DNA from: Marchantia polymorpha subsp. ruderalis
Lineage: Eukaryota > Streptophyta > Marchantiopsida > Marchantiales > Marchantiaceae
Length of the DNA stretch: 64,000 bases
Direction: 5' to 3'
NCBI GenBank assembly: GCA_037833965.1
Contig: AP031354.1
Location: 2,582,001-2,646,000 of the forward strand
Shown: positions 1 to 64,000 of the stretch, one piece after another
How positions within the stretch are numbered: position 1 is the first letter of the stretch
Layout of the letters: each line of letters starts with the position of its first letter
The notes under the pieces: generated by a model
What the model was told of the DNA's origin: nothing
The model's database searches: none
The model's input: the letters and a program-made list of their open reading frames with translations, nothing else
Made by a program: the position numbers and the translations under genes

Positions 1-583
1 TATCATTCCACATATATACTTTTCTCAACTTTGGGACACTCGATTGTTCTCATCGGGTCTTGAAGCATGATCTTCTTTTATCATTCCACAGGTTTGCTTT
101 GGAATATCACTGCAATTTACATGAAGAAGTCATGTCTTCCTCATCCACGGGACATAATTATTGAATTGAAAATACTAATAGAGAAGGCCTTGGTCTCTGA
201 AACCAACCAGATTTGCTTCGCTTATATGCCAGATGATAATCCTCAAGAAGCATATCAACCAGTCACTCCATTTTCCTTGGATGCAGTCTTTTTCTAGCTT
301 GAAGCTCAGAGGACCACGGATGAGTTATCAAATAATCAGTATCAGCGGATTCTTGTTCGTTCCTGAATGCAAAACTATGAAGGTTTAAAAGGCCAAAAAA
401 AACTTTGTGATGTAGGAATGCATGATAGTTCATTGATTAACATCATCAACTATCTGAGTGTGACAACAAACGCCATTGGTATAATAAGTTTAAATATTCT
501 TTGGATGTCGATGGAGTCTTAAATTCATCGTACATGGAAAGTTTTGAATCATGTAAACTAAACTGGATTTTGCAGATCATGAC
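1..583. other. Unassigned flanking DNA
   Basis: AT-rich sequence with a short open frame at 67-297 (76 codons) that I do not recognise. A pyrimidine-rich stretch ending in TTTTGCAG near 575 looks like a plant 3' splice site just before the ABC1-like kinase relic, so this could be old intron or upstream exon material of that gene. Nothing else here can be supported. Confidence 0.3.
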
Positions 584-1451
584 TTGATTCATTTATCTAA
601 TACAATTGATATGCTTCTTGAGGAGGATTACCTGGCATATAAGAGAAGCGAATCTGGTTGGTATCAGAAACAATGGACTTCTCTACACACACATAAGTTG
701 AGCACTCTTGGCCCGACTTTAATCAAAGGGGCCCAGTCTCTGTCGTCTCGACCTGACTTGATGGGCACGGATACCGCGAAGGTTCTATCAGAGCTGCAGG
801 ATCGTTCGGCTCCTTTTCCAGACGGAGAGGCTATGGCTGTCATAGAGCAAGAATTAGGGGTACCTCTTGGTCAAGTTTTCTCCCGCATTTCAGTAGATCC
901 CATGGCTGCTGCGCCATTTGGCCACAGGCCAGACAGCTGAAGGACAGGAAGTGGCTGTGAAAGTCCAGCGTCCAAACCTGTTACTTACTGTAGCGCGAGA
1001 TATCTACATCCTCCGACTCGGGCTGGGACTCGTAAGTAAGATGGCTGGGATGAGTTCGGACATATCTATTCGGGCAGACGAGCTTGGGCGGGGTCTTTTT
1101 GGTGAACTCGACTACACATTGGGAGCAGCCAATGCCATAACGTTCGAAACAGCGCATGCCAAACTGTATTACGTTCAAGTACCAAAAACTCTTCCCCACC
1201 TGACGAGTAATCGAGTTCTGACCATGTAGTGGATAGATGCATTCCGCCCTTCCGACTTGCATCAGATAGCTAAAGGAGCAACTCTCAATGGCGAACTTAT
1301 GACAGTCAGGCAACAGCGCAAAGCGAAGGTTGCGCTTGATAATCGGGTGAAAAAGGAAGTGGAGTCTTCCCTCTTTCAGCTGTTGGAGACGCACGTAACG
1401 CATGCAGCCCACATCCTGGGAATCTATTATTCAAGAGAGATGACAACTTGA
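584..1451 (+). pseudogene. ABC1-like (ADCK/UbiB) atypical kinase relic
   Basis: Pieces in two frames read as the core of a plant ABC1K protein, a family of atypical kinases mostly in plastids and mitochondria that act in prenylquinone metabolism. Visible landmarks are LGPTLIKGAQ followed by SSRPDL (the KxGQ region, here scrambled to KGAQ), VAVKVQRP (the ATP-binding lysine strand), RDIYILRLGLGL, and GELDYTLGAAN. The copy is dead. A frameshift near 920-930 moves the frame by one base, an in-frame TAG at 1227-1229 falls where family members have a glutamate in a TMEW motif, and a one-base loss near 1405 breaks the DPHPGN-like metal-binding motif. Introns are not evident inside the similarity, so a retrocopy is possible. 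Family assignment is firm; the subfamily (ABC1K3-like is my guess) is not. Confidence 0.75.
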
Positions 1452-2527
1452 CCTACTTGTGGGAAACTAAGATTGCTCCCCATGCAAAATTAACTAGATT
1501 TTTCCATTCTAATTAGTTAACACTGCTCTTTGCCAAGAAAGATGATATAAATAGTAAACTGTAAATAAATTAGAAAATTATATCAGAGTAGGTGTGAGAA
1601 AATCTTAATAACTCTAATTGAAAAGTTAGCTGGACATGCAACCAGTATTTGGTTTATCTGAATTAATTCCAGACTAGAAGAGTGTGTCAGATAGATTGGA
1701 TTTGAATCTTTTAAGTACATATCTAGGGCTTCTATAATACTTGGAGAGGTTCTGTAAGGCTAAGTAAGGTACGACAGGCGACTGGCGGCGGAAAACAGTG
1801 ACCAAGTGATTGTCAGATACGGAATTCTCGGCAAGTGAAACCTCAGGATTTTTTATGGCGGCTAGGATTTTGAAGACAGTCATAGCCGCCGCAGTTAGAT
1901 ATAGAGTTCTTAATATTTAAATCCTCTTAAGAATTTTGTTTGGTTTCTTTTTTTGCTTGTTTATGCGACTTGGTTCTATTTTGTAGCTTTTGCGTTTTCT
2001 ATGTGTAACGTCAAGCCGGGGTTCTTGCTGGTTCTGTGAGTGCTGCAGGGCCGGATTCGTAAGTTTGTGAAAGGAAGTCCCCGATCCTTTTTCAGCGGAA
2101 GGTTGGTGATGAATGTGTTCTAGTGTGTAGTGGGGGATCTCCTCATTGTTGTGTTTACCTATATAACGTTTGTGTGGAATAACCTCTGCTAGGACTGGCT
2201 AGTATGCGGTGGGGTGCTCCGGGTAAGGGAACTCCAGATATACGCCAGTCCGACCTTCTCATGTGGTTCCACAGTACCTGTACGGGGTAGTTCAGGAGAT
2301 GGCACGGGGCCACCACTTAACCTATACTGTTCAACCTCCATTCTAAGTCTAGATCCGGAGGTCGTTGTAGTCCTTGTGTGAGTTCAATTATGAGCTCAAT
2401 TAAATAATTAGCATTAGTTAGTATGATATATTAGGGACTTCAGACAAAGAAAAGAAAAGAAAAATTATTTAATAGAGTAGTAGTAGGTTAGTAGTAGTTA
2501 GTAACGTAAGTAGACGTAGATTATTTA
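1452..2527. other. Intergenic, nothing recognised
   Basis: AT-rich to mixed sequence with no supported ORF, RNA gene or repeat. Short A/T runs and a GTAGTAG-rich stretch near 2475-2510 are the only visible patterns. Confidence 0.5.
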
Positions 2528-3480
2528 TTGAATGTATCTGTTAAGTATCAAGAACGGGCCTGGCAAGGGTGGCGTGCAGTGAAGCGGGAATTGACGAGCC
2601 TTGGGCCCTGGTTGGCTAGCTGGGTTCGTGGATTGATGAAGGAAGACTCTAATTACTTTTTCTTCGAGAGAGGGGAAAAAAATTGGAGTGCTAGACGAAT
2701 GGAGAGCATAGTGCTGCAGAGAATAATATGACTCGCTTGGTAGTGAGAAGGGAGGCGAAAACGTGAGAGAGCGAGCCCCGTAAAAAACACGACAAACACA
2801 TGACAGACGGTAAGACCGACCTTGGATGTCTCTCGAGTGAATGTTCGTGGGATAACTATGTTGATTCACGGCAAAGGTGGTGCCGGTGTGTTGGTGGTGT
2901 ATCGCGAGGGAGATAGAGTAGTGGCAGTGGTATTAGGACAAGGGACGGAGAGCATCGACAGCAGGCCGAAGAAGAGAGAGAGGACGGAAACTCGAGGAGG
3001 GGACGGGAGAAGAGCAGAGAGGACAAGAGAAGAGAAGAGGAGTGGAGAGGCTGGCTGGAAATTTGTTTAAGCGTGCAGATCTCGAGGTGTATTTTGTGCA
3101 GTTCTGTCAGCATTTTGATTGCGGTTGAGTGGGTGAGTTGCTGCTGGCCTGGAGGAGGACTAGAGAGCGGGGAGAGAAGGCGGATTGCGGGCCCGATTTG
3201 TGCGGAGACTGCGCCAGTGCATCGAGGGCGGCAGCAGCAGCAGGCATGGGTCGGGAACCGGGGGCGAGGTTTGTGCTTGTGAATTTCGCCCAAGACTCTG
3301 TGCTTCTGATTTCGGGCTCACGGCGAGGCGAGCAAGAATGCATCGTTGCCTTTCTGAAGATGGTGTGAACTAAGTATCAGGTCCATCATCAACTTTGGCA
3401 ATGTAGGCAGTGAACTAGTGGTGCAGAGAAGAACATCTTGACCGGAATTTATGAGTTAGCTATTTCTATCGTCTGTAAGA
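2528..3480. other. Purine-rich low-complexity DNA
   Basis: From about 2,930 the + strand is GA-rich, which creates open frames on both strands (82 codons from 2822, 145 codons on the minus strand from 3293). The translations are compositionally biased and carry no recognisable domain. I treat them as chance frames. Confidence 0.4.
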
Positions 3481-4190
3481 ATGAGAGACTTCCGTGGAGA
3501 TGGGAGGGAGGCGAAGGCGGGGGACTCTAACTATCGGGTCGACTGGAAAGGAGAAAGAGACATGAGGACGGAAAGGAAAGAGAGCAGAGACCATCAAGGA
3601 GGAGAGTCTCGGGGAGAAGGCCGAGAAGGAAGGCGAGGAGGTGAAGGCAGGGAGTCTAGCAGAGGTGCTGGTCTTAGTGAATCACGAGGACTCAATTCTG
3701 ACGACATCCGCATGAGCATGCAAGAAGCAGGAGAGGTGAGAGAAAGTTGGGGAAGTCGAAGTTTTTTAAAAACATCACGTTGAAGAGGAAGGGGAGATTG
3801 GAGAGTTCACAGATGATGCAGTCGCAGAGAGCACGAGAGTGGAGAGCCGGAAAAGAGGAGATACTCGAGATGAGAGAGACCGAGAGGAGCCTCGGTTTAT
3901 GTCGTCTCGAGATAAGATCGAGAGGAGGGGTTATTTGCAGGTGCATATATCCTTTCAGTCCTCCTCTGCTCAAAGAGAGAGCCTGCGAGAGGAGAAAGAG
4001 AAAGAAAGGGAGCGCTTTGAAAAGGAGAAAGAGAAGGAGAAGGAGAAAGATCGGATGAAGGACAAGGAGCGGCATTGGTGGAGAAAGCGCGTCGATACCT
4101 TTGGTAGCTTAGATAGCTACCACAGGCTTCATGGAAAGCGGACCAGAGTTCATGCATACAAAGCATCGCACCCCGGCTGGACGTGAAGTG
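3481..4190 (+). pseudogene. Arg/Glu-rich protein fragment (uncertain)
   Basis: The + strand reads as blocks rich in R, E, D, K and S: a 100-codon frame from 3481, then in another frame a stretch around 3,780-3,950 with an acidic EEEGEIGEF-like segment, then an EKEKEKEKDR tract near 4,010-4,060. This composition is typical of nuclear RNA-processing proteins with RE/RD domains, but no folded domain is visible and the frame changes between blocks. It could be a degraded exon cluster of such a gene or simply GA-rich DNA. No product name is justified. Confidence 0.25.
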
Positions 4191-4281
4191 GATCTGCGAA
4201 TGAGTGAACAGAAACTTGTGTAGGAAAGACTGTGCCGTGTCACCACCTCTCATCTCGAAAGTCAAATAATCAGTTGAAGCA

Positions 4282-4630
4282 ATGGAGTCGAAAATGGACC
4301 AGTACTAGATTATGGAACAGGTGGGGCGGGGCGCCTTTGGATCTGCAATACTTGTGAATCACAAGCTCGAAAAAAAAGAAGTATGTCCTCAAAAAGATCC
4401 GTCTCGCTCGTCAGACGGACCGATGTCGACGATCTGCCCATCAAGAGATGGCTCTTGTCTCCAGGGTTCAGCAACCGTTTATCGTGGACTACAAGGAAGC
4501 CTGGGTAGAGAAGGGTTGCTACGTTTGCATCGTGACCGGCTACTGTGAAGGTGGTGACATGGCCGAAGTTGTTAGGGAAACCAATGGCCAAAACTTCTCA
4601 GAGGAGAGACTATGTCGATGGATCGAGTGA
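4282..4630 (+). pseudogene. NEK-type Ser/Thr kinase, N-lobe relic
   Basis: Translation from the ATG at 4282 gives a start typical of plant NIMA-related kinases: the glycine loop GRGAFGSA, then in the next frame [14 protein letters not shown] with the ATP-anchoring lysine, HQEM (helix C glutamate), and the hinge segment [14 protein letters not shown]. NEKs act in microtubule organisation and cell expansion in plants. The copy is broken twice: a TAG at 4306-4308 eight codons after the start, and one extra base in the A-run at about 4371-4377. Similarity stops at CRWIE, before the catalytic HRD and DFG motifs. Only the N-lobe is present, so this is a gene fragment rather than a decayed full gene. 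Confidence 0.8.
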
Positions 4631-4930
4631 CTGATACGGTTCGGAAGGAAGAGACGCAGCAGCTGGAGGCGTAGGGCGGTGAGGGGGAGATTACTCAATC
4701 ACAGCACATCGCCTCAGATAAAGTCGTCAGCTATACATCCGGCGAAGAGAGAAGAAGCTGGCCCCTCCGACCGATCTGATCTTTCGATTGATCGACTGAA
4801 GAAAGAGCTTCGCATCGCAGGAAGCAATTGCCTCTCGCATTGGACTCTTCTTTTGAGACATAGATAGTGGGTGGAAAAAGGGTAGCAGCAGTGAGTTTCA
4901 GCGCAGATAGACCTGGATTGACTGCTTTGG

Positions 4931-5006
4931 AGAAAGAGTGAGAGTGATTGAGCGAGTGTTTGTGTGTGTGTGTGAGCGAGAGAGAGTGAGACTTTGAGAG
5001 AGGAGA
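4931..5006 (+). repeat. GA/GT microsatellite tract
   Basis: Imperfect GAGA and GTGTGT runs (for example TTTGTGTGTGTGTGTGAGCG near 4960-4980). The reverse frame reads as SLSHTHT-type low complexity, which explains the long minus-strand frames in this area. Confidence 0.7.
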
Positions 5007-5184
5007 GTGAATGAGATCCATGATGAGAGATGAGGAGGACGGGATGTAAAGTTCGAGGTGATTCTTCTTCCATGGCCATGAGAGCCCAAGGAGGAAGGGC
5101 GACCAGGAGCAGCAGCAGCAGGAGAGGTCGGAGTTCCACCTGACAGCAGCCGCAGCCGAGTGGAAGGACGGTTGTCAAGCCAGC

Positions 5185-5217
5185 GTGGAGTGGAGTGGAG
5201 TGGAGTGGAGTGGAGTG
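5185..5217 (+). repeat. GTGGA pentanucleotide repeat
   Basis: About six and a half copies of GTGGA in tandem. It is a simple-sequence repeat between the NEK and armadillo relics. Confidence 0.9.
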
Positions 5218-5509
5218 AAGCGGACAGTGGCGGATCGAAGCCTGAGTAGTCGATTTCCAGCATCGACTGCTTCGAGAAGGCGTGAAATTGGAAAAGCTAG
5301 TGGAGGATAACAGTGACGCTGTGTCCAAATTGAAGACGAAAATTCTACTGGGCCGTTTTACAGATTTTGTGAAGGATCTCGATTCTTTGTTCCCAAGAGC
5401 TTTTAGGTCTGATACCCGAAGTTCAGTACGTGAAAATGGATGGAGCAGTTATCCTTCTGCTTGGAGGCAAGTATGGGCCGGGAGATAGGAGGATAGAAGC
5501 GGGGAAGTT

Positions 5510-6099
5510 ATGGAGTGGGTGGAATGGGTTCTTTCCCATGCTTTGCTCACAATTGCGGAAAGTAACGTACCTGGTTCAGATAATTTTTTGGTTGAAGCAA
5601 GGGACGGAAGTAATGCTCCGCCTCTTGAGAAGCAAACAAGAAGATGTTCAAGAAAAAGGTGCCACAGCATTAGCCCCTTCCGTTGTTATCGATGACGAGA
5701 ACGCGACAGTAGATAAAGCAAGGGCGAAAGCTGTAATGAAAGGAGGTGGCATCGCATCCTTGCTGGATTTGGCTAAGTCTTGCCGTGAAGGAGTACAGGC
5801 AGAAGCCGCAAAGGCCATCGCCAATCTTTCTATCATTACTGAAGTTGCAAAGACAGTAGCTACAGAGGGTGGGATCAGAATCTTGGCTGCCCTTGCAAAA
5901 TCTCCCAATCGCTAGGTCGCCGAGGGAGCCGCCGGAGGTATGTGGAACTTGTCTGTTGGTGAAGATCATAAGGGTGCCATAGCTGAGGCTGGGGCGATTG
6001 AGGCCTTGGTCGAACTAGCCTTCAAATGGCCCTCTGGTGGCGAAGGAGTCCTGGAGAGGGCAGCAGGTGCACTCCCAAACTTGGCAGCAGATGACAAGC
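5510..6099 (+). pseudogene. ARABIDILLO-like armadillo-repeat protein fragment
   Basis: The fragment begins with EWVEWVLSHALLTIAES, shifts frame in the T-run near 5583-5588, then continues through LLRSKQEDVQEKGATALA, GGGIASLLDLAKSCREG, AEAAKAIANLS, and WNLSVGEDHKGAIAEAGAIEALVELAF to LERAAGALPNLAADDK. These are consecutive ARM repeats with the spacing and wording I associate with ARABIDILLO/PHYSCODILLO proteins, beta-catenin-like F-box/ARM proteins that promote root or rhizoid branching and germination. An in-frame TAG at 5913-5915 interrupts one repeat. The F-box, LRR and C-terminal ARM repeats are missing. The frame at 5282-5488 just upstream is not recognised. Family assignment rests on memory of the repeat wording; ARM repeats themselves are certain. 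Confidence 0.75.
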
Positions 6100-6155
6100 A
6101 AAGGTTTGAGGGTCAGCGTGGTCACTTACCAAACTTCGAAGACTTGGATAGATAA

Positions 6156-6803
6156 TGTGGATAAGGTTGGATAGGATAGGGTGCTAGGTGTTACTTTGGT
6201 TGTAACTCCCTGGATTTCTGGGGTGCCTCGGAGGCGGCTCCGTGTTGCTTATAAGGTAGCTCCGTGTTGGTGTTTGGAGATTCGAATTCGAGAGATTAGG
6301 AACGGAGCTATAGCCTCAGTGTGGGTTGTTGTGGATTCATAGTGTAGGAACTGAGCGCGGCTCTCTACAGTTGGTTTTCTGATGGTTCTGGGATTCACGT
6401 ACTCTGGTTAGTTGGTGTGAGTGGAGGCAAAGTGTAGGAGAAGAGCTGCACCCTCACCAGTGAGTGTTGTGTGGATTCAGAAAAGAACTCTCAAAATTTA
6501 ATAGTGGTGCCTCATGGGGTTGGGTAAGAGAATGGAGAGTTGTGGTGGCTAAGGTAGCTATATGTGTAGGCTTGGATCCCCACCCGGACTACAACGCTAA
6601 GGATGGGAGATAAAAGCTCACACCTTGGATGAAGTTTGTGGGGATATTTTGCGTGATCTGTTGATTCGGATCCAACAGCCCTGAATAGTTGTGAGAAGGT
6701 AACTGCATCTCTCGTATTAGTTTTTTTTTGTTTTTATTTTCATAGTGCCTCTTCCGTCATTTTAATCGCATAAAGGTAGGAGCTATCCTTCCACAAGACA
6801 AAC
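6156..6803. other. Intergenic, nothing recognised
   Basis: GT-rich on the + strand with a T-run near 6,720-6,735. No ORF, RNA gene or transposon end is supported here. Confidence 0.5.
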
Positions 6804-6860
6804 GGCGCCCTCTAATATAGAGGGCGCCTAACCTCACTAATAGTTTCTATTAGTGAGGTT
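6804..6860. other. Two adjacent perfect hairpins, Helitron-3'-end-like
   Basis: Hairpin 1 pairs GGCGCCCTCT (6804-6813) with AGAGGGCGCC (6819-6828) around a 5-nt loop. Eight bases later comes CTAA followed by T (6837-6841), the arrangement of a Helitron 3' terminus (GC-rich hairpin, short spacer, CTRR, insertion before T). Hairpin 2 pairs 6830-6843 with 6847-6860 (14-bp arms, TTT loop) and ends in a T-run, overlapping the CTAA. No 5' Helitron end was identified, so this is suggestive only. Confidence 0.4.
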
Positions 6861-7000
6861 TTTGTCACAAAACTTGCTAATTGAATGTTTCGAACGATAT
6901 TGTGCTCCGACAGGACTCATCTGCCACATGGAGAAAAGTCATCAGGTAGCCATGCTTGCTGCTAACGCACATCTTGTGAATAGACAGTAGGGATACCTCT

Positions 7001-7179
7001 TGTAATAACCCACTAAAGGCTAAAACTGCAATATAGTGGTAGAAAGGTCGAACCCACAGGGACAGAGGAACACACAGGGTACAAAGTGTCACGTTTAATA
7101 GACTATTTAAGGCGACTGTCACTCCCAGAAATACTGCAAGTGTCCACTCGGAGCGCACTCAGAGGTCGCACAGTGCAGC

Positions 7180-7214
<35 letters not shown>

Positions 7215-7939
7215 GAAACTACAGAAACACAACCCAGAGATCTGTTAGGACCTCTACTCAAGATTTCAGGGGGGAAAAGTCTCTCGCGAGCACACTCAGC
7301 GAAGCTGCGGGCAGTGGCTTCCAACTCCGGCTTTTACAACACTTCCACTAGCTTGCTGCTAGTGTAGGAAACCCGGTTTGGACTGCCTACTTCGGATCGA
7401 AGTCACTCCTACGCGGTGAACAACACTCTCAACTCACAAAACGCGCAGAGAACACAGGTCCGCACTGAAGGACTCACTACGAAACATTCCAGTAACACAA
7501 CAACAGTCTATTGAAGAGTTTGAATTCTCAGGCACTTGTCATTCCCAGAAATACTACATGGGTTACCCTCAAGGCACCTGCTGCAGCGTAACCTGAATTT
7601 ACAACCAAGGCTTACACGAAGTAGCAAAACTTCACTTTGGCATTCAGGGGAAAAATCCCAAATGAGTACAATCAGGAACAGACACTCGAAGGTGTAGGGG
7701 CGAAACTATTCAAGTATCTAACTAGTCACTGGCTCTAAGCATCGGCAATCACCCGCAGGTGTAGATCCGAACTACTCAAGTCTCTAACCAATGTGCTAGC
7801 TCTGAACATTCGGCCGAAGGCTTTCAGCTACAAAATGCGGAACGCTAAGTTGTAACTCCTCATGCGTGGTGACAGAACTCAAGGACACAAACACGCAGAG
7901 GAAATGAATTCCTGATCTGCACTTCTGAGTTTGGGAAAG
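7001..7939 (-). repeat. Partial family-A LTR (R-U5 end), LTR0
   Basis: Begins with TGTAATAACCC, the reverse complement of the LTR 3' end, and matches the R-U5 part of the other LTRs, including a roughly 30-bp AC run at 7183-7212. It stops at GGGAAAG where the next LTR starts. The simplest reading is an older reverse LTR cut by insertion of element R at GAAAG (7935-7939), with the rest of it beyond the window. The left flank CCTCT (6996-7000) would be its target-site copy. A partial LTR duplication by recombination is the alternative. Confidence 0.75.
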
Positions 7940-8899
7940 TGTAATAACCCACTAAAGGCTAAAACTGCAATATAGTGGTAGAAAGGTCGAACCCACAGGG
8001 ACAGAGGAACACACAGGGTACAAAGTGTCACGTTTTAACAGACTATTGAGGAGTTTGAATTCTCAGGCGACTGTCACTCCCAGAAATACTGCAAGTGTCC
8101 ACTCGGAGCGCACTCGGAGGTCGCACAGTGCAGCGTAACACACACACACACACACCTGAAACTACAGAAACACAACCCAGAGATCCGTTAGGACCTCTAC
8201 TCAAGATTTCAGGGGGGAAGTCTCTCGCGAGCACACTCGGCAAAGCTGCGGGCAGTGACTTCCAACTCCGGCTTTTACAACACTTCCACTAGCTTGCTGC
8301 TAGTGTAGGAAACCCGGTTTGGACTGCCTACTTCGGATCGAAGTCACTCAGACGCGGTGAACAACACTATCAACTCACAAAACGCGCAGAGAACACAGGT
8401 CCGCACTGAAGGACTCACTGAGAAACATTCCAGTAACACAACAACAGTCTATTGAAGAGTTTGAATTCTCAGGCACTTGTCATTCCCAGAAATACTACAG
8501 GGGTTACCCTCAAGGCACCTGCTGCAGCGTAACCTGAATTTACAACCAAGGTTTACACGAAGTAGTAAAACTTCACTTTGGCATTCAGGGGAAAAATCCC
8601 AAGGAGTACAATCAGAAAGAAACACTCGAAGGTGTAGGGGCGAAACTGTTCAAGTATCTAACTAGTCACTGGCTCTAAGCATCGGCAGTCACCCGCAGGT
8701 GCAAATCCGAACTACTCAAGTCTCTAACCAATGTACTAGCTCTGAACATTCGGCCGAAGGCCTTCAGCTACAAAATGCGGAACGCTAAGTTGTAACTCCT
8801 CGTGCGTGGTGACAGAACTCAAGGACACAAACACGCAAAGGAAATGGGTTCCTGATCTGCACTTCTGATGGGAAAGAACCCCAGGCAAAACGCCTGGAA

Positions 8900-8909
8900 C
8901 TATTTTATA
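8900..8909 (-). promoter_or_regulatory. LTR TATA box
   Basis: TATAAAATAG on the minus strand, 37 bp after the stop codon of the LTR ORF. It is followed by the CCAGGC-GTTTT-GCCTGG hairpin seen in the other copies. It marks the U3/R boundary region. Confidence 0.75.
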
Positions 8910-8945
8910 CCTTCAAAGTCCTACCTAACACTACACTGCACTACG

Positions 8946-11900
8946 CTACACGCCTGCACGGAACCACGCTACACTACACTCCGCGGAACCTGTACTACGT
9001 CTCCTGCGCGGCCGACTGCCGCGCACTAACTCCCTACCCTGCCAATCTTCCGCTCGACTGCGCAGTCCCAAACGCTGCAACGCCGCGGTCACCTCCACTT
9101 CGAGGGCGGACATGGTATCCTGTGCCTTCGACAGAAAGGCATCGAGCTTCTTTGCTACCTTCCGCCGACTCCTACTGTCGCCTGACAATAACCCGGCTGC
9201 GCGCAATTCAAACTCACGCAGTGTGAGTTTCTCCTGCGCCTTCACTTCCCAGTGGGCGTAGCCCTTGAGACAGTGGGCGACACGCCTCACCGTCTCCACC
9301 TTCGTGCGATCCGCCTCCTTCCTGCGATCCTCTTCAATTATCACTAATTGCGATTCGGCTTCAGCACGTTGCGTTCTCAATTCGCCACACTCTGACTGTA
9401 ACCTGCGGATTAACTCTTCATCCGCCTGCCGTGCGAGCTGACATTGTTCCAACAACCGCGTCTGTCGCACGAGCTCCTCTGACAAAATCCGATTCTGGGC
9501 CTGCTCAGAAATGAGTGCTTCCTTGACCTTCACCTGCTCCTTGGTGAGCTCGTCCAGTTTCTCATTCTTCATCTTCTCGGAGTGCTTGTAGAATTTCTGA
9601 TTAAGCTTGTACTGACCCCACAAGCACGCATGCTTCTCCTTCAATTCCTTCAACTCCTGGTCCACTCTAGCTAATAGCTTGCTGGTGTGGACTTTAGTGC
9701 GAGTCCGCCTGCGCACTAACTCGATGTAAGATCCCGGCTGGAATGGGTCGGCGTATTTATCGACCTTGCGATCCAAGTACCGCAGCAACGGAATCACTTG
9801 CTCAGAGAGCGCCGCCGCCGGCGCTCCAACAATTTCCTCCTCCTCCTCCTCGGTGTCTTCTGCTCCTGACATTTCTTCCGTGGAGCCTCCGTCGTCATCA
9901 TCCGAGTGGAGAATTTCAGTCGCCATTGATTGCGTCGGCGACTGCCCCGAGTGGGGCTGCACGTCATCGACGTGTGCTGCCTGCGAAGGCACGGCTGCAG
10001 CCTCGCTGCTCGTCGCCAAAATGTCTAAGGCGGAAGGCGAATGTACCTGTGCGGCATCCCCGTCGCTCGCTTGTTGATTGTCTACCGCATCCTCTCTGCC
10101 GCCGTCGTCCGCCTCCGAAGGCGATCGAGCGGAGGGTGACTGCGCGGGGTTTGATTGCGCATCGCGCGTCGAGATTTCATCCCGCGGACAGTCACTCCGC
10201 TCCTCCGTCTGTTGCTGCTCCCTTGATCGGTCCGTGGGGGCTGTGCCCGGCCCGTGCGTAGGCGCATTTGCCGGCGCCTTGTCCGCCGCAGGCGTAGCGC
10301 CGCGGACATCTATCGCCGAAGGCGACATGGCCGGGGGCCGCACGCCCGATGTTCCTTGGCCTATAGGCCCTACCGCCGAAGGCGCATCTATCGGCGGACT
10401 TCCCGCCGATGGTGCGGCCTCCGCACGCTCTCTGCTCGTATCTCCTCGGCTCGAAGGCCCTGGCGCCGAAGGCGCAAATTGCGGCGCGTGGTGCGCCGGA
10501 GGGTCTGGCGCCGAGAGCCGGTGTCTCGTAGGCGGTTCTTCCGCCGGCTCCTTCCCCTTCCTACGTTGGAACGGGGGTGATTCTTGCCTGTGCACAGGCG
10601 GCACGTGTGGAGGCGTCCTGTGCACAGGCGACCTGTGCACAGGCGAGCGCCTGTGCACAGGCGGACTGCTTCTTCCCACACGTAAGCGTAGATCCACGTC
10701 CACTTGTGTTCGCCGGTCCGCGGAGGCTCGTCCGTCCGCGGAGGCTCGTCTGTGCGCAAACGGAACATCTCTCCGCATCGCACGTGGTAACTCCGGAGGC
10801 CCTTGGCCCGTAGGCGGCCTTTCTCCCGTCGAGGTTGCAGCGTGGCCCGTTGCTCCTGCGGTCGTCCGCGCTTCCTCCTGCCTCTCTGGCGACGCACTTC
10901 CTATCTCCGTCGCAATTGTCGCCGTGTCCGCACTGTCGGCTGGTAACACCAGTCTGCGTGCCTTCTGCTTCGGCCGGCTGTATGGCTCGCACAGCGGCCG
11001 CGGTCGAATGGGAGCAGAGGGTTCTTGATGCTGCTCCTCTTCAGACTCTTCCCTCCATCGCCGCTTCCGCGGCACTCGTGCTGCAGGAGTGTGTCTCCCT
11101 TCGTCCCTCCGTCTTGATGGGGTAGAAGTTGGTGACTCCTCTGCATCAGTGTCGACCTCGTTCTCCCGCACATACTTCCCGGGATGGTCGATGGACAATG
11201 GCGGAAAATGTTCAAGCTCCGCCGCTGTCAAACAATTCCGCTGTCGATAAAAATTGATGAGGAAAGGAGAAAGATGGTTTAGAGTTCCCCCCTTCTCCTC
11301 AAACGCGTGCTGTCGCATCACCCTGTGCAGGATGCTCGCCCAGTGAATTGGAGTTCCCTCGATGACGCACTCCACAAAAGAGACCTGCCACAATGTGATG
11401 TAGCAGGCGCGGTGCGGCTGCAGTAATTGCATCAGCGCCGCGGACAAAGTCCGGCGAAATCGATCCTTGTAATCACGGGTCCTGTACCCATTCTTGGTAG
11501 ACCTCCCGGTCTTGAACAGCTCCACAAATTGCGCCTCTTCTTGCTTGGTCACCTTGATGCTCTCACTGTCGAAAAGGAGATGCCCTGGCATGCCAGCACA
11601 TCTTCCCAACGCCTGCGCCCAATCTTGGACTGTCCACCGGTCAACATGCGGACGCAATCCGCGCGAGGGTGGTCCCTGTGGCTCTAGCCACTCGCGCACC
11701 ATATTCGCACAGATGTAATTCCATCCCCATAGCAAGAAATCGAGCTTTCTTGCTATTAAGCGCTCCTCAAAAGCGCGCAGCCCGTTCTGCGGTAGGCGAA
11801 GTGGCACCATCCGCAATCTGCTCGGTCTCGTCATTGCGTTCCTGGGGTTCGCTCGCCCGCTCATTCTACTTCCGCACCGCCCGGGTTTCTTTCTCTCTCG

Positions 11901-12086
11901 GCAAACTCTAATCGCCCTCAATTCCAAATCACGCGCACTCACTTCTCCCTCAATCAACAAGAAATCTCCTGTGCGACGACGTCGAGAATGTTCCGCAGCC
12001 AGCAGATGGATGCGCGCAGCGCGCACAAGAGATTGGAATCGCAAATTCAAGAATGGGACGTTCTCCGCCGCCCGGTCGAAGGTCAT
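8946..12086 (-). CDS. LTR-encoded protein, family A, intact (1,046 aa)
   Basis: Function unknown; I recognise no domain family. Residues 1-84 may be untranslated, because homology with the family-B protein starts at Met85 (codon at 11,834), inside a conserved AACGCAATG context. Residues about 90-330 form a helical, Trp-rich domain with FLLWGWN, YRTRDYKDR, GGTLNHLSPFLI and FYRQRN. Residues about 340-760 are low complexity, rich in R, P, S and A, with SPVHR repeats encoded by short palindromes and ending in an acidic EDTEEEEEE patch. Residues about 790-940 are a long charged coiled coil. A basic tail RPRRRRSTGS could be a nuclear signal. There is no signal peptide or membrane segment, so it is not an envelope. 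The gene is in U3 on the same strand as gag-pol, so genomic RNA would carry it at the 3' end. Confidence 0.8.
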   Translation of the reverse strand: MTFDRAAENVPFLNLRFQSLVRAARIHLLAAEHSRRRRTGDFLLIEGEVSARDLELRAIRVCRERKKPGRCGSRMSGRANPRNAMTRPSRLRMVPLRLPQNGLRAFEERLIARKLDFLLWGWNYICANMVREWLEPQGPPSRGLRPHVDRWTVQDWAQALGRCAGMPGHLLFDSESIKVTKQEEAQFVELFKTGRSTKNGYRTRDYKDRFRRTLSAALMQLLQPHRACYITLWQVSFVECVIEGTPIHWASILHRVMRQHAFEEKGGTLNHLSPFLINFYRQRNCLTAAELEHFPPLSIDHPGKYVRENEVDTDAEESPTSTPSRRRDEGRHTPAARVPRKRRWREESEEEQHQEPSAPIRPRPLCEPYSRPKQKARRLVLPADSADTATIATEIGSASPERQEEARTTAGATGHAATSTGERPPTGQGPPELPRAMRRDVPFAHRRASADGRASADRRTQVDVDLRLRVGRSSPPVHRRSPVHRSPVHRTPPHVPPVHRQESPPFQRRKGKEPAEEPPTRHRLSAPDPPAHHAPQFAPSAPGPSSRGDTSRERAEAAPSAGSPPIDAPSAVGPIGQGTSGVRPPAMSPSAIDVRGATPAADKAPANAPTHGPGTAPTDRSREQQQTEERSDCPRDEISTRDAQSNPAQSPSARSPSEADDGGREDAVDNQQASDGDAAQVHSPSALDILATSSEAAAVPSQAAHVDDVQPHSGQSPTQSMATEILHSDDDDGGSTEEMSGAEDTEEEEEEIVGAPAAALSEQVIPLLRYLDRKVDKYADPFQPGSYIELVRRRTRTKVHTSKLLARVDQELKELKEKHACLWGQYKLNQKFYKHSEKMKNEKLDELTKEQVKVKEALISEQAQNRILSEELVRQTRLLEQCQLARQADEELIRRLQSECGELRTQRAEAESQLVIIEEDRRKEADRTKVETVRRVAHCLKGYAHWEVKAQEKLTLREFELRAAGLLSGDSRSRRKVAKKLDAFLSKAQDTMSALEVEVTAALQRLGLRSRAEDWQGRELVRGSRPRRRRSTGSAECSVAWFRAGV

Positions 12087-13330
12087 GGTCGGCTCTTGCT
12101 CGTGAAGAACGTCTCACTTGATGGCCGCGCCGGCTGTACGCTGGAACGGTCTTCGCTCTCACGCGCGGCTTCACGCTCCGCCGTCGTCGATTAAACTCTC
12201 ACGCTCGAATTGGCGGATTTGAACTCCGCGAGCGTATTACCCTGCGGACATGGGGACGTAGCGCCGAAGGCGAGTTTTCCGCCTTGCGCGGTACACTTGT
12301 TCGTACCGCCCCTCGGCCAATCCCCCTCTGCCTTGACGCGTGTGTCCGCATGTCGGACAAAAATTCAACTCCTGCCTGTGCGCAGGCAGGAGCCTCGGCG
12401 GATTCTCCGCCGGCACGGAGCTTCATCCTCCTGTGCACAGGCGTTCGCCTGTGCGCAGGCGAATTCCGTGCGCTACGTCGCGCTGGCGCGGAAGGCGTTG
12501 ACCGTAGTCAGCCGTCTCCGTCCAGTCTGTCCGTTCCTTGTCTCTTCGTCGGCGCTTCCGCCGCCGCAACTCCGTCCGTCCAAGAGCGCATCCACCCTTC
12601 CCGTCCGCATGGTCCGTACCGATTTGATTACTCTGGCGGCTCTTCCGACGTACGCGGCGCCGCGCTGGCGCGGAAGGCGCCGTACACTTTCTACCTCACA
12701 AGGCGCATTTCTAGGGCCCAAGGCGGATTTTCCGCCGACGCCGAAGCGCCTGTGCACAGGCGAGCGCCTCTGCGTAGGCGGACTTCGCGCCTCCCCTAAC
12801 CCTACTTCGCCTGTGCACAGGCGAACGCCTTCGTCCGCGCATAGGACAAAACTTGATTCCCCCTTCCGCGTAGGCGGAATTCGCGCCGGTGGCGAACTCT
12901 TTCCGCCGTAGGCGACCGCCTCCGTTTCTTCCAATAGCGATAACTCCCTAAGTCCTCATCCGTTCCAAGCGTTCTTGGGCTCGTTGGAATCAGTGCGTCG
13001 AGCTCTTTCCAACGGAATCCTAACTTGGTCAAGGCGCCCGAGGGTTGACCTAATTATGGAGGGTTTCCCTACAGCCGCGGACGCAACCTCCGAAGGCGGG
13101 TTTTGCGCCTTGCGCCGTAGAGATCCTAACTGCAGAGCTCGCAGGGAGGGTGGTGCCTGTCCTTACTGCTGCACCCCAAATCCCAGATTCTACAAGATCC
13201 CTCGAGAATCCCCGCGATCTTCCGGATTCACTCTGTTTTGATGTACCGAAGGCTATTTATAACGCTGCCAGGGTACAGTTTTTCAAAAATGTTTTAATTT
13301 TCTCAAAATTGCCAAAAGTGGGGTACCACA
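12087..13330 (-). other. U3 upstream of the LTR ORF, palindrome-rich
   Basis: No gene. This GC-rich stretch is filled with short self-complementary units such as CGCCTGTGCACAGGCG, CCGCCTACGCGG-like and CGCCTTCGGCG motifs. The outermost 250 bp next to the LTR edge is AT-richer and lacks them. The same units recur in the low-complexity middle of the ORF. Confidence 0.7.
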
Positions 13331-13343
13331 TGCCCCCCTCCTC
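13331..13343 (-). other. Polypurine tract of element R
   Basis: Reads GAGGAGGGGGGCA on the minus strand and abuts the LTR at TGTGG. This primes plus-strand synthesis and fixes the LTR edge. Confidence 0.9.
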
Positions 13344-13367
13344 AATTGTGAGCGCCCACGCGAACAC

Positions 13368-15453
13368 TCACATGTGGTATTTCTTCAACCGCCACCCGTT
13401 CACTCGGGTGCCTAACAAATCGCCGGCCAGGTCCGCAAGTTGGATGGATCCATTCGGGAAGACCTCGACAACCCTGTAAGGTCCCATCCACCTTAGGTGC
13501 AGTTTGCCGGGGAATCTGGCATGCCTGCTGTCGTAGAGCAATGCCAAATCACCCGCCTGCAGTAGTACCGGTTTGATCTTTTTATCGTATCTCTCCTTTC
13601 GGCGGAGCTGGATTTTCCTGGTGCGATCTTCGGCGTCTCGTCTCCTCTCATCCAGCAGCGTGACCTCCTGTAACCTGTAGAGCTGACTCTCCTCTGCGCC
13701 CATCCTCTGCAAATCCAACGTTCGTTGGGTGGGTACTTCAAATTTGATCGGGAGGATCGGGTGTTGCCCATACACCAGAAAGTATGGTGTCTGTTTGGTC
13801 GTGATCTTCTCAGCTGTGCGGTACGCCCATAGAGCGGCTGCTAGCTTCGTATCCCAGTCGTGAGCGTGATTCACCGTGACCTTGAGTAGTATTTTACACA
13901 GCAGACCATTGGACTTCTCCGTCAGTCCATTTGCCTTGGGATTGTATGGAGTAGTCTTCCGGTGCTTGATGTGGAAATACCGTGTCAGATCTTCGATGAT
14001 CTGATTCAGAAAATGCGTGCCCCGGTCGCTGACTAGCTCTAAGGGACATCCGTAGCGTGTGATGATCGACTCAAACAAGAATGCTGCCACTGTGGCAGCA
14101 TCATCCCTTCTGGTGGCCCTGGCCTCTACCATTTTGGTGGCGTAGTCCGTTGCTACCAGAATGTAGCGCCTTCGTGTACTTCTAGTCACTGGTTGTATCG
14201 GCCCTACAAAGTCAATACCCCACTTTTCGAAAGGTGCTAGAGGCATGATGGGAGTCAGGGGCCAGCGTGTTGTAGGCGTCGGTCTCCCCGTCCTCTGGCA
14301 ACTGTCGCACTTGCGGATGTAATCGAGAACATCCTTAAACATGGTCGGCCACCAATACCCCGCATTTAGGATCTTTGTGACCGTGTTCCTGGTGGCATAG
14401 TGTCCACCCGCCTCCTCTGTATGCATCGCACTCACTATTCTTGGTACCTCTGATTCCTCCAGGCATCTGCATAAGCGCTCATCTGCCATCTTCTTGAACA
14501 AAACCCCCTGCTGGAGTTGGTACGGGCCTGCCTTGTGAACAAAGACAGTTCGCTGTTCCAAATCCATGCCTTCGGGACACTGGAGGGTTAGCAGATATCG
14601 ATACAGGTCGGCATAGCGGGACTCATGTCCTGCAGACAACTGAAATAACTCTTCATCTGGAAAATCGTCCACCAATTCCTCCTCTGTCGGCTGGGTCCAT
14701 AATCGGGACAAGTAATCCGCATTTTCGTGGTGCACCCCTTTCCTGGTCTGGACTGTGTAGGAGAACTCTTGTAGTAACAACACCCACCTGGCGATCCGAC
14801 CGGATAGGTCGGCTTTCTTGACTAGGTGTTGCAATGCGTAGTGGTCCACATGGAACACAAACTCGTAGCAGATTAGGTAGTGACGGAACTTTTTACAGGA
14901 GTACACCATCCCCAACGCTTCTCTCTCCGTCGTGGTGTACTTCCGCTCTGCTAGAGACAGCTGTCGGCTCGCGAAGTAGATCGGGTAGTCCTTTTTGTTG
15001 TCATCCTTTTGACTCAGTACTACACCGATGGCGAATGCCGAGGTGTCAACGTAAACATGGAATGGTCGATTCCAGTCTGGACTCCTTAGTACGGGAGCAG
15101 TCGTGAGTTTCGCTTTAAGAGTCTCAAATGCTGACTGCTGGTTCGCACCCCAAGCATAAGGCTCGTCCTTCTTCAACAACTTGGTCAGGTCCGCCGCCAG
15201 TATTGCATACAGGTGTATGAATCTTCGGTAGTAGCCCACATGACCCAGGAATGCTCGCAGCTCTCTTAGATTCGTGGGTGGCTCAAGCTCGAGTATGACC
15301 TTGACCTTCTCGATGTCCACCGCAATGCCGTCTGCCGAGACCCGATGACCCAACAAGATCCCACTAGTCATAAAGAAAAAGCACTTCTCGGGATGCAGTG
15401 ATAAACTGCTCTCTCTACATTTATCGAAGGTCTGCTTCAAGTGACTTAGGTGT
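13368..15453 (-). pseudogene. pol of element R, C-terminal segment (RNase H, integrase)
   Basis: Continues the polymerase begun at 21,606 after the solo LTR. It carries the end of RT, RNase H (VDTSAFAIG, TEREAL, HVDHYAL, HENADYLSRL), the integrase zinc region (GGHYAT, CDSCQRTG), the DDE core (GIDFVGP, SDRGTHF, EKSNGLL) and the GPY module, ending at GWRLKKYHM. With 20,852-21,606 it totals 2,841 bp, the same as the intact forward pol, and has no internal stop. Only the LTR insertion breaks it. Confidence 0.9.
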
Positions 15454-15879
15454 TGTGGTACCCCACTTTTGGCAATTTTGAGTAAATTGAAACATTTTTG
15501 GAAAACTGTACCCTGGTAGCATTGTAAATAGCCTTCGGTACATCAAAACAGAGTGAATCCGGAAGATCGCGGGGATTCTCGAGGGATCTTGTAGAATCTG
15601 GGATTTGGGGTGCCACAGTAAGGACAGGCACCACCCTCCCTGCGAGCTCTGCAGTTAGGATCTCTACGGCGCAAGGCGCAAAACCTGCCTTCGGAGGTTG
15701 CGTCCGCGGCTGTAGGGAAACCCTCCATAATTAGGTCAACCCTCGGGCGCCTTGACCAAGTTAGGATTCCGTTGGAAAGAGCTCAACGCACTGATTCCAA
15801 CGAGCCCAAGAACGCTTGGAACGGATGAGGACTTAGGGAGTTATCGCTATTGGAAGAAACGGAGGCGGTCGCCTACGGC

Positions 15880-16470
15880 GGAAGGAGTTCGCCGCCGGCG
15901 CGAATTCCGCCTACGCGGAAGGGGGAATCAAGTTTTGTCCTATGCGCGGACGAAGGCGTTCGCCTGTGCACAGGCAAAGTAGGGTTAGGGAAGGCGCGAA
16001 GTCCGCCTACGCACAGGCGTTCGCCTGTGCACAGGCACTTCGGCATCGGCGGGAAATCCGCCTTGGGCCCTAGAAATGCGCCTTGTGAGGTAGAAGGTGT
16101 ACGGCGCCTTCCGCGCCAGCGCGGCGCCGCGTACGTCGGAAGAGCCGCCAGAGTAATCAAATCGGTACGGACCGTGCGGACGGGAAGGGTGGATGCGCTC
16201 TTGGACGGACGGAGTTGCGGCGGCGGAAGCGCCGACGGAGAGACAAGGAACGGACAGACTGGACGGAGACGGCTGACCACGGTCAACGCCTTCCGCGCCA
16301 GCGCAGCTCCGCGGACGGAATTCGCCTGCGCACAGGCGAACGCCTGTGCACAGGAGGATGTTCAAGTTCCGCGCCGGCGGAGAATCCGCCGAGGCTCCTG
16401 CCTGCGCACAGGCAGGAGTTGAACTTTTGTCCGACATGCGGACACACGCGTCAAGGCCGAGGGGGGATTG
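15880..16470 (+). repeat. Palindromic mini-repeat field in U3
   Basis: Representative copy of the dispersed GC-rich palindromes: GCCTGTGCACAGGC at several places (for example 15,961-15,974 and 16,021-16,040), GCCTGCGCACAGGC near 16,324, and CCGCC-GGCGG pairs. Units are separated by irregular spacers, so this is not a tandem satellite and not a CRISPR array. Confidence 0.75.
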
Positions 16471-16701
16471 GCCGAGGGGCGGTACGAACAAGTGTACCGC
16501 GCAAGGCGGAAAACTCGCCTTCGGCGCTACGTCCCAATGTCCGCAGGGTGACACGCTCGCGGAGTTCAAATCCGCCAATTCGAGCGTGAGAGTTTAATCG
16601 ACGACGGCGGAGCGTGAAGCCGCGCGTGAGAGCGAAGACCGTTCCAGCGTACAGCCGGCGCGGCCATCAAGTGAGACGTTCTTCACGACCAAGAGCCGAC
16701 C

Positions 16702-19700
16702 ATGACCTTCGACCGGGCGGCGGAGAACGTCCCATTCTTGAATTCGCGATTCCAATCTCTTGTGCGCGCTGCGCGCATCCATCTGCTGGCTGCGGAACAT
16801 TCTCGACGTCGTCGCACAGGAGATTTCTTGTTGATTGAGGGAGAAGTGAGTGCGCGTGATTTGGAATTGAGAGCGATTAGAGTTTGCCGAGAGAGAAAGA
16901 AACGCGGGCAGTGCGGAAGTAGAATGAGCGGGCGAGCGAACCCCAGGAACGCAATGACGAGACCGAGCAGATTGCGGATGGTGCCACTTCGCCTACCGCA
17001 GAACGGGCTACGCGCTTTTGAGGAGCGCTTAATAGCAAGAAAGCTCGATTTCTTGCTATGGGGATGGAATTACATCTGTGCGAATATGGTGCGCGAGTGG
17101 CTAGAGCCACAGGGACCACCCTCGCGCGGATTGCGTCCGCATGTTGATCGATGGACAGTCCAAGATTGGGCGCAGGCGTTGGGAAGATGTGCTGGCATGC
17201 CAGGGCATCTCCTTTTCGACAGCGAGAGCATCAAGGTGACCAAGCAAGAAGAGGCGCAATTTGTGGAGCTGTTCAAGACCGGGAGGTCAACCAAGAATGG
17301 GTACAGGACCCGTGATTACAAGGATCGATTTCGCCGGACTTTGTCCGCGGCGCTGATGCAATTACTACAGCCGCACCGCGCCTGCTACATCACATTGTGG
17401 CAAGTCTCTTTTGTGGAGTGCGTCATCGAGGGAACTCCAATTCACTGGGCGAGCATCCTGCACAGGGTGATGCGACAGCACGCGTTTGAGGAGAAGGGGG
17501 GAACTCTAAACCATCTTTCTCCTTTCCTCATCAATTTTTATCGACAGCGGAATTGTTTGACAGCGGCGGAGCTTGAACATTTTCCGCCATTGTCCATCGA
17601 CCATCCCGGGAAGTATGTGCGGGAGAACGAGGTCGACACGGATGCAGAGGAGTCACCGACTTCTACCCCATCAAGAAGGAGGGACGAAGGGAGACACACC
17701 CCTGCAGCGCGAGTGCCGCGGAAGCGGCGATGGAGGGAAGAGTCTGAAGAGGAGCAGCATCAAGAACCCTCTGCTCCCATTCGACCGCGGCCGCTGTGCG
17801 AGCCATACAGCCGGCCGAAGCAGAAGGCACGAAGACAGGTGTTGCCAGCTGACAGTGCAGACACGGCGACAATTGCGACGGAGATAGGAAGTGCGTCGCC
17901 AGAGAGGCGAGAGGAAGCGCGGACGACCGCAGGAGCAACAGGCCACGCTGCAACCTCGTCGGGAGAGAGGCCGCCTACGGGCCAAGGGCCTCCGGAGTTA
18001 CCACGTGCGATGCGGACAGATGTTCCGTTTGCGCACAGGCGAACCTCCGCGGACGGACGAGCCTCCGCGGACCGGCGAACACAAGTGGACGTGGATCTAC
18101 GCTTACGCGTGGGAAGGAGCAGTCCGCCTGTGCACAGGCGCTCACCTGTGCACAGGTCGCCTGTGCACAGGACACCTCCACACGTGCCGCCTGTGCACGG
18201 GCAAGAATCACCCCCGTTCCAACGTAGGAAGGGGAAGGAGCCGGCGGAAGAACCGCCTACGAGACACCGGCCCTCGGGGCCAGACCCTCCGGCGCACCAC
18301 GCGCCGCAATTTGCGCCTTCGGCGCCAGGGCCTTCGAGCCGAGGAGATACGAGCAGAGAGCGTGCGGAGGCCGCACCATCGGCGGGAAGTCCGCCGATAG
18401 ATGCGCCTTCGGCGGTAGGGCCAATAGGCCAAGGAACATCGGGTGTGCGGCCCCCGGCCATGTCGCCTTCGGCGATAGATGTCCGCGGCGCTACGCCTGC
18501 GGCGGACAAGGCGCCGGCAAATGCGCCTGCGCACGGGCCGGGCACAGCCCCCACGGACCGATCAAGGGAGCAGCAGACGGAGGAGCGGAGTGACTGTCCG
18601 CGGGATGAAATCTCGATGCGCGATGCGCAATCCAACCCCGCGCAGCCACCCTCCGCTCAATCGCCTTCGGCGGCGGACGACGGCGACAGAGAACGCGGTA
18701 GGCAATCAACAAGCGAGCGACGGGGATGCCGCTCGGGTACATTCGCCTTCCGCCTTAGACATTTTGGCGACGAGCAGCGAGGCTGCAGCCGTGCCTTCGC
18801 AGGCAGCCCACGTCGAGAACGTGCAGCCCCACTCGGGGCAGTCGCCGACGCAATCAATGGCGACTGAAATTCTCCACTCGGATGATGACGACGGAGGCTC
18901 CACGGAAGAAATGTCAGGAGCAGAAGACACCGAGGAGGAGGAGGAGGAAATTGTTGGAGCGCCGGCGGCGGCGCTCTCTGAGCAGGTGATTCCGTTGCTG
19001 CGGTACTTGGATCGCAAGGTCGATAAATACGCCGACCCACTCCAGCCGGGATCTTACATCGAATTAGTGCGCAGGCGGACTCGCACTAAAGTCCACACCA
19101 GCAAGCTATTAGCTAGAGTGGACCAGGAGTTGAGGGACTTGAAGGAGAAGCATGCGTGCTTGTGGGGTCAGTACAAGCTTAATCAGAAATTCTACAAGCA
19201 CTCCGAGAAGATGAAGGATGAGAAACTGGGCGAGCTCACCAAGGAGCAGGTGAAGGTTAAGGAAGCACTCAACTCTGAGCAGGCCCAGAATCGGATTTTG
19301 TCAGAGGAACTCGTGCGACAGACGCGGTTGTTGGAACAATGTCAGCTCGCACGGCAGGCGGATGAAGAGTTAATCCGCAGGTTACAGTCAGAGTGTGGCG
19401 AATTGAGAGCGCAACGTGCTGAAGCCGAATCGCAATTAGTGATAATTGAAGAGGATCGCAGGAAGGAGGCGGATCGCACGAAGGTGGAGACGGCGAGGCG
19501 AGTCGCCCACTGTCTCAAGGGCTACGCCCACTTGGAAGTGAAGGCGCAGGAGAAACTCACACTGCGTGAGTTTGAATTGCGCGCAGCCGGGTTGTTGTCA
19601 GGCGACAGTAGGAGTCGGCGGAAGGTAGCAAAGAAGCTCGAAGCCTTTCTGTCGAAGGCACAGGATACCATGTCCGCCCTCGAAGGGGAGGTGTCCGCGG

Positions 19701-19837
19701 CGTTGCAGAGGTTGGGACTGCGCAGTCGAGCGGAAGATTGGCAGGGTAGGGAGTTAGTGCGCGGCAGTCGGCCGCGCAGGAGACGTAGTACAGGTTCCGC
19801 GGAGTGTAGTGTAGCGTGGTTCCGTGCAGGCGTGTAG
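16702..19837 (+). pseudogene. LTR-encoded protein, family A, frameshifted copy
   Basis: Full-length homologue of the 1,046-aa protein. The frame is open from 16,702 to about 18,690, where two bases are missing in the acidic DRENAVGNQ-like segment. The rest, including the coiled coil and basic tail, continues in another frame to 19,837. The conserved start candidate Met85 is at 16,954. One simple indel is the only lesion I see. Confidence 0.85.
18121..18203 (+). repeat. Palindrome cluster coding for SPVHR repeats
   Basis: Four copies of CCTGTGCACAGG-type palindrome in about 80 bp, in frame with the LTR ORF and read as repeated Ser-Pro-Val-His-Arg. Copy number differs between LTRs (an extra unit in the copies at 34,500, 45,495 and 56,300), so the array expands or contracts by units that keep the frame. 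Confidence 0.8.
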
Positions 19838-19873
19838 CGTAGTGCAGTGTAGTGCTAGGTAGGACTTAGAAGG

Positions 19874-19902
19874 TATAAAATAGTTCCAGGCGTTTTGCCT
19901 GG
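19874..19902 (+). promoter_or_regulatory. LTR promoter: TATA box plus hairpin
   Basis: TATAAAATAG at 19,874-19,883, then CCAGGC-GTTTT-GCCTGG (stem 6 bp) at 19,886-19,902. Transcription expected about 30 bp after the TATA would start at or just after the hairpin. This defines U3 as about 4.4 kb and R-U5 as about 0.95 kb. Confidence 0.75.
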
Positions 19903-20054
19903 GGTTCTTTCCCATCAGAAGTGCAGATCAGGAACCCATTTCCTTTGCGTGTTTGTGTCTTTGAGTTCTGTCACCACGCACGAGGAGTTACAACTTAGCG
20001 TTCCGCATTTTGTAGCTGAAGGCCTACGGCCGAATGTTCAGAGCTAGTACATTG

Positions 20055-20755
20055 GTTAGAGACTTGAGTAGTTCGGATCTGCACCTGCGGGTGACTGCCG
20101 ATGCTTAGAGCCAGTGACTAGTTAGATACTTGAACAGTTTCGCCCCTACACCTTCGAGTGTTTCTTTCTGATTGTACTCCTTGGGATTTTTCCCCTGAAT
20201 GCCAAAGTGAAGTTTTGCTACTTCGTGTAAGCCTTGGTTGTAAATTCAGGTTACGCTGCAGCAGGTGCCTTGAGGGTAACCCCTGTAGTATTTCTGGGAA
20301 TGACAAGGGCCTGAGAATTCAAACTCTTCAATAGACTGTTGTTGTGTTACTGGAATGTTTCACAGTGAGTCCTTCAGTGCGGACCTGTGTTCTCTGCGCG
20401 TTTTGTGAGTTGAGAGTGTTGTTCACCGCGTATGAGTGACTTCGATCCGAAGTAGGTAGTCCAAACCGGGTTTCCTACACTAGCAGCAAGCTAGTGAAAG
20501 CGTTGTAAAAGCAGGAGTTGGAAGTCACTGCCCGCAGCTTTGCCGAGTGTACTCTTGAGAGACTTTCCCCCTGAAATCTTGAAGTAGAGGTCCTAACGGA
20601 TCTCTGGGTTGTGTTTCTGTAGTTTCAGGTGTGTGTGTGTGTGTGTGTTACGCTGCACTGTGCGACCTCCGAGTGCGCTCCGAGTGGACACTTGCAGTAT
20701 TTCTGGGAGTGACAGTTGCCTGAGAATTCAAACTCCTCAATAGTGTGTTAAAACG
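20055..20755 (+). repeat. Imperfect internal duplications in the R-U5 leader
   Basis: Two kinds of repeat. GTTAGAGACTTGAGTAGT (20,056 on) recurs diverged near 20,121. A longer block ending in GTAGTATTTCTGGGAATGAC and CCTGAGAATTCAAACTCTTC (about 20,193-20,341) recurs near 20,571-20,755 with an added TG run. The block is present in every family-A LTR and partly in family B, so the duplication predates the split. Confidence 0.75.
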
Positions 20756-20851
20756 TGACACTTTGTACCCTGTGTGTTCCTCTGTCCCTGTGGGTTCGAC
20801 CTTTCTACCACTATATTGCAGTTTTAGCCTTTAATGGGTTATTACAGGTGT

Positions 20852-21606
20852 TCAGACCGCTTCCCAAAGACACAGAAGTCATCTATGAATATTTCCAGGA
20901 ACTTCCTCAGTTGTTCCTGAAAGATATTGGTCATCATCCGTTGAAAGGTGGCAGGCGCGTTGCACAGACCGAAGGGCATCTTGTGGTATGCGTAAGTTCC
21001 CCAGTCGGTTGTGAACGTAGTTTTATCCTTGTCCTGTTCACGGATAGACACCTGATTGTAACCTGAGAACCCATCCAGGAAGCTATAACATTCATGTCCT
21101 GCGACATGGTCTAGAATGGCATCCGTGAATGGTAACGGGTGATGATCCTTGCATGTTGCTGCATTCAACTTCCGGAAATCCTGACACACTCGTATCTTAC
21201 CCGTCAACTTCTTGGGTACGATAACAATCGGTGACACCCACTCACTGCTGAGCACAGGGTAAATAATACCAGCACTCAAGTACTTATCTATCTCCTCCTT
21301 AACTAGCAGGGAGTATTTTGGGTTGAGGCGATACTGGCGCTGTCGTATGGGTACTGAGTCGTCCAGTAAATCGATACGGTGTTCCCCATACCGTGCAGGT
21401 ATCCCCTTCATGTCTTCGATCTTCCAGGCGAAGACGTCGACATAATGGCTAAGGAATGCCTGTACTTTCCTTAGCTCATCTCCTCTCACTGCGCTTGATA
21501 CCTTCAAGCGCTTGCCGGGACTGAGTTGTACTTCGTGACAGTCACTAGGGTCGACAATGCCCTCGGTGTGACTCGTCTCACTCCTTCCCAGTCCCACAGT
21601 TAATTG
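20852..21606 (-). pseudogene. pol of element R, N-terminal segment (reverse transcriptase)
   Basis: The open frame follows the TAG of gag-protease directly. It contains the RT palm motifs FLDGFSGY and FIDDF, and breaks at GKRSEHL where the solo LTR lies. The FIDD box in place of YxDD fits the Tat/Athila side of Ty3/gypsy. There is no ATG near its start, so expression depends on reading through the stop. Confidence 0.9.
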
Positions 21607-21609
21607 CTA
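21601..21609 (-). promoter_or_regulatory. Leaky stop TAG CAA TTA between protease and RT
   Basis: On the minus strand the gag-protease frame ends TAG and is followed in frame by CAA TTA. This matches the CARYYA readthrough context known from tobamoviruses. The same nine bases occur at 39,950 and 59,145. Confidence 0.8.
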
Positions 21610-24438
21610 TTCGTCTTCCGGCTGAATAGCTTCCGGCTCTTCTTCTTCTCCCACCGAACAGCAGGCAACGAATCCCACGAAATAATCGGATTCGGTACCA
21701 CTGGAATCCGATCGCGCGGTCGACTCACTGTCCTCGCCCGATGTGTAACCTGCACTTGTCGATGGGGTCTCTCCTTCGTGTCTGACCCTATTCCAGGGCA
21801 CCGTAATGGTTTTGGTCGGTTCCGAAGGATGGGGAAACTTAAGGCGATGCCTTCGCCAATCACATCTGACTTGTGCGCCATATAGCCATGGTCGCCCGAG
21901 CAGAACGTCATAGCCCTGCTTCATCATCGGTTGAAGGATGATATACGTCAACCGAAAGTCCGCACCCCCGATGATTGTCTTGACATTGCGCAGCATACCT
22001 GCAGGCATTCTCCGCGTCTGATCCGCTAATCTCAACACACGCTTCGAGGGTTCGTATTGACTGAACCCCAAGGCTCTCGCTGTATCCTCCGTCATTATGT
22101 TGACTCCTGATCCAGAGTCGATTGGCACCCTGCGTACACAACACCCTGCTATTTCCACATCGATCTCTGGTGGCCCTTAGTCTTCGCTCTCCACTTGATA
22201 TACTTGAGAGGATGTGGATGCGCGCGGCTTCCGCGGATGCCGTAGCGAAAGCATCAACATTCTCCGATACGTCTTATTGTCCTCCAAGAGCTGCTTGAAC
22301 GTGATGTTCACTTGTCGACTCCCGAGATCTTCGACCAAGTCATAGTGGGCGCGTTGGGTCGCCGGGGTCGGCGACGCTCTGTGAGGTTCCACGGTGGCTG
22401 CCAACTTCGCCCCAAGGGAGGATGTCAAGTCTGGCCGCGGTGGGTACTTTTGAGTGCGGATCGCTTCCTTCAACAAGTTGGTTACCTCGTTGCGGATATC
22501 CGGAGCATAGTCCCGTTTCAGTAGGCGCACTGGCTCGTCCTCGACTGCTGTCTGGGGGCGCACTGCTGGTGCCTCTCGCGTAGCCGAAGACTTCCGAGCA
22601 GGTCGCAAGTCGGACTTGCTGGATGTCTTCTCCTTCCCTTTTCCCGTCCGGTCGTCGGTTCTCCGTTCGTGCTTGCGAGCGTCACGCTCTTGCTCCTTCG
22701 ATTTCTTGGAACTACGAGTTTCGACCCGTGCGCACATAACCTCTTCAGCCGGCCATTCTTCGTCTTCGTCATCCCCGTCTGAACCTACTTCGACCTGGTT
22801 AACTTGGACGTCCTCCTTGGCAGGAGTGTTCACAAATCGTACCGCTGGCCGAGGGACTGGTGGCTGATCACACTCTGGCGCAGTATGCCCGATCTTCTTG
22901 CAATTACTACATGTCGGAGCATAATCGTTTCGCCTTTTTGGATGGGGACACTGCGGTGAGAAGTGCCCAACTTCCCCGCAATTATAACAAGCTCGCGGTG
23001 GCGGTGGGTCAAACGTCCCTGGAGGTGCTCTCCGCCTCACGGGTACTGTAGTGGCCCGATCCACCGGAATATATCGTGGAACTTGCATTGCTGAAACTGC
23101 AGGAGGGGTAGGAACCGACTGGACGGCGTAGGCTGTCTCTTCGCTAGCCTCTCCATAGTACTGAGGGTGCTCTCCATAGTACGGTTGTGCCCACTCTACT
23201 GCGTTGACTGGATATGACGGACGGGTGGTAAGGCACTCGGTGTTTGCATGTCCCACCGCCCCGCACGTAGTACACCATAAGTTCGCTCGCACTCTCCCGG
23301 GTGATTTTCGGCGATCATGCCCGCCTACCACTTGAACCTTGAGATCGGCGAAGTCCTTCACAAGGGTCTCCATCTTCGAGGCTATGTCTCCCGGCGCTCT
23401 GTCCGTAGTCACTCGTCGGGTGCCCTTTTTCTTCGCTGACCCATGCTTCTTCCTCTTCTTCTCCTCCTCCGACGATGAGGTTTCCTCTTCTTCGGATGAG
23501 GAACGGTTCTCGTCCGAAGACGATTCCTCCGATGACGGAGTTGTACCTCTACGTCGTCTTCGCCCTCCCTTCGGTTTTCGCTCCTTCGACTCCCGTCTCT
23601 CTCTCCCTCTTCGGTTGAGAGTGGAAGTTTCGAAGGCTTCTGCCGATGCAATCACATCCTCAATAGTGTCGCACTTGCTGCGTCGGCAAAAAGTCTCCAT
23701 CTCCCGAGTTAAACCGGTCACGTACCAATCCACAGCTTGTTGTACCGAGAAAGGGGACCCTGGTCCTGTTTTCGGTATTCTGTCAAGGAGGTCCAGAAAT
23801 CTCTCAGTGTAGTCACGCAGACTCTCCTTCTTCTCTCGCTGCAAATTACGTAACTTTGTCAAAACCCGGCTGTCGTAGCCGAGCTCGCGGAAGCGGCGGA
23901 GGAACTTCTCCTTCAGCTGGGCCCATGTTGTCAACCCAGTCGGATCGATGCTCTCGTGATTGTACCAACTCCTCGCTTTCTTCCGCAGAAGGCTTGGAAA
24001 GATTCTTAGTCGGTCGTCGTCTGCGATCTCGCGATTGGCAATAGACACCGATTCGAACAACTTGATGTATGAATCTGCATTGTCGTCATCCCCACTCCCT
24101 TTGTACTTCGGGTAGGAATGTTTAGTAATCGGCTGAGGTAGCCGCACATTGGCTTGTCCGTCCGCCATCGGTGTGTCTGTCGACGGTTCTCGGGCGGTCG
24201 GTTCTACTTCACGAGGCGGGTCCGTGCAAGGAATATCTAGTAGAACTGTAAGCACCAAGTTTGGTTCCGAGTCGCCGGGGGTAGGTTCCCCAAGGATGTC
24301 GGCCGAACTAGGCTTAGGTACTCTTTTTGGTGATTTCTTGTTTTGACGCCGTGTCTCTTCCACGGCCTTCTCTGAATCTCGTCGGAACTTGCGGACAGCT
24401 CTAGCACTTAGGTTGCTCCCGCTAGCCCCAGTCGACAT
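21607..24438 (-). pseudogene. gag-protease of element R, one nonsense codon
   Basis: The same 2,832-bp length as the intact copy at 37,121, with no indel. Gag has a Retrotrans_gag-type core (TWAQLKEKFLRRF), a long RS/E-rich stretch, three CCHC zinc knuckles, and the aspartic protease motif IDSGSGVNIM followed by LLGRPWL. A CAA to TAA change at 22,177-22,179 stops translation just before the protease. The change is C to T on the coding strand. Confidence 0.9.
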
Positions 24439-24484
24439 TCACCGAGCATGGCTGCTCGTAAAAACCCCGGTGTTGACGCAACTG

Positions 24485-24502
24485 TCCCCGGCAGCGGCGC
24501 CA
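24485..24502 (-). other. Primer binding site, tRNA-Asp type
   Basis: On the minus strand it reads TGGCGCCGCTGCCGGGGA, which matches the 3' end of plant tRNA-Asp at all but one base of the Arabidopsis form as I remember it. It lies 22 bases inside the LTR edge. Confidence 0.85.
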
Positions 24503-25488
24503 AAAAGAAGTTGTCGGCTTCTTATGTAATAACCCACTAAAGGCTAAAACTGCAATATAGTGGTAGAAAGGTCGAACCCACAGGGACAGAGGAACACACA
24601 GGGTACAAAGTGTCACGTTTTAACAGACTATTGAGGAGTTTGAATTCTCAGGCAACTGTCACTCCCAGAAATACTGCAAGTGTCCACTCGGAGCGCACTC
24701 GGAGGTCGCACAGTGCAGCGTAACATACACACACACACACACCTGAAACTACAGAAACACAACCCAGAGATCCGTTAGGACCTCTACTTCAAGATTTCAG
24801 GGGGAAAGTCTCTCAAGAGTACACTCGGCGAAGCTGCGGGTAGTGACTTCCAACTCCGGCTTTTACAACACTTCCACTAGCTTGCTGCTAGTGTAGGAAA
24901 CCCGGTTTGGACTGCCTACTTCGGATCGAAGTCACTCAGACGCGGTGAACAACACTCTCAACTCACAAAACGCGCAGAGAACACAGGTCCGCACTGAAGG
25001 ACTCACTGTGAAACATTCCAGTAACACAACAACAGTCTATTGAAGAGTTTGAATTCTCAGGCGCTTGTCATTCCCAGAAATACTACAGGGGTTACCCTCA
25101 AGGCACCTGCTGCAGCATAACCTGAATTTACAACCAAGGCTTACACGAAGTAGCAAAACTTCACTTTGGCATTCAGGGGAAAAATCCCAAAGGAGTACAA
25201 TCAGAAAGAAACACTCGAAGGTGTAGGGGCGAAACTGTTCAAGTATCTAACTAGTCACTGGCTCTGAGCATCGGCAGTCACCCGCAGGTGCAGTTCCGAA
25301 CTACTCAAGTCTCTAACCAATGTACTAGCTCTGAACATTCGGCCGAAGGCCTTTAGCTACAAAATGCGGAACGCTAAGTTGTAACTCCTCGTGCGTGGTG
25401 ACAGAACTCAAGGACACAAACACGCAAAGGAAATGGGTTCCTGATCTGCACTTCTGATGGGAAAGAACCCCAGGCAAAACGCCTGGAA

Positions 25489-25498
25489 CTATTTTATA
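25489..25498 (-). promoter_or_regulatory. LTR TATA box
   Basis: TATAAAATAG on the minus strand. This is the promoter that would have driven element R. Confidence 0.7.
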
Positions 25499-25534
25499 CC
25501 TTCTAAGTCCTACCTAGCACTACACTGCACTACG

Positions 25535-26141
25535 CTACACGCCTGCACGGAACCACGCTACACTACACTCCGCGGAACCTGTACTACGTCTCCTGCGCGG
25601 CCGACTGCCGCGCACTAACTCCCTACCCTGCCAACCTTCCGCTCGACTGCGCAGTCCCAACCGCTGCAACGCCGCGGACACCTCCCCTTCGAGGGCGGAC
25701 ATGGTATCCTGTGCCTTCGACAGAAAGGCATCGAGCTTCTTTGCTACCTTCCGCCGATTCCTACTGTCGCCTGACAACAACCCGGCTGCGCGCAATTCAA
25801 ACTCACGCAGTGTGAGTTTCTCCTGCGCCTTCACTTCCCAGTGGGCGTAGCCCTTGAGACAGTGGGCGACTCGCCTCGCCGTCTCCACCTTCGTGCGATC
25901 CGCTTCCTTCCTGCGATCCTCTTCAATTATCACTAATTGCGATTCGGCTTCAGCACGTTGCGCTCTCAATTCGCCACACTCTGACTGTAACCTGCGGATT
26001 AACTCTTCATCCGCCTGCCGTGCGAGCTGACATTGTTCCAACAACCGCGTCTGTCGCACGAGCTCCTCTGACAAAATCCGATTCTGGGCCTGCTCAGAAA
26101 TGAGTGCTTCCTTGACCTTCACCTGCTCCTTGGTGAGCTCG
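25535..26141 (-). pseudogene. LTR-encoded protein, C-terminal part, split by insertion
   Basis: Encodes the coiled-coil end from ELTKEQVKVKEA to the basic tail. The preceding codons lie at 31,280-31,832, and KLDEL joins TKEQVK across the insertion in frame. The segment visible here has no stop, so the ORF may have been intact before the two insertions. Confidence 0.85.
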
Positions 26142-27107
26142 TGTAATAACCCACTAAAGGCTAAAACTGCAATATAGTGGTAGAAAGGTCGAACCCACAG
26201 GGACAGAGGAACACACAGGGTACAAAGTGTCACGTTTTAACAGACTATTGAGGAGTTTGAATTCTCAGGCAACTGTCACTCCCAGAAATACTGCAAGTGT
26301 CCACTCGGAGCGCACTCGGAGGTCGCAAAGTGCAGCGTAACACACACACACACACACACACACCTGAAACTACAGAACACAACCCAGAGATCCGTTAGGA
26401 CCTCTACTTCAGGATTTCAGGGGGAAAGTCTCTCGCGAGCACACTCGGCAAAGCTGCGGGCAGTGACTTCCAACTCCGGCTTTTACAACACTTCCACTAG
26501 CTTGCTGCTAGTGTAGGAAACCCGGTTTGGACTACCTACTTCGGATCGAAGTCACTCATACGCGGTGAACAACACTCTCAACTCACAAAACGCGCAGAGA
26601 ACACAGGTCCGCACTGAAGGACTCACTGTGAAACATTCCAGTAACACAACAACAGTCTATTGAAGAGTTTGAATTCTCAGGCACTTGTCATTCCCAGAAA
26701 TACTACAGGGGTTACCCTCAAGGCACCTGCTGCAGCGTAATCTGAATTTACAACCAAGGCTTACACGAAGTAGCAAAACTTCACTTTGGCATTCAGGGGA
26801 AAAATCCCAAAGGAGTACAATCAGGAACAGACACTCGAAGGTGTAGGGGCGAACTGTTCAAGTATCTAACTAGTCACTGGCTCTGAGCATCGGCAGTCAC
26901 CCGCAGGTGCAGTTCCGAACTACTCAAGTCTCTAACCAATGGACTAGCTCTGAACATTCGGCCGAAGGCCTTCAGCTACAAAATGCGGAACGCTAAGTTG
27001 TAACTCCTCGTGCGTGGTGACAGAACTCAAGGACACAAACACGCAAAGGAAATGGGTTCCTGATCTGCACTTCTGATGGGAAAGAACCCCAGGCAAAACG
27101 CCTGGAA

Positions 27108-27117
27108 CTATTTTATA
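27108..27117 (-). promoter_or_regulatory. LTR TATA box
   Basis: TATAAAATAG on the minus strand of the solo LTR, with the adjacent GCCTGG hairpin intact. Confidence 0.7.
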
Positions 27118-27153
27118 CCTTCTAAGTCCTACCTAACACTACACTGCACTACG

Positions 27154-30028
27154 CTACACGCCTGCACGGAACCACGCTACACTACACTCCGCGGAACCTG
27201 TACTACGTCTCCTGCGCGGCCGACTGCCGCGCACTAACTCTCTACCCTGCCACTCTTCCGCTCGACTGCGCAGTCCCAACCTCTGCAACGCCGCGGACAC
27301 CTCCCCCTCGAGGGCGGACATGGTATCCTGTGCCTTCGACAGAAAGGCTTCGAGCTTCTTTGCTACCTTCCGCCGACTCCTACTGTCGCCTGACAACAAC
27401 CCGGCTGCGCGCAATTCAAACTCACGCAGTGTGAGTTTCTCCTGCGCCTTCACTTCCCAGTGGGCGTAGCCCTTGAGGCAGTGGGCGACTCGCCTCGCCG
27501 TCTCCACCTTCGTGCGATCCGCCTCCTTCCTGCGATCCTCTTCAATTGTCACTAATTGCGATTCGGCTTCAGCACGTTGCGCTCTCAATTCGCCACACTC
27601 TGACTGTAACCTGCGGATTAACTCTTCATCCGCCTGCCGTGCGAGCTGACATTGTTCCAACAACCGCGTCTGTCGCACGAGCTCCTCTGACAAAATCCGA
27701 TTCTGGGCCTGCTCAGAATCGAGTGCTTCCTTGACCTTCACCTGCTCCTTGGTGAGCTCGCCCAGTTTCTCATCCTTCATCTTCTCGGTGTGCTTGTAGA
27801 ACTTCTGATTAAGCTTGTACTGACCCCACAAGCACGCATGCTTCTCCTTCAAGTCCCTCAACTCCTGGTCCACTCTAGCTAATAGCTTGCTGGTGTGGAC
27901 TTTAGTGCGAGTCCGCCTGCGCACTAACTCGATGTAAGATCCCGGCTGGAGTGGGTCGGCGTATTTATCGACCTTGCGATCCAAGTACCGCAGCAACGGA
28001 ATCACCTGCTCAGAGAGCGCCGCCGCCGGCGCTCCAACAATTTCCTCCTCCTCCTCCTCGGTGTCTTCTGCTCCTGACATTTCTTCCGTGGAGCCTCCGT
28101 CGTCATCATCCGAGTGGAGAATTTCAGTCGCCATTGATTGCGTCGGCGACTGCCCCGAGTGGGGCTGCACGTCGTCGACGTGTGCTGCCTACGAAGGCAC
28201 GGCCGCAGCCTCGCTGCTCGTCGCCAAAATGTCTAAGGCGGAAGGCGAATGTACCCGTGCGGCATCCCCGTTTCTCGCTTGTTGATGGTCTACCGCATCC
28301 TCTCTGTCGCCGTCGTCCGTCGCCGAAGGCGATCGAGCGGAGGGTGGCTGCGCGGGGTTGGATTGCGCATCGCGCATCGAGATTTCATCCCGCGGACAGT
28401 CACTCCGCTCCATCGTCTGCTGCTCCCTTGATTGGTCCGTGGGGGCTGTGCCCGGCCCGTGCGCAGGCGCATTTGCCGGCGCCTTGTCCGCCGCAGGCGT
28501 AGCGCCGCGGACATCTATCGCCGAAGGCGACATGGCCGGGGGCCGCACGCCCGATGTTCCTTGGCCTATAGGCCCTACCGCCGAAGGCGCATCTATCGGC
28601 GGACTTCCCGCCGATGGTGCGGCCTCCGCACGCTCTCTGCTCGTATCTCCTCGGCTCGAAGGCCCTGGCGCCGAAGGCGCGAATTGCGGCGCGTGGTGCG
28701 CCGGAGGGTCTGGCCCCGAGGGCCGGTGTCTCGTAGGCGGTTCTTCCGCCGGCTCCTTCCCCTTCCTACGTTGGAACGGGGGTGATTCTTGCCTGTGCAC
28801 AGGCGGCACGTGTGGAGGTGTCCTGTGCACAGGCGACCTGTGCACAGGTGAGCGCCTGTGCACAGGCGGACTGCTCCTTCCCACGCGTAAGCGTAGATCC
28901 ACGTCCACTTGTGTTCGCCGGTCCGCGGAGGCTCGTCCGTCCGCGGAGGTTCGCCTGTGCGCAAACGGAACATCTGTCCGCATCGCACGTGGTAACTCCG
29001 GAGGCCCTTGGCCCGTAGGCGGCCTCTCTCCCGACGAGGTTGCAGCGTGGCCCGTTGCTCCTGCGGTCGTCCGCGCTTCCTCTCGCCTCTCTGGCGACGC
29101 ACTTCCTATCTCCGTCGCAATCGTCGCCGTGTCTGCACTGTCAGCTGGCAACACCAGTCTGCGTGCCTTCTGCTTCGGCCGGCTGTATGGCTCGCACAGC
29201 GGCCGCGGTCGAATGGGAGCAGAGGGTTCTTGATGCTGCTCCTCTTCAGACTCTTCCCTCCATCGCCGCTTCCGCGGCACTTGCGCTGCAGGGGTGTGTC
29301 TCCCTTCGTCCCTCCGTCTTGATGGGGTAGAAGTCGGTGACTCCTCTGCATCAGTATCGACCTCGTTCTCCCGCACATACTTCCCGGGATGGTCGATGGA
29401 CAATGGCGGAAAATGTTCAAGCTCCGCCGCTGTCAAAGAATTCCGCTGTCGATAAAAATTGATGAGGAAAGGAGAAAGATGGTTTAGAGTTCACCTTGAT
29501 GCTCTCGCTGTCGAAAAGGAGATGCCCTGGCATGCCAGCACATCTTCCCAACGCCTGCGCCCAATCTTGGACTGTCCACCGATCAACATGCGGACGCAAT
29601 CCGCGCGAGGGTGGTCCCTGTGGCTCTAGCCACTCGCGCACCATATTCGCACAGATGTAATTCCATCCCCATAGCAAGAAATCGAGCTTTCTTGCTATTA
29701 AGCGCTCCTCGAAAGCGCGCAGCCCGTTCTGCGGCAGGCGAAGTGGCACCATCCGCAATCTGCTCGGTCTCGTCATTGCGTTCCTGGGGTTCGCTCGCCC
29801 GCTCATTCTACTTCCGCACTGCCCGCGTTGCTTTCTCTCTCGGCAAACTCTAATCGCCCTCAATTCCAAATCACGCGCACTCACTTCTCCCTCAATCAAC
29901 AAGAATTCTCCTGTGCGACGACGTCGAGAATGTTCCGCAGCCAGCAGATGGATGCGCGCAGCGCGCACAAGAGATTGGAATCGCGAATTCAAGAATGGGA
30001 CGCTCTCCGCCGCCCGGTCGAAGGTCAT
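27154..30028 (-). pseudogene. LTR-encoded protein, family A, stop and deletion
   Basis: Three blocks of the protein are visible: 30,028-29,417, 29,436-28,189 and 28,170-27,154. A deletion near 29,490 removes about 85 codons of the conserved domain (from after SESIKV to before LNHLSPF) and shifts the frame. A CAG to TAG change near 28,189 ends the second block at AAAVPS. The deletion ends share only a base or two, which suggests end joining. Confidence 0.85.
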
Positions 30029-31274
30029 GGTCGGCTCTTGGTCGTGAAGAACGTCTCACTTGATGGCCGCGCCGGCTGTACGCTGGAACGGTCTTCGCTC
30101 TCACGCGCGGCTTCACGCTCTGCCGTCGTCGATTAAACTCTCACGCTCGAATTGGCGGATTTGAACTCCGCGAGCGTGTCACCCTGCGGACATGGGGGCG
30201 TAGCGCCGAAGGCGAGTTTTCCGCCTTGCGCGGTACACTTGTTCGTACCGCCCCTCGGCCAATCCCCCTCTGCCTTGACGCGTGTGTCCTCATGTCGGAC
30301 AAAAGTTCAACTCCTGCCTGTGCGCAGGCAGGAGCCTCGGCGGATTCTCCGCCGGCGCGGAACTTGAACATCCTCCTGTGCACAGGCGTTCGCCTGTGCG
30401 CAGGCGAATTCCTTCCGCGGCGCTGCGCTGGTGCGGAAGGCGTTGACCGTGGTCAGCCGTCTCCGTCCAGTCTGTCCGTTCCTTGTCTCTCCGTCGGCGC
30501 TTCCGCCGCCGCAACTCCGTCCGTCCAAGAGCGCATCCACCCGTGCCGTCCGCATGGTCCGTACCGATTGGATTACTCTGACGGCTCTTCCGACGTACGC
30601 GGCGCTGCGCTGGCGCGGAAGGCGCCGTACACTTTCTACCTCACAAGGCGCAATTCTAGGGCCCAAGGCGGATTTCCCGCCGACGCCGAAGCGCCTGTGC
30701 ACAGGCGTTCGCCTGTGCGTAGGCGGACTTCGCGCCTTCCCTAACCCTACTTCGCCTGTGCACAGGCGAAGGCCTTCGTCCGCGCATAGGACAAAACTTG
30801 ATTCCCCCTTCCGCGTAGGCGGAATTCGCGCCGGTGGCGAACTCCTTCCGCCGTAGGCGACCGCCTCCGTTTCTTCCAGTAGCGATAATTCCCTAAGTCC
30901 TCATCCGTTCCAAGCGTTCTTGGGCTCGTTAGAATCAGCGCGTCGAGCTCTTTCCAACGGGACCCTAACTTGGTCAAGGCGCCCGAGGGTTGACCTAATT
31001 ACGGGGGTTTCCCTACAGCCGCGGACGCAACCTCCGAAGGCGGGTTTTGCGCCTTGCGCCGTAGAGATCCTAACTGCAGAGCTCGCAAGGAGGGTGGTGC
31101 CTGTCCTTACTGCGGCACCCCAAATCCCAGATTCTACAAGATCCCTCGAGAATCCCCGCGATCTTCCGGATTCACTCTGTTTTGATGTACCGAAGGCTAT
31201 TTACAATGCTGCCAGGGTACAGTTTTCCAAAAATGTTTTAATTTCCTCAAAATTGCCAAAAGTGGGGTACCACA

Positions 31275-31832
31275 GCTCGTCCAGTTTCTCATCCTTCATC
31301 TTCTCGGAGTGCTTGTAGAACTTCTGATTAAGCTTGTACTGACCCCACAAGCACGCATGCTTCTCCTTCAATTCCTTCAACTCCTGGTCCACTCTAGCTA
31401 ATAGCTTGCTGGTGTGGACTTTAGTGCGAGTCCGCCTGCGCACTAACTCGATGTAAGATCCCGGCTGGAGTGGGTCGGCGTATTTATCGACCTTGCGATC
31501 CAAGTACCGCAGCAACGGAATCACCTGCTCAGAGAGCGCCGCCGCCGGCGCTCCAACAATTTCCTCCTCCTCCTCCTCGGTGTCTTCTGCTCCTGACATT
31601 TCTTCCGTGGAGCCTCCGTCGTCATCATCCGAGTGGAGAATTTCAGTCGCCATTGATTGCGTCGGCGACTGCCCCGAGTGGGGCTGCACGTCATCGACGT
31701 GTGCTGCCTGCGAAGGCACGGCTGCAGCCTCGCTGCTCGTCGCCAAAATGTCTAAGGCGGAAGGCGAATGTACCCGTGCGGCATCCCCGTCGCTCGCTTG
31801 TTGATTGTCTACCGCATCCTCTCTGCCGCCGT
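31275..31832 (-). repeat. 5' LTR of element R, second visible part
   Basis: Resumes the LTR ORF after the GCTCG duplication and encodes the segment from the acidic middle to KLDEL. It is cut at 31,832 by the forward array; the remaining U3 should lie to the right of the window. Confidence 0.9.
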
Positions 31833-33078
31833 TGTGGTACCCCACTTTTGGCAATTTTGAGGAAATTAAAACATTTTTGGAAAACTGTACCCTGGCAGCA
31901 TTGTAAATAGCCTTCGGTACGTCAAAACAGAGTGAATCCGGAAGATCGCGGGGATTCTCGAGGGATCTTGTAGAATCTGGGATTTGGGGTGCCGCAGTAA
32001 GGACAGGCACCATCCTCCCTGCGAGCTCTGCAGTTAGGATCTCTACGGCGCAAGGCGCAAAACCCGCCTTCGGAGGTTGCGTCCGCGGCTGTAGGGAAAC
32101 CCCCGTAATTAGGTAAACCCTCGGGCGCCTTGACCAAGTTAGGGGCACGTTGGAAAGAGCTCGACGCGCTGATTCTAACGAGCCCAAGAACGCTTGGAAC
32201 GGATGAGGACTTAGGGAGTTATCGCTACTGGAAGAAACGGAGGCGGTCGCCTACGGCGGAAGGAGTTCGCCACCGGCGCGAATTCCGCCTACGCGGAAGG
32301 GGGATTCAAGTTTTGTCCTATGCGCGGACGAAGACGTTCGCCTGTGCACAGGCGAAGTAGGGTTAGGGAAGGCGCGAAGTCCGCCTACGCACAGGCGTTC
32401 GCCTGTGCACAGGCACTTCGGCGTCGGCGGAAAATCCGCCTTGGGCCCTAGAAATGCGCCTTGTGAGGTAGAAAGTGTACGGCGCCTTCCGCGCCAGAGC
32501 AGCGCCGCGTACGTCGGTAGAGCCGCCAGAGTAATCCGATCGGTACGGACCGTGCGGACGGCACGGGTGGATGCGCTCTTGGACGGACGGAGTTGCGGCG
32601 GTGGAAGCGCCGACGGAGAGACAAGGAACGGACAGACTGGACGGAGACGGCTGACCACGGTCAACGCCTTCCGCGCCAGCGCAGCGCCGCGGACGGAATT
32701 CGCCTGCGCACAGGCGAACGCCTGTGCACAGGAGGATGTTCAAGTTCCGCGCCGGCGGAGAATCCGCCGAGACTCCTGCCTGCGCACAGGCAGGAGTTGA
32801 ATTTTTGTCCGACATGCGGACACACGCGTCAAGGCAGAGAGAGATTGGCCGAGGGACGGTACGAACAAGTGTACCGCGCAAGGCGAAAAACTCGCCTTCG
32901 GCGCTACGCCCTAATGTCCGCAGGGTGACACGCTCACGGAGTTCAAATCCGCCAATTCGAGCGTGAGAGTTTAATCGACGACGGCGGAGCGTGAAGCCGC
33001 GCGTGAGAGCGAAGACCGTTGCAGCGTACAGCCGGCGCGGCCATCAAGTGAGACGTTCTTCACGACCAAGAGCCGACC

Positions 33079-36025
33079 ATGACCTTCGACCGGGCGGCGG
33101 AGAACGTCCCATTCTTGAATTCGCGATTCCAATCTCTTGTGCGCGCTGCGCGCATCCATCTGCTGGCTGCGGAACATTCTCGACGTCGTCGCACAGGAGA
33201 TTTCTTGTTGATTGAGGGAGAAGTGAGTGCGCGTGATTTGGAATTGAGAGCGATTAGAGTTTGCCGAGAGAGAAAGAAGCACGGGCGGTGCGGAAGTAGA
33301 ATGAGCGGGCGAGCGAACCCCAGGAACGCAATGACGAGACCGAGCAGATTGCGGATGGTACCACTTCGCCTGCCGCAGAACGGGCTGCGCGCTTTCGAGG
33401 AGCGCTTAATAGCAAGAAAGCTCGATTTCTTGCTATGGGGATGGAATTACATCTGTGCGAATATGGTGCGCGAGTGGCTAGAGCCACAGGGACCACCCTC
33501 GCGCGGATTGCGTCCGCATGTTGATCGGTGGACAGTCCAAGATTGGGCGCAGGCGTTGGGAAGATGTGCTGGCATGCCAGGGCATCTCCTTTTCGACAGC
33601 GAGAGCATCAAGGTGACCAAGCAAGAAGAGGCGCAATTTGTGGAGCTGTTCAAGACCGGGAGGTCTACCAAGAATGGGTACAGGACCCGTGATTACAAGG
33701 ATCGATTTCGCCGGACTCTGTCCGCGGCGCTGATGCAATTACTGCAGCCGCACCGCGCCTGCTACATCACATTGTGGCAAGTCTCTTTTGTGGAGTGCGT
33801 CATCGAGGGAACTCCAATTCACTGGGCGAGCATCCTGCACAGGGTGATGCGACAGCACGCGTTTGAGGAGAAGGGGGGAACTCTAAACCATCTTTCTCCT
33901 TTCCTCATCAATTTTTATCGACAGCGGAATTGTTTGACAGCGGCAGAGCTTGAACATTTTCCGCCATTGTCCATCGACCATCCCGGGAAGTATGTGCGGG
34001 AGAACGAGGTCGACACGGATGCAGAGGAGTCACCGACTTCTACCCCATCAAGACGGAGGGACGAAGGGAGACACACCCCTGCAGCGCGAGTGCCGCGGAA
34101 GCGGCGATGGAGGGAAGAGTCTGAAGAGGAGCAGCATCAAGAACCCTCTGCTCCCATTCGACCGCGGCCGCTGTGCGAGCCATACAGCCGGCCGAAGCAG
34201 AAGGCACGCAGACTGGTGTTACCAGCTAACAGTGCGGACACGGCGACGATTGCGACGGAGATAGGAAGTGCGTCGCCAGAGAGGCGAGAGGAAGCGCGGA
34301 CGACCGCAGGAGCAACGGGCCACGCTGCAACCTCGTCGGGAGAGAGGCCGCCTACGGGCCAAGGGCCTCCGGAGTTACCACGTGCGATGCGGACAGACGT
34401 TCCGTTTGCGCACAGGCGAACCTCCGCGGACGGACGAGCCTCCGCGGACCGGCGAACACAAGTGGACGTGGATCTACGCTTACGCGTGGGAAGGAGCAGT
34501 CCGCCTGTGCACAGGCGCTCACCTGTGCACAGGTCGCCTGTGCACAGGTCGCCTGTGCACAGGACACCTCCGCACGTGCCGCCTGTGCACAGGCAAGAAT
34601 CACCCCCGTTCCAACGCAGGAAGGGGAAGGAGCCGGCGGAAGAACCGCCTACGAGACACCGGCCCTCGGGGCCAGACCCTCCGGCGCACCACGCGCCGCA
34701 ATTTGCGCCTTCGGCGCCAGGGCCTTCGAGCCGAGGAGATACGAGCAGAGAGCGTGCGGAGGCCGCACCATCGGCGGGAAATCCGCCGATAGATGCGCCT
34801 TCGGCGGTAGGGCCTATAGGCCAAGGAACATCGGGCGTGCGGCCCCCGGCCATGTCGCCTTCGGCGATAGATGTCCGCGGCGCTACGCCTGCGGCGGACA
34901 AGGCGCCGGCAAGTGCGCCTGCGCACGGGCCGGGCACAGCCCCCACGGACCGATCAAGGGAGCAGCAGACGGAGGAGCGGAGTGACTGTCCGCGGGATGA
35001 AATCTCGATGCGCGATGCGCAATCCAACCCCGCGCAGCCACCTTCCGCTCAATCGCCTTCGGCGACGGACGACGGCGACAGAGAGGATGCGGTTGACCAT
35101 CAACAAGCGAGAGACGGGGATGCCGCACGGGTACATTCGCCTTCCGCCTTAGACATTTTGGCGACGAGCAGCGAGGCTGCAGCCGTGCCTTCGCAGGCAG
35201 CACACGTCGACGACGTGCAGCCCCACTCGGGGCAGTCGCCGACGCAATCAATGGCGACTGAAATTCTCCACTCGGATGATGACGACGGAGGCTCCACGGA
35301 AGAAATGTCAGGAGCAGAAGACACCGAGGAGGAGGAGGAGGAAATTGTTGGAGCGCCGGCGGCGGCGCTCTCTTAGCAGGTGATTCCGTTGCTGCGGTAC
35401 TTGGATCGCAAGGTCGATAAATACGCCGACCCACTTCAGCCGGGATCTTACATCGAGTTAGTGCGCAGGCGGACTCGCACTAAAGTCCACACCAGCAAGC
35501 TATTAGCTAGAGTGGACCAGGAGTTGAGGGACTTGAAGGAGAAGCATGAGTGCTTGTGGGGTCAGTACAAGCTTAATCAGAAATTCTACAAGCACTCCGC
35601 AACGTGCTGAAGCCGAATCGCAATTAGTGATAATTGAAGAGGATCGCAGGAAGGAGGCGGATCGCACGAAGGTGGAGACGGCGAGGCGAGTCGCCCACTG
35701 TCTCAAGGGCTACGCCCACTGGGAAGTAAAGGCGCAGGAGAAACTCACACTGCGTGAGTTTGAGCTGCGCGCAGCCGGGTTGTTGTCAGGCGACAGTAGG
35801 AGTCGGCGGAAGGTAGCAAAGAAGCTCGAAGCCTTTCTGTCGAAGGCACAGGATACCATGTCCGCCCTCGAAGGGGAGGTGTCCGCGGCGTTGCAGCGTT
35901 TGGGACTGCGCAGTCGAGCGGAAGAGTGGCAGGGTAGAGAGTTAGTGCGCGGCAGTCGGCCGCGCAGGAGACGTAGTACAGGTTCCGCGGAGTGTAGTGT
36001 AGCGTGGTTCCGTGCAGGCGTGTAG
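33079..36025 (+). pseudogene. LTR-encoded protein in LTR1, stop and deletion
   Basis: Open from 33,079 through the conserved domain and the low-complexity middle to a TAG at 35,374-35,376 (GAG to TAG, just before the coiled coil). A second lesion near 35,598 deletes about 200 bp of coiled-coil codons and changes frame. The basic tail is still readable to 36,025. One extra SPVHR unit is present compared with the copy at 16,702. Confidence 0.87.
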
Positions 36026-36061
36026 CGTAGTGCAGTGTAGTGTTAGGTAGGACTTAGAAGG

Positions 36062-36071
36062 TATAAAATAG
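36062..36071 (+). promoter_or_regulatory. LTR1 TATA box
   Basis: TATAAAATAG followed by the CCAGGC hairpin. This is the likely promoter for internal1. Confidence 0.75.
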
Positions 36072-37056
36072 TTCCAGGCGTTTTGCCTGGGGTTCTTTCC
36101 CATCAGAAGTGCAGATCAGGAACCCATTTCCTTTGCGTGTTTGTGTCCTTGAGTTCTGTCACCACGCACGAGGAGTTACAACTTAGCGTTCCGCATTTTG
36201 TAGCTGAAGGCCTTCGGCCGAATGTTCAGAGCTAGTCCATTGGTTAGAGACTTGAGTAGTTTGGATCTGCACCTGCGGGTGACTGCCGATGCTCAGAGCC
36301 AGTGACTAGTTAGATACTTGAACAGTTTCGCCCCTACACCTTCGAGTGTTTCTTTCTGATTGTACTCCTTGGGATTTTTCCCCTGAATGCCAAAGTGAAG
36401 TTTTGCTACTTCGTGTAAGCCTTGGTTGTAAATTCAGGTTACGCTGCAGCAGGTACCTTGAGGGTAACCCCTGTAGTATTTCTGGGAATGACAAGTGCTT
36501 GAGAATTCAAACTCTTCAATAGACTGTTGTTGTGTTACTGGAATGTTTCACAGTGAGTCCTTCAGTGCGGACCTGTGTTCTCTGCGCGTTTTGTGAGTTG
36601 AGAGTGTTGTTCACCGCGTCTGAGTGACTTCGATCCGAAGTAGGTAGTCCAAACCGGGTTTCCTACACTAGCAGCAAGCTAGTGGAAGCGTTGTAAAAGC
36701 CGGAGTTGGAAGTCACTGCCCGCAGCTTTGCCGAGTGTGCTCGTGAGAGACTTTCCCCCTGAAATCTTGAAGTAGAGGTCCTAACGGATCTCTGGGTTGT
36801 GTTTCTGTAGTTTCAGGTGTGTGTGTGTGTGTGTGTTACGCTGCACTGTGCGACCTCCGAGTGCGCTCCGAGTGGACACTTGCAGTATTTCTGGGAGTGA
36901 CAGTTGCCTGAGAATTCAAACTCCTCAATAGTCTGTTAAAACGTGACACTTTGTACCCTGTGTGTTCCTCTGTCCCTGTGGGTTCGACCTTTCTACCACT
37001 ATATTGCAGTTTTAGCCTTTAGTGGGTTATTACATAAGAAGCCGACAACTTCTTTT

Positions 37057-37074
37057 TGGCGCCGCTGCCGGGGA
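37057..37074 (+). other. Primer binding site of internal1, tRNA-Asp type
   Basis: TGGCGCCGCTGCCGGGGA, 22 bases after the LTR edge. The gap contains a small AAGAAG/CTTCTT stem. Confidence 0.87.
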
Positions 37075-37120
37075 CAGTTGCGTCAACACCAGGGTTTTTA
37101 CGAGCAGCCATGCTCGGTGA

Positions 37121-39952
37121 ATGTCGACTGGGGCTGGCGGGAGCAACCTAAGTGCTAGAGCTGTCCGCAAGTTCCGACGAGATTCAGAGAAGGCCGTGGA
37201 AGAGACACGGCGTCAAAACAAGAAAACACCAAAAAGAGTATCTAAGCCTAGTTCGGCCGACACCCTTGGGGAACCTACCCCCGGCGACTCGGAACCAAAC
37301 TTGGTGCTTACAGTTCTACTAGATATTCCTTGCACGGACCCGCCTCGTGAAGTAGAACCGACCGCCCGAAGACCGTCGACAGACACACCGATGGCGGACG
37401 GACAAGCCAATGTGCGGCTACCTCAGCCGATTACTAAACATTCCTACCCGAAGTACAAAGGGAGTGGGGATGACGACGATGCAGATTCATACATCAAGTT
37501 GTTCGAATCGGTGTCTATTGCCAATCGCGAGATCGCAGACGACGACCGACTAAGGATCTTTCCAAGCCTTCTGCGGAAGAAAGCGAGGAGTTGGTACAAT
37601 CACGAGAGTATCGATCCGACTGGGTTGACAACATGGGCCCAGCTGAAGGAGAAGTTCCTTCGCCGCTTTCGCGAGCTCGGCTACGACAGCCGGGTTTTAA
37701 CAAAGTTACGTAATTTGCAGCGAGAGAAGAAGGAGAGTCTGCGTGACTACACTGAGAGATTTCTGGACCTCTACGACAGAATACCGAAAACAGGACCAGG
37801 GTCCCCTTTCTCGGTACAACAAGCTGTGGATTGGTACGTGACCGGTTTAACTCGGGAGATGGAGACTTTTTGCCGACGCAGCAAGTGCGACACTATTGAG
37901 GATGTGATTGCATCGGCGGAAGCCTTCGAAACTTCCACTCTCAACCGAAGAGGGAGAGAGAGACGGGAGTCGAAAGAGCGAAAACCGAAGGGAGGGCGAA
38001 GACGACGTAGAGGTACAACTCCGTCATCGGAGGAATCGTCTTCGGACGAGAACCGTTCCTCATCTGAAGAAGAGGAAACCTCATCGTCGGAGGAGGAGAA
38101 GAAGAGGAAGAAGCATGGGTCAGCGAAGAAAAAGGGCACCCGACGAGTGACTACGGACAGAGCGCCGGGAGACATAGCCTCGAAGATGGAGACCCTGGTG
38201 AAGGACTTCGCCGATCTCAAGGTTCAAGTGGTAGGCGGGCATGATCGCCGAAAATCACCCGGGAGAGTGCGAGCGAACTTATGGTGTACTACGTGCGGGG
38301 CGGTGGGACATGCAAACACCGAGTGTCTTACCACCCGTCCGTCATATCCAGTCAACGCAGTAGAGTGGGCCCAACCGTACTATGGAGAGCACCCTCAGTA
38401 CTATGGAGAGGCTAGCGAAGAAACAGCCTACGCCGTCCAGTCGGTTCCTACCCCTCCTGCAGTTTCAGCAATGCAAGTCCCACGATATATTCCGGTGGAT
38501 CGGGCCACTACAGTACCCGTGAGGCGGAGAGCACCTCCAGGGACGTTTGACCCACCGCCACCGCGAGCTTGTTATAATTGCGGGGAAGTTGGGCACTTCT
38601 CACCGCAGTGTCCCCATCCAAAGAGGCGAAACGATTATGCTCCGACATGTAGTAATTGCAAGAAGATCGGGCATACTGCGCCAGAGTGTGATCAGCCACC
38701 AGTCCCTCGGCCAGCGGTACGATTTGTGAACACTCCTGCCAAGGAGGACGTCCAAGTTAACCAGGTCGAAGTAGGTTCAGACGGGGATGGCGAAGACGAA
38801 GAATGGCCGGCTGAAGAGGTTATGTGCGCACGGGTCGAAACTCGTAGTTCCAAGAAATCGAAGGAGCAAGAGCGGGACACTCGCAAGCACGAACGGAGAA
38901 CCGACGACCGGACGGGAAAAGGGAAGGCGAAGACATCCAGCAAGTCCGACTCGCGACCTGCTCGGAAGTCTTCGGCTACGCGGGAGGCACCAGCAGTGCG
39001 CCCCCAGACAGCAGTCGAGGACGAGCCAGTGCACCTACTGAAACGTGACTATGCTCCGGATATCCGCAACGAGGTAGCCAACCTGTTGCAGGAAGCGATC
39101 CGCACTCAAAAGGACCCACCGCGGCCAGACTTGACCTCCTCCCTTGGGGCGAAGTTAGCAGCCACCGTGGAACCTCGCAGAGCGTCGCCGACCCCGGCGC
39201 CCCAACGCGCCCACTATGACTTGGTCGAAGATCTCGGGAGTCGAAAAGTGAACATCACGTTCAAGCAGCTCTTGGAGGACAATAAGACGTATCGGAGAAT
39301 GTTGATGCTTTCGCTACGGCATCCGCGGAAGCCGGGCGCATCCACATCCTCTCAAGTATATCAAGTGGAGAGCGAAGACCAAGGGCCACCCGAGATCGAT
39401 GTGGAGATAGCAGGATGTTGTGTACGCAGAGTGCCAATCGACTCTGGATCAGGAGTCAACATAATGACGGAGGATACAGCGAGAGCCTTGGGGTTCAGTC
39501 AATACGAACCCTCGAAGCGTGTGTTGAGACTAGCGGATCAGACGCGGAGAATGCCTGCAGGTATGCTGCGCAATGTCAAGACAATCATCGGGGGTGCGGA
39601 CTTTCTGTTGACGTATATCATCCTTCAACCGATGATGAAGCAGGGCTATGACGTTCTGCTCGGGCGACCATGGCTATATGGCGCACAAGTCAGATGTGAT
39701 TGGCGAAGGCATCGCCTTAAGTTTCCTCATCCTTCGGAACCGACCAAAACCATTACGGTGCCCTGGAATAGGGTCAGGCACGAAGGAGAGACCCCATCGA
39801 CAAGTGCAGGTTACACATCGGGAGAGGACAGTGAGTCGACCGCGCGATCGGATTCCAGTGGTACCGAATCCGATTACTTCGTGGGATTCGTTGCCTGCTG
39901 TTCGGTGGAAGAAGAAGAAGAGACGGAAGCTATTCAGCCGGAAGACGAATAG
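37121..39952 (+). CDS. gag-protease polyprotein, intact (943 aa)
   Basis: Provides the capsid, nucleocapsid and protease of the element. Residues about 140-260 are the Retrotrans_gag core (TWAQLKEKFLRRF, RDYTERFLDL). An Arg/Ser/Glu-rich linker follows. Three CCHC knuckles lie near 388 (CTTCGAVGH), 483 (CYNCGEVGH) and 509 (CSNCKKIGH). The aspartic protease active site is DSGSG at about 774, with LLGRPWL near 846. The ATG is 47 bases after the PBS, at the end of a leader of roughly 1 kb. The frame ends at TAG in a readthrough context and pol follows in the same frame. Three knuckles, against the usual one or two, and Ser-Gly after DSG are slightly unusual. Confidence 0.93.
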   Translation: MSTGAGGSNLSARAVRKFRRDSEKAVEETRRQNKKTPKRVSKPSSADTLGEPTPGDSEPNLVLTVLLDIPCTDPPREVEPTARRPSTDTPMADGQANVRLPQPITKHSYPKYKGSGDDDDADSYIKLFESVSIANREIADDDRLRIFPSLLRKKARSWYNHESIDPTGLTTWAQLKEKFLRRFRELGYDSRVLTKLRNLQREKKESLRDYTERFLDLYDRIPKTGPGSPFSVQQAVDWYVTGLTREMETFCRRSKCDTIEDVIASAEAFETSTLNRRGRERRESKERKPKGGRRRRRGTTPSSEESSSDENRSSSEEEETSSSEEEKKRKKHGSAKKKGTRRVTTDRAPGDIASKMETLVKDFADLKVQVVGGHDRRKSPGRVRANLWCTTCGAVGHANTECLTTRPSYPVNAVEWAQPYYGEHPQYYGEASEETAYAVQSVPTPPAVSAMQVPRYIPVDRATTVPVRRRAPPGTFDPPPPRACYNCGEVGHFSPQCPHPKRRNDYAPTCSNCKKIGHTAPECDQPPVPRPAVRFVNTPAKEDVQVNQVEVGSDGDGEDEEWPAEEVMCARVETRSSKKSKEQERDTRKHERRTDDRTGKGKAKTSSKSDSRPARKSSATREAPAVRPQTAVEDEPVHLLKRDYAPDIRNEVANLLQEAIRTQKDPPRPDLTSSLGAKLAATVEPRRASPTPAPQRAHYDLVEDLGSRKVNITFKQLLEDNKTYRRMLMLSLRHPRKPGASTSSQVYQVESEDQGPPEIDVEIAGCCVRRVPIDSGSGVNIMTEDTARALGFSQYEPSKRVLRLADQTRRMPAGMLRNVKTIIGGADFLLTYIILQPMMKQGYDVLLGRPWLYGAQVRCDWRRHRLKFPHPSEPTKTITVPWNRVRHEGETPSTSAGYTSGEDSESTARSDSSGTESDYFVGFVACCSVEEEEETEAIQPEDE

Positions 39953-39958
39953 CAATTA
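39950..39958 (+). promoter_or_regulatory. Leaky stop TAG CAA TTA
   Basis: The gag-protease stop and the next two codons. Pol is open from here in the same frame without an early ATG. The context equals the CARYYA readthrough signal of tobamoviruses and of the soybean SIRE1 env-like ORF type. Confidence 0.82.
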
Positions 39959-42793
39959 ACTGTGGGACTGGGAAGGAGTGAGACGAGTCACACCGAGGGC
40001 ATTGTCGACCCTAGTGACTGTCACGAAGTACAACTCAGTCCCGGCAAGTGCTTGAAGGTATCAAGCGCAGTGAGAGGAGACGAGCTAAGGAAGGTACAGG
40101 CATTCCTTAGCCATTATGTCGACGTCTTCGCCTGGAAGATCGAAGACATGAAGGGGATACCTGCACGGTATGGGGAACACCGTATCGATTTACTGGACGA
40201 CTCAGTACCCATACGACAGCGCCAGTATCGCCTCAACCCAAAATACTCCTTGCTAGTTAAAGAGGAGATAGATAAGTACTTGAGCGCTGGAATTATTTAC
40301 CCTGTGCTCAGCAGCGAGTGGGTGTCGCCGATTGTTATCGTACCCAAGAAGTTGACGGGTAAGATACGAGTGTGTCAGGATTTCCGGAAGTTGAATGCAG
40401 CAACACGCAAGGATCATCACCCGTTACCATTCACGGATGCCATTCTAGACCATGTTGCCGGACATGAATGTTATAGCTTCCTGGATGGGTTCTCAGGTTA
40501 CAATCAGGTGTCTATCCGTGAACAGGACAAGGATAAAACTACGTTCACAACCGACTGGGGAACTTACGCATACCACAAGATGCCATTCGGTCTGTGCAAC
40601 GCGCCTGCCACCTTTCAACGGATGATGACCAATATCTTTCAGGAACAACTGAGGAAGTTCCTGGAAATATTCATAGATGACTTCTGTGTCTTTGGGAAGC
40701 GGTCTGAACACTTAAGTCACTTGAAGCAGACCTTCGATAAATGTAGAGAGAGCAGTTTGTCACTGCATCCCGAGAAGTGCTTTTTCTTCATGACTAGTGG
40801 GATCTTGTTGGGTCATCGGGTCTCGGCAGACGGCATTGCGGTGGACATTGAGAAGGTCAAGGTTATACTCGAGCTTGAGCCACCCACGAATCTAAGAGAG
40901 CTGCGAGCATTCCTGGGTCATGTGGGCTACTACCGAAGATTCATACACCTGTATGCAGTACTGGCGGCGGACCTGACCAAGTTGTTGAAGAAGGACGAGC
41001 CCTATGCTTGGGGTGCGAACCAGCAGTCAGCATTTGAGGCTCTTAAAGCGAAACTCACGACTGCTCCCGTACTAAGGAGTCCAGACTGGAATCGACCATT
41101 CCATGTTTACGTTGACACCTCGGCATTCGCCATCGGTGTAGTACTGAGTCAAAAGGATGACAACAAAAAGGACTACCCGATCTACTTCGCGAGCCGACAG
41201 CTGTCTCTAGCAGAGCGGAAGTACACCACGACGGAGAGAGAAGCGTTGGGGATGGTGTACTACTGTAAAAAGTTCCGTCACTACCTAATCTGCTACGAGT
41301 TTGTGTTCCATGTGGACCACTACGCATTGCAACACCTAGTCAAGAAAGCCGACCTATCCGGTCGGATCGCCAGGTGGGTGTTGTTACTACAAGAGTTCAC
41401 CTACACAGTCCAGACCAGGAAAGGGGTGCACCACGAAAATGCGGATTACTTGTCCCGATTATGGACACAGCCGACAGAGGAGGAATTGGTGGACGATTTT
41501 CCAGATGAAGAGTTATTTCAGTTGTCAGCAGGACATGAGTCCCGCTATGCCGACCTGTATCGATATCTGCTAACCCTGCAGTGTCCCGAAGGCATGGATT
41601 TGGAACAGCGAACTGTCTTTATTCATAAGGCAGGCCCGTACCAACTCCAGCAGGGGGTTTTGTTCAAGAAGATGGCAGATGAGCGCTTATGCAGATGCCT
41701 GGAGGAATCAGAGGTACCAAGAATAGTGAGTGCGATGCATACAGAGGAGGCGGGTGGACACTATGCCACCAGGAACACGGTCACAAAGATCCTAAATGCG
41801 GGGTATTGGTGGCCGACCATGTTTAAGGATGTTCACGATTACATCCGCAAGTGCGACAGTTGCCAGAGGACGGGGAGACCGACGCCTACAACACGCTGGC
41901 CCCTGACTCCCATCATGCCTCTAGCACCGTTCGAAAAGTGGGGTATTGACTTTGTAGGGCCGATACAACCAGTGACTAGAAGTACACGAAGGCGCTACAT
42001 TCTGGTAGCAACGGACTATGCCACCAAAATGGTAGAGGCCAGAGCCACCAGAAAGGATGATGCTGCCACAGTGGCAGCATTCTTGTTTGAGTCGATCATC
42101 ACACGCTACGGATGTCCCTTAGAGCTAGTCAGCGACCGGGGCACGCATTTTCTGAATCAGATCATCGAAGATCTGACACGGTATTTCCACATCAAGCACC
42201 GGAAGACTACTCCATACAATCCCAAGGCAAATGGACTGACGGAGAAGTCCAATGGTCTGCTGTGTAAAATACTACTCAAGGTCACGGTGAATCACGCTCA
42301 CGACTGGGATACGAAGCTAGCAGCCGCTCTATGGGCGTACCGCACAGCTGAGAAGATCACGACCAAACAGACACCATACTTTCTGGTGTATGGGCAACAC
42401 CCGATCCTCCCGATCGAATTTGAAGTACCCACCCAACGAACGTTGGATTTGCAGAGGATGGGCGCAGAGGAGAGTCAGCTCTACAGGTTACAGGAAGTCA
42501 CGCTGCTGGATGAGAGGAGACGAGACGCCGAAGATCGCACCAGGAAAATCCAGCTCCGCCGAAAGGAGAGATACGATAAAAAGATCAAACCGGTACTCCT
42601 GCAGGCGGGTGATTTGGCATTGCTCTACGACAGCAGGCATGCCAGATTCCCAGGCAAACTGCACCTAAGGTGGATGGGACCTTACAGGGTTGTCGAAGTC
42701 TTCCCGAATGGATCCATCCAACTTGCGGACCTGGCCGGCGATTTGTTAGGCACCCGAGTGAACGGGTGGCGGTTGAAGAAATACCACATGTGA
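39953..42793 (+). CDS. pol: RT, RNase H, integrase, intact (946 aa after the stop)
   Basis: Copies the element RNA into DNA and integrates it. RT spans about residues 85-245 with FLDGFSGY and FIDDF (about 240). RNase H spans about 370-490 (VDTSAFAIG, TEREAL, HVDHYAL, ENADYLSRL). The integrase zinc region has CDSCQRTG near 633. The DDE core has Asp at about 666 (GIDFVGP), Asp at about 727 (SDRG) and Glu at about 763 (EKSN), the D35E spacing. GPY is near 908 and the protein ends at GWRLKKYHM with no chromodomain. The frame is continuous with gag-protease through one TAG, so it is expected as a fusion of about 1,890 residues. A GTG at 39,962 is not a convincing start. Confidence 0.93.
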   Translation, partial: QLTVGLGRSETSHTEGIVDPSDCHEVQLSPGKCLKVSSAVRGDELRKVQAFLSHYVDVFAWKIEDMKGIPARYGEHRIDLLDDSVPIRQRQYRLNPKYSLLVKEEIDKYLSAGIIYPVLSSEWVSPIVIVPKKLTGKIRVCQDFRKLNAATRKDHHPLPFTDAILDHVAGHECYSFLDGFSGYNQVSIREQDKDKTTFTTDWGTYAYHKMPFGLCNAPATFQRMMTNIFQEQLRKFLEIFIDDFCVFGKRSEHLSHLKQTFDKCRESSLSLHPEKCFFFMTSGILLGHRVSADGIAVDIEKVKVILELEPPTNLRELRAFLGHVGYYRRFIHLYAVLAADLTKLLKKDEPYAWGANQQSAFEALKAKLTTAPVLRSPDWNRPFHVYVDTSAFAIGVVLSQKDDNKKDYPIYFASRQLSLAERKYTTTEREALGMVYYCKKFRHYLICYEFVFHVDHYALQHLVKKADLSGRIARWVLLLQEFTYTVQTRKGVHHENADYLSRLWTQPTEEELVDDFPDEELFQLSAGHESRYADLYRYLLTLQCPEGMDLEQRTVFIHKAGPYQLQQGVLFKKMADERLCRCLEESEVPRIVSAMHTEEAGGHYATRNTVTKILNAGYWWPTMFKDVHDYIRKCDSCQRTGRPTPTTRWPLTPIMPLAPFEKWGIDFVGPIQPVTRSTRRRYILVATDYATKMVEARATRKDDAATVAAFLFESIITRYGCPLELVSDRGTHFLNQIIEDLTRYFHIKHRKTTPYNPKANGLTEKSNGLLCKILLKVTVNHAHDWDTKLAAALWAYRTAEKITTKQTPYFLVYGQHPILPIEFEVPTQRTLDLQRMGAEESQLYRLQEVTLLDERRRDAEDRTRKIQLRRKERYDKKIKPVLLQAGDLALLYDSRHARFPGKLHLRWMGPYRVVEVFPNGSIQLADLAGDLLGTRVNGWRLKKYHM

Positions 42794-42817
42794 GTGTTCG
42801 CGTGGGCGCTCACAATT

Positions 42818-42830
42818 GAGGAGGGGGGCA
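42818..42830 (+). other. Polypurine tract of internal1
   Basis: GAGGAGGGGGGCA directly before TGTGG of LTR2. Confidence 0.9.
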
Positions 42831-45800
42831 TGTGGTACCCCACTTTTGGCAATTTTGAGGAAATTAAAACATTTTTGGAAAACTGTACCCTGGCAGCATT
42901 GTAAATAGCCTTCGGTACGTCAAAACAGAGTGAATCCGGAAGATCGCGGGGATTCTCGAGGGATCTTGTAGAATCTGGGATTTGGGGTGCCGCAGTAAGG
43001 ACAGGCACCATCCTCCCTGCGAGCTCTGCAGTTAGGATCTCTACGGCGCAAGGCGCAAAACCCGCCTTCGGAGGTTGCGTCCGCGGCTGTAGGGAAACCC
43101 CCGTAATTAGGTAAACCCTCGGGCGCCTTGACCAAGTTAGGGGCACGTTGGAAAGAGCTCGACGCGCTGATTCTAACGAGCCCAAGAACGCTTGGAACGG
43201 ATGAGGACTTAGGGAGTTATCGCTACTGGAAGAAACGGAGGCGGTCGCCTACGGCGGAAGGAGTTCGCCACCGGCGCGAATTCCGCCTACGCGGAAGGGG
43301 GATTCAAGTTTTGTCCTATGCGCGGACGAAGACGTTCGCCTGTGCACAGGCGAAGTAGGGTTAGGGAAGGCGCGAAGTCCGCCTACGCACAGGCGTTCGC
43401 CTGTGCACAGGCACTTCGGCGTCGGCGGAAAATCCTCCTTGGGCCCTAGAAATGCGCCTTGTGAGGTAGAAAGTGTACGGCGCCTTCCGCGCCAGAGCAG
43501 CGCCGCGTACGTCGGTAGAGCCGCCAGAGTAATCCGATCGGTACGGACCGTGCGGACGGCACGGGTGGATGCGCTCTTGGACGGACGGAGTTGCGGCGGT
43601 GGAAGCGCCGACGGAGAGACAAGGAACGGACAGACTGGACGGAGACGGCTGACCACGGTCAACGCCTTCCGCGCCAGCGCAGCGCCGCGGACGGAATTCG
43701 CCTGCGCACAGGCGAACGCCTGTGCACAAGAGGATGAGGTTCCGCACCGGCGGAGAATCCGCCGAGACTCCTGCCTGCGCACAGGCAGGAGTTGAATTTT
43801 TGTCCGACATGCGGACACACGCGTCAAGGCAGAGGGAGATTGGCCGAGGGACGGTACGAACAAGTGTACCGCGCAAGGCGGAAAACTCGCCTTCGGCGCT
43901 ACGCCCCAATGTCCGCAGGGTGACACGCTCACGGAGTTCAAATCCGCCAATTCGAGCGTGAGAGTTTAATCGACGACGGCGGAGCGTGAAGCCGCGCGTG
44001 AGAGCGAAGACCGTTCCAGCGTACAGCCGGCGCGGCCATCAAGTGAGACGTTCTTCACGACCAAGAGCCGACCATGACCTTCGACCGGGCGGCGGAGAAC
44101 GTCCCATTCTTGAATTCGCGATTCCAATCTCTTGTGCGCGCTGCGCGCATCCATCTGCTGGCTGCGGAACATTCTCGACGTCGTCGCACAGGAGATTTCT
44201 TGTTGATTGAGGGAGAAGTGAGTGCGCGTGATTTGGAATTGAGAGCGATTAGAGTTTGCCGAGAGAGAAAGAAGCACGGGCGGTGCGGAAGTAGAATGAG
44301 CGGGCGAGCGAACCCCAGGAACGCAATGACGAGACCGAGCAGATTGCGGATGGTACCACTTCGCCTGCCGCAGAACGGGCTGCGCGCTTTCGAGGAGCGC
44401 TTAATAGCAAGAAAGCTCGATTTCTTGCTATGGGGATGGAATTACATCTGTGCGAATATGGTGCGCGAGTGGCTAGAGCCACAGGGACCACCCTCGCGCG
44501 GATTGCGTCCGCATGTTGATCGGTGGACAGTCCAAGATTGGGCGCAGGCGTTGGGAAGATGTGCTGGCATGCCAGGGCATCTCCTTTTCGACAGCGAGAG
44601 CATCAAGGTGACCAAGCAAGAAGAGGCGCAATTTGTGGAGCTGTTCAAGACCGGGAGGTCTACCAAGAATGGGTACAGGACCCGTGATTACAAGGATCGA
44701 TTTCGCCGGACTCTGTCCGCGGCGCTGATGCAATTACTGCAGCCGCACCGCGCCTGCTACATCACATTGTGGCAAGTCTCTTTTGTGGAGTGCGTCATCG
44801 AGGGAACTCCAATTCACTGGGCGAGCATCCTGCACAGGGTGATGCGACAGCACGCGTTTGAGGAGAAGGGGGGAACTCTAAACCATCTTTCTCCTTTCCT
44901 CATCAATTTTTATCGACAGCGGAATTGTTTGACAGCGGCAGAGCTTGAACATTTTCCGCCATTGTCCATCGACCATCCCGGGAAGTATGTGCGGGAGAAC
45001 GAGGTCGATACTGATGCAGAGGAGTCACAGACTTCTACCCCATCAAGACGGAACGACGAAGGGAGACACACCCCTGCAGCGCGAGTGCCGCGGAAGCGGC
45101 GATGGAGGGAAGAGTCTGAAGAGGAGCAGCATCAAGAACCCTCTGCTCCCATTCGACCGCGGCCGCTGTGCGAGCCATACAGCCGGCCGAAGCAGAAGGC
45201 ACGCAGACTGGTGTTACCAGCTGACAGTGCGGACACGGCGACGATTGCGACGGAGATAGGAAGTGCGTCGCCAGAGAGGCGAGAGGAAGCGCGGACGACC
45301 GCAGGAGCAACGGGCCACGCTGCAACCTCGTCGGGAGAGAGGCCGCCTACGGGCCAAGGGCCTCCGGAGTTACCACGTGCGATGCGGACAGACGTTCCGT
45401 TTGCGCACAGGCGAACCTCCGCGGACGGACGAGCCTCCGCGGACCGGCGAACACAAGTGGACGTGGATCTACGCTTACGCGTGGGAAGGAGCAGTCCGCC
45501 TGTGCACAGGCGCTCACCTGTGCACAAGTCGCCTGTGCACAGGTCGCCTGTGCACAGGACACCTCCGCACGTGCCGCCTGTGCACAGGCAAGAATCACCC
45601 CCGTTCCAACGCAGGAAGGGGAAGGAGCCGGCGGAAGAACCGCCTACGAGACACCGGCCCTCGGGGCCAGACCCTCCGGCGCACCACGCGCCGCAATTTG
45701 CGCCTTCGGCGCCAGGGCCTTCGAGCCGAGGAGATACGAGCAGAGAGCGTGCGGGTGCGACCTCCGAGTGCGACCTCCGAGTGCGCTCCGAGTGGACACT

Positions 45801-45954
45801 TGCAGTATTTCTGGGAGTGACAGTTGCCTGAGAATTCAAACTCCTCAATAGTCTGTTAAAACGTGACACTTTGTACCCTGTGTGTTCCTCTGTCCCTGTG
45901 GGTTCGACCTTTCTACCACTATATTGCAGTTTTAGCCTTTAGTGGGTTATTACA
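42831..45954 (+). repeat. LTR2, shared and internally deleted (3,124 bp)
   Basis: Both ends are normal. A deletion of about 2.1 kb joins the LTR ORF at about 45,751 to U5, next to a duplicated GTGCGACCTCCGA unit. It removes the coiled-coil coding part, the TATA box, R and part of U5, so internal2 has no LTR promoter of its own. Confidence 0.92.
44074..45751 (+). pseudogene. LTR-encoded protein in LTR2, C-terminally truncated
   Basis: The conserved N-terminal domain and most of the SPVHR region are open and nearly identical to LTR1. The frame runs into U5 sequence after the deletion and stops at 45,831 with foreign residues. No coiled coil is left. Confidence 0.88.
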
Positions 45955-45976
45955 TAAGAAGCCGACAACTTCTTTT

Positions 45977-45994
45977 TGGCGCCGCTGCCGGGGA
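45977..45994 (+). other. Primer binding site of internal2
   Basis: Identical to the site at 37,057 and placed the same 22 bases after the LTR edge. Confidence 0.87.
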
Positions 45995-46040
45995 CAGTTG
46001 CGTCAACACCGGGGTTTTTACGAGCAGCCATGCTCGGTGA

Positions 46041-47336
46041 ATGTCGACTGGGGCTGGCGGGAGCAACCTAAGTGCTAGAGCTGTCCGCAAGTTCCGACGA
46101 GATTCAGAGAAGGCCGTGGAAGAGACACGGCGTCAAAACAAGAAAACACCAAAAAGAGTACCTAAGCCTAGTTCGGCCGACATCCTTGGGGAACCTACCC
46201 CCGACGACTCGGAACCAAACTTGGTGCTTACAGTTCTACTAGATATTCCTTGCACGGACCCGCCTAGTGAAGTAGAACCGACCGCCCGAGAACCGTCGAC
46301 AGACACACCGATGGCGGACGGACAAGCCAATGTGCGGCTACCTCAGCCGATTACTAAACATTCCTACCCGAAGTACAAAGGGAGTGGGGATGACGACGAT
46401 GCAGATTCATACATCAAGTTGTTCGAGTCGGTGTCTATTGCCAATCGCGAGATCGCAGACGACGACCGACTAAGGATCTTTCCAAGCCTTCTGCGGAAGA
46501 AAGCGAGGAGTTGGTACAATCACGAGAGCATCGATCCGACTGGGTTGACAACATGGGCCCAGCTGAAGGAGAAGTTCCTTCGCCGCTTCCGCGAGCTCGG
46601 CTACGACAGCCGGGTTTTGACAAAGTTACGTAATTTGCAGCGAGAGAAGAAGGAGAGTCTGCGTGACTACACTGAGAGATTTCTGGACCTCCTCGACAGA
46701 ATACCGAAAACAGGACCAGGGTCCCCTTTCTCGGTACAACAAGCTGTGGATTGGTACGTGACCGGTTTAACTCGGGAGATGGAGACTTTTTGCCGACGTA
46801 GCAAGTGCGACACTATTGAGGATGTGATTGCATCGGCAGAAGCCTTCGAAACTTCCACTCTCAACCGAAGAGGGAGAGAGAGACGGGAGTCAAAGGAGCG
46901 AAAACCGAAGGGAGGGCGAAGACGACGTAGAGGTACAACTCCGTCATCGGAGGAATCGTCTTCGGACGAGAACCGTTCTTCATCCGAAGAAGAGGAAACC
47001 TCATCGTCGGAGGAGGAGAAGAAGAGGAAGAAGCATGGGTCAGCGAAGAAAAAGGGCATCCGACGAGTGACTACGGACAGAGCGCCGGGAGATATAGCTT
47101 CGAAGATGGAGACCCTTGTGAAGGACTTCGCCGATCTCAAGGTTCAAGTGGTAGGCGGGCATGATCGCCGAAAATCACCCGGGAGAGTGCGAGCGAACTT
47201 ATGGTGTACTACGTGCGGGGCGGTGGGACATGCAAACACCGAGTGCCTTACCACCCGGCCGTCATATCCAGTCAACGCTGTAGAGTGGGCGCAACCGTAC
47301 TATGGAGAGCACCCTCAGTACTATGGAGAGGCTAGC
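46041..47336 (+). pseudogene. gag of internal2, first segment
   Basis: 432 codons of gag, ending exactly at the first zinc-knuckle region and the CTAGC target site of the family-B LTR. The frame resumes at 52,210. The segments at 46,041-47,336, 52,210-53,618 and 59,021-59,147 add up to 2,832 bp, the intact length. Confidence 0.9.
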
Positions 47337-48692
47337 TGTGGTAACACGCTTTTTGTTTTTTTTGCAGAATTTAAACAATTTTAGAAAACTAGTACCAAAG
47401 CAGTGTTTGTAGCTAGAGAAGGGTACGCTAAATAGAGTGGATTGATGAGATCGTCACGAGGGCACAAAGAATCACGTAGTCGGATGTACCAACGCCAACG
47501 TCTTCGGCGCCTTCGGCAAAAGCTTCTTTTTGAGGTGTCTCTACTCACGCGCCTTTAGCGTATAAGGAAGCTACGCTTCCGGCGCAGACACCCCAGGAGG
47601 AGGTTTTGCTAAAGACGTCAGGAGAAGGGCCCGGACCTCTAAAGGCATCCGACCATGAGTGCGCCTTCGGCGAAGCGCCGCTAGCGCGGAAAGGGAAAAC
47701 CTTCATAACAATCGGGATACACGGTAGATCCAGTTGGTTGAAGTTGCATTAGAAAGAGCTCGGGACGCTCGTTCTAACGAGTCCAAGAGCGCCGGAGATG
47801 GATCAGGAATGGAGAAGTTATGAGCGTCGGAGAACTCGTAGCCGGACATGCGCCGTTCGCGCTAGGGTTCACAGCCGGAAAGGATTCCCCGTACGCCCTC
47901 GGCGATGCGCCTTCGGCGGAATCACGCGCTCACAGGAGGAAACCAACTCAGAGTCGGAAGCGCCCTTGGCGGCTGTTCATGGAAGGAAAGCGCCGGTCGG
48001 ATGTACGCCTCCGACGTGGCGCTGACGGCCGGATGCGCTGGCATGAGTTGCGCTGACGGATATGCGCTGGCAGCAACGAACGAGGCATAAAGGACAAAAT
48101 AGGCGGTACGACTGCGCGCCGGCGTAATCCGCTCCGGCTGGATGTGCGCCTCCATCAAGGCGCCGACGGATAATGAACGCACCAGCGGCGACACACCTCC
48201 GGAGAAGGGCGGGTTAGGAAAAGACAACAGGGCCGACGTATACCCTGCAGCGGACTCGAGTCCGGAAGGTGGCGGCGGCGGGAGAATTCAACGTTTAAGC
48301 ATGCGAATGCGCGCAATGCGGGGACGTGAATTCGCGCATGCAAAGGGCGAACCGTTAAGCCGTATAGCCGGCTGCGTACGTTGCAACCAGTAAGAACGTT
48401 GGACGTTCTTGAAATCGGAGAAGAAAAGACTGCGCTCCAGTCTCATTCTCTCATTCTTGACTTTGCGATTTCCAGTTCCAAGATTACGCGGAAGGGCGGA
48501 GCGACCTGCAGTGAGAGTAGAGAGTGCGGAGACGAGTTGCCCAAGGATCTTGGCGGACCTTGACAGAATTGGGAGTAGCGATCTTGAACGAGCGCAGAGA
48601 GAGTGAGCAGTCAGTGCTTGAGTGGCCGACGCGCAGTGGCGATTGTGAGAGAGTGAGCGAAAGGGAGAACGTTTGTGTGTGCAGGCAACGCA
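47337..48692 (+). other. Family-B U3 upstream of the ORF
   Basis: No gene. Contains GCGCCTTCGGCG-type palindromes at about 47,505, 47,661 and 47,906, as in family A, but no CCTGTGCACAGG units. Short frames on both strands look like chance. Confidence 0.6.
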
Positions 48693-51248
48693 ATGTCGAA
48701 GGTTCCCCAACTGCGAGTGTCTCCACTCAGGGTGCCGCAGATCGGTCTACGCGCATTTCAAGATGTGCTGACGAGGCTGAAGCTCGATTTTCTCCTCTGG
48801 GGGTGGAATTGGACGTGTCCGGAGATGGTGCGCGAGTATCTGCAAGAGAGACACAAGCCTTCTCGCGGATTTCGCCCACACCCAGAGAGATGGGAAATTT
48901 GCAATTGGGCGCAGGTGTTGGGCAGGTGTGCCGGCGAGGAAGGGGATCTCCTCTTCGAGGCCGACAGCGTGAAAGTGTCCCAGGAGGAAGAAGTCTCTTA
49001 CAATGAGCTCTTCAAGGTGGCTAGACATCCCAAGAACGGTTTCCGGACTCGGGATTACAAGGATCGATTGCGGAGAAATGTCGCGACAGCATTGCTGCAG
49101 ATATTGCAGCCGACCAAGACCGCTTACATGCATGGTTGGCAGGTAGAGTTCGTGGAGCTAGTGTTGTCAGGAGCTCCGGTGCATTGGGCACGACTCCTGT
49201 GGAAGGTGACGCGCCAACATGCGCAAGAAGAGAGGGGAGGAACGCTCAATCATCTATCGCCTTACTTAATCGTGTTTTACCGGGCGATGGGATGTTTGAC
49301 GAATGCTGAGAAAACTCGGTTTCCGCAGCTGAGCCGGTCTTATCCAGGTAGATATTCGAGGGAGGCCGAAGTAGACACGGATCCGGACGAGGAACCTGCC
49401 AGTACGCCTCCGGCTCCGGCTCCAGCCAGAGCAGCAGAAGAACGGCGAAGTGAGCGCATTCCGCGCAAGCGGAAGTGGGATGAGAGACCTGAGGACAAGC
49501 AGCCGGAAGTACCAGCTGCGCCGACTCGTGGTCGGCCCACCCCCGAGCCTCACAGTCGACCAAAACAGAGGGCACGCAGAATGCCAACTGTTACTGAGGG
49601 GACCAGGCGAACTCCGCCCCGGCGGAATCTCACCCAGGAAGAGATAATTGCTCAGGTCCTAGGGAAGACGGCAGAAACCTCTGCACAGAAGGCACCACGG
49701 CCTTCGGGAGGAGATGGACGGACTGACGACCGGCCGACTGCGAGTCGGATGACTGAAGGTCGACAAGCGGAAGGAAGGCCAACTGAACGGCGCGTTGAAC
49801 CGAACAGCAGGCCGGAAGCGGAAGAGAGTTTGGCTGACGAGCCAACAATCCTTAGAGGGTCGTCTTCGGCGGAAGGCACTTCTGGAAGAACGCCCCCAAC
49901 AAGCAGGCCAAGTGGAGTCAAGACGCGCAGGGTGTATCCGACTCCCAGTCGGACAACTGCTGGTCGGCCGACTGCGAGTCGGACAACAGAGAGTCAGCCG
50001 GATTCGCCGACTGCGAGACGGATGGAGCCAACAACCAGTGTGCGGACGCCTTCGGCGGACGCACCTTCAGCAAGGACACCTTCCGCGCAGATTGCGCCGG
50101 AAGGACAGGCAGCAGAAGCGGGCGGTGCAAGAGTGACAAAAGTCACTACGGCGTCGACCCCTTCACAAACCGAAGATCGAGCCGGAACAGGGGCTCAAGC
50201 AGTGGGATCTCCCACTGCCCTGGATATTTTAGCAGGCAGTGGAGCAGCAGTCGCAGCAGAAGCTGCTGCGCGCCACAGTTCCAGGGAGTCGCCAAGGGAT
50301 TCGGTGGCGACTGAAATCCTCGAGACTGAGGATGAGACGAGCTCGGAAGAGCAAGAAGAGGATTCGGTGCAGAAAACGCCAACAGGGGTGCTGTGCGAAC
50401 AGATAGTTCCACTCCTGCGATATCTGGATCGCAAGACATCCAAATACGCAAGTGCCTTAAAACCGCAGTCTTATGTGGAGACAATCAGGCGAAGGACGAG
50501 GAGCAAGGTGGCAAGGTGGGCCTCTAGATGCGGAGTATATGTGGATAGGAACACCGCCCTCCGACAACACCTGGCGGTCACTCAGAAGCTGTACCAAGCC
50601 TTGCAGCAGCAGAAGGAGGATGCGGCGACGAAGAGTCAGGCGGAGGCCGAACTAATACGGGCAAAGATCGAGTCGGAACTGCAGGAGGAGCGGAGACAGA
50701 ACAAAGTCCTAGCAGCCGAGCTTGCGCGCCAGACGCGCGCCTTAGAGGAAAGTCAACGAGCCCGCAAGGAGGATGAGGAGTTGTTGTGCAACTTGCAAAC
50801 CGAGTGCTCGGATTTGAGGGCACAACGTGCGGATTTAGAAATGCAGCTGGCAGAGGTGGAGAGCAGCTGCAGGGTACGAGGAGAGTTGGCGGCACGGGTG
50901 ACTCGTTGTCTAAACGGATACACCCATTGGGAGGTGGCAGCTCAAGAGAGGGTCACACTCCGGGAGTTCGAGCTTCGGGCGGCGGCATTGACGGAGGGTG
51001 ATAGTCGGAGTCGGCGGCGAGTGGCGAGAAAATTAGAAACTTTCTTGTCGGGTGCGCGCGACACTATGGCGCACTTGCAGTCGGAAGTCACTGCAGCGCT
51101 CCGACGCCTGGGGTTACGCAGCCGGTCGGAAGACTGGCAAGGTAGAGACAGTAAGCGGAGCAGTCCGGCGCGCAGGAGGCGCAGCACCGGATCTGCTGAG
51201 TGCAGTAGAGTAGTTTGGTTTCGCGCAGATGCTGCGAGTGGTAGATAG
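48693..51248 (+). CDS. LTR-encoded protein, family B, intact (851 aa)
   Basis: Homologue of the family-A LTR protein with unknown function. An in-frame TGA at 48,654-48,656 prevents a longer reading, so the ATG at 48,693 in AACGCAATG is the natural start; it aligns with Met85 of family A. By hand, the block from PLRVPQIGLRAF to LGRCAG matches A at about 45 of 71 residues, and the block from WEVAAQERVTLREF to DWQGRD at about 55 of 74. The middle (about residues 240-560) is Arg/Pro/Thr-rich, has no SPVHR repeats and does not align. The coiled coil and the tail with RRRRSTGSAECS are kept. Conserved ends around a free middle indicate selection on the protein. The ORF ends 33 bp before the LTR TATA box, as in A. 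Confidence 0.85.
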   Translation: MSKVPQLRVSPLRVPQIGLRAFQDVLTRLKLDFLLWGWNWTCPEMVREYLQERHKPSRGFRPHPERWEICNWAQVLGRCAGEEGDLLFEADSVKVSQEEEVSYNELFKVARHPKNGFRTRDYKDRLRRNVATALLQILQPTKTAYMHGWQVEFVELVLSGAPVHWARLLWKVTRQHAQEERGGTLNHLSPYLIVFYRAMGCLTNAEKTRFPQLSRSYPGRYSREAEVDTDPDEEPASTPPAPAPARAAEERRSERIPRKRKWDERPEDKQPEVPAAPTRGRPTPEPHSRPKQRARRMPTVTEGTRRTPPRRNLTQEEIIAQVLGKTAETSAQKAPRPSGGDGRTDDRPTASRMTEGRQAEGRPTERRVEPNSRPEAEESLADEPTILRGSSSAEGTSGRTPPTSRPSGVKTRRVYPTPSRTTAGRPTASRTTESQPDSPTARRMEPTTSVRTPSADAPSARTPSAQIAPEGQAAEAGGARVTKVTTASTPSQTEDRAGTGAQAVGSPTALDILAGSGAAVAAEAAARHSSRESPRDSVATEILETEDETSSEEQEEDSVQKTPTGVLCEQIVPLLRYLDRKTSKYASALKPQSYVETIRRRTRSKVARWASRCGVYVDRNTALRQHLAVTQKLYQALQQQKEDAATKSQAEAELIRAKIESELQEERRQNKVLAAELARQTRALEESQRARKEDEELLCNLQTECSDLRAQRADLEMQLAEVESSCRVRGELAARVTRCLNGYTHWEVAAQERVTLREFELRAAALTEGDSRSRRRVARKLETFLSGARDTMAHLQSEVTAALRRLGLRSRSEDWQGRDSKRSSPARRRRSTGSAECSRVVWFRADAASGR

Positions 51249-51281
51249 GATAGCGTAGTGCTAGTTAGGATCTTTTGAGAG

Positions 51282-51291
51282 TATAAAGTAG
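51282..51291 (+). promoter_or_regulatory. Family-B LTR TATA box
   Basis: TATAAAGTAG followed by GAGGC-GTTTT-GCCTTG, a weaker version of the family-A hairpin at the same place. Confidence 0.7.
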
Positions 51292-52204
51292 ATCGAGGCG
51301 TTTTGCCTTGGGACTCTTCCAGTTTCGGAAGTGCAGATCAGGAACTCACTTTCTTGGCGTGTTTGTGCATTTTGGTCCTGGCACCACGTAGAGAAGCTGC
51401 AGCATAGCGAAGTTACCGTATGTTGTAGTTGAAGGCCTTCGGCTGAATGTTCAGAGCTAGCACCCGGTTAGAGACTTGAGTAGTGCGGATCTGCACCTGC
51501 GGGTGATTTCTGATGCTCAGAGCCGGCTGCGAGTTAGAGACTTGAACAGTTCCCCCTTACTCCTTCGAGTGACATATCCTGATTGTACTCCTACGGGAAG
51601 TTTCCCCTGAATGCCAATGTGAAGTTTCATTACTTCGTGTAAACCTTGGTTTGTAATTCAGGTTGTGTGTGTGTTACTGGATCGTGTTTTCAGTAAGTTC
51701 TCAGTCGGGTCTGCACTCCCTGCGTTTTGTGTGATAGTCGAGGGTGACGTCCACGGCGTACGTAGAGGCTTCGTTCCGAAGTGAGAAGTCCAGTCCGGGT
51801 ACCCCCGCTAGTTCCTGGCGGAAGGGCAGTAAAAGCCGGAGTGGGAGGCACTTCCTGCAGAACCTCTGAGTGAACTTGCGAGACACTTTCCTCCTGAAAT
51901 CCGAAGCGGAGGTCCTGACCGACCTCCGAGTTGTGCTTTTTGCCAGTTTCAGGTGTGTGTGTGTGTGTTGAGTGACCAAGCTGTACCGTGCATCCTCCGA
52001 GCATCCTCCGAGTTGAGATCCTCCTCCGAGTCGAGCCTCCGAGTCGAGCACTGCAGTATTTCTGGGAGTGACAGTCGCCTAGAATTCAAACTCTACCAAA
52101 AGTCTGTTAAATGTGACACTTTTACTCTGTGTGTTGCCTCTGTCCCTGTGGGTTCGATCTTTTTACCACCATACTGCAGTTTTAGCCTTTGGTGGGTTAT
52201 TACA
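51292..52204 (+). other. Family-B R-U5 leader
   Basis: No gene. Has the tandem GTTAGAGACTTGA motif (about 51,476 and 51,533), two TG runs, and the CAGTATTTCTGGGAGTGACA block once near 52,053. A short tandem of CCTCCGAG units lies at 51,988-52,050. Confidence 0.65.
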
Positions 52205-52209
52205 CTAGC

Positions 52210-53618
52210 GAAGAGACAGCCTACGCCGTCCAGTCGGTTCCTACCCCTCCTGCAGTTTCAGCAATGCAAGTCCCACGATATATTCCGGTGGATCGGGCCA
52301 CTACGGTACCTGTGAGGCGGAGAGCACCTCCAGGGACGTTTGACCCACCGCCACCGCGAGCTTGTTATAATTGCGGGGAAGTTGGGCACTTCTCACCGCA
52401 GTGTCCCCATCCAAAAAGGCGAAACGATTATGCTCCGACATGTAGTAATTGCAAGAAGGTCGGGCACACTGCGCCAGAGTGTGATCAGCCACCAGTCCCT
52501 CGGCCAGCGGTACGATTTGTGAACACTCCTGCCAAGGAGGACGTGCAAGTTAACTAGGTCGAAGTAGGTTCAGACGGGGATGGCGAAGACGAAGAATGGC
52601 CGGCTGAAGAGGTTATGTGCGCACGGGTCGAAACTCGTAGCTCCAAGAAATCCAAAGAGCAAGAGCGTGACACTCGCAAGCACGAACGGAGAACCGCCGA
52701 CCGGACGGGAAAAGGAAAGGAGAAGACATCCAGCAAGTCCGACTTGCGACCTGCTCGGAAGTCTTCGGCTACGCGAGAAACACCAGCAGTGCGCCCCCAG
52801 ACGGCAGTCGAGGACGAGCCAGTGCGCCTACTGAAACGGGACTATGCTCCGGATATCCGCAACGAGGTAACCAACCTGTTGAAGGAAGCGATCCGCACGC
52901 AAAAGGACCCACCGCGGCCAGACTTGACATCCTCCCTTGGGGCGAAGTTGGCAGCCACCGTGGAACCTCGCAGAGCGTCGCCGACCACGGCGACCCAACG
53001 CGCCCACTATGACTTGGTTGAAGATCTCGGGAGTCGAAAAGTGAACATCACGTTCAAGCAGCTCTTGGAGGACAATAAGACGTATCGGAGAATGTTGATG
53101 CTTTCGCTACGGCATCCGCGGAAGCCGCGCGCATCCGCATCCTCTCAAGTATATCAAGTGGAGAGCGAAGACCAAGGGCCACCCGAGATCGATGTGGAAA
53201 TAGCAGGGTGTTGTGTACGCAGAGCGCCAATCGACTCTGGATCAGGAGTCAACATAATGACGGAGGATACAGCGAGAGCCTTGGGGTTCAGTCAATACGA
53301 ACCCTCGAAGCGTGTGTTGAGATTAGCGGATCAGACGCGGAGAATGCCTGCAGGTATGCTGCGCAATGTCAAGACAACCATCGGGGGTGCGGACTTTCGG
53401 TTGACGTATATCATCCTTCAACCGATGATGAAGCAGGGCTATGACGTTCTGCTCGGGCGACCATGGCTATATGGTGCACAAGTCAGATGTGATTGGCGAA
53501 GACATCGCCTTAAGTTTCCTCATCCTTCGGAACCGACCAAAACCATTACGGTGCCCTGGAATAGGGTCAGGCACGAAGGAGAGACCCCATCGACAAGTGC
53601 AGGTTACACATCGGGCGA
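52210..53618 (+). pseudogene. gag-protease of internal2, second segment
   Basis: Resumes after the family-B LTR with EETAYAVQ in frame. It carries zinc knuckles two and three and the protease motif DSGSG. A CAG to TAG change at 52,555-52,557 interrupts it after the third knuckle. It is cut at GGCGA by a reverse solo LTR. Confidence 0.9.
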
Positions 53619-54579
53619 TGTAATAACCCACTAAAGGCTAAAACTGCAATATAGTGGTAGAAAGGTCGAACCCACAGGGACAGAGGAACACACAGGGTAC
53701 AAAGTGTCACGTTTTAACAGACTATTGAGGAGTTTGAATTCTCAGGCAACTGTCACTCCCAGAAATACTGCAAGTGTCCACTCGGAGCGCACTCGGAGGT
53801 CGCACAGTGCAGCGTAACACACACACACACACACCTGAAACTACAGAAACACAACCCAGAGATCCGTTAGGACCTCTACTTCAAGATTTCAGGGGGAAAG
53901 TCTCTCACGAGCACACTCGGCAAAGCTGCGGGCAGTGACTTCCAACTCCGGCTTTTACAACGCTTCCACTAGCTTGCTACTAGTGTAGGAAACCCGGTTT
54001 GGACTACCTACTTCGGATCGAAGTCACTCATACGCGGTGAACAACACTCTCAACTCACAAAACGCGCAGAGAACACAGGTCCGCACTGAAGGACTCACTG
54101 TGAAACATTCCAGTAACACAACAACAGTCTATTGAAGAGTTTGAATTCTCAGGCACTTGTCATTCCCAGAAATACTACAGGGGTTACCCTCAAGGTACCT
54201 GCTGCAGCGTAACCTGAATTTACAACCAAGGCTTACACGAAGTAGCAAAACTTCACTTTGGCATTCAGGGGAAAAATCCCAAGGAGTACAATCAGAAAGA
54301 AACACTCGAAGGTGTAGGGGCGAAACTGTTCAAGTATCTAACTAGTCACTGGCTCTTAGCATCGGCAGTCACCCGCAGGTGCAGATCCGAACTACTCAAG
54401 TCTCTAACCGATGTACTAGCTCTGAACATTCAACCGAAGGCCTTCAGCTACAAAATGCGGAACGCTAAGTTGTAACTCCTCGTGCGTGGTGACAGAACTC
54501 AAGGACACAAACACGCAAAGGAAATGGGTTCCTGATCTGCACTTCTGATGGGAAAGAACCCCAGGCAAAACGCCCGGAA

Positions 54580-54589
54580 CTATTTTATA
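54580..54589 (-). promoter_or_regulatory. LTR TATA box
   Basis: TATAAAATAG on the minus strand; the neighbouring hairpin has one mismatch in this copy. Confidence 0.7.
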
Positions 54590-54625
54590 CCTTCTAAGTC
54601 CTAACTAGCACTACACTGCACTACG

Positions 54626-57600
54626 CTACACGCCTGCACGGAACCACGCTACACTACACTCCGCGGAACCTGTACTACGTCTCCTGCGCGGCCGACTGCC
54701 GCGCACTAACTCCCTACCCTGCCACTCTTCCGCTCGACTGCACAGTCCCAACCGCTGCAACGCCGCGGACACCTCCCCCTCGAGGGCGGACATGGTATCC
54801 TGTGCCTTCGATAGAAAGGCCTCGAGCTTCTTCGCTACCTTCCGCCGACTCCTACTGTCGCCTGACAACAACCCGGCTGCGCGCAATTCAAACTCACGCA
54901 GTGTGAGTTTCTCCTGCGCCTTCACTTCCCAGTGGGCGTAGCCCTTGAGACAGTGGGCGACTCGCCTCGCCGTCTCCACCTTCGTGCGATCCGCCTCCTT
55001 CCTGCGATCCTCTTCAATCGTCACTAATTGCGATTCGGCTTCAGCACGTTGCGCTCTCAATTCGCCACACTCTGACTGCAAACTGCGGATTAATTCTTCA
55101 TCCGCCTGCCGTGCGAGCTGACATTGTTCCAACAACCGCGTCTGTCGCACGAGCTCCTCTGACAAAATCCGATTCTGGGCCTGCTCAAAATCGAGTGCTT
55201 CCTTGACCTTCACCTGCTCCTTGGTGAGCTCGCCCAGTTTCTCATCCTTCATCTTCTCGGAGTGCTTGTAGAATTTCTGATTAAGCTTGTACTGTCCCCA
55301 CAAGCACTCATGCTTCTCCTTCAAGTCCCTCAACTCCTGGTCCACTCTAGCTAATAGCTTGCTGGTGTGGACTTTAGTGCGAGTCCGCCTGCGCACTAAC
55401 TCGATGTAAGATCCCGGCTGGAGTGGGTCGGCGTATTTATCGACCTTGCGATCCAAGTACCGCAGCAACGGAATCACCTGCTCAGAGAGCGCCGCCGCCG
55501 GCGCTCCAACAATTTCCTCCTCCTCCTCCTCGGTGTCTTCTGCTCCTGACATTTCTTCCGTGGAGCCTCCGTCGTCATCATCCGAGTGGAGGATTTCAGT
55601 CGCCATTGAATGCGTCGGCGACTGCCCCGAGTGGGGCTGCACGTCCTCGACGTGTGCTGCCTGCGAAGGCACGGCTGCGGCCTCGCTGCTCGTCGCCAAA
55701 ATGTCTAAGGCGGAAGGCGAATGTATCCGAGCGGCATCCCCGTCGCTCGCTGGTTGATTGCCCACCGCATTCTCTCTGTCGCCGTCGTCCGTCGCCGAAG
55801 GCGATCGAGCGGAGGGTGGCTGCGCGGGATTGGATTGCGCATCGCGCATCGAGATGTCGTCCCGCGGACAGTCACTCCGCTCCTCCGTCTTCTGCTCCCT
55901 CGATCGGTCCGTGGGGGCCGTGCCCGGCCCGTGCGCAGGCGCATTTGCCGGCGCCTTGTCCGCCGCAGGCGTAGCGCCGCGGACATCTATCGCCGAAGGC
56001 GACATGGCCGGGGGCCGCACGCCCGATGTTCCTTGGCCTATAGGCCCTACCGCCGAAGGCGCATCTATCGGCGTACTTCCCGCCGATGGTGCGGCCTCCG
56101 CACGCTCTCTGCTCGTATCTCCTCGGCTCGAAGGCCCTGGCGCCGAAGGCGCGAATTGCGGCGCGTGGTGCGCCGGAGGATCTGGCCCCGAGGGCCGGTG
56201 TCTCGTAGGCGGTTCTTCCGCCGGCTCCTTTCCCTTCCTGCGTTGGAACGGGGGTGATTCTTGCCTGTGCACAGGCGGCACGTGCGGAGGTGTTCTGTGC
56301 ACAGGTGACCTGTGCACAGGCGACCTGTGCACAGGCGAGCGCCTGTGCACAGGCGGACTGCTCCTTCCCACGCGTAAGCGTAGATCCACGTCCACTTGTG
56401 TTCGCCGGTCCGCGGAGGCTCGTCCGTCCGCGGAGGTTCGCCTGTGCGCAAACGGAACCTCTGTCCGCATCGCACGTGGTAACTCCGGAGGCCCTTGGCC
56501 CGTAGGCGGCCTCTCTCCCGACGAGGTTGCAGCGTGGCCCGTCGCTCCTGCGGTCGTCCGCGCTTCTTCTCGCCTCTCTGGCGACGCACTTCCTATCTCC
56601 GTCGCAATCGTCGCCGTGTCTGCACTGTCAGCTGGCAACACCAGTCTGCGTGCCTTCTGCTTCGGCCGGCTGTATGGCTCGCACAGCGGCCGCGGTCGAA
56701 TGGGAGCAGAGAGTTCTTGATGCTGCTCCTCTTCGGACTCTTCCCTCCATCGCCGCTTCCGCGGCACTCGCGCTGCAGGAGTGTGTCGCCCTTCGTCCCT
56801 CCGTCTTGATGGGGTAGAAGTCGGTGACTCCTCTGCGTCAGTATCGACCTCGTTCTCCCGCACATACTTCCCGGGATGGTCGATGGACAATGGCGGAAAA
56901 TGTTCAAGCTCCGCCGCTGTCAAACAATTCCGCTGTCGATAAAAATTGATGAGGAAAGGAGAAAGATGGTTTAGAGTTCCCCCCTTCTCCTCAAACGCGT
57001 GCTGTCGCATCACCCTGTGCAGGATGCTCGCCCAGTGAATTGGAGTTCCCTCGATGACGCACTCCACAAAAGAGACCTGCCACAATGTGATGTAGCAGGC
57101 GCGGTGCGGCTGCAGTAATTGCATCAGCGCCGCGGACAAAGTCCGGCGAAATCGATCCTTGTAATCACGGGTCCTGTACCCATTCTTGGTAGACCTCCCG
57201 GTCTTGAACAGCTCCACAAATTGCGCCTCTTCTTGCTTGGTCACCTTGATGCTCTCACTGTCGAAAAGGAGATGTCCTGGCATGCCAGCACATCTTCCCA
57301 ACGCCTGCGCCCAATCTTGGACTGTCCACCGATCAACATGCGGACGCAATCCGCGCGAGGGTGGTCCCTGTGGCTCTAGCCACTCGCGCACCATATTCGC
57401 GCAGATGTAATTCCATCCCCATAGCAAGAAATCGAGCTTTCTTGCTATTAAGCGCTCCTCGAAAGCGCGCAGCCCGTTCTGCGGCAGGCGAAGTGGCACC
57501 ATCCGCAATCTGCTCGGTCTCGTCATTGCGTTCCTGGGGTTCGCTCGCCCGCTCATTCTACTTCCGCACTGTCCGCGTTTCTTTCTCTCTCGGCAAACTC

Positions 57601-57778
57601 TAATCGCTCTCAATTCCAAATCACGCGCACTCACTTCTCCCTCAATCAACAAGAAATCTCCTGTGTGACGACGTCGGGAATGGTCCGCAGCCAGCAGATG
57701 GATGCGCGCAGCGCGCACAAGAGATTGGAATCGCGAATTCAAGAATGGGACGCTCTCCGCCGCCCGGTCGAAGGTCAT
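54626..57778 (-). CDS. LTR-encoded protein, family A, intact (1,050 aa)
   Basis: The second complete family-A copy. It differs from the one at 8,946-12,086 by scattered substitutions and an extra SPVHR unit, and all length changes keep the frame. The preferred start by comparison with family B is Met85 at 57,526. Domain order is the same: Trp-rich helical domain, repeat-rich middle, acidic patch, coiled coil, basic tail. The solo LTR has no linked gag-pol, so expression would need its own or a flanking promoter. Confidence 0.82.
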   Translation of the reverse strand: MTFDRAAESVPFLNSRFQSLVRAARIHLLAADHSRRRHTGDFLLIEGEVSARDLELRAIRVCRERKKRGQCGSRMSGRANPRNAMTRPSRLRMVPLRLPQNGLRAFEERLIARKLDFLLWGWNYICANMVREWLEPQGPPSRGLRPHVDRWTVQDWAQALGRCAGMPGHLLFDSESIKVTKQEEAQFVELFKTGRSTKNGYRTRDYKDRFRRTLSAALMQLLQPHRACYITLWQVSFVECVIEGTPIHWASILHRVMRQHAFEEKGGTLNHLSPFLINFYRQRNCLTAAELEHFPPLSIDHPGKYVRENEVDTDAEESPTSTPSRRRDEGRHTPAARVPRKRRWREESEEEQHQELSAPIRPRPLCEPYSRPKQKARRLVLPADSADTATIATEIGSASPERREEARTTAGATGHAATSSGERPPTGQGPPELPRAMRTEVPFAHRRTSADGRASADRRTQVDVDLRLRVGRSSPPVHRRSPVHRSPVHRSPVHRTPPHVPPVHRQESPPFQRRKGKEPAEEPPTRHRPSGPDPPAHHAPQFAPSAPGPSSRGDTSRERAEAAPSAGSTPIDAPSAVGPIGQGTSGVRPPAMSPSAIDVRGATPAADKAPANAPAHGPGTAPTDRSREQKTEERSDCPRDDISMRDAQSNPAQPPSARSPSATDDGDRENAVGNQPASDGDAARIHSPSALDILATSSEAAAVPSQAAHVEDVQPHSGQSPTHSMATEILHSDDDDGGSTEEMSGAEDTEEEEEEIVGAPAAALSEQVIPLLRYLDRKVDKYADPLQPGSYIELVRRRTRTKVHTSKLLARVDQELRDLKEKHECLWGQYKLNQKFYKHSEKMKDEKLGELTKEQVKVKEALDFEQAQNRILSEELVRQTRLLEQCQLARQADEELIRSLQSECGELRAQRAEAESQLVTIEEDRRKEADRTKVETARRVAHCLKGYAHWEVKAQEKLTLREFELRAAGLLSGDSRSRRKVAKKLEAFLSKAQDTMSALEGEVSAALQRLGLCSRAEEWQGRELVRGSRPRRRRSTGSAECSVAWFRAGV

Positions 57779-59020
57779 GGTCGGCTCTTGGTCGTGAAGA
57801 ACGTCTCACTTGATGGCCGCGCCGGCTGTACGCTGGAACGGTCTTCGCTCTCACGCGCGGCTTCACGCTCCGCCGTCGTCGATTAAACTCTCACGCTCGA
57901 ATTGGCGGATTTGAACTCCGCGAGCGTGTCACCCTCCGGACATGGGGGCGTAGCGCCGAAGGCGAGTTTTCCGCCTTGCGCGGTACACTTGTTCGTACCG
58001 CCCCTCGGCCAATCTCCTTCTGCCTTGACGCGTGCGTCCGCATGTCGGACAAAAATTCAACTCCTGCCTGTGCGCAGGCAGGAGCCTCGGCGGATCCTCC
58101 GCCGGTGCGGAACTTGAACATTCTCCTGTGCACAGGCGTTCGCCTGTGCGCAGGCGAATTCCGTCCGCGGCGCTGCGCTGACGCGGAAGGCGTTGACCGT
58201 GGTCAGCCGTCTCCGTCCAGTCTGTCCGTTCCTTGTCTCTCCATCGGCGCTTCCGCCGCCGCAACTCCGTCCGTCCAAGAGCGCATCCACCCGTGCCGTC
58301 CGCACGGTCCGTACCGATGGGATTACTCTGGCGGCCGTACGTGGCGCCGCGCTGGCGCGGAAGGCGCCGTACACTTTATACCTCACAAGGCGCATTTCTA
58401 GGGCCCAAGGCGGATTTTCCGCCGACGCCGAAGTGCCTGTGCACAGGCGTTCGTCTGTGCGTAGGCGGACTTCGCGCCTTCCCTAACCCTACGTCGCCTG
58501 GGCACAGGCGAACGCCTTCGTCCGTGCATAGGACAAAACTTGAATCCCCCTTCCGCGTAGGCGGAATTCGCGCCGGTGGCGAAATCCTTCCGCCGTAGGC
58601 GACCGCCTCCATTTCTTCCAGTAGCGATAACTCCCTAAGTCCTCGTCCGTTCCAAGCGTTCTTGGGCTCGTTAGAATCAGCGCGTCGAGCTCTTTCCAAC
58701 GGGATCCAACTTGGTCAAGGCGCCCGAGGGTTTACCTAATTACGGGGGTTTCCCTACAGCCGCGGACGCAACCTCCGAAGGCGGGTTTTGCGCCTTGCGC
58801 CGTAGAGATCCTAACTGCGGAGCTCGCAGGGAGGGTGGTGCCTGTGCTTGGTGCGGCACCCCAAATCCCAGATTCTACAAGATCCCTCGAGAATCCCCGC
58901 GATCTTCCGGATTCACTCTGTTTTGATGTACCGAAGGCTATTTACAATGCTTCCATGGTACAGTTTTCCAAAAATGTTTTAATTTCCTCAAAATTTCCAA
59001 AAGTGGGGTACCACAGGCGA

Positions 59021-59147
59021 GGACAGTGAGTCGACCGTGCGATCGGATTCCAGTGGTACCGAATCCGATTACTTCGTGGGATTCGTTGCCTGCTGTTCGG
59101 TGGGAGAAGAAGAAGAGCCGGAAGCTATTCAGCCGGAAGACGAATAG
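59021..59147 (+). pseudogene. gag-protease of internal2, last segment
   Basis: Continues S-G-E-D-S-E after the solo LTR and ends at the conserved TAG. It is the acidic C-terminus after protease. Confidence 0.88.
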
Positions 59148-59153
59148 CAATTA
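59145..59153 (+). promoter_or_regulatory. Leaky stop TAG CAA TTA
   Basis: Third copy of the same nine bases, kept although the next codons differ by a substitution (GTG to GTA) and the upstream gag has a nonsense mutation. Confidence 0.8.
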
Positions 59154-61988
59154 ACTGTAGGACTGGGAAGGAGTGAGACGAGTCACACTGAGGGCATTGT
59201 CGACCCTAGTGACTGTCACGAAGTACAACTCAGTCCCGGCAAGTGCTTGAAGGTATCAAGCGCAGTGAGAGGAGACGAGCTAAGGAAAGTACAGGCATTC
59301 CTTGGCCATTATGTCGACGTCTTCGCCTGGAAGATCGAGGACATGAAGGGGATACCTGCACGGTATGGGGAACACCGTATCGATTTACTGGACGACTCAG
59401 TACCCATACGACAGCGCCAGTATCGCCTCAACCCAAAATACTCCTTGCTAGTGAAAGAGGAGATAGATAAGTACTTGAGCGCTGGTATCATTTACCCTGT
59501 GCTCAGCAGCGAGTGGGTGTCGCCGATTGTTATCGTACCCAAGAAGTTGACGGGTAAGATACGAGTGTGTCAGGATTTCCGGAAGTTGAATGCAGCAACA
59601 CGCAAGGATCATCACCCGTTACCATTCACGGATGCCATTCTAGACCATGTCGCAGGACATGAATGTTATAGCTTCCTGGATGGGTTCTCAGGTTACAATC
59701 AGGTGTCTATCCGTGAACAGGACAAGGATAAAACTACGTTCACAACCGACTGGGGAACTTACGCATACCACAAGATGCCCTTCGGTCTGTGCAACGCGCC
59801 TGCCACCTTTCAACGGATGATGACCAATATCTTTCAGGAACAACTGAGGAAGTTCCTGGAAATATTCATAGATGACTTCTGTGTCTTTGGGAAGCGGTCT
59901 GAACACCTAAGTCACTTGAAGCAGACCTTCGATAAATGTAGAGAGAGCAGTTTATCACTGCATCCCGAGAAGTGCTTTTTCTTTATGACTAGTGGGATCT
60001 TGTTGGGTCATCGGGTCTCGGCAGACGGCATTGCGGTGGACGTCGAGAAGGTCAAGGTTATACTCGAGCTTGAGCCACCCACGAATCTAAGAGAGCTGCG
60101 AGCATTCCTGGGTCATGTGGGCTACTACCGAAGATTCATACACATGTATGCAATACTGGCGGCGGACCTGACCAAGTTGTTGAAGAAGGACGAGCCTTAT
60201 GCTTGGGGTGCGAACCAGCAGTCAGCATTTGAGGCTCTTAAAGCGAAACTCACGACTGCTCCCGTACTAAGGAGTCCAGACTGGAATCGACCATTCCATG
60301 TTTACGTTGACACCTCGGCATTCGCCATCGGTGTAGTACTGAGTCAAAAGGATGACAACAAAAAGGACTACCCGATCTACTTCGCGAGCCGACAGCTGTC
60401 TCTAGCAGAGCGGAAGTACACCACGACGGAGAGAGAAGCGTTGGGGATGGTGTACTCCTGTAAAAAGTTCCGTCACTACCTAATCTGCTACGAGTTTGTG
60501 TTCCATGTGGACCACTACGCATTGCAACACCTAGTCAAGAAAGCCGACCTATCCGGTCGAATCGCCAGGTGGGTATTGTTACTACAAGAGTTCACCTACA
60601 CAGTCCAGACCAGGAAAGGGGTGCACCACGAAAATGCGGATTACTTGTCCCAATTATGGACCCAGCCGACAGAGGAGGAATTGGTGGACGATTTTCCAGA
60701 TGAAGAGTTATTTCAGTTGTCTGCAGGACATGAGTCCCGCTATGCCGACCTGTATCGATATCTGCTAACTCTCCAGTGCCCCGAAGGCATGGATTTGGAA
60801 CAGCGAACTGTCTTTATTCATAAGGCAGGCCCGTACCAACTCCAGCAGGGGGTTTTGTTCAAGAAGATGGCAGATGAGCGCTTATGCAGGTGCCTGGAGG
60901 AATCAGAGGTACCAAGAATAGTGAGTGCGATGCATACTGAGGAGGCGGGTGGACACTATGCCACCAAGAACACGGTCACAAAGATCCTAAATGCGGGGTA
61001 TTGGTGGCCGACCATGTTTAAGGATGTTCTCGATTACATTCGCAAGTGCGACAGTTGCCAGAGGACGGGGAGACCGACGCCTACAACACGCTGGCCCCTG
61101 ACTCCCATCATGCCTCTAGCACCTTTCGAAAAGTGGGGTATTGACTTTGTAGGGCCGATACAACCGGTGACTAGAAGTACACGAAGGCGCTACATTCTGG
61201 TAGCAACGGACTATGCCACCAAAATGGTAGAGGCCAGAGCCACCAGAAAGGATGATGCTGCCACAGTGGCAGCATTCTTGTTTGAGTCAATCATCACACG
61301 CTACGGATGTCCCTTAGAGTTAGTCAGCGACCGGGGCACGCATTTTCTGAATCAGATCATCGAAGATCTGACACGGTACTTCCACATCAAGCACCGGAAG
61401 ACTACTCCATACAATCCCAAGGCAAATGGACTGACGGAGAAGTCCAATGGTCTGCTGTGTAAAATACTACTCAAGGTCACGGTGAATCACGCTCACGACT
61501 GGGATACGAAGCTAGCAGCCGCTCTATGGGCGTACCGCACAGCTGAGAAGATCACGACCAAACAGACACCATACTTTCTGGTGTATGGGCAACACCCGAT
61601 CCTCCGGATCGAATTTGAAGTACCCACCCAACGAACGTTGGATTTGCAGAGGATGGGCGCAGAGGAGAGTCAGCTCTACAGGTTACAGGAAGTCACGCTG
61701 CTGGATGAGAGGAGAAGAGACGCCGAAGATCGCACCAGGAAAATCCAACTCCGCCGAAAGGAGAGATACGATAAAAAGATCAAACCGGTACTCCTGCAGG
61801 CGGGTGATTTGGCATTGCTCTACGACAGCAGGCATGCCAGATTCCCAGGCAAACTGCACCTAAGGTGGATGGGACCTTACAGGGTTGTCGAAGTCTTCCC
61901 GAATGGATCCATCCAACTTGCGGACCTGGCCGGCGATTTGTTAGGCACCCGAGTGAACGGGTGGCGGTTGAAGAAATACCACATGTGA
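59148..61988 (+). CDS. pol of internal2, open (946 aa)
   Basis: Same length and motifs as pol of internal1, with no stop or indel. It has scattered changes such as LSQLW for LSRLW in the RNase H tail. Because its upstream gag-protease is split and carries a stop, and LTR2 lacks a promoter, this frame is probably not expressed as a polyprotein. It could still recombine with active copies. Confidence 0.88.
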   Translation, partial: QLTVGLGRSETSHTEGIVDPSDCHEVQLSPGKCLKVSSAVRGDELRKVQAFLGHYVDVFAWKIEDMKGIPARYGEHRIDLLDDSVPIRQRQYRLNPKYSLLVKEEIDKYLSAGIIYPVLSSEWVSPIVIVPKKLTGKIRVCQDFRKLNAATRKDHHPLPFTDAILDHVAGHECYSFLDGFSGYNQVSIREQDKDKTTFTTDWGTYAYHKMPFGLCNAPATFQRMMTNIFQEQLRKFLEIFIDDFCVFGKRSEHLSHLKQTFDKCRESSLSLHPEKCFFFMTSGILLGHRVSADGIAVDVEKVKVILELEPPTNLRELRAFLGHVGYYRRFIHMYAILAADLTKLLKKDEPYAWGANQQSAFEALKAKLTTAPVLRSPDWNRPFHVYVDTSAFAIGVVLSQKDDNKKDYPIYFASRQLSLAERKYTTTEREALGMVYSCKKFRHYLICYEFVFHVDHYALQHLVKKADLSGRIARWVLLLQEFTYTVQTRKGVHHENADYLSQLWTQPTEEELVDDFPDEELFQLSAGHESRYADLYRYLLTLQCPEGMDLEQRTVFIHKAGPYQLQQGVLFKKMADERLCRCLEESEVPRIVSAMHTEEAGGHYATKNTVTKILNAGYWWPTMFKDVLDYIRKCDSCQRTGRPTPTTRWPLTPIMPLAPFEKWGIDFVGPIQPVTRSTRRRYILVATDYATKMVEARATRKDDAATVAAFLFESIITRYGCPLELVSDRGTHFLNQIIEDLTRYFHIKHRKTTPYNPKANGLTEKSNGLLCKILLKVTVNHAHDWDTKLAAALWAYRTAEKITTKQTPYFLVYGQHPILRIEFEVPTQRTLDLQRMGAEESQLYRLQEVTLLDERRRDAEDRTRKIQLRRKERYDKKIKPVLLQAGDLALLYDSRHARFPGKLHLRWMGPYRVVEVFPNGSIQLADLAGDLLGTRVNGWRLKKYHM

Positions 61989-62012
61989 GTGTTCGCGTGG
62001 GCGCTCACAATT

Positions 62013-62025
62013 GAGGAGGGGGGCA
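62013..62025 (+). other. Polypurine tract of internal2
   Basis: GAGGAGGGGGGCA before TGTGG of LTR3. Confidence 0.9.
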
Positions 62026-64000
62026 TGTGGTACCCCACTTTTGGCAATTTTGAGGAAATTAAAACATTTTTGAAAAACTGTACCCTGGCAGCATTGTAAA
62101 TAGCCTTCGGTACATCAAAACAGAGTGAATCCGGAAGATCGCGGGGATTCTCGAGGGATCTTGTAGAATCTGGGATTTGGGGTGCCGCAGCAAGGACAGG
62201 CACCACCCTCCCTGCGAGCTCCGCAGTTAGGATCTCTACGGCGCAAGGCGCAAAACCCGCCTTCGGAGGTTGCGTCCGCGGCTGTAGGGAAACCCCCGTA
62301 ATTAGGTAAACCCTCGGGCGCCTTGACCAAGTTAGGGTCCCGTTGGAAAGAGCTCGACGCGCTGATTCTAACGAGCCCAAGAACGCTTGGAACGGACGAG
62401 GACTTAGGGAGTTATCGCTACTGGAAGAAACGGAGGCGGTCGCCTACGGCGGAAGGAGTTCGCCACCGGCGCGAATTCCGCCTACGCGGAAGGGGGATTC
62501 AAGTTTTGTCCTATGCACGGACGAAGGCGTTCGCCTGTGCACAGGCGAAGTAGGGTTAGGGAAGGCGCGAAGTCCGCCTACGCACAGGCGTTCGCCTGTG
62601 CACAGGCACTTCGGCGTCGGCGGAAAATCCGCCTTGGGCCCTAGAAATGCGCCTTGTGAGGTAGAAAGTGTACGGCGCCTTCCGCGCCAGCGCAGCGCCG
62701 CGTACGTCGGAAGAGCCGCCAGAGTAATCCAATAGGTACGGACCGTGCGGACGGCACGGGTGGATGCGCTCTTGGACGGACGGAGTTGCGGCGGCGGAAG
62801 CGCCGACGGAGAGACAAGGAACGGACAGACTGGACGGAGACGGCTGACCACGGTCAACGCCTTCCGCGCCAGCGCAGCGCCGCGGACGGAATTCGCCTGC
62901 GCACAGGCGAACGCCTGTGCACAGGAGGATGTTCAAGTTCCGCGCCGGCGGAGAATCCGCCGAGGCCCCTACCTGCGCACAGGCAGGAGTTGAATTTTTG
63001 TCCGACATGCGGACGCACGCGTCAAGGCAGAAGGAGATTGGCCGAGGGGCGGTACGAACAAGTGTACCGCGCAAGGCGGAAAACTCGCCTTCGGCGCTAC
63101 GCCCCCATGTCCGCAGGGCGACACGCTCGCGGAGTTCAAATCCGCCAATTCGAGCGTGAGAGTTTAATCGACGACGGCGGAGCGTGAAGCCGCGCGTGAG
63201 AGCGAAGACCGTTCCAGCGTACAGCCGGCGCGGCCATCAAGTGAGACGTTCTTCACGACCAAGAGCCGACCATGACCTTCGACCGGGCGGCGGAGAACGT
63301 CCCATTCTTGAATTCGCGATTCCAATCTCTTGTGCGCGCTGCGCGCATCCATCTGCTGGCTGCGGACCATTCTCGACGTCGTCACACAGGAGATTTCTTG
63401 TTGATTGAGGGAGAAGTGAGTGCGCGTGATTTGGAATTGAGAGCGATTAGAGTTTGCCGAGAGAGAAAGAAACGCGGACAGTGCGGAAGTAGAATGAGCG
63501 GGCGAGCGAACCCCAGGAACGCAATGACGAGACCGAGCAGATTGCGGATGGTGCCACTTCGCCTGCCGCAGAACGGGCTGCGCGCTTTCGAAGAGCGCTT
63601 AATAGCAAGAAAGCTCGATTTCTTGCTATGGGGATGGAATTACATCTGTGCGAATATGGTGCGCGAGTGGCTAGAGCCACAGGGACCACCCTCGCGCGGA
63701 TTGCGTCCGCATGTTGATCGGTGGACAGTCCAAGATTGGGCGCAGGCGTTGGGAAGATGTGCTGGCATGCCAGGGCATCTCCTTTTCGACAGTGAGAGCA
63801 TCAAGGTGACCAAACAAGAAGAGGCGCAATTTGTGGAGCTGTTCAAGACCGGGAGGTCTACCAAGAATGGGTACAGGACCCGTGATTACAAGGATCGATT
63901 TCGCCGGACTTTGTCCGCGGCGCTGATGCAATTACTGCAGCCGCACCGCGCCTGCTACATCACATTGTGGCAGGTCTCTTTTGTGGAGTGCGTCATCGAG
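62026..64000 (+). repeat. LTR3, left part, runs off the window
   Basis: Starts TGTGGTACC after the polypurine tract. The palindrome-rich U3 and the start of the LTR ORF are visible. The remaining 3.4 kb or so is outside. Confidence 0.92.
63272..64000 (+). CDS. LTR-encoded protein in LTR3, partial (first 243 codons)
   Basis: Open from the ATG at 63,272 to the window end with no stop. Met85, the preferred start, is at 63,524. The visible part matches the family-A protein up to the FVECVIE motif. Whether it is intact cannot be judged. Confidence 0.75.
   Translation, partial: MTFDRAAENVPFLNSRFQSLVRAARIHLLAADHSRRRHTGDFLLIEGEVSARDLELRAIRVCRERKKRGQCGSRMSGRANPRNAMTRPSRLRMVPLRLPQNGLRAFEERLIARKLDFLLWGWNYICANMVREWLEPQGPPSRGLRPHVDRWTVQDWAQALGRCAGMPGHLLFDSESIKVTKQEEAQFVELFKTGRSTKNGYRTRDYKDRFRRTLSAALMQLLQPHRACYITLWQVSFVECVIE

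Follow-up and report, generated by a model that had tools for sequence, protein, structure and literature searches.

Can the long terminal repeat (LTR) of a plant retrotransposon hold a gene on which the element itself depends? Plant LTRs are commonly regarded as regulatory DNA, and the surveys accessible to us seek extra genes between the LTRs. The question is raised by a 64,000-nucleotide stretch of the Marchantia polymorpha subsp. ruderalis genome (contig AP031354.1; hereafter, the window), where an initial annotation from the sequence alone placed a long sense open reading frame (ORF) inside a 5.4-kb LTR. We followed this ORF through the structure of its element, its variation among copies, its relatives, and the ways in which it could be used.

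Structure of the element and its LTR

The giant-LTR element is a Ty3-type LTR retrotransposon. A Pfam scan of 37121-39949 and 39953-42790 recovered gag, CCHC, PR, RT, RNaseH, and INT in Ty3/gypsy order, and the TG...CA ends, PBS, polypurine tract (PPT), and 5-bp target-site duplications (TSDs) of Ty3/gypsy LTR elements are all present. A chromodomain at the INT end, the mark of chromoviruses, was absent among Pfam matches up to an E value of 1 in the one copy scanned. The PBS resembles the tRNA-Asp type, from which it is one base off; assignment to the OTA (Ogre/Tat/Athila) branch, defined by such a PBS and by RT-RH-INT phylogeny, would be tentative. The Marchantia genome that harbors the element measures 241 Mb. 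The structural features of the window are as follows.

7,940 to 13,330, minus strand: family A LTR, 5,391 bp, delimited by repeat boundaries, TGTGG...TTACA ends, and the adjoining PPT
13,331 to 13,343, minus strand: PPT GAGGAGGGGGGCA, adjoining the LTR start (GAGGAGGGGGGCA and then TGTGG)
15,454 to 20,846, plus strand: family A solo LTR within pol, flanked by TSD GGTGT; ORF broken into two overlapping frames
26,142 to 31,274, minus strand: solo LTR of family A with an internal deletion, TSD GCTCG; ORF broken
31,833 to 37,034, plus strand: 5' LTR of the plus-strand element, internally shortened, delimited by repeat boundaries
37,057 to 37,074, plus strand: PBS TGGCGCCGCTGCCGGGGA of the plus-strand element, beginning 22 nt beyond the 37,034 end of its LTR
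37,121 to 42,793, plus strand: gag-PR and RT-RNaseH-INT in one frame, with a single in-frame TAG
39,950 to 39,952, plus strand: the in-frame TAG between PR and RT, in the sequence context TAG CAA TTA
42,831 to 45,954, plus strand: 3' LTR of the plus-strand element, internally deleted; another internal region then follows
47,337 to 52,204, plus strand: solo LTR of the diverged family D inside gag, TSD CTAGC
53,619 to 59,015, minus strand: solo LTR of family A, TSD GGCGA

The LTR at 7,940 to 13,330 is the 3' LTR of a minus-strand element, with its start at 13,330 and its end at 7,940. The edges of the giant LTR had been attributed to the PPT, the PBS, and four TSDs, and we located all of them in the window, where the duplications flanking the four solo LTRs are perfect. 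We also sampled LTR starts and ends independently of the ORF, pairing those closer than 8 kb. Most of the resulting pairs (24/37) were 5.0 to 5.7 kb long, with 11 shorter and 2 longer. The shorter pairs included a 2,574-bp LTR, known by its length alone, which represents one locus with three copies on a single contig (C1).

The ORF and its surroundings are listed below.

8,900 to 8,909, minus strand: TATA box TATAAAATAG, LTR offset 4,422, in a block conserved across all three families (A, D, and X3)
8,946 to 11,834, minus strand: LTR-resident gene, 962 amino acids (aa), from ATG 11,834 to TAG 8,946, delimited by its frame, selection, and the conserved start region
11,835 to 12,113, minus strand: upstream extension, open and apparently non-coding, containing ATG 12,086 (pN/pS 0.72-0.74, P 0.2)
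48,693 to 51,248, plus strand: LTR gene of family D; its 851-aa product shares 42% identity with the family A protein
54,626 to 57,526, minus strand: second intact gene copy, defined by its frame, in a solo LTR; it encodes 966 aa when counted from the matching ATG

The ORF stops at LTR offset 4,385, and the TATA box lies 37 bp beyond. The ORF is therefore enclosed by the LTR start and a conserved TATA, which places it in U3, and it reads on the gag-pol strand, as had been proposed. From stop to stop, the two intact minus-strand frames span 8,946-12,113 and 54,626-57,805 (1,055 and 1,059 aa). The initial annotation had given them as 8,946-12,086 and 54,626-57,778; the open frames are real, but ATG 12,086 is probably not the start. 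Codons 1 to 93 of the frame are not common to a second family and display no constraint (18.3 synonymous versus 40.7 nonsynonymous distinct variants, P 0.2). Because these codons evolve neutrally, translation probably begins 84 codons inside ATG 12,086, at ATG 11,834, which is matched by counterparts in other families. A CAG, a candidate splice acceptor, lies upstream of the ATG in family A and family D copies. The predicted protein consists of a conserved N-domain of 237 aa, a low-complexity middle rich in Pro, Ser, and Ala with an acidic run, and a long, heptad-like C-terminal part ending in an Arg-rich tail.

Conservation among families and copies

The same gene is found elsewhere. In families D and X3, the ORF occupies the same LTR position, and the LTR ends and 5-bp duplications (AGAGG for an X3 copy, whose ORF is broken) lie outside it. 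The alternative of a nested element with its own ends inside the LTR is thus contradicted, and the ORF belongs to the LTR proper. The long U3 gene is common to three Ty3-type Marchantia families that have diverged from one another (A, D, and X3), each with the conserved TATA block behind it. The annotated gene Mp_8g15400 (P0053), which we considered as a domesticated host copy, is a truncated family D ORF, matching its C-terminal 499 aa at 96% identity.

Within family A, we compared 19 copies retrieved through the 3' end of the ORF; because this end served as bait, the sample could not reveal an LTR that lacks the ORF. The frame was kept in 15 of the 19 copies examined. In the N-domain, pN/pS was 0.03 (19 loci), compared with 0.088 for RT-INT and 0.235 for gag-PR (12 fragments), synonymous divergence being similar. 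Distinct N-domain variants comprised 43 synonymous and 13 nonsynonymous changes (P 6.6e-17). The middle region was only weakly constrained (0.45-0.48), overlapping the baseline of 0.42-0.88 given by arbitrary frames of non-coding LTR, and the frame as a whole yielded 0.32. The expectation for a working gene had been many full-length ORFs and a ratio well below 1, and both were borne out, in that most copies retain the frame and the N-domain and whole-frame values are well below 1. The family A gene has therefore been kept by purifying selection during element replication, in frame and about as strictly as the replication enzymes encoded by gag-pol. Between families, N-domain dN/dS was 0.09-0.28 in most comparisons, with some exceptions.

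After insertion, the picture may differ. Between the two LTRs of one element we counted 2 synonymous and 5 nonsynonymous changes. Constraint was thus not seen at this stage; on these seven changes only, it looks relaxed.

Relatives of the protein and comparable systems

Pfam searches with the window protein and 27 members of its family found no informative relative, and PDB yielded none. At E values up to 10, the 27 members matched 17 Pfam families, most of them single-member chance matches. Extensin, CENP-K, and similar matches were confined to 1 or 2 of the 27 members each and seem to reflect low-complexity or coiled-coil sequence. The plant aORF families PF03078, PF04195, PF10536, and PF20167 were absent from the 17, and no Sag family occurred among the Pfam matches of the window protein and the 27 members. 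A resemblance to Transposase_32 was likewise not among the matches of the 27 members; a genome search with that model returned zero matches, controls included, and is hence uninformative. A gag duplication as the source of the N-domain was rejected, since profile comparison with the element's own gag gave a probability of 0.3%. In NCBI, many M. polymorpha hypothetical proteins belong to the family. Every named protein in the match lists, one of which shows 120 of 123 entries, is from M. polymorpha; matches with the source "lgn" carry no species. Of 13 pattern matches in viral contigs, none was confirmed, and no host parent gene was present among the protein matches listed. The earlier statement that no plant protein of this type had been described thus stands for Pfam and PDB, but not for NCBI, with its many hypothetical proteins. 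In the openly accessible literature, we found no plant LTR-resident gene.

The arrangement is best known from mouse mammary tumor virus (MMTV), whose sag the initial annotation named as the known precedent. Sag and the Marchantia gene are both sense genes resident in U3 and present in both LTRs. Sag, however, is a type II membrane protein of about 320 aa, whereas the Marchantia gene specifies a soluble-looking product of 962 aa, lies wholly within the LTR, and belongs to a plant Ty3 element. Nor is sag the sole precedent, as nef and foamy-virus bet also reach into U3. The accessible account of MMTV sag describes an LTR-encoded protein and an accessory gene in U3 (PMC11998498).

Other extra genes of plant elements can be compared through the accessible portions of their descriptions. 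Plant env-like aORFs are sense frames of unknown function between pol and the 3' LTR (PMC7264820). The Marchantia gene is also sense and downstream of pol on genomic RNA, but the aORFs are internal and upstream of the PPT, whereas it lies beyond the PPT and, in families A, D, and X3, within the LTR itself. Rice Retrosat2 is another Ty3 element with long LTRs (over 3 kb) and an extra ORF, the ORF0 upstream of gag-pol (PMC3485330); compared by description only, ORF0 is not in the LTR. The TRP28 ORFs of Retand likewise encode a conserved extra protein of a plant Ty3 element, for which DNA binding was proposed (PMC11963269), but they are antisense, internal, and of family PF04195, in contrast to a sense gene in the LTR with PF04195 absent from the matches of 27 members.

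Placement and possible role of the gene

We consider it probable, at roughly 0.7, that this gene resides in U3, serves the element's replication, enters both LTRs, and is kept in solo LTRs. Its position would correspond to that of the sense ORFs known from other plant elements between pol and the 3' LTR, with plus-strand priming upstream of the gene rather than downstream. Each round of reverse transcription would therefore copy it into both LTRs, generating giant LTRs, and solo LTRs would keep it because it resides in U3. Its expression and role we infer. Translation may use an mRNA, spliced or simply short, that extends to the shared LTR terminator; alternatively, a promoter near the U3 start could drive the gene. 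The candidate for the latter, a TATA-like motif near offset 70 of the LTR, reads TATAAATAG in the window copy and TGTAAATAG in others; it was rejected, as family D does not keep it. Judging from sequence composition only, the product most likely oligomerizes and binds nucleic acid or particles in the service of its own element.

A gene under strong selection fills more than half of this LTR, in a family that is abundant and recently active-looking in a model plant. It defines a new protein family, with an N-domain as constrained as the element's polymerase. If such placement is general, annotation misses a whole class of LTR-resident genes. It also offers a natural test of a retroelement gene placement that gives duplication in every copy and survival in solo LTRs.

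More tentatively, the LTR could be a complete cassette, with its own promoter, an essential gene, and a shared terminator. Many solo LTRs could then still make a protein that full elements need, so that LTR-LTR recombination would yield helper loci rather than dead ends, and the thousands of LTR ends without an internal region would include many protein-making loci. The giant LTR would have arisen through a shift of plus-strand priming to a site before an env-position gene, and a protein outside the libraries searched may be as indispensable to the lineage as reverse transcriptase. We regard this as possible but do not favor it.

The replication role itself has competitors. The U3 gene product might target the host, by opposing silencing for instance, rather than work in the replication machinery, in parallel with U3-resident proteins of animal retroviruses; nef and bet act on the host. 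Sag does so as well according to the accessible account (PMC11998498), and the middle region of the Marchantia protein evolves fast (0.45-0.48). The N-domain, however, is held more tightly than RT-INT (0.03 versus 0.088), unlike an arms-race protein, and we find a host target rather unlikely.

We think it unlikely, too, that a very long 5' leader contains the gene, with genomic RNA starting near the LTR start, the ORF preceding gag, and the downstream TATA not marking the real start. The TATA-like stretch at offset ~70, the conserved first 100 bp of the LTR, and the parallel of ORF0 before gag-pol in rice Retrosat2, as described in the accessible text (PMC3485330), are consistent with such a leader. 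Against it, a good TATA lies directly behind the ORF in a block strongly conserved in three families, whereas conservation of the early motif does not extend to family D.

It is very improbable that the ORF block entered the LTR once, as an independent element or as a host gene that had been captured, and has since been carried as a passenger. Pfam and PDB yield no relative that would suggest a retroviral origin, and the 2,574-bp LTR, judged by length alone, is near the length expected without the ORF. Yet the block occupies the same LTR position in three diverged families, selection equal to that on gag-pol contradicts passenger status, and the protein matches listed contain no host parent, the one annotated exception inspected being the truncated family D ORF.

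Finally, the idea that the frame is open by chance in GC-rich sequence, and conserved through DNA or RNA signals, is refuted: although long antisense open frames (316 and 320 codons) overlap the gene, constraint is specific to the frame (N-domain pN/pS of 0.03, versus 3.9 and 2.0 when the remaining two sense frames are read), and protein similarity between families persists where synonymous sites are near saturation.

The reading frame within the LTR

The window, taken from contig C5 of a nine-contig, 241-Mb assembly (positions 2,582,001 to 2,646,000), is made up of nested copies of a single Ty3-type family, here called family A. Its minus-strand and plus-strand elements are both interrupted by solo LTRs, and four solo LTRs in the window carry perfect 5-bp target-site duplications (TSDs). 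The LTRs start with TGTGG and end with TTACA, and a polypurine tract (PPT) directly adjoins the LTR start. An unusually wide gap of 22 nt (37,035 to 37,056) separates the LTR end from the primer binding site. A truncated LTR end (7,001 to 7,939; 93% identical) stands in tandem right beside the LTR end at 7,940.

Features of the window and of related families
7,940-13,330, minus strand: family A LTR, the end of the minus-strand element by repeat comparison; reference for the layout
12,113 to 8,946, same strand as gag-pol: open frame within this 5,391-bp LTR
57,805 to 54,626: second copy of the open frame
31,833-64,000, plus strand: plus-strand element, a tandem LTR-internal-LTR-internal-LTR up to the window end
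47,337-52,204: solo LTR of family D, TSD CTAGC, located by position and not via the ORF
outside the window, 5,299 bp: solo LTR of family X3, TSD AGAGG, ORF copy broken

The ORF stop codon lies 37 bp ahead of the TATA box. Three diverged families share one layout: LTR start, 1.4 to 1.8 kb, ORF, TATA box, about 1 kb, LTR end. The family D LTR protein has 851 amino acids and 42% identity to that of family A, and the TATA block is kept in families A, D and X3. In a fourth family, X4, the LTR start and homology to the ORF were recognised; no LTR end turned up within the stretch examined. The initial annotation had raised the possibility of a separate element nested in the LTR. This is contradicted by the ORF lying at the same place in diverged families, with the LTR ends and their own TSDs (CTAGC, AGAGG) outside it.

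From 40 genomic places returned by a search, 19 family A loci were chosen with the final 555 bp of the ORF as bait. Their LTR sequence aligns to the reference, with deletions or inserts in some, and the frame is whole in 15 (1,044 to 1,061 codons, stop to stop) and broken in four (L026, L032, L033 and L035). Internal stops are absent from 36 of the 44 best protein matches, a list biased toward good copies. Because these loci had been baited by the ORF, we also paired LTR starts and ends without it, using the 82 start and 100 end motifs listed for contig C1 and part of C2. A listed end followed within 30 kb for 56 starts and not for 26. The 37 pairs within 8 kb, judged by length alone, comprised 24 at 5.0 to 5.7 kb, 11 shorter and 2 longer; the shorter ones include pairs of 2,574 bp and 4,868 bp, each seen three times and apparently segmental copies on C1. 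Judged by these motif-pair lengths, the ORF-sized LTR is therefore the usual form.

Two non-coding features are also conserved. A 60- to 70-bp motif, which may be an RNA signal, occurs twice behind the TATA box (LTR offsets ~4,832-4,888 and ~5,237-5,307; window ~8,443-8,499 and ~8,024-8,094) and cross-matches X3, X4 and D at 82 to 89%. A block at the start of U3 (offset ~318-391; window ~12,940-13,013), conserved at 71 to 76% in A, D, X3 and X4, may act as a promoter or enhancer for the LTR gene.

Selection on the LTR gene

Substitutions were counted by the Nei-Gojobori method with our own script. The initial annotation had set a dN/dS near 1 against a working gene; pooled over the whole ORF of 17 intact family A copies, pN/pS was 0.32. 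By region, with each of the 19 loci (broken ones included) compared with the window copy, pN/pS came to 0.030 for codons 94-330, the N-terminal domain (N-domain), to 0.48 for codons 331-760 and to 0.22 for codons 761-870; these pairwise counts are not independent, because any change on the branch of the window copy itself turns up repeatedly. Counted in a similar way, 12 gag-pol fragments had a pN/pS of 0.235 (gag-PR) and 0.088 (RT-RNaseH-INT). Synonymous divergence was 0.050 to 0.055 in gag-PR, RT-INT and codons 94-330 and 331-760, and 0.071 in codons 761-870. As controls, the N-domain read in the two other sense frames gave 3.9 and 2.0, and non-coding LTR in arbitrary frames gave 0.42 to 0.88; the neutral baseline is thus less than 1, and the value for the middle region is scarcely lower than this baseline.

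Counting each variant once across 17 ORFs, with P values that assume a neutral ratio of 1 and not the empirical baseline, we found 43 synonymous and 13 nonsynonymous variants in the N-domain (ratio 0.09, P = 6.6e-17), 88 and 113 in the middle region (0.45, P = 3.7e-8) and 17 and 15 in codons 761-870 (P = 0.0002). Between families, N-domain dN/dS was mostly 0.09 to 0.28, with synonymous sites near saturation and some pairs yielding infinite dS and no ratio. The exceptions were pairs with L027 (0.31 to 0.58), whose open frame is homologous from codon 292 onward only, and the close group L003/L004/L005 (0.28 to 0.40). Within family D it was 0.02 to 0.09. Because its two LTRs share 99.6% identity across 1,708 bp of ORF, we took 31,833-45,954 as one element; between these LTRs there are 2 synonymous and 5 nonsynonymous differences, so that, on few changes, no constraint is seen after insertion. 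Taken together, these counts show that the replicating lineage keeps the LTR gene under selection, as it does gag-pol.

Codons 1-93 differ from the rest: of their distinct variants, 18.3 are synonymous and 40.7 nonsynonymous (ratio 0.74, P = 0.2), and family D has no counterpart of them. Copies of family D and locus L043 do have the methionine of position 11,834, ahead of LR..PL[RL]. Since the first 93 codons are unconstrained and missing in the second family, while this methionine recurs, we moved the start to 11,834; codons 1-93 behave as non-coding, and the protein probably has 962 amino acids. The initial annotation of the ORF therefore holds for LTR edges, strand, frames and position before the TATA box, but probably not for the start.

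The protein and its possible role

The N-domain (about 240 amino acids) is hydrophobic and aromatic. About 400 residues rich in Pro, Ser, Thr, Ala, Gln and Gly follow, with almost no aromatics and an acidic run at their end. The sequence LLRYLDRK marks the conserved block that comes next, and beyond it are a long heptad-like part and an Arg-rich tail. No Pfam family reached its cut-off with the window protein, and the N-domain alone had no Pfam match; with 27 relatives and E up to 10, 17 families matched, each in one or two members (best E values, Extensin_1 0.0002 and CENP-K 0.002). No related PDB sequence was found at E up to 1. Profile comparison ruled out a copy of gag. The earlier statement that no such plant protein is described agrees with these Pfam and PDB searches but needs qualifying, as every named relative among the matches listed is a hypothetical protein of Marchantia polymorpha. 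A more distant relative, P0031 (484 aa, source lgn), has the N-domain and LLxYLDRK block and 42% identity to family D over 208 columns; it may come from another liverwort.

In the reviews and surveys consulted (PMC7264820, PMC6317226, PMC11963269, PMC3485330), the extra ORFs of plant elements are placed in the internal region. Mouse mammary tumour virus has the known LTR-resident gene, sag (PMC11998498), which the LTR gene resembles in position. By sequence it belongs to none of the families tested. Set against those families and surveys, the accessory gene of this LTR retrotransposon has a place that is new for plants and a protein that is new.

Because the TATA box lies behind the ORF, genomic RNA would be expected to read R-U5-gag-pol-U3(gene)-R. 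The gene would thus sit where other plant elements have env-like sense ORFs; unlike for those ORFs, plus-strand priming would occur upstream of it. Each replication cycle would then copy the gene into both LTRs, which would explain their giant size. The messenger would likely be a short or spliced RNA ending at the shared LTR terminator. The main rival reading, that the protein acts on the host, would suit its fast-evolving middle part; the constraint on the N-domain would fit involvement in particle assembly, nuclear entry or integration.

Abundance, with proposed recombination and readthrough

Genome-wide pattern counts (one mismatch allowed; reversed-pattern controls 0), which pool 3' LTRs, solo LTRs and fragments, gave 3,348 family A LTR starts, 6,033 LTR ends (a pattern also matching D and X3), 1,181 PPT-LTR junctions and 854 LTR-leader junctions. 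Most LTR ends therefore have no leader behind them. Another tandem array, at C2:31,351,113-31,384,688, has four LTR-leader junctions at an exact spacing of 11,184 bp, roughly the combined length of an LTR and an internal region. From the excess of leaderless ends and the tandem arrays, we infer that LTR-LTR recombination is frequent. On the 5.6-Mb contig C1, junction positions repeat at ~2.33 to 3.28 Mb with shifts of ~406,369 and ~353,182 bp, and a segment of roughly 0.35 to 0.4 Mb seems to be present in three copies.

The sole stop in the gag-pol frame of the plus-strand element, a TAG between PR and RT (39,950-39,952, plus strand), has the context TAG CAA TTA, a leaky stop of the tobacco mosaic virus type (UAG CAR YYA). 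It is present in all five examined copies covering the site, one of them 84% identical. Across the genome we counted 753 occurrences of GAYGARTAGCARYTAAC (control, 1), against 775 for its flank with any codon replacing TAG (control, 28), so TAG occupies at least 97% of sites matching this flank. That a leaky-type stop is kept across copies points to programmed readthrough from protease into RT.
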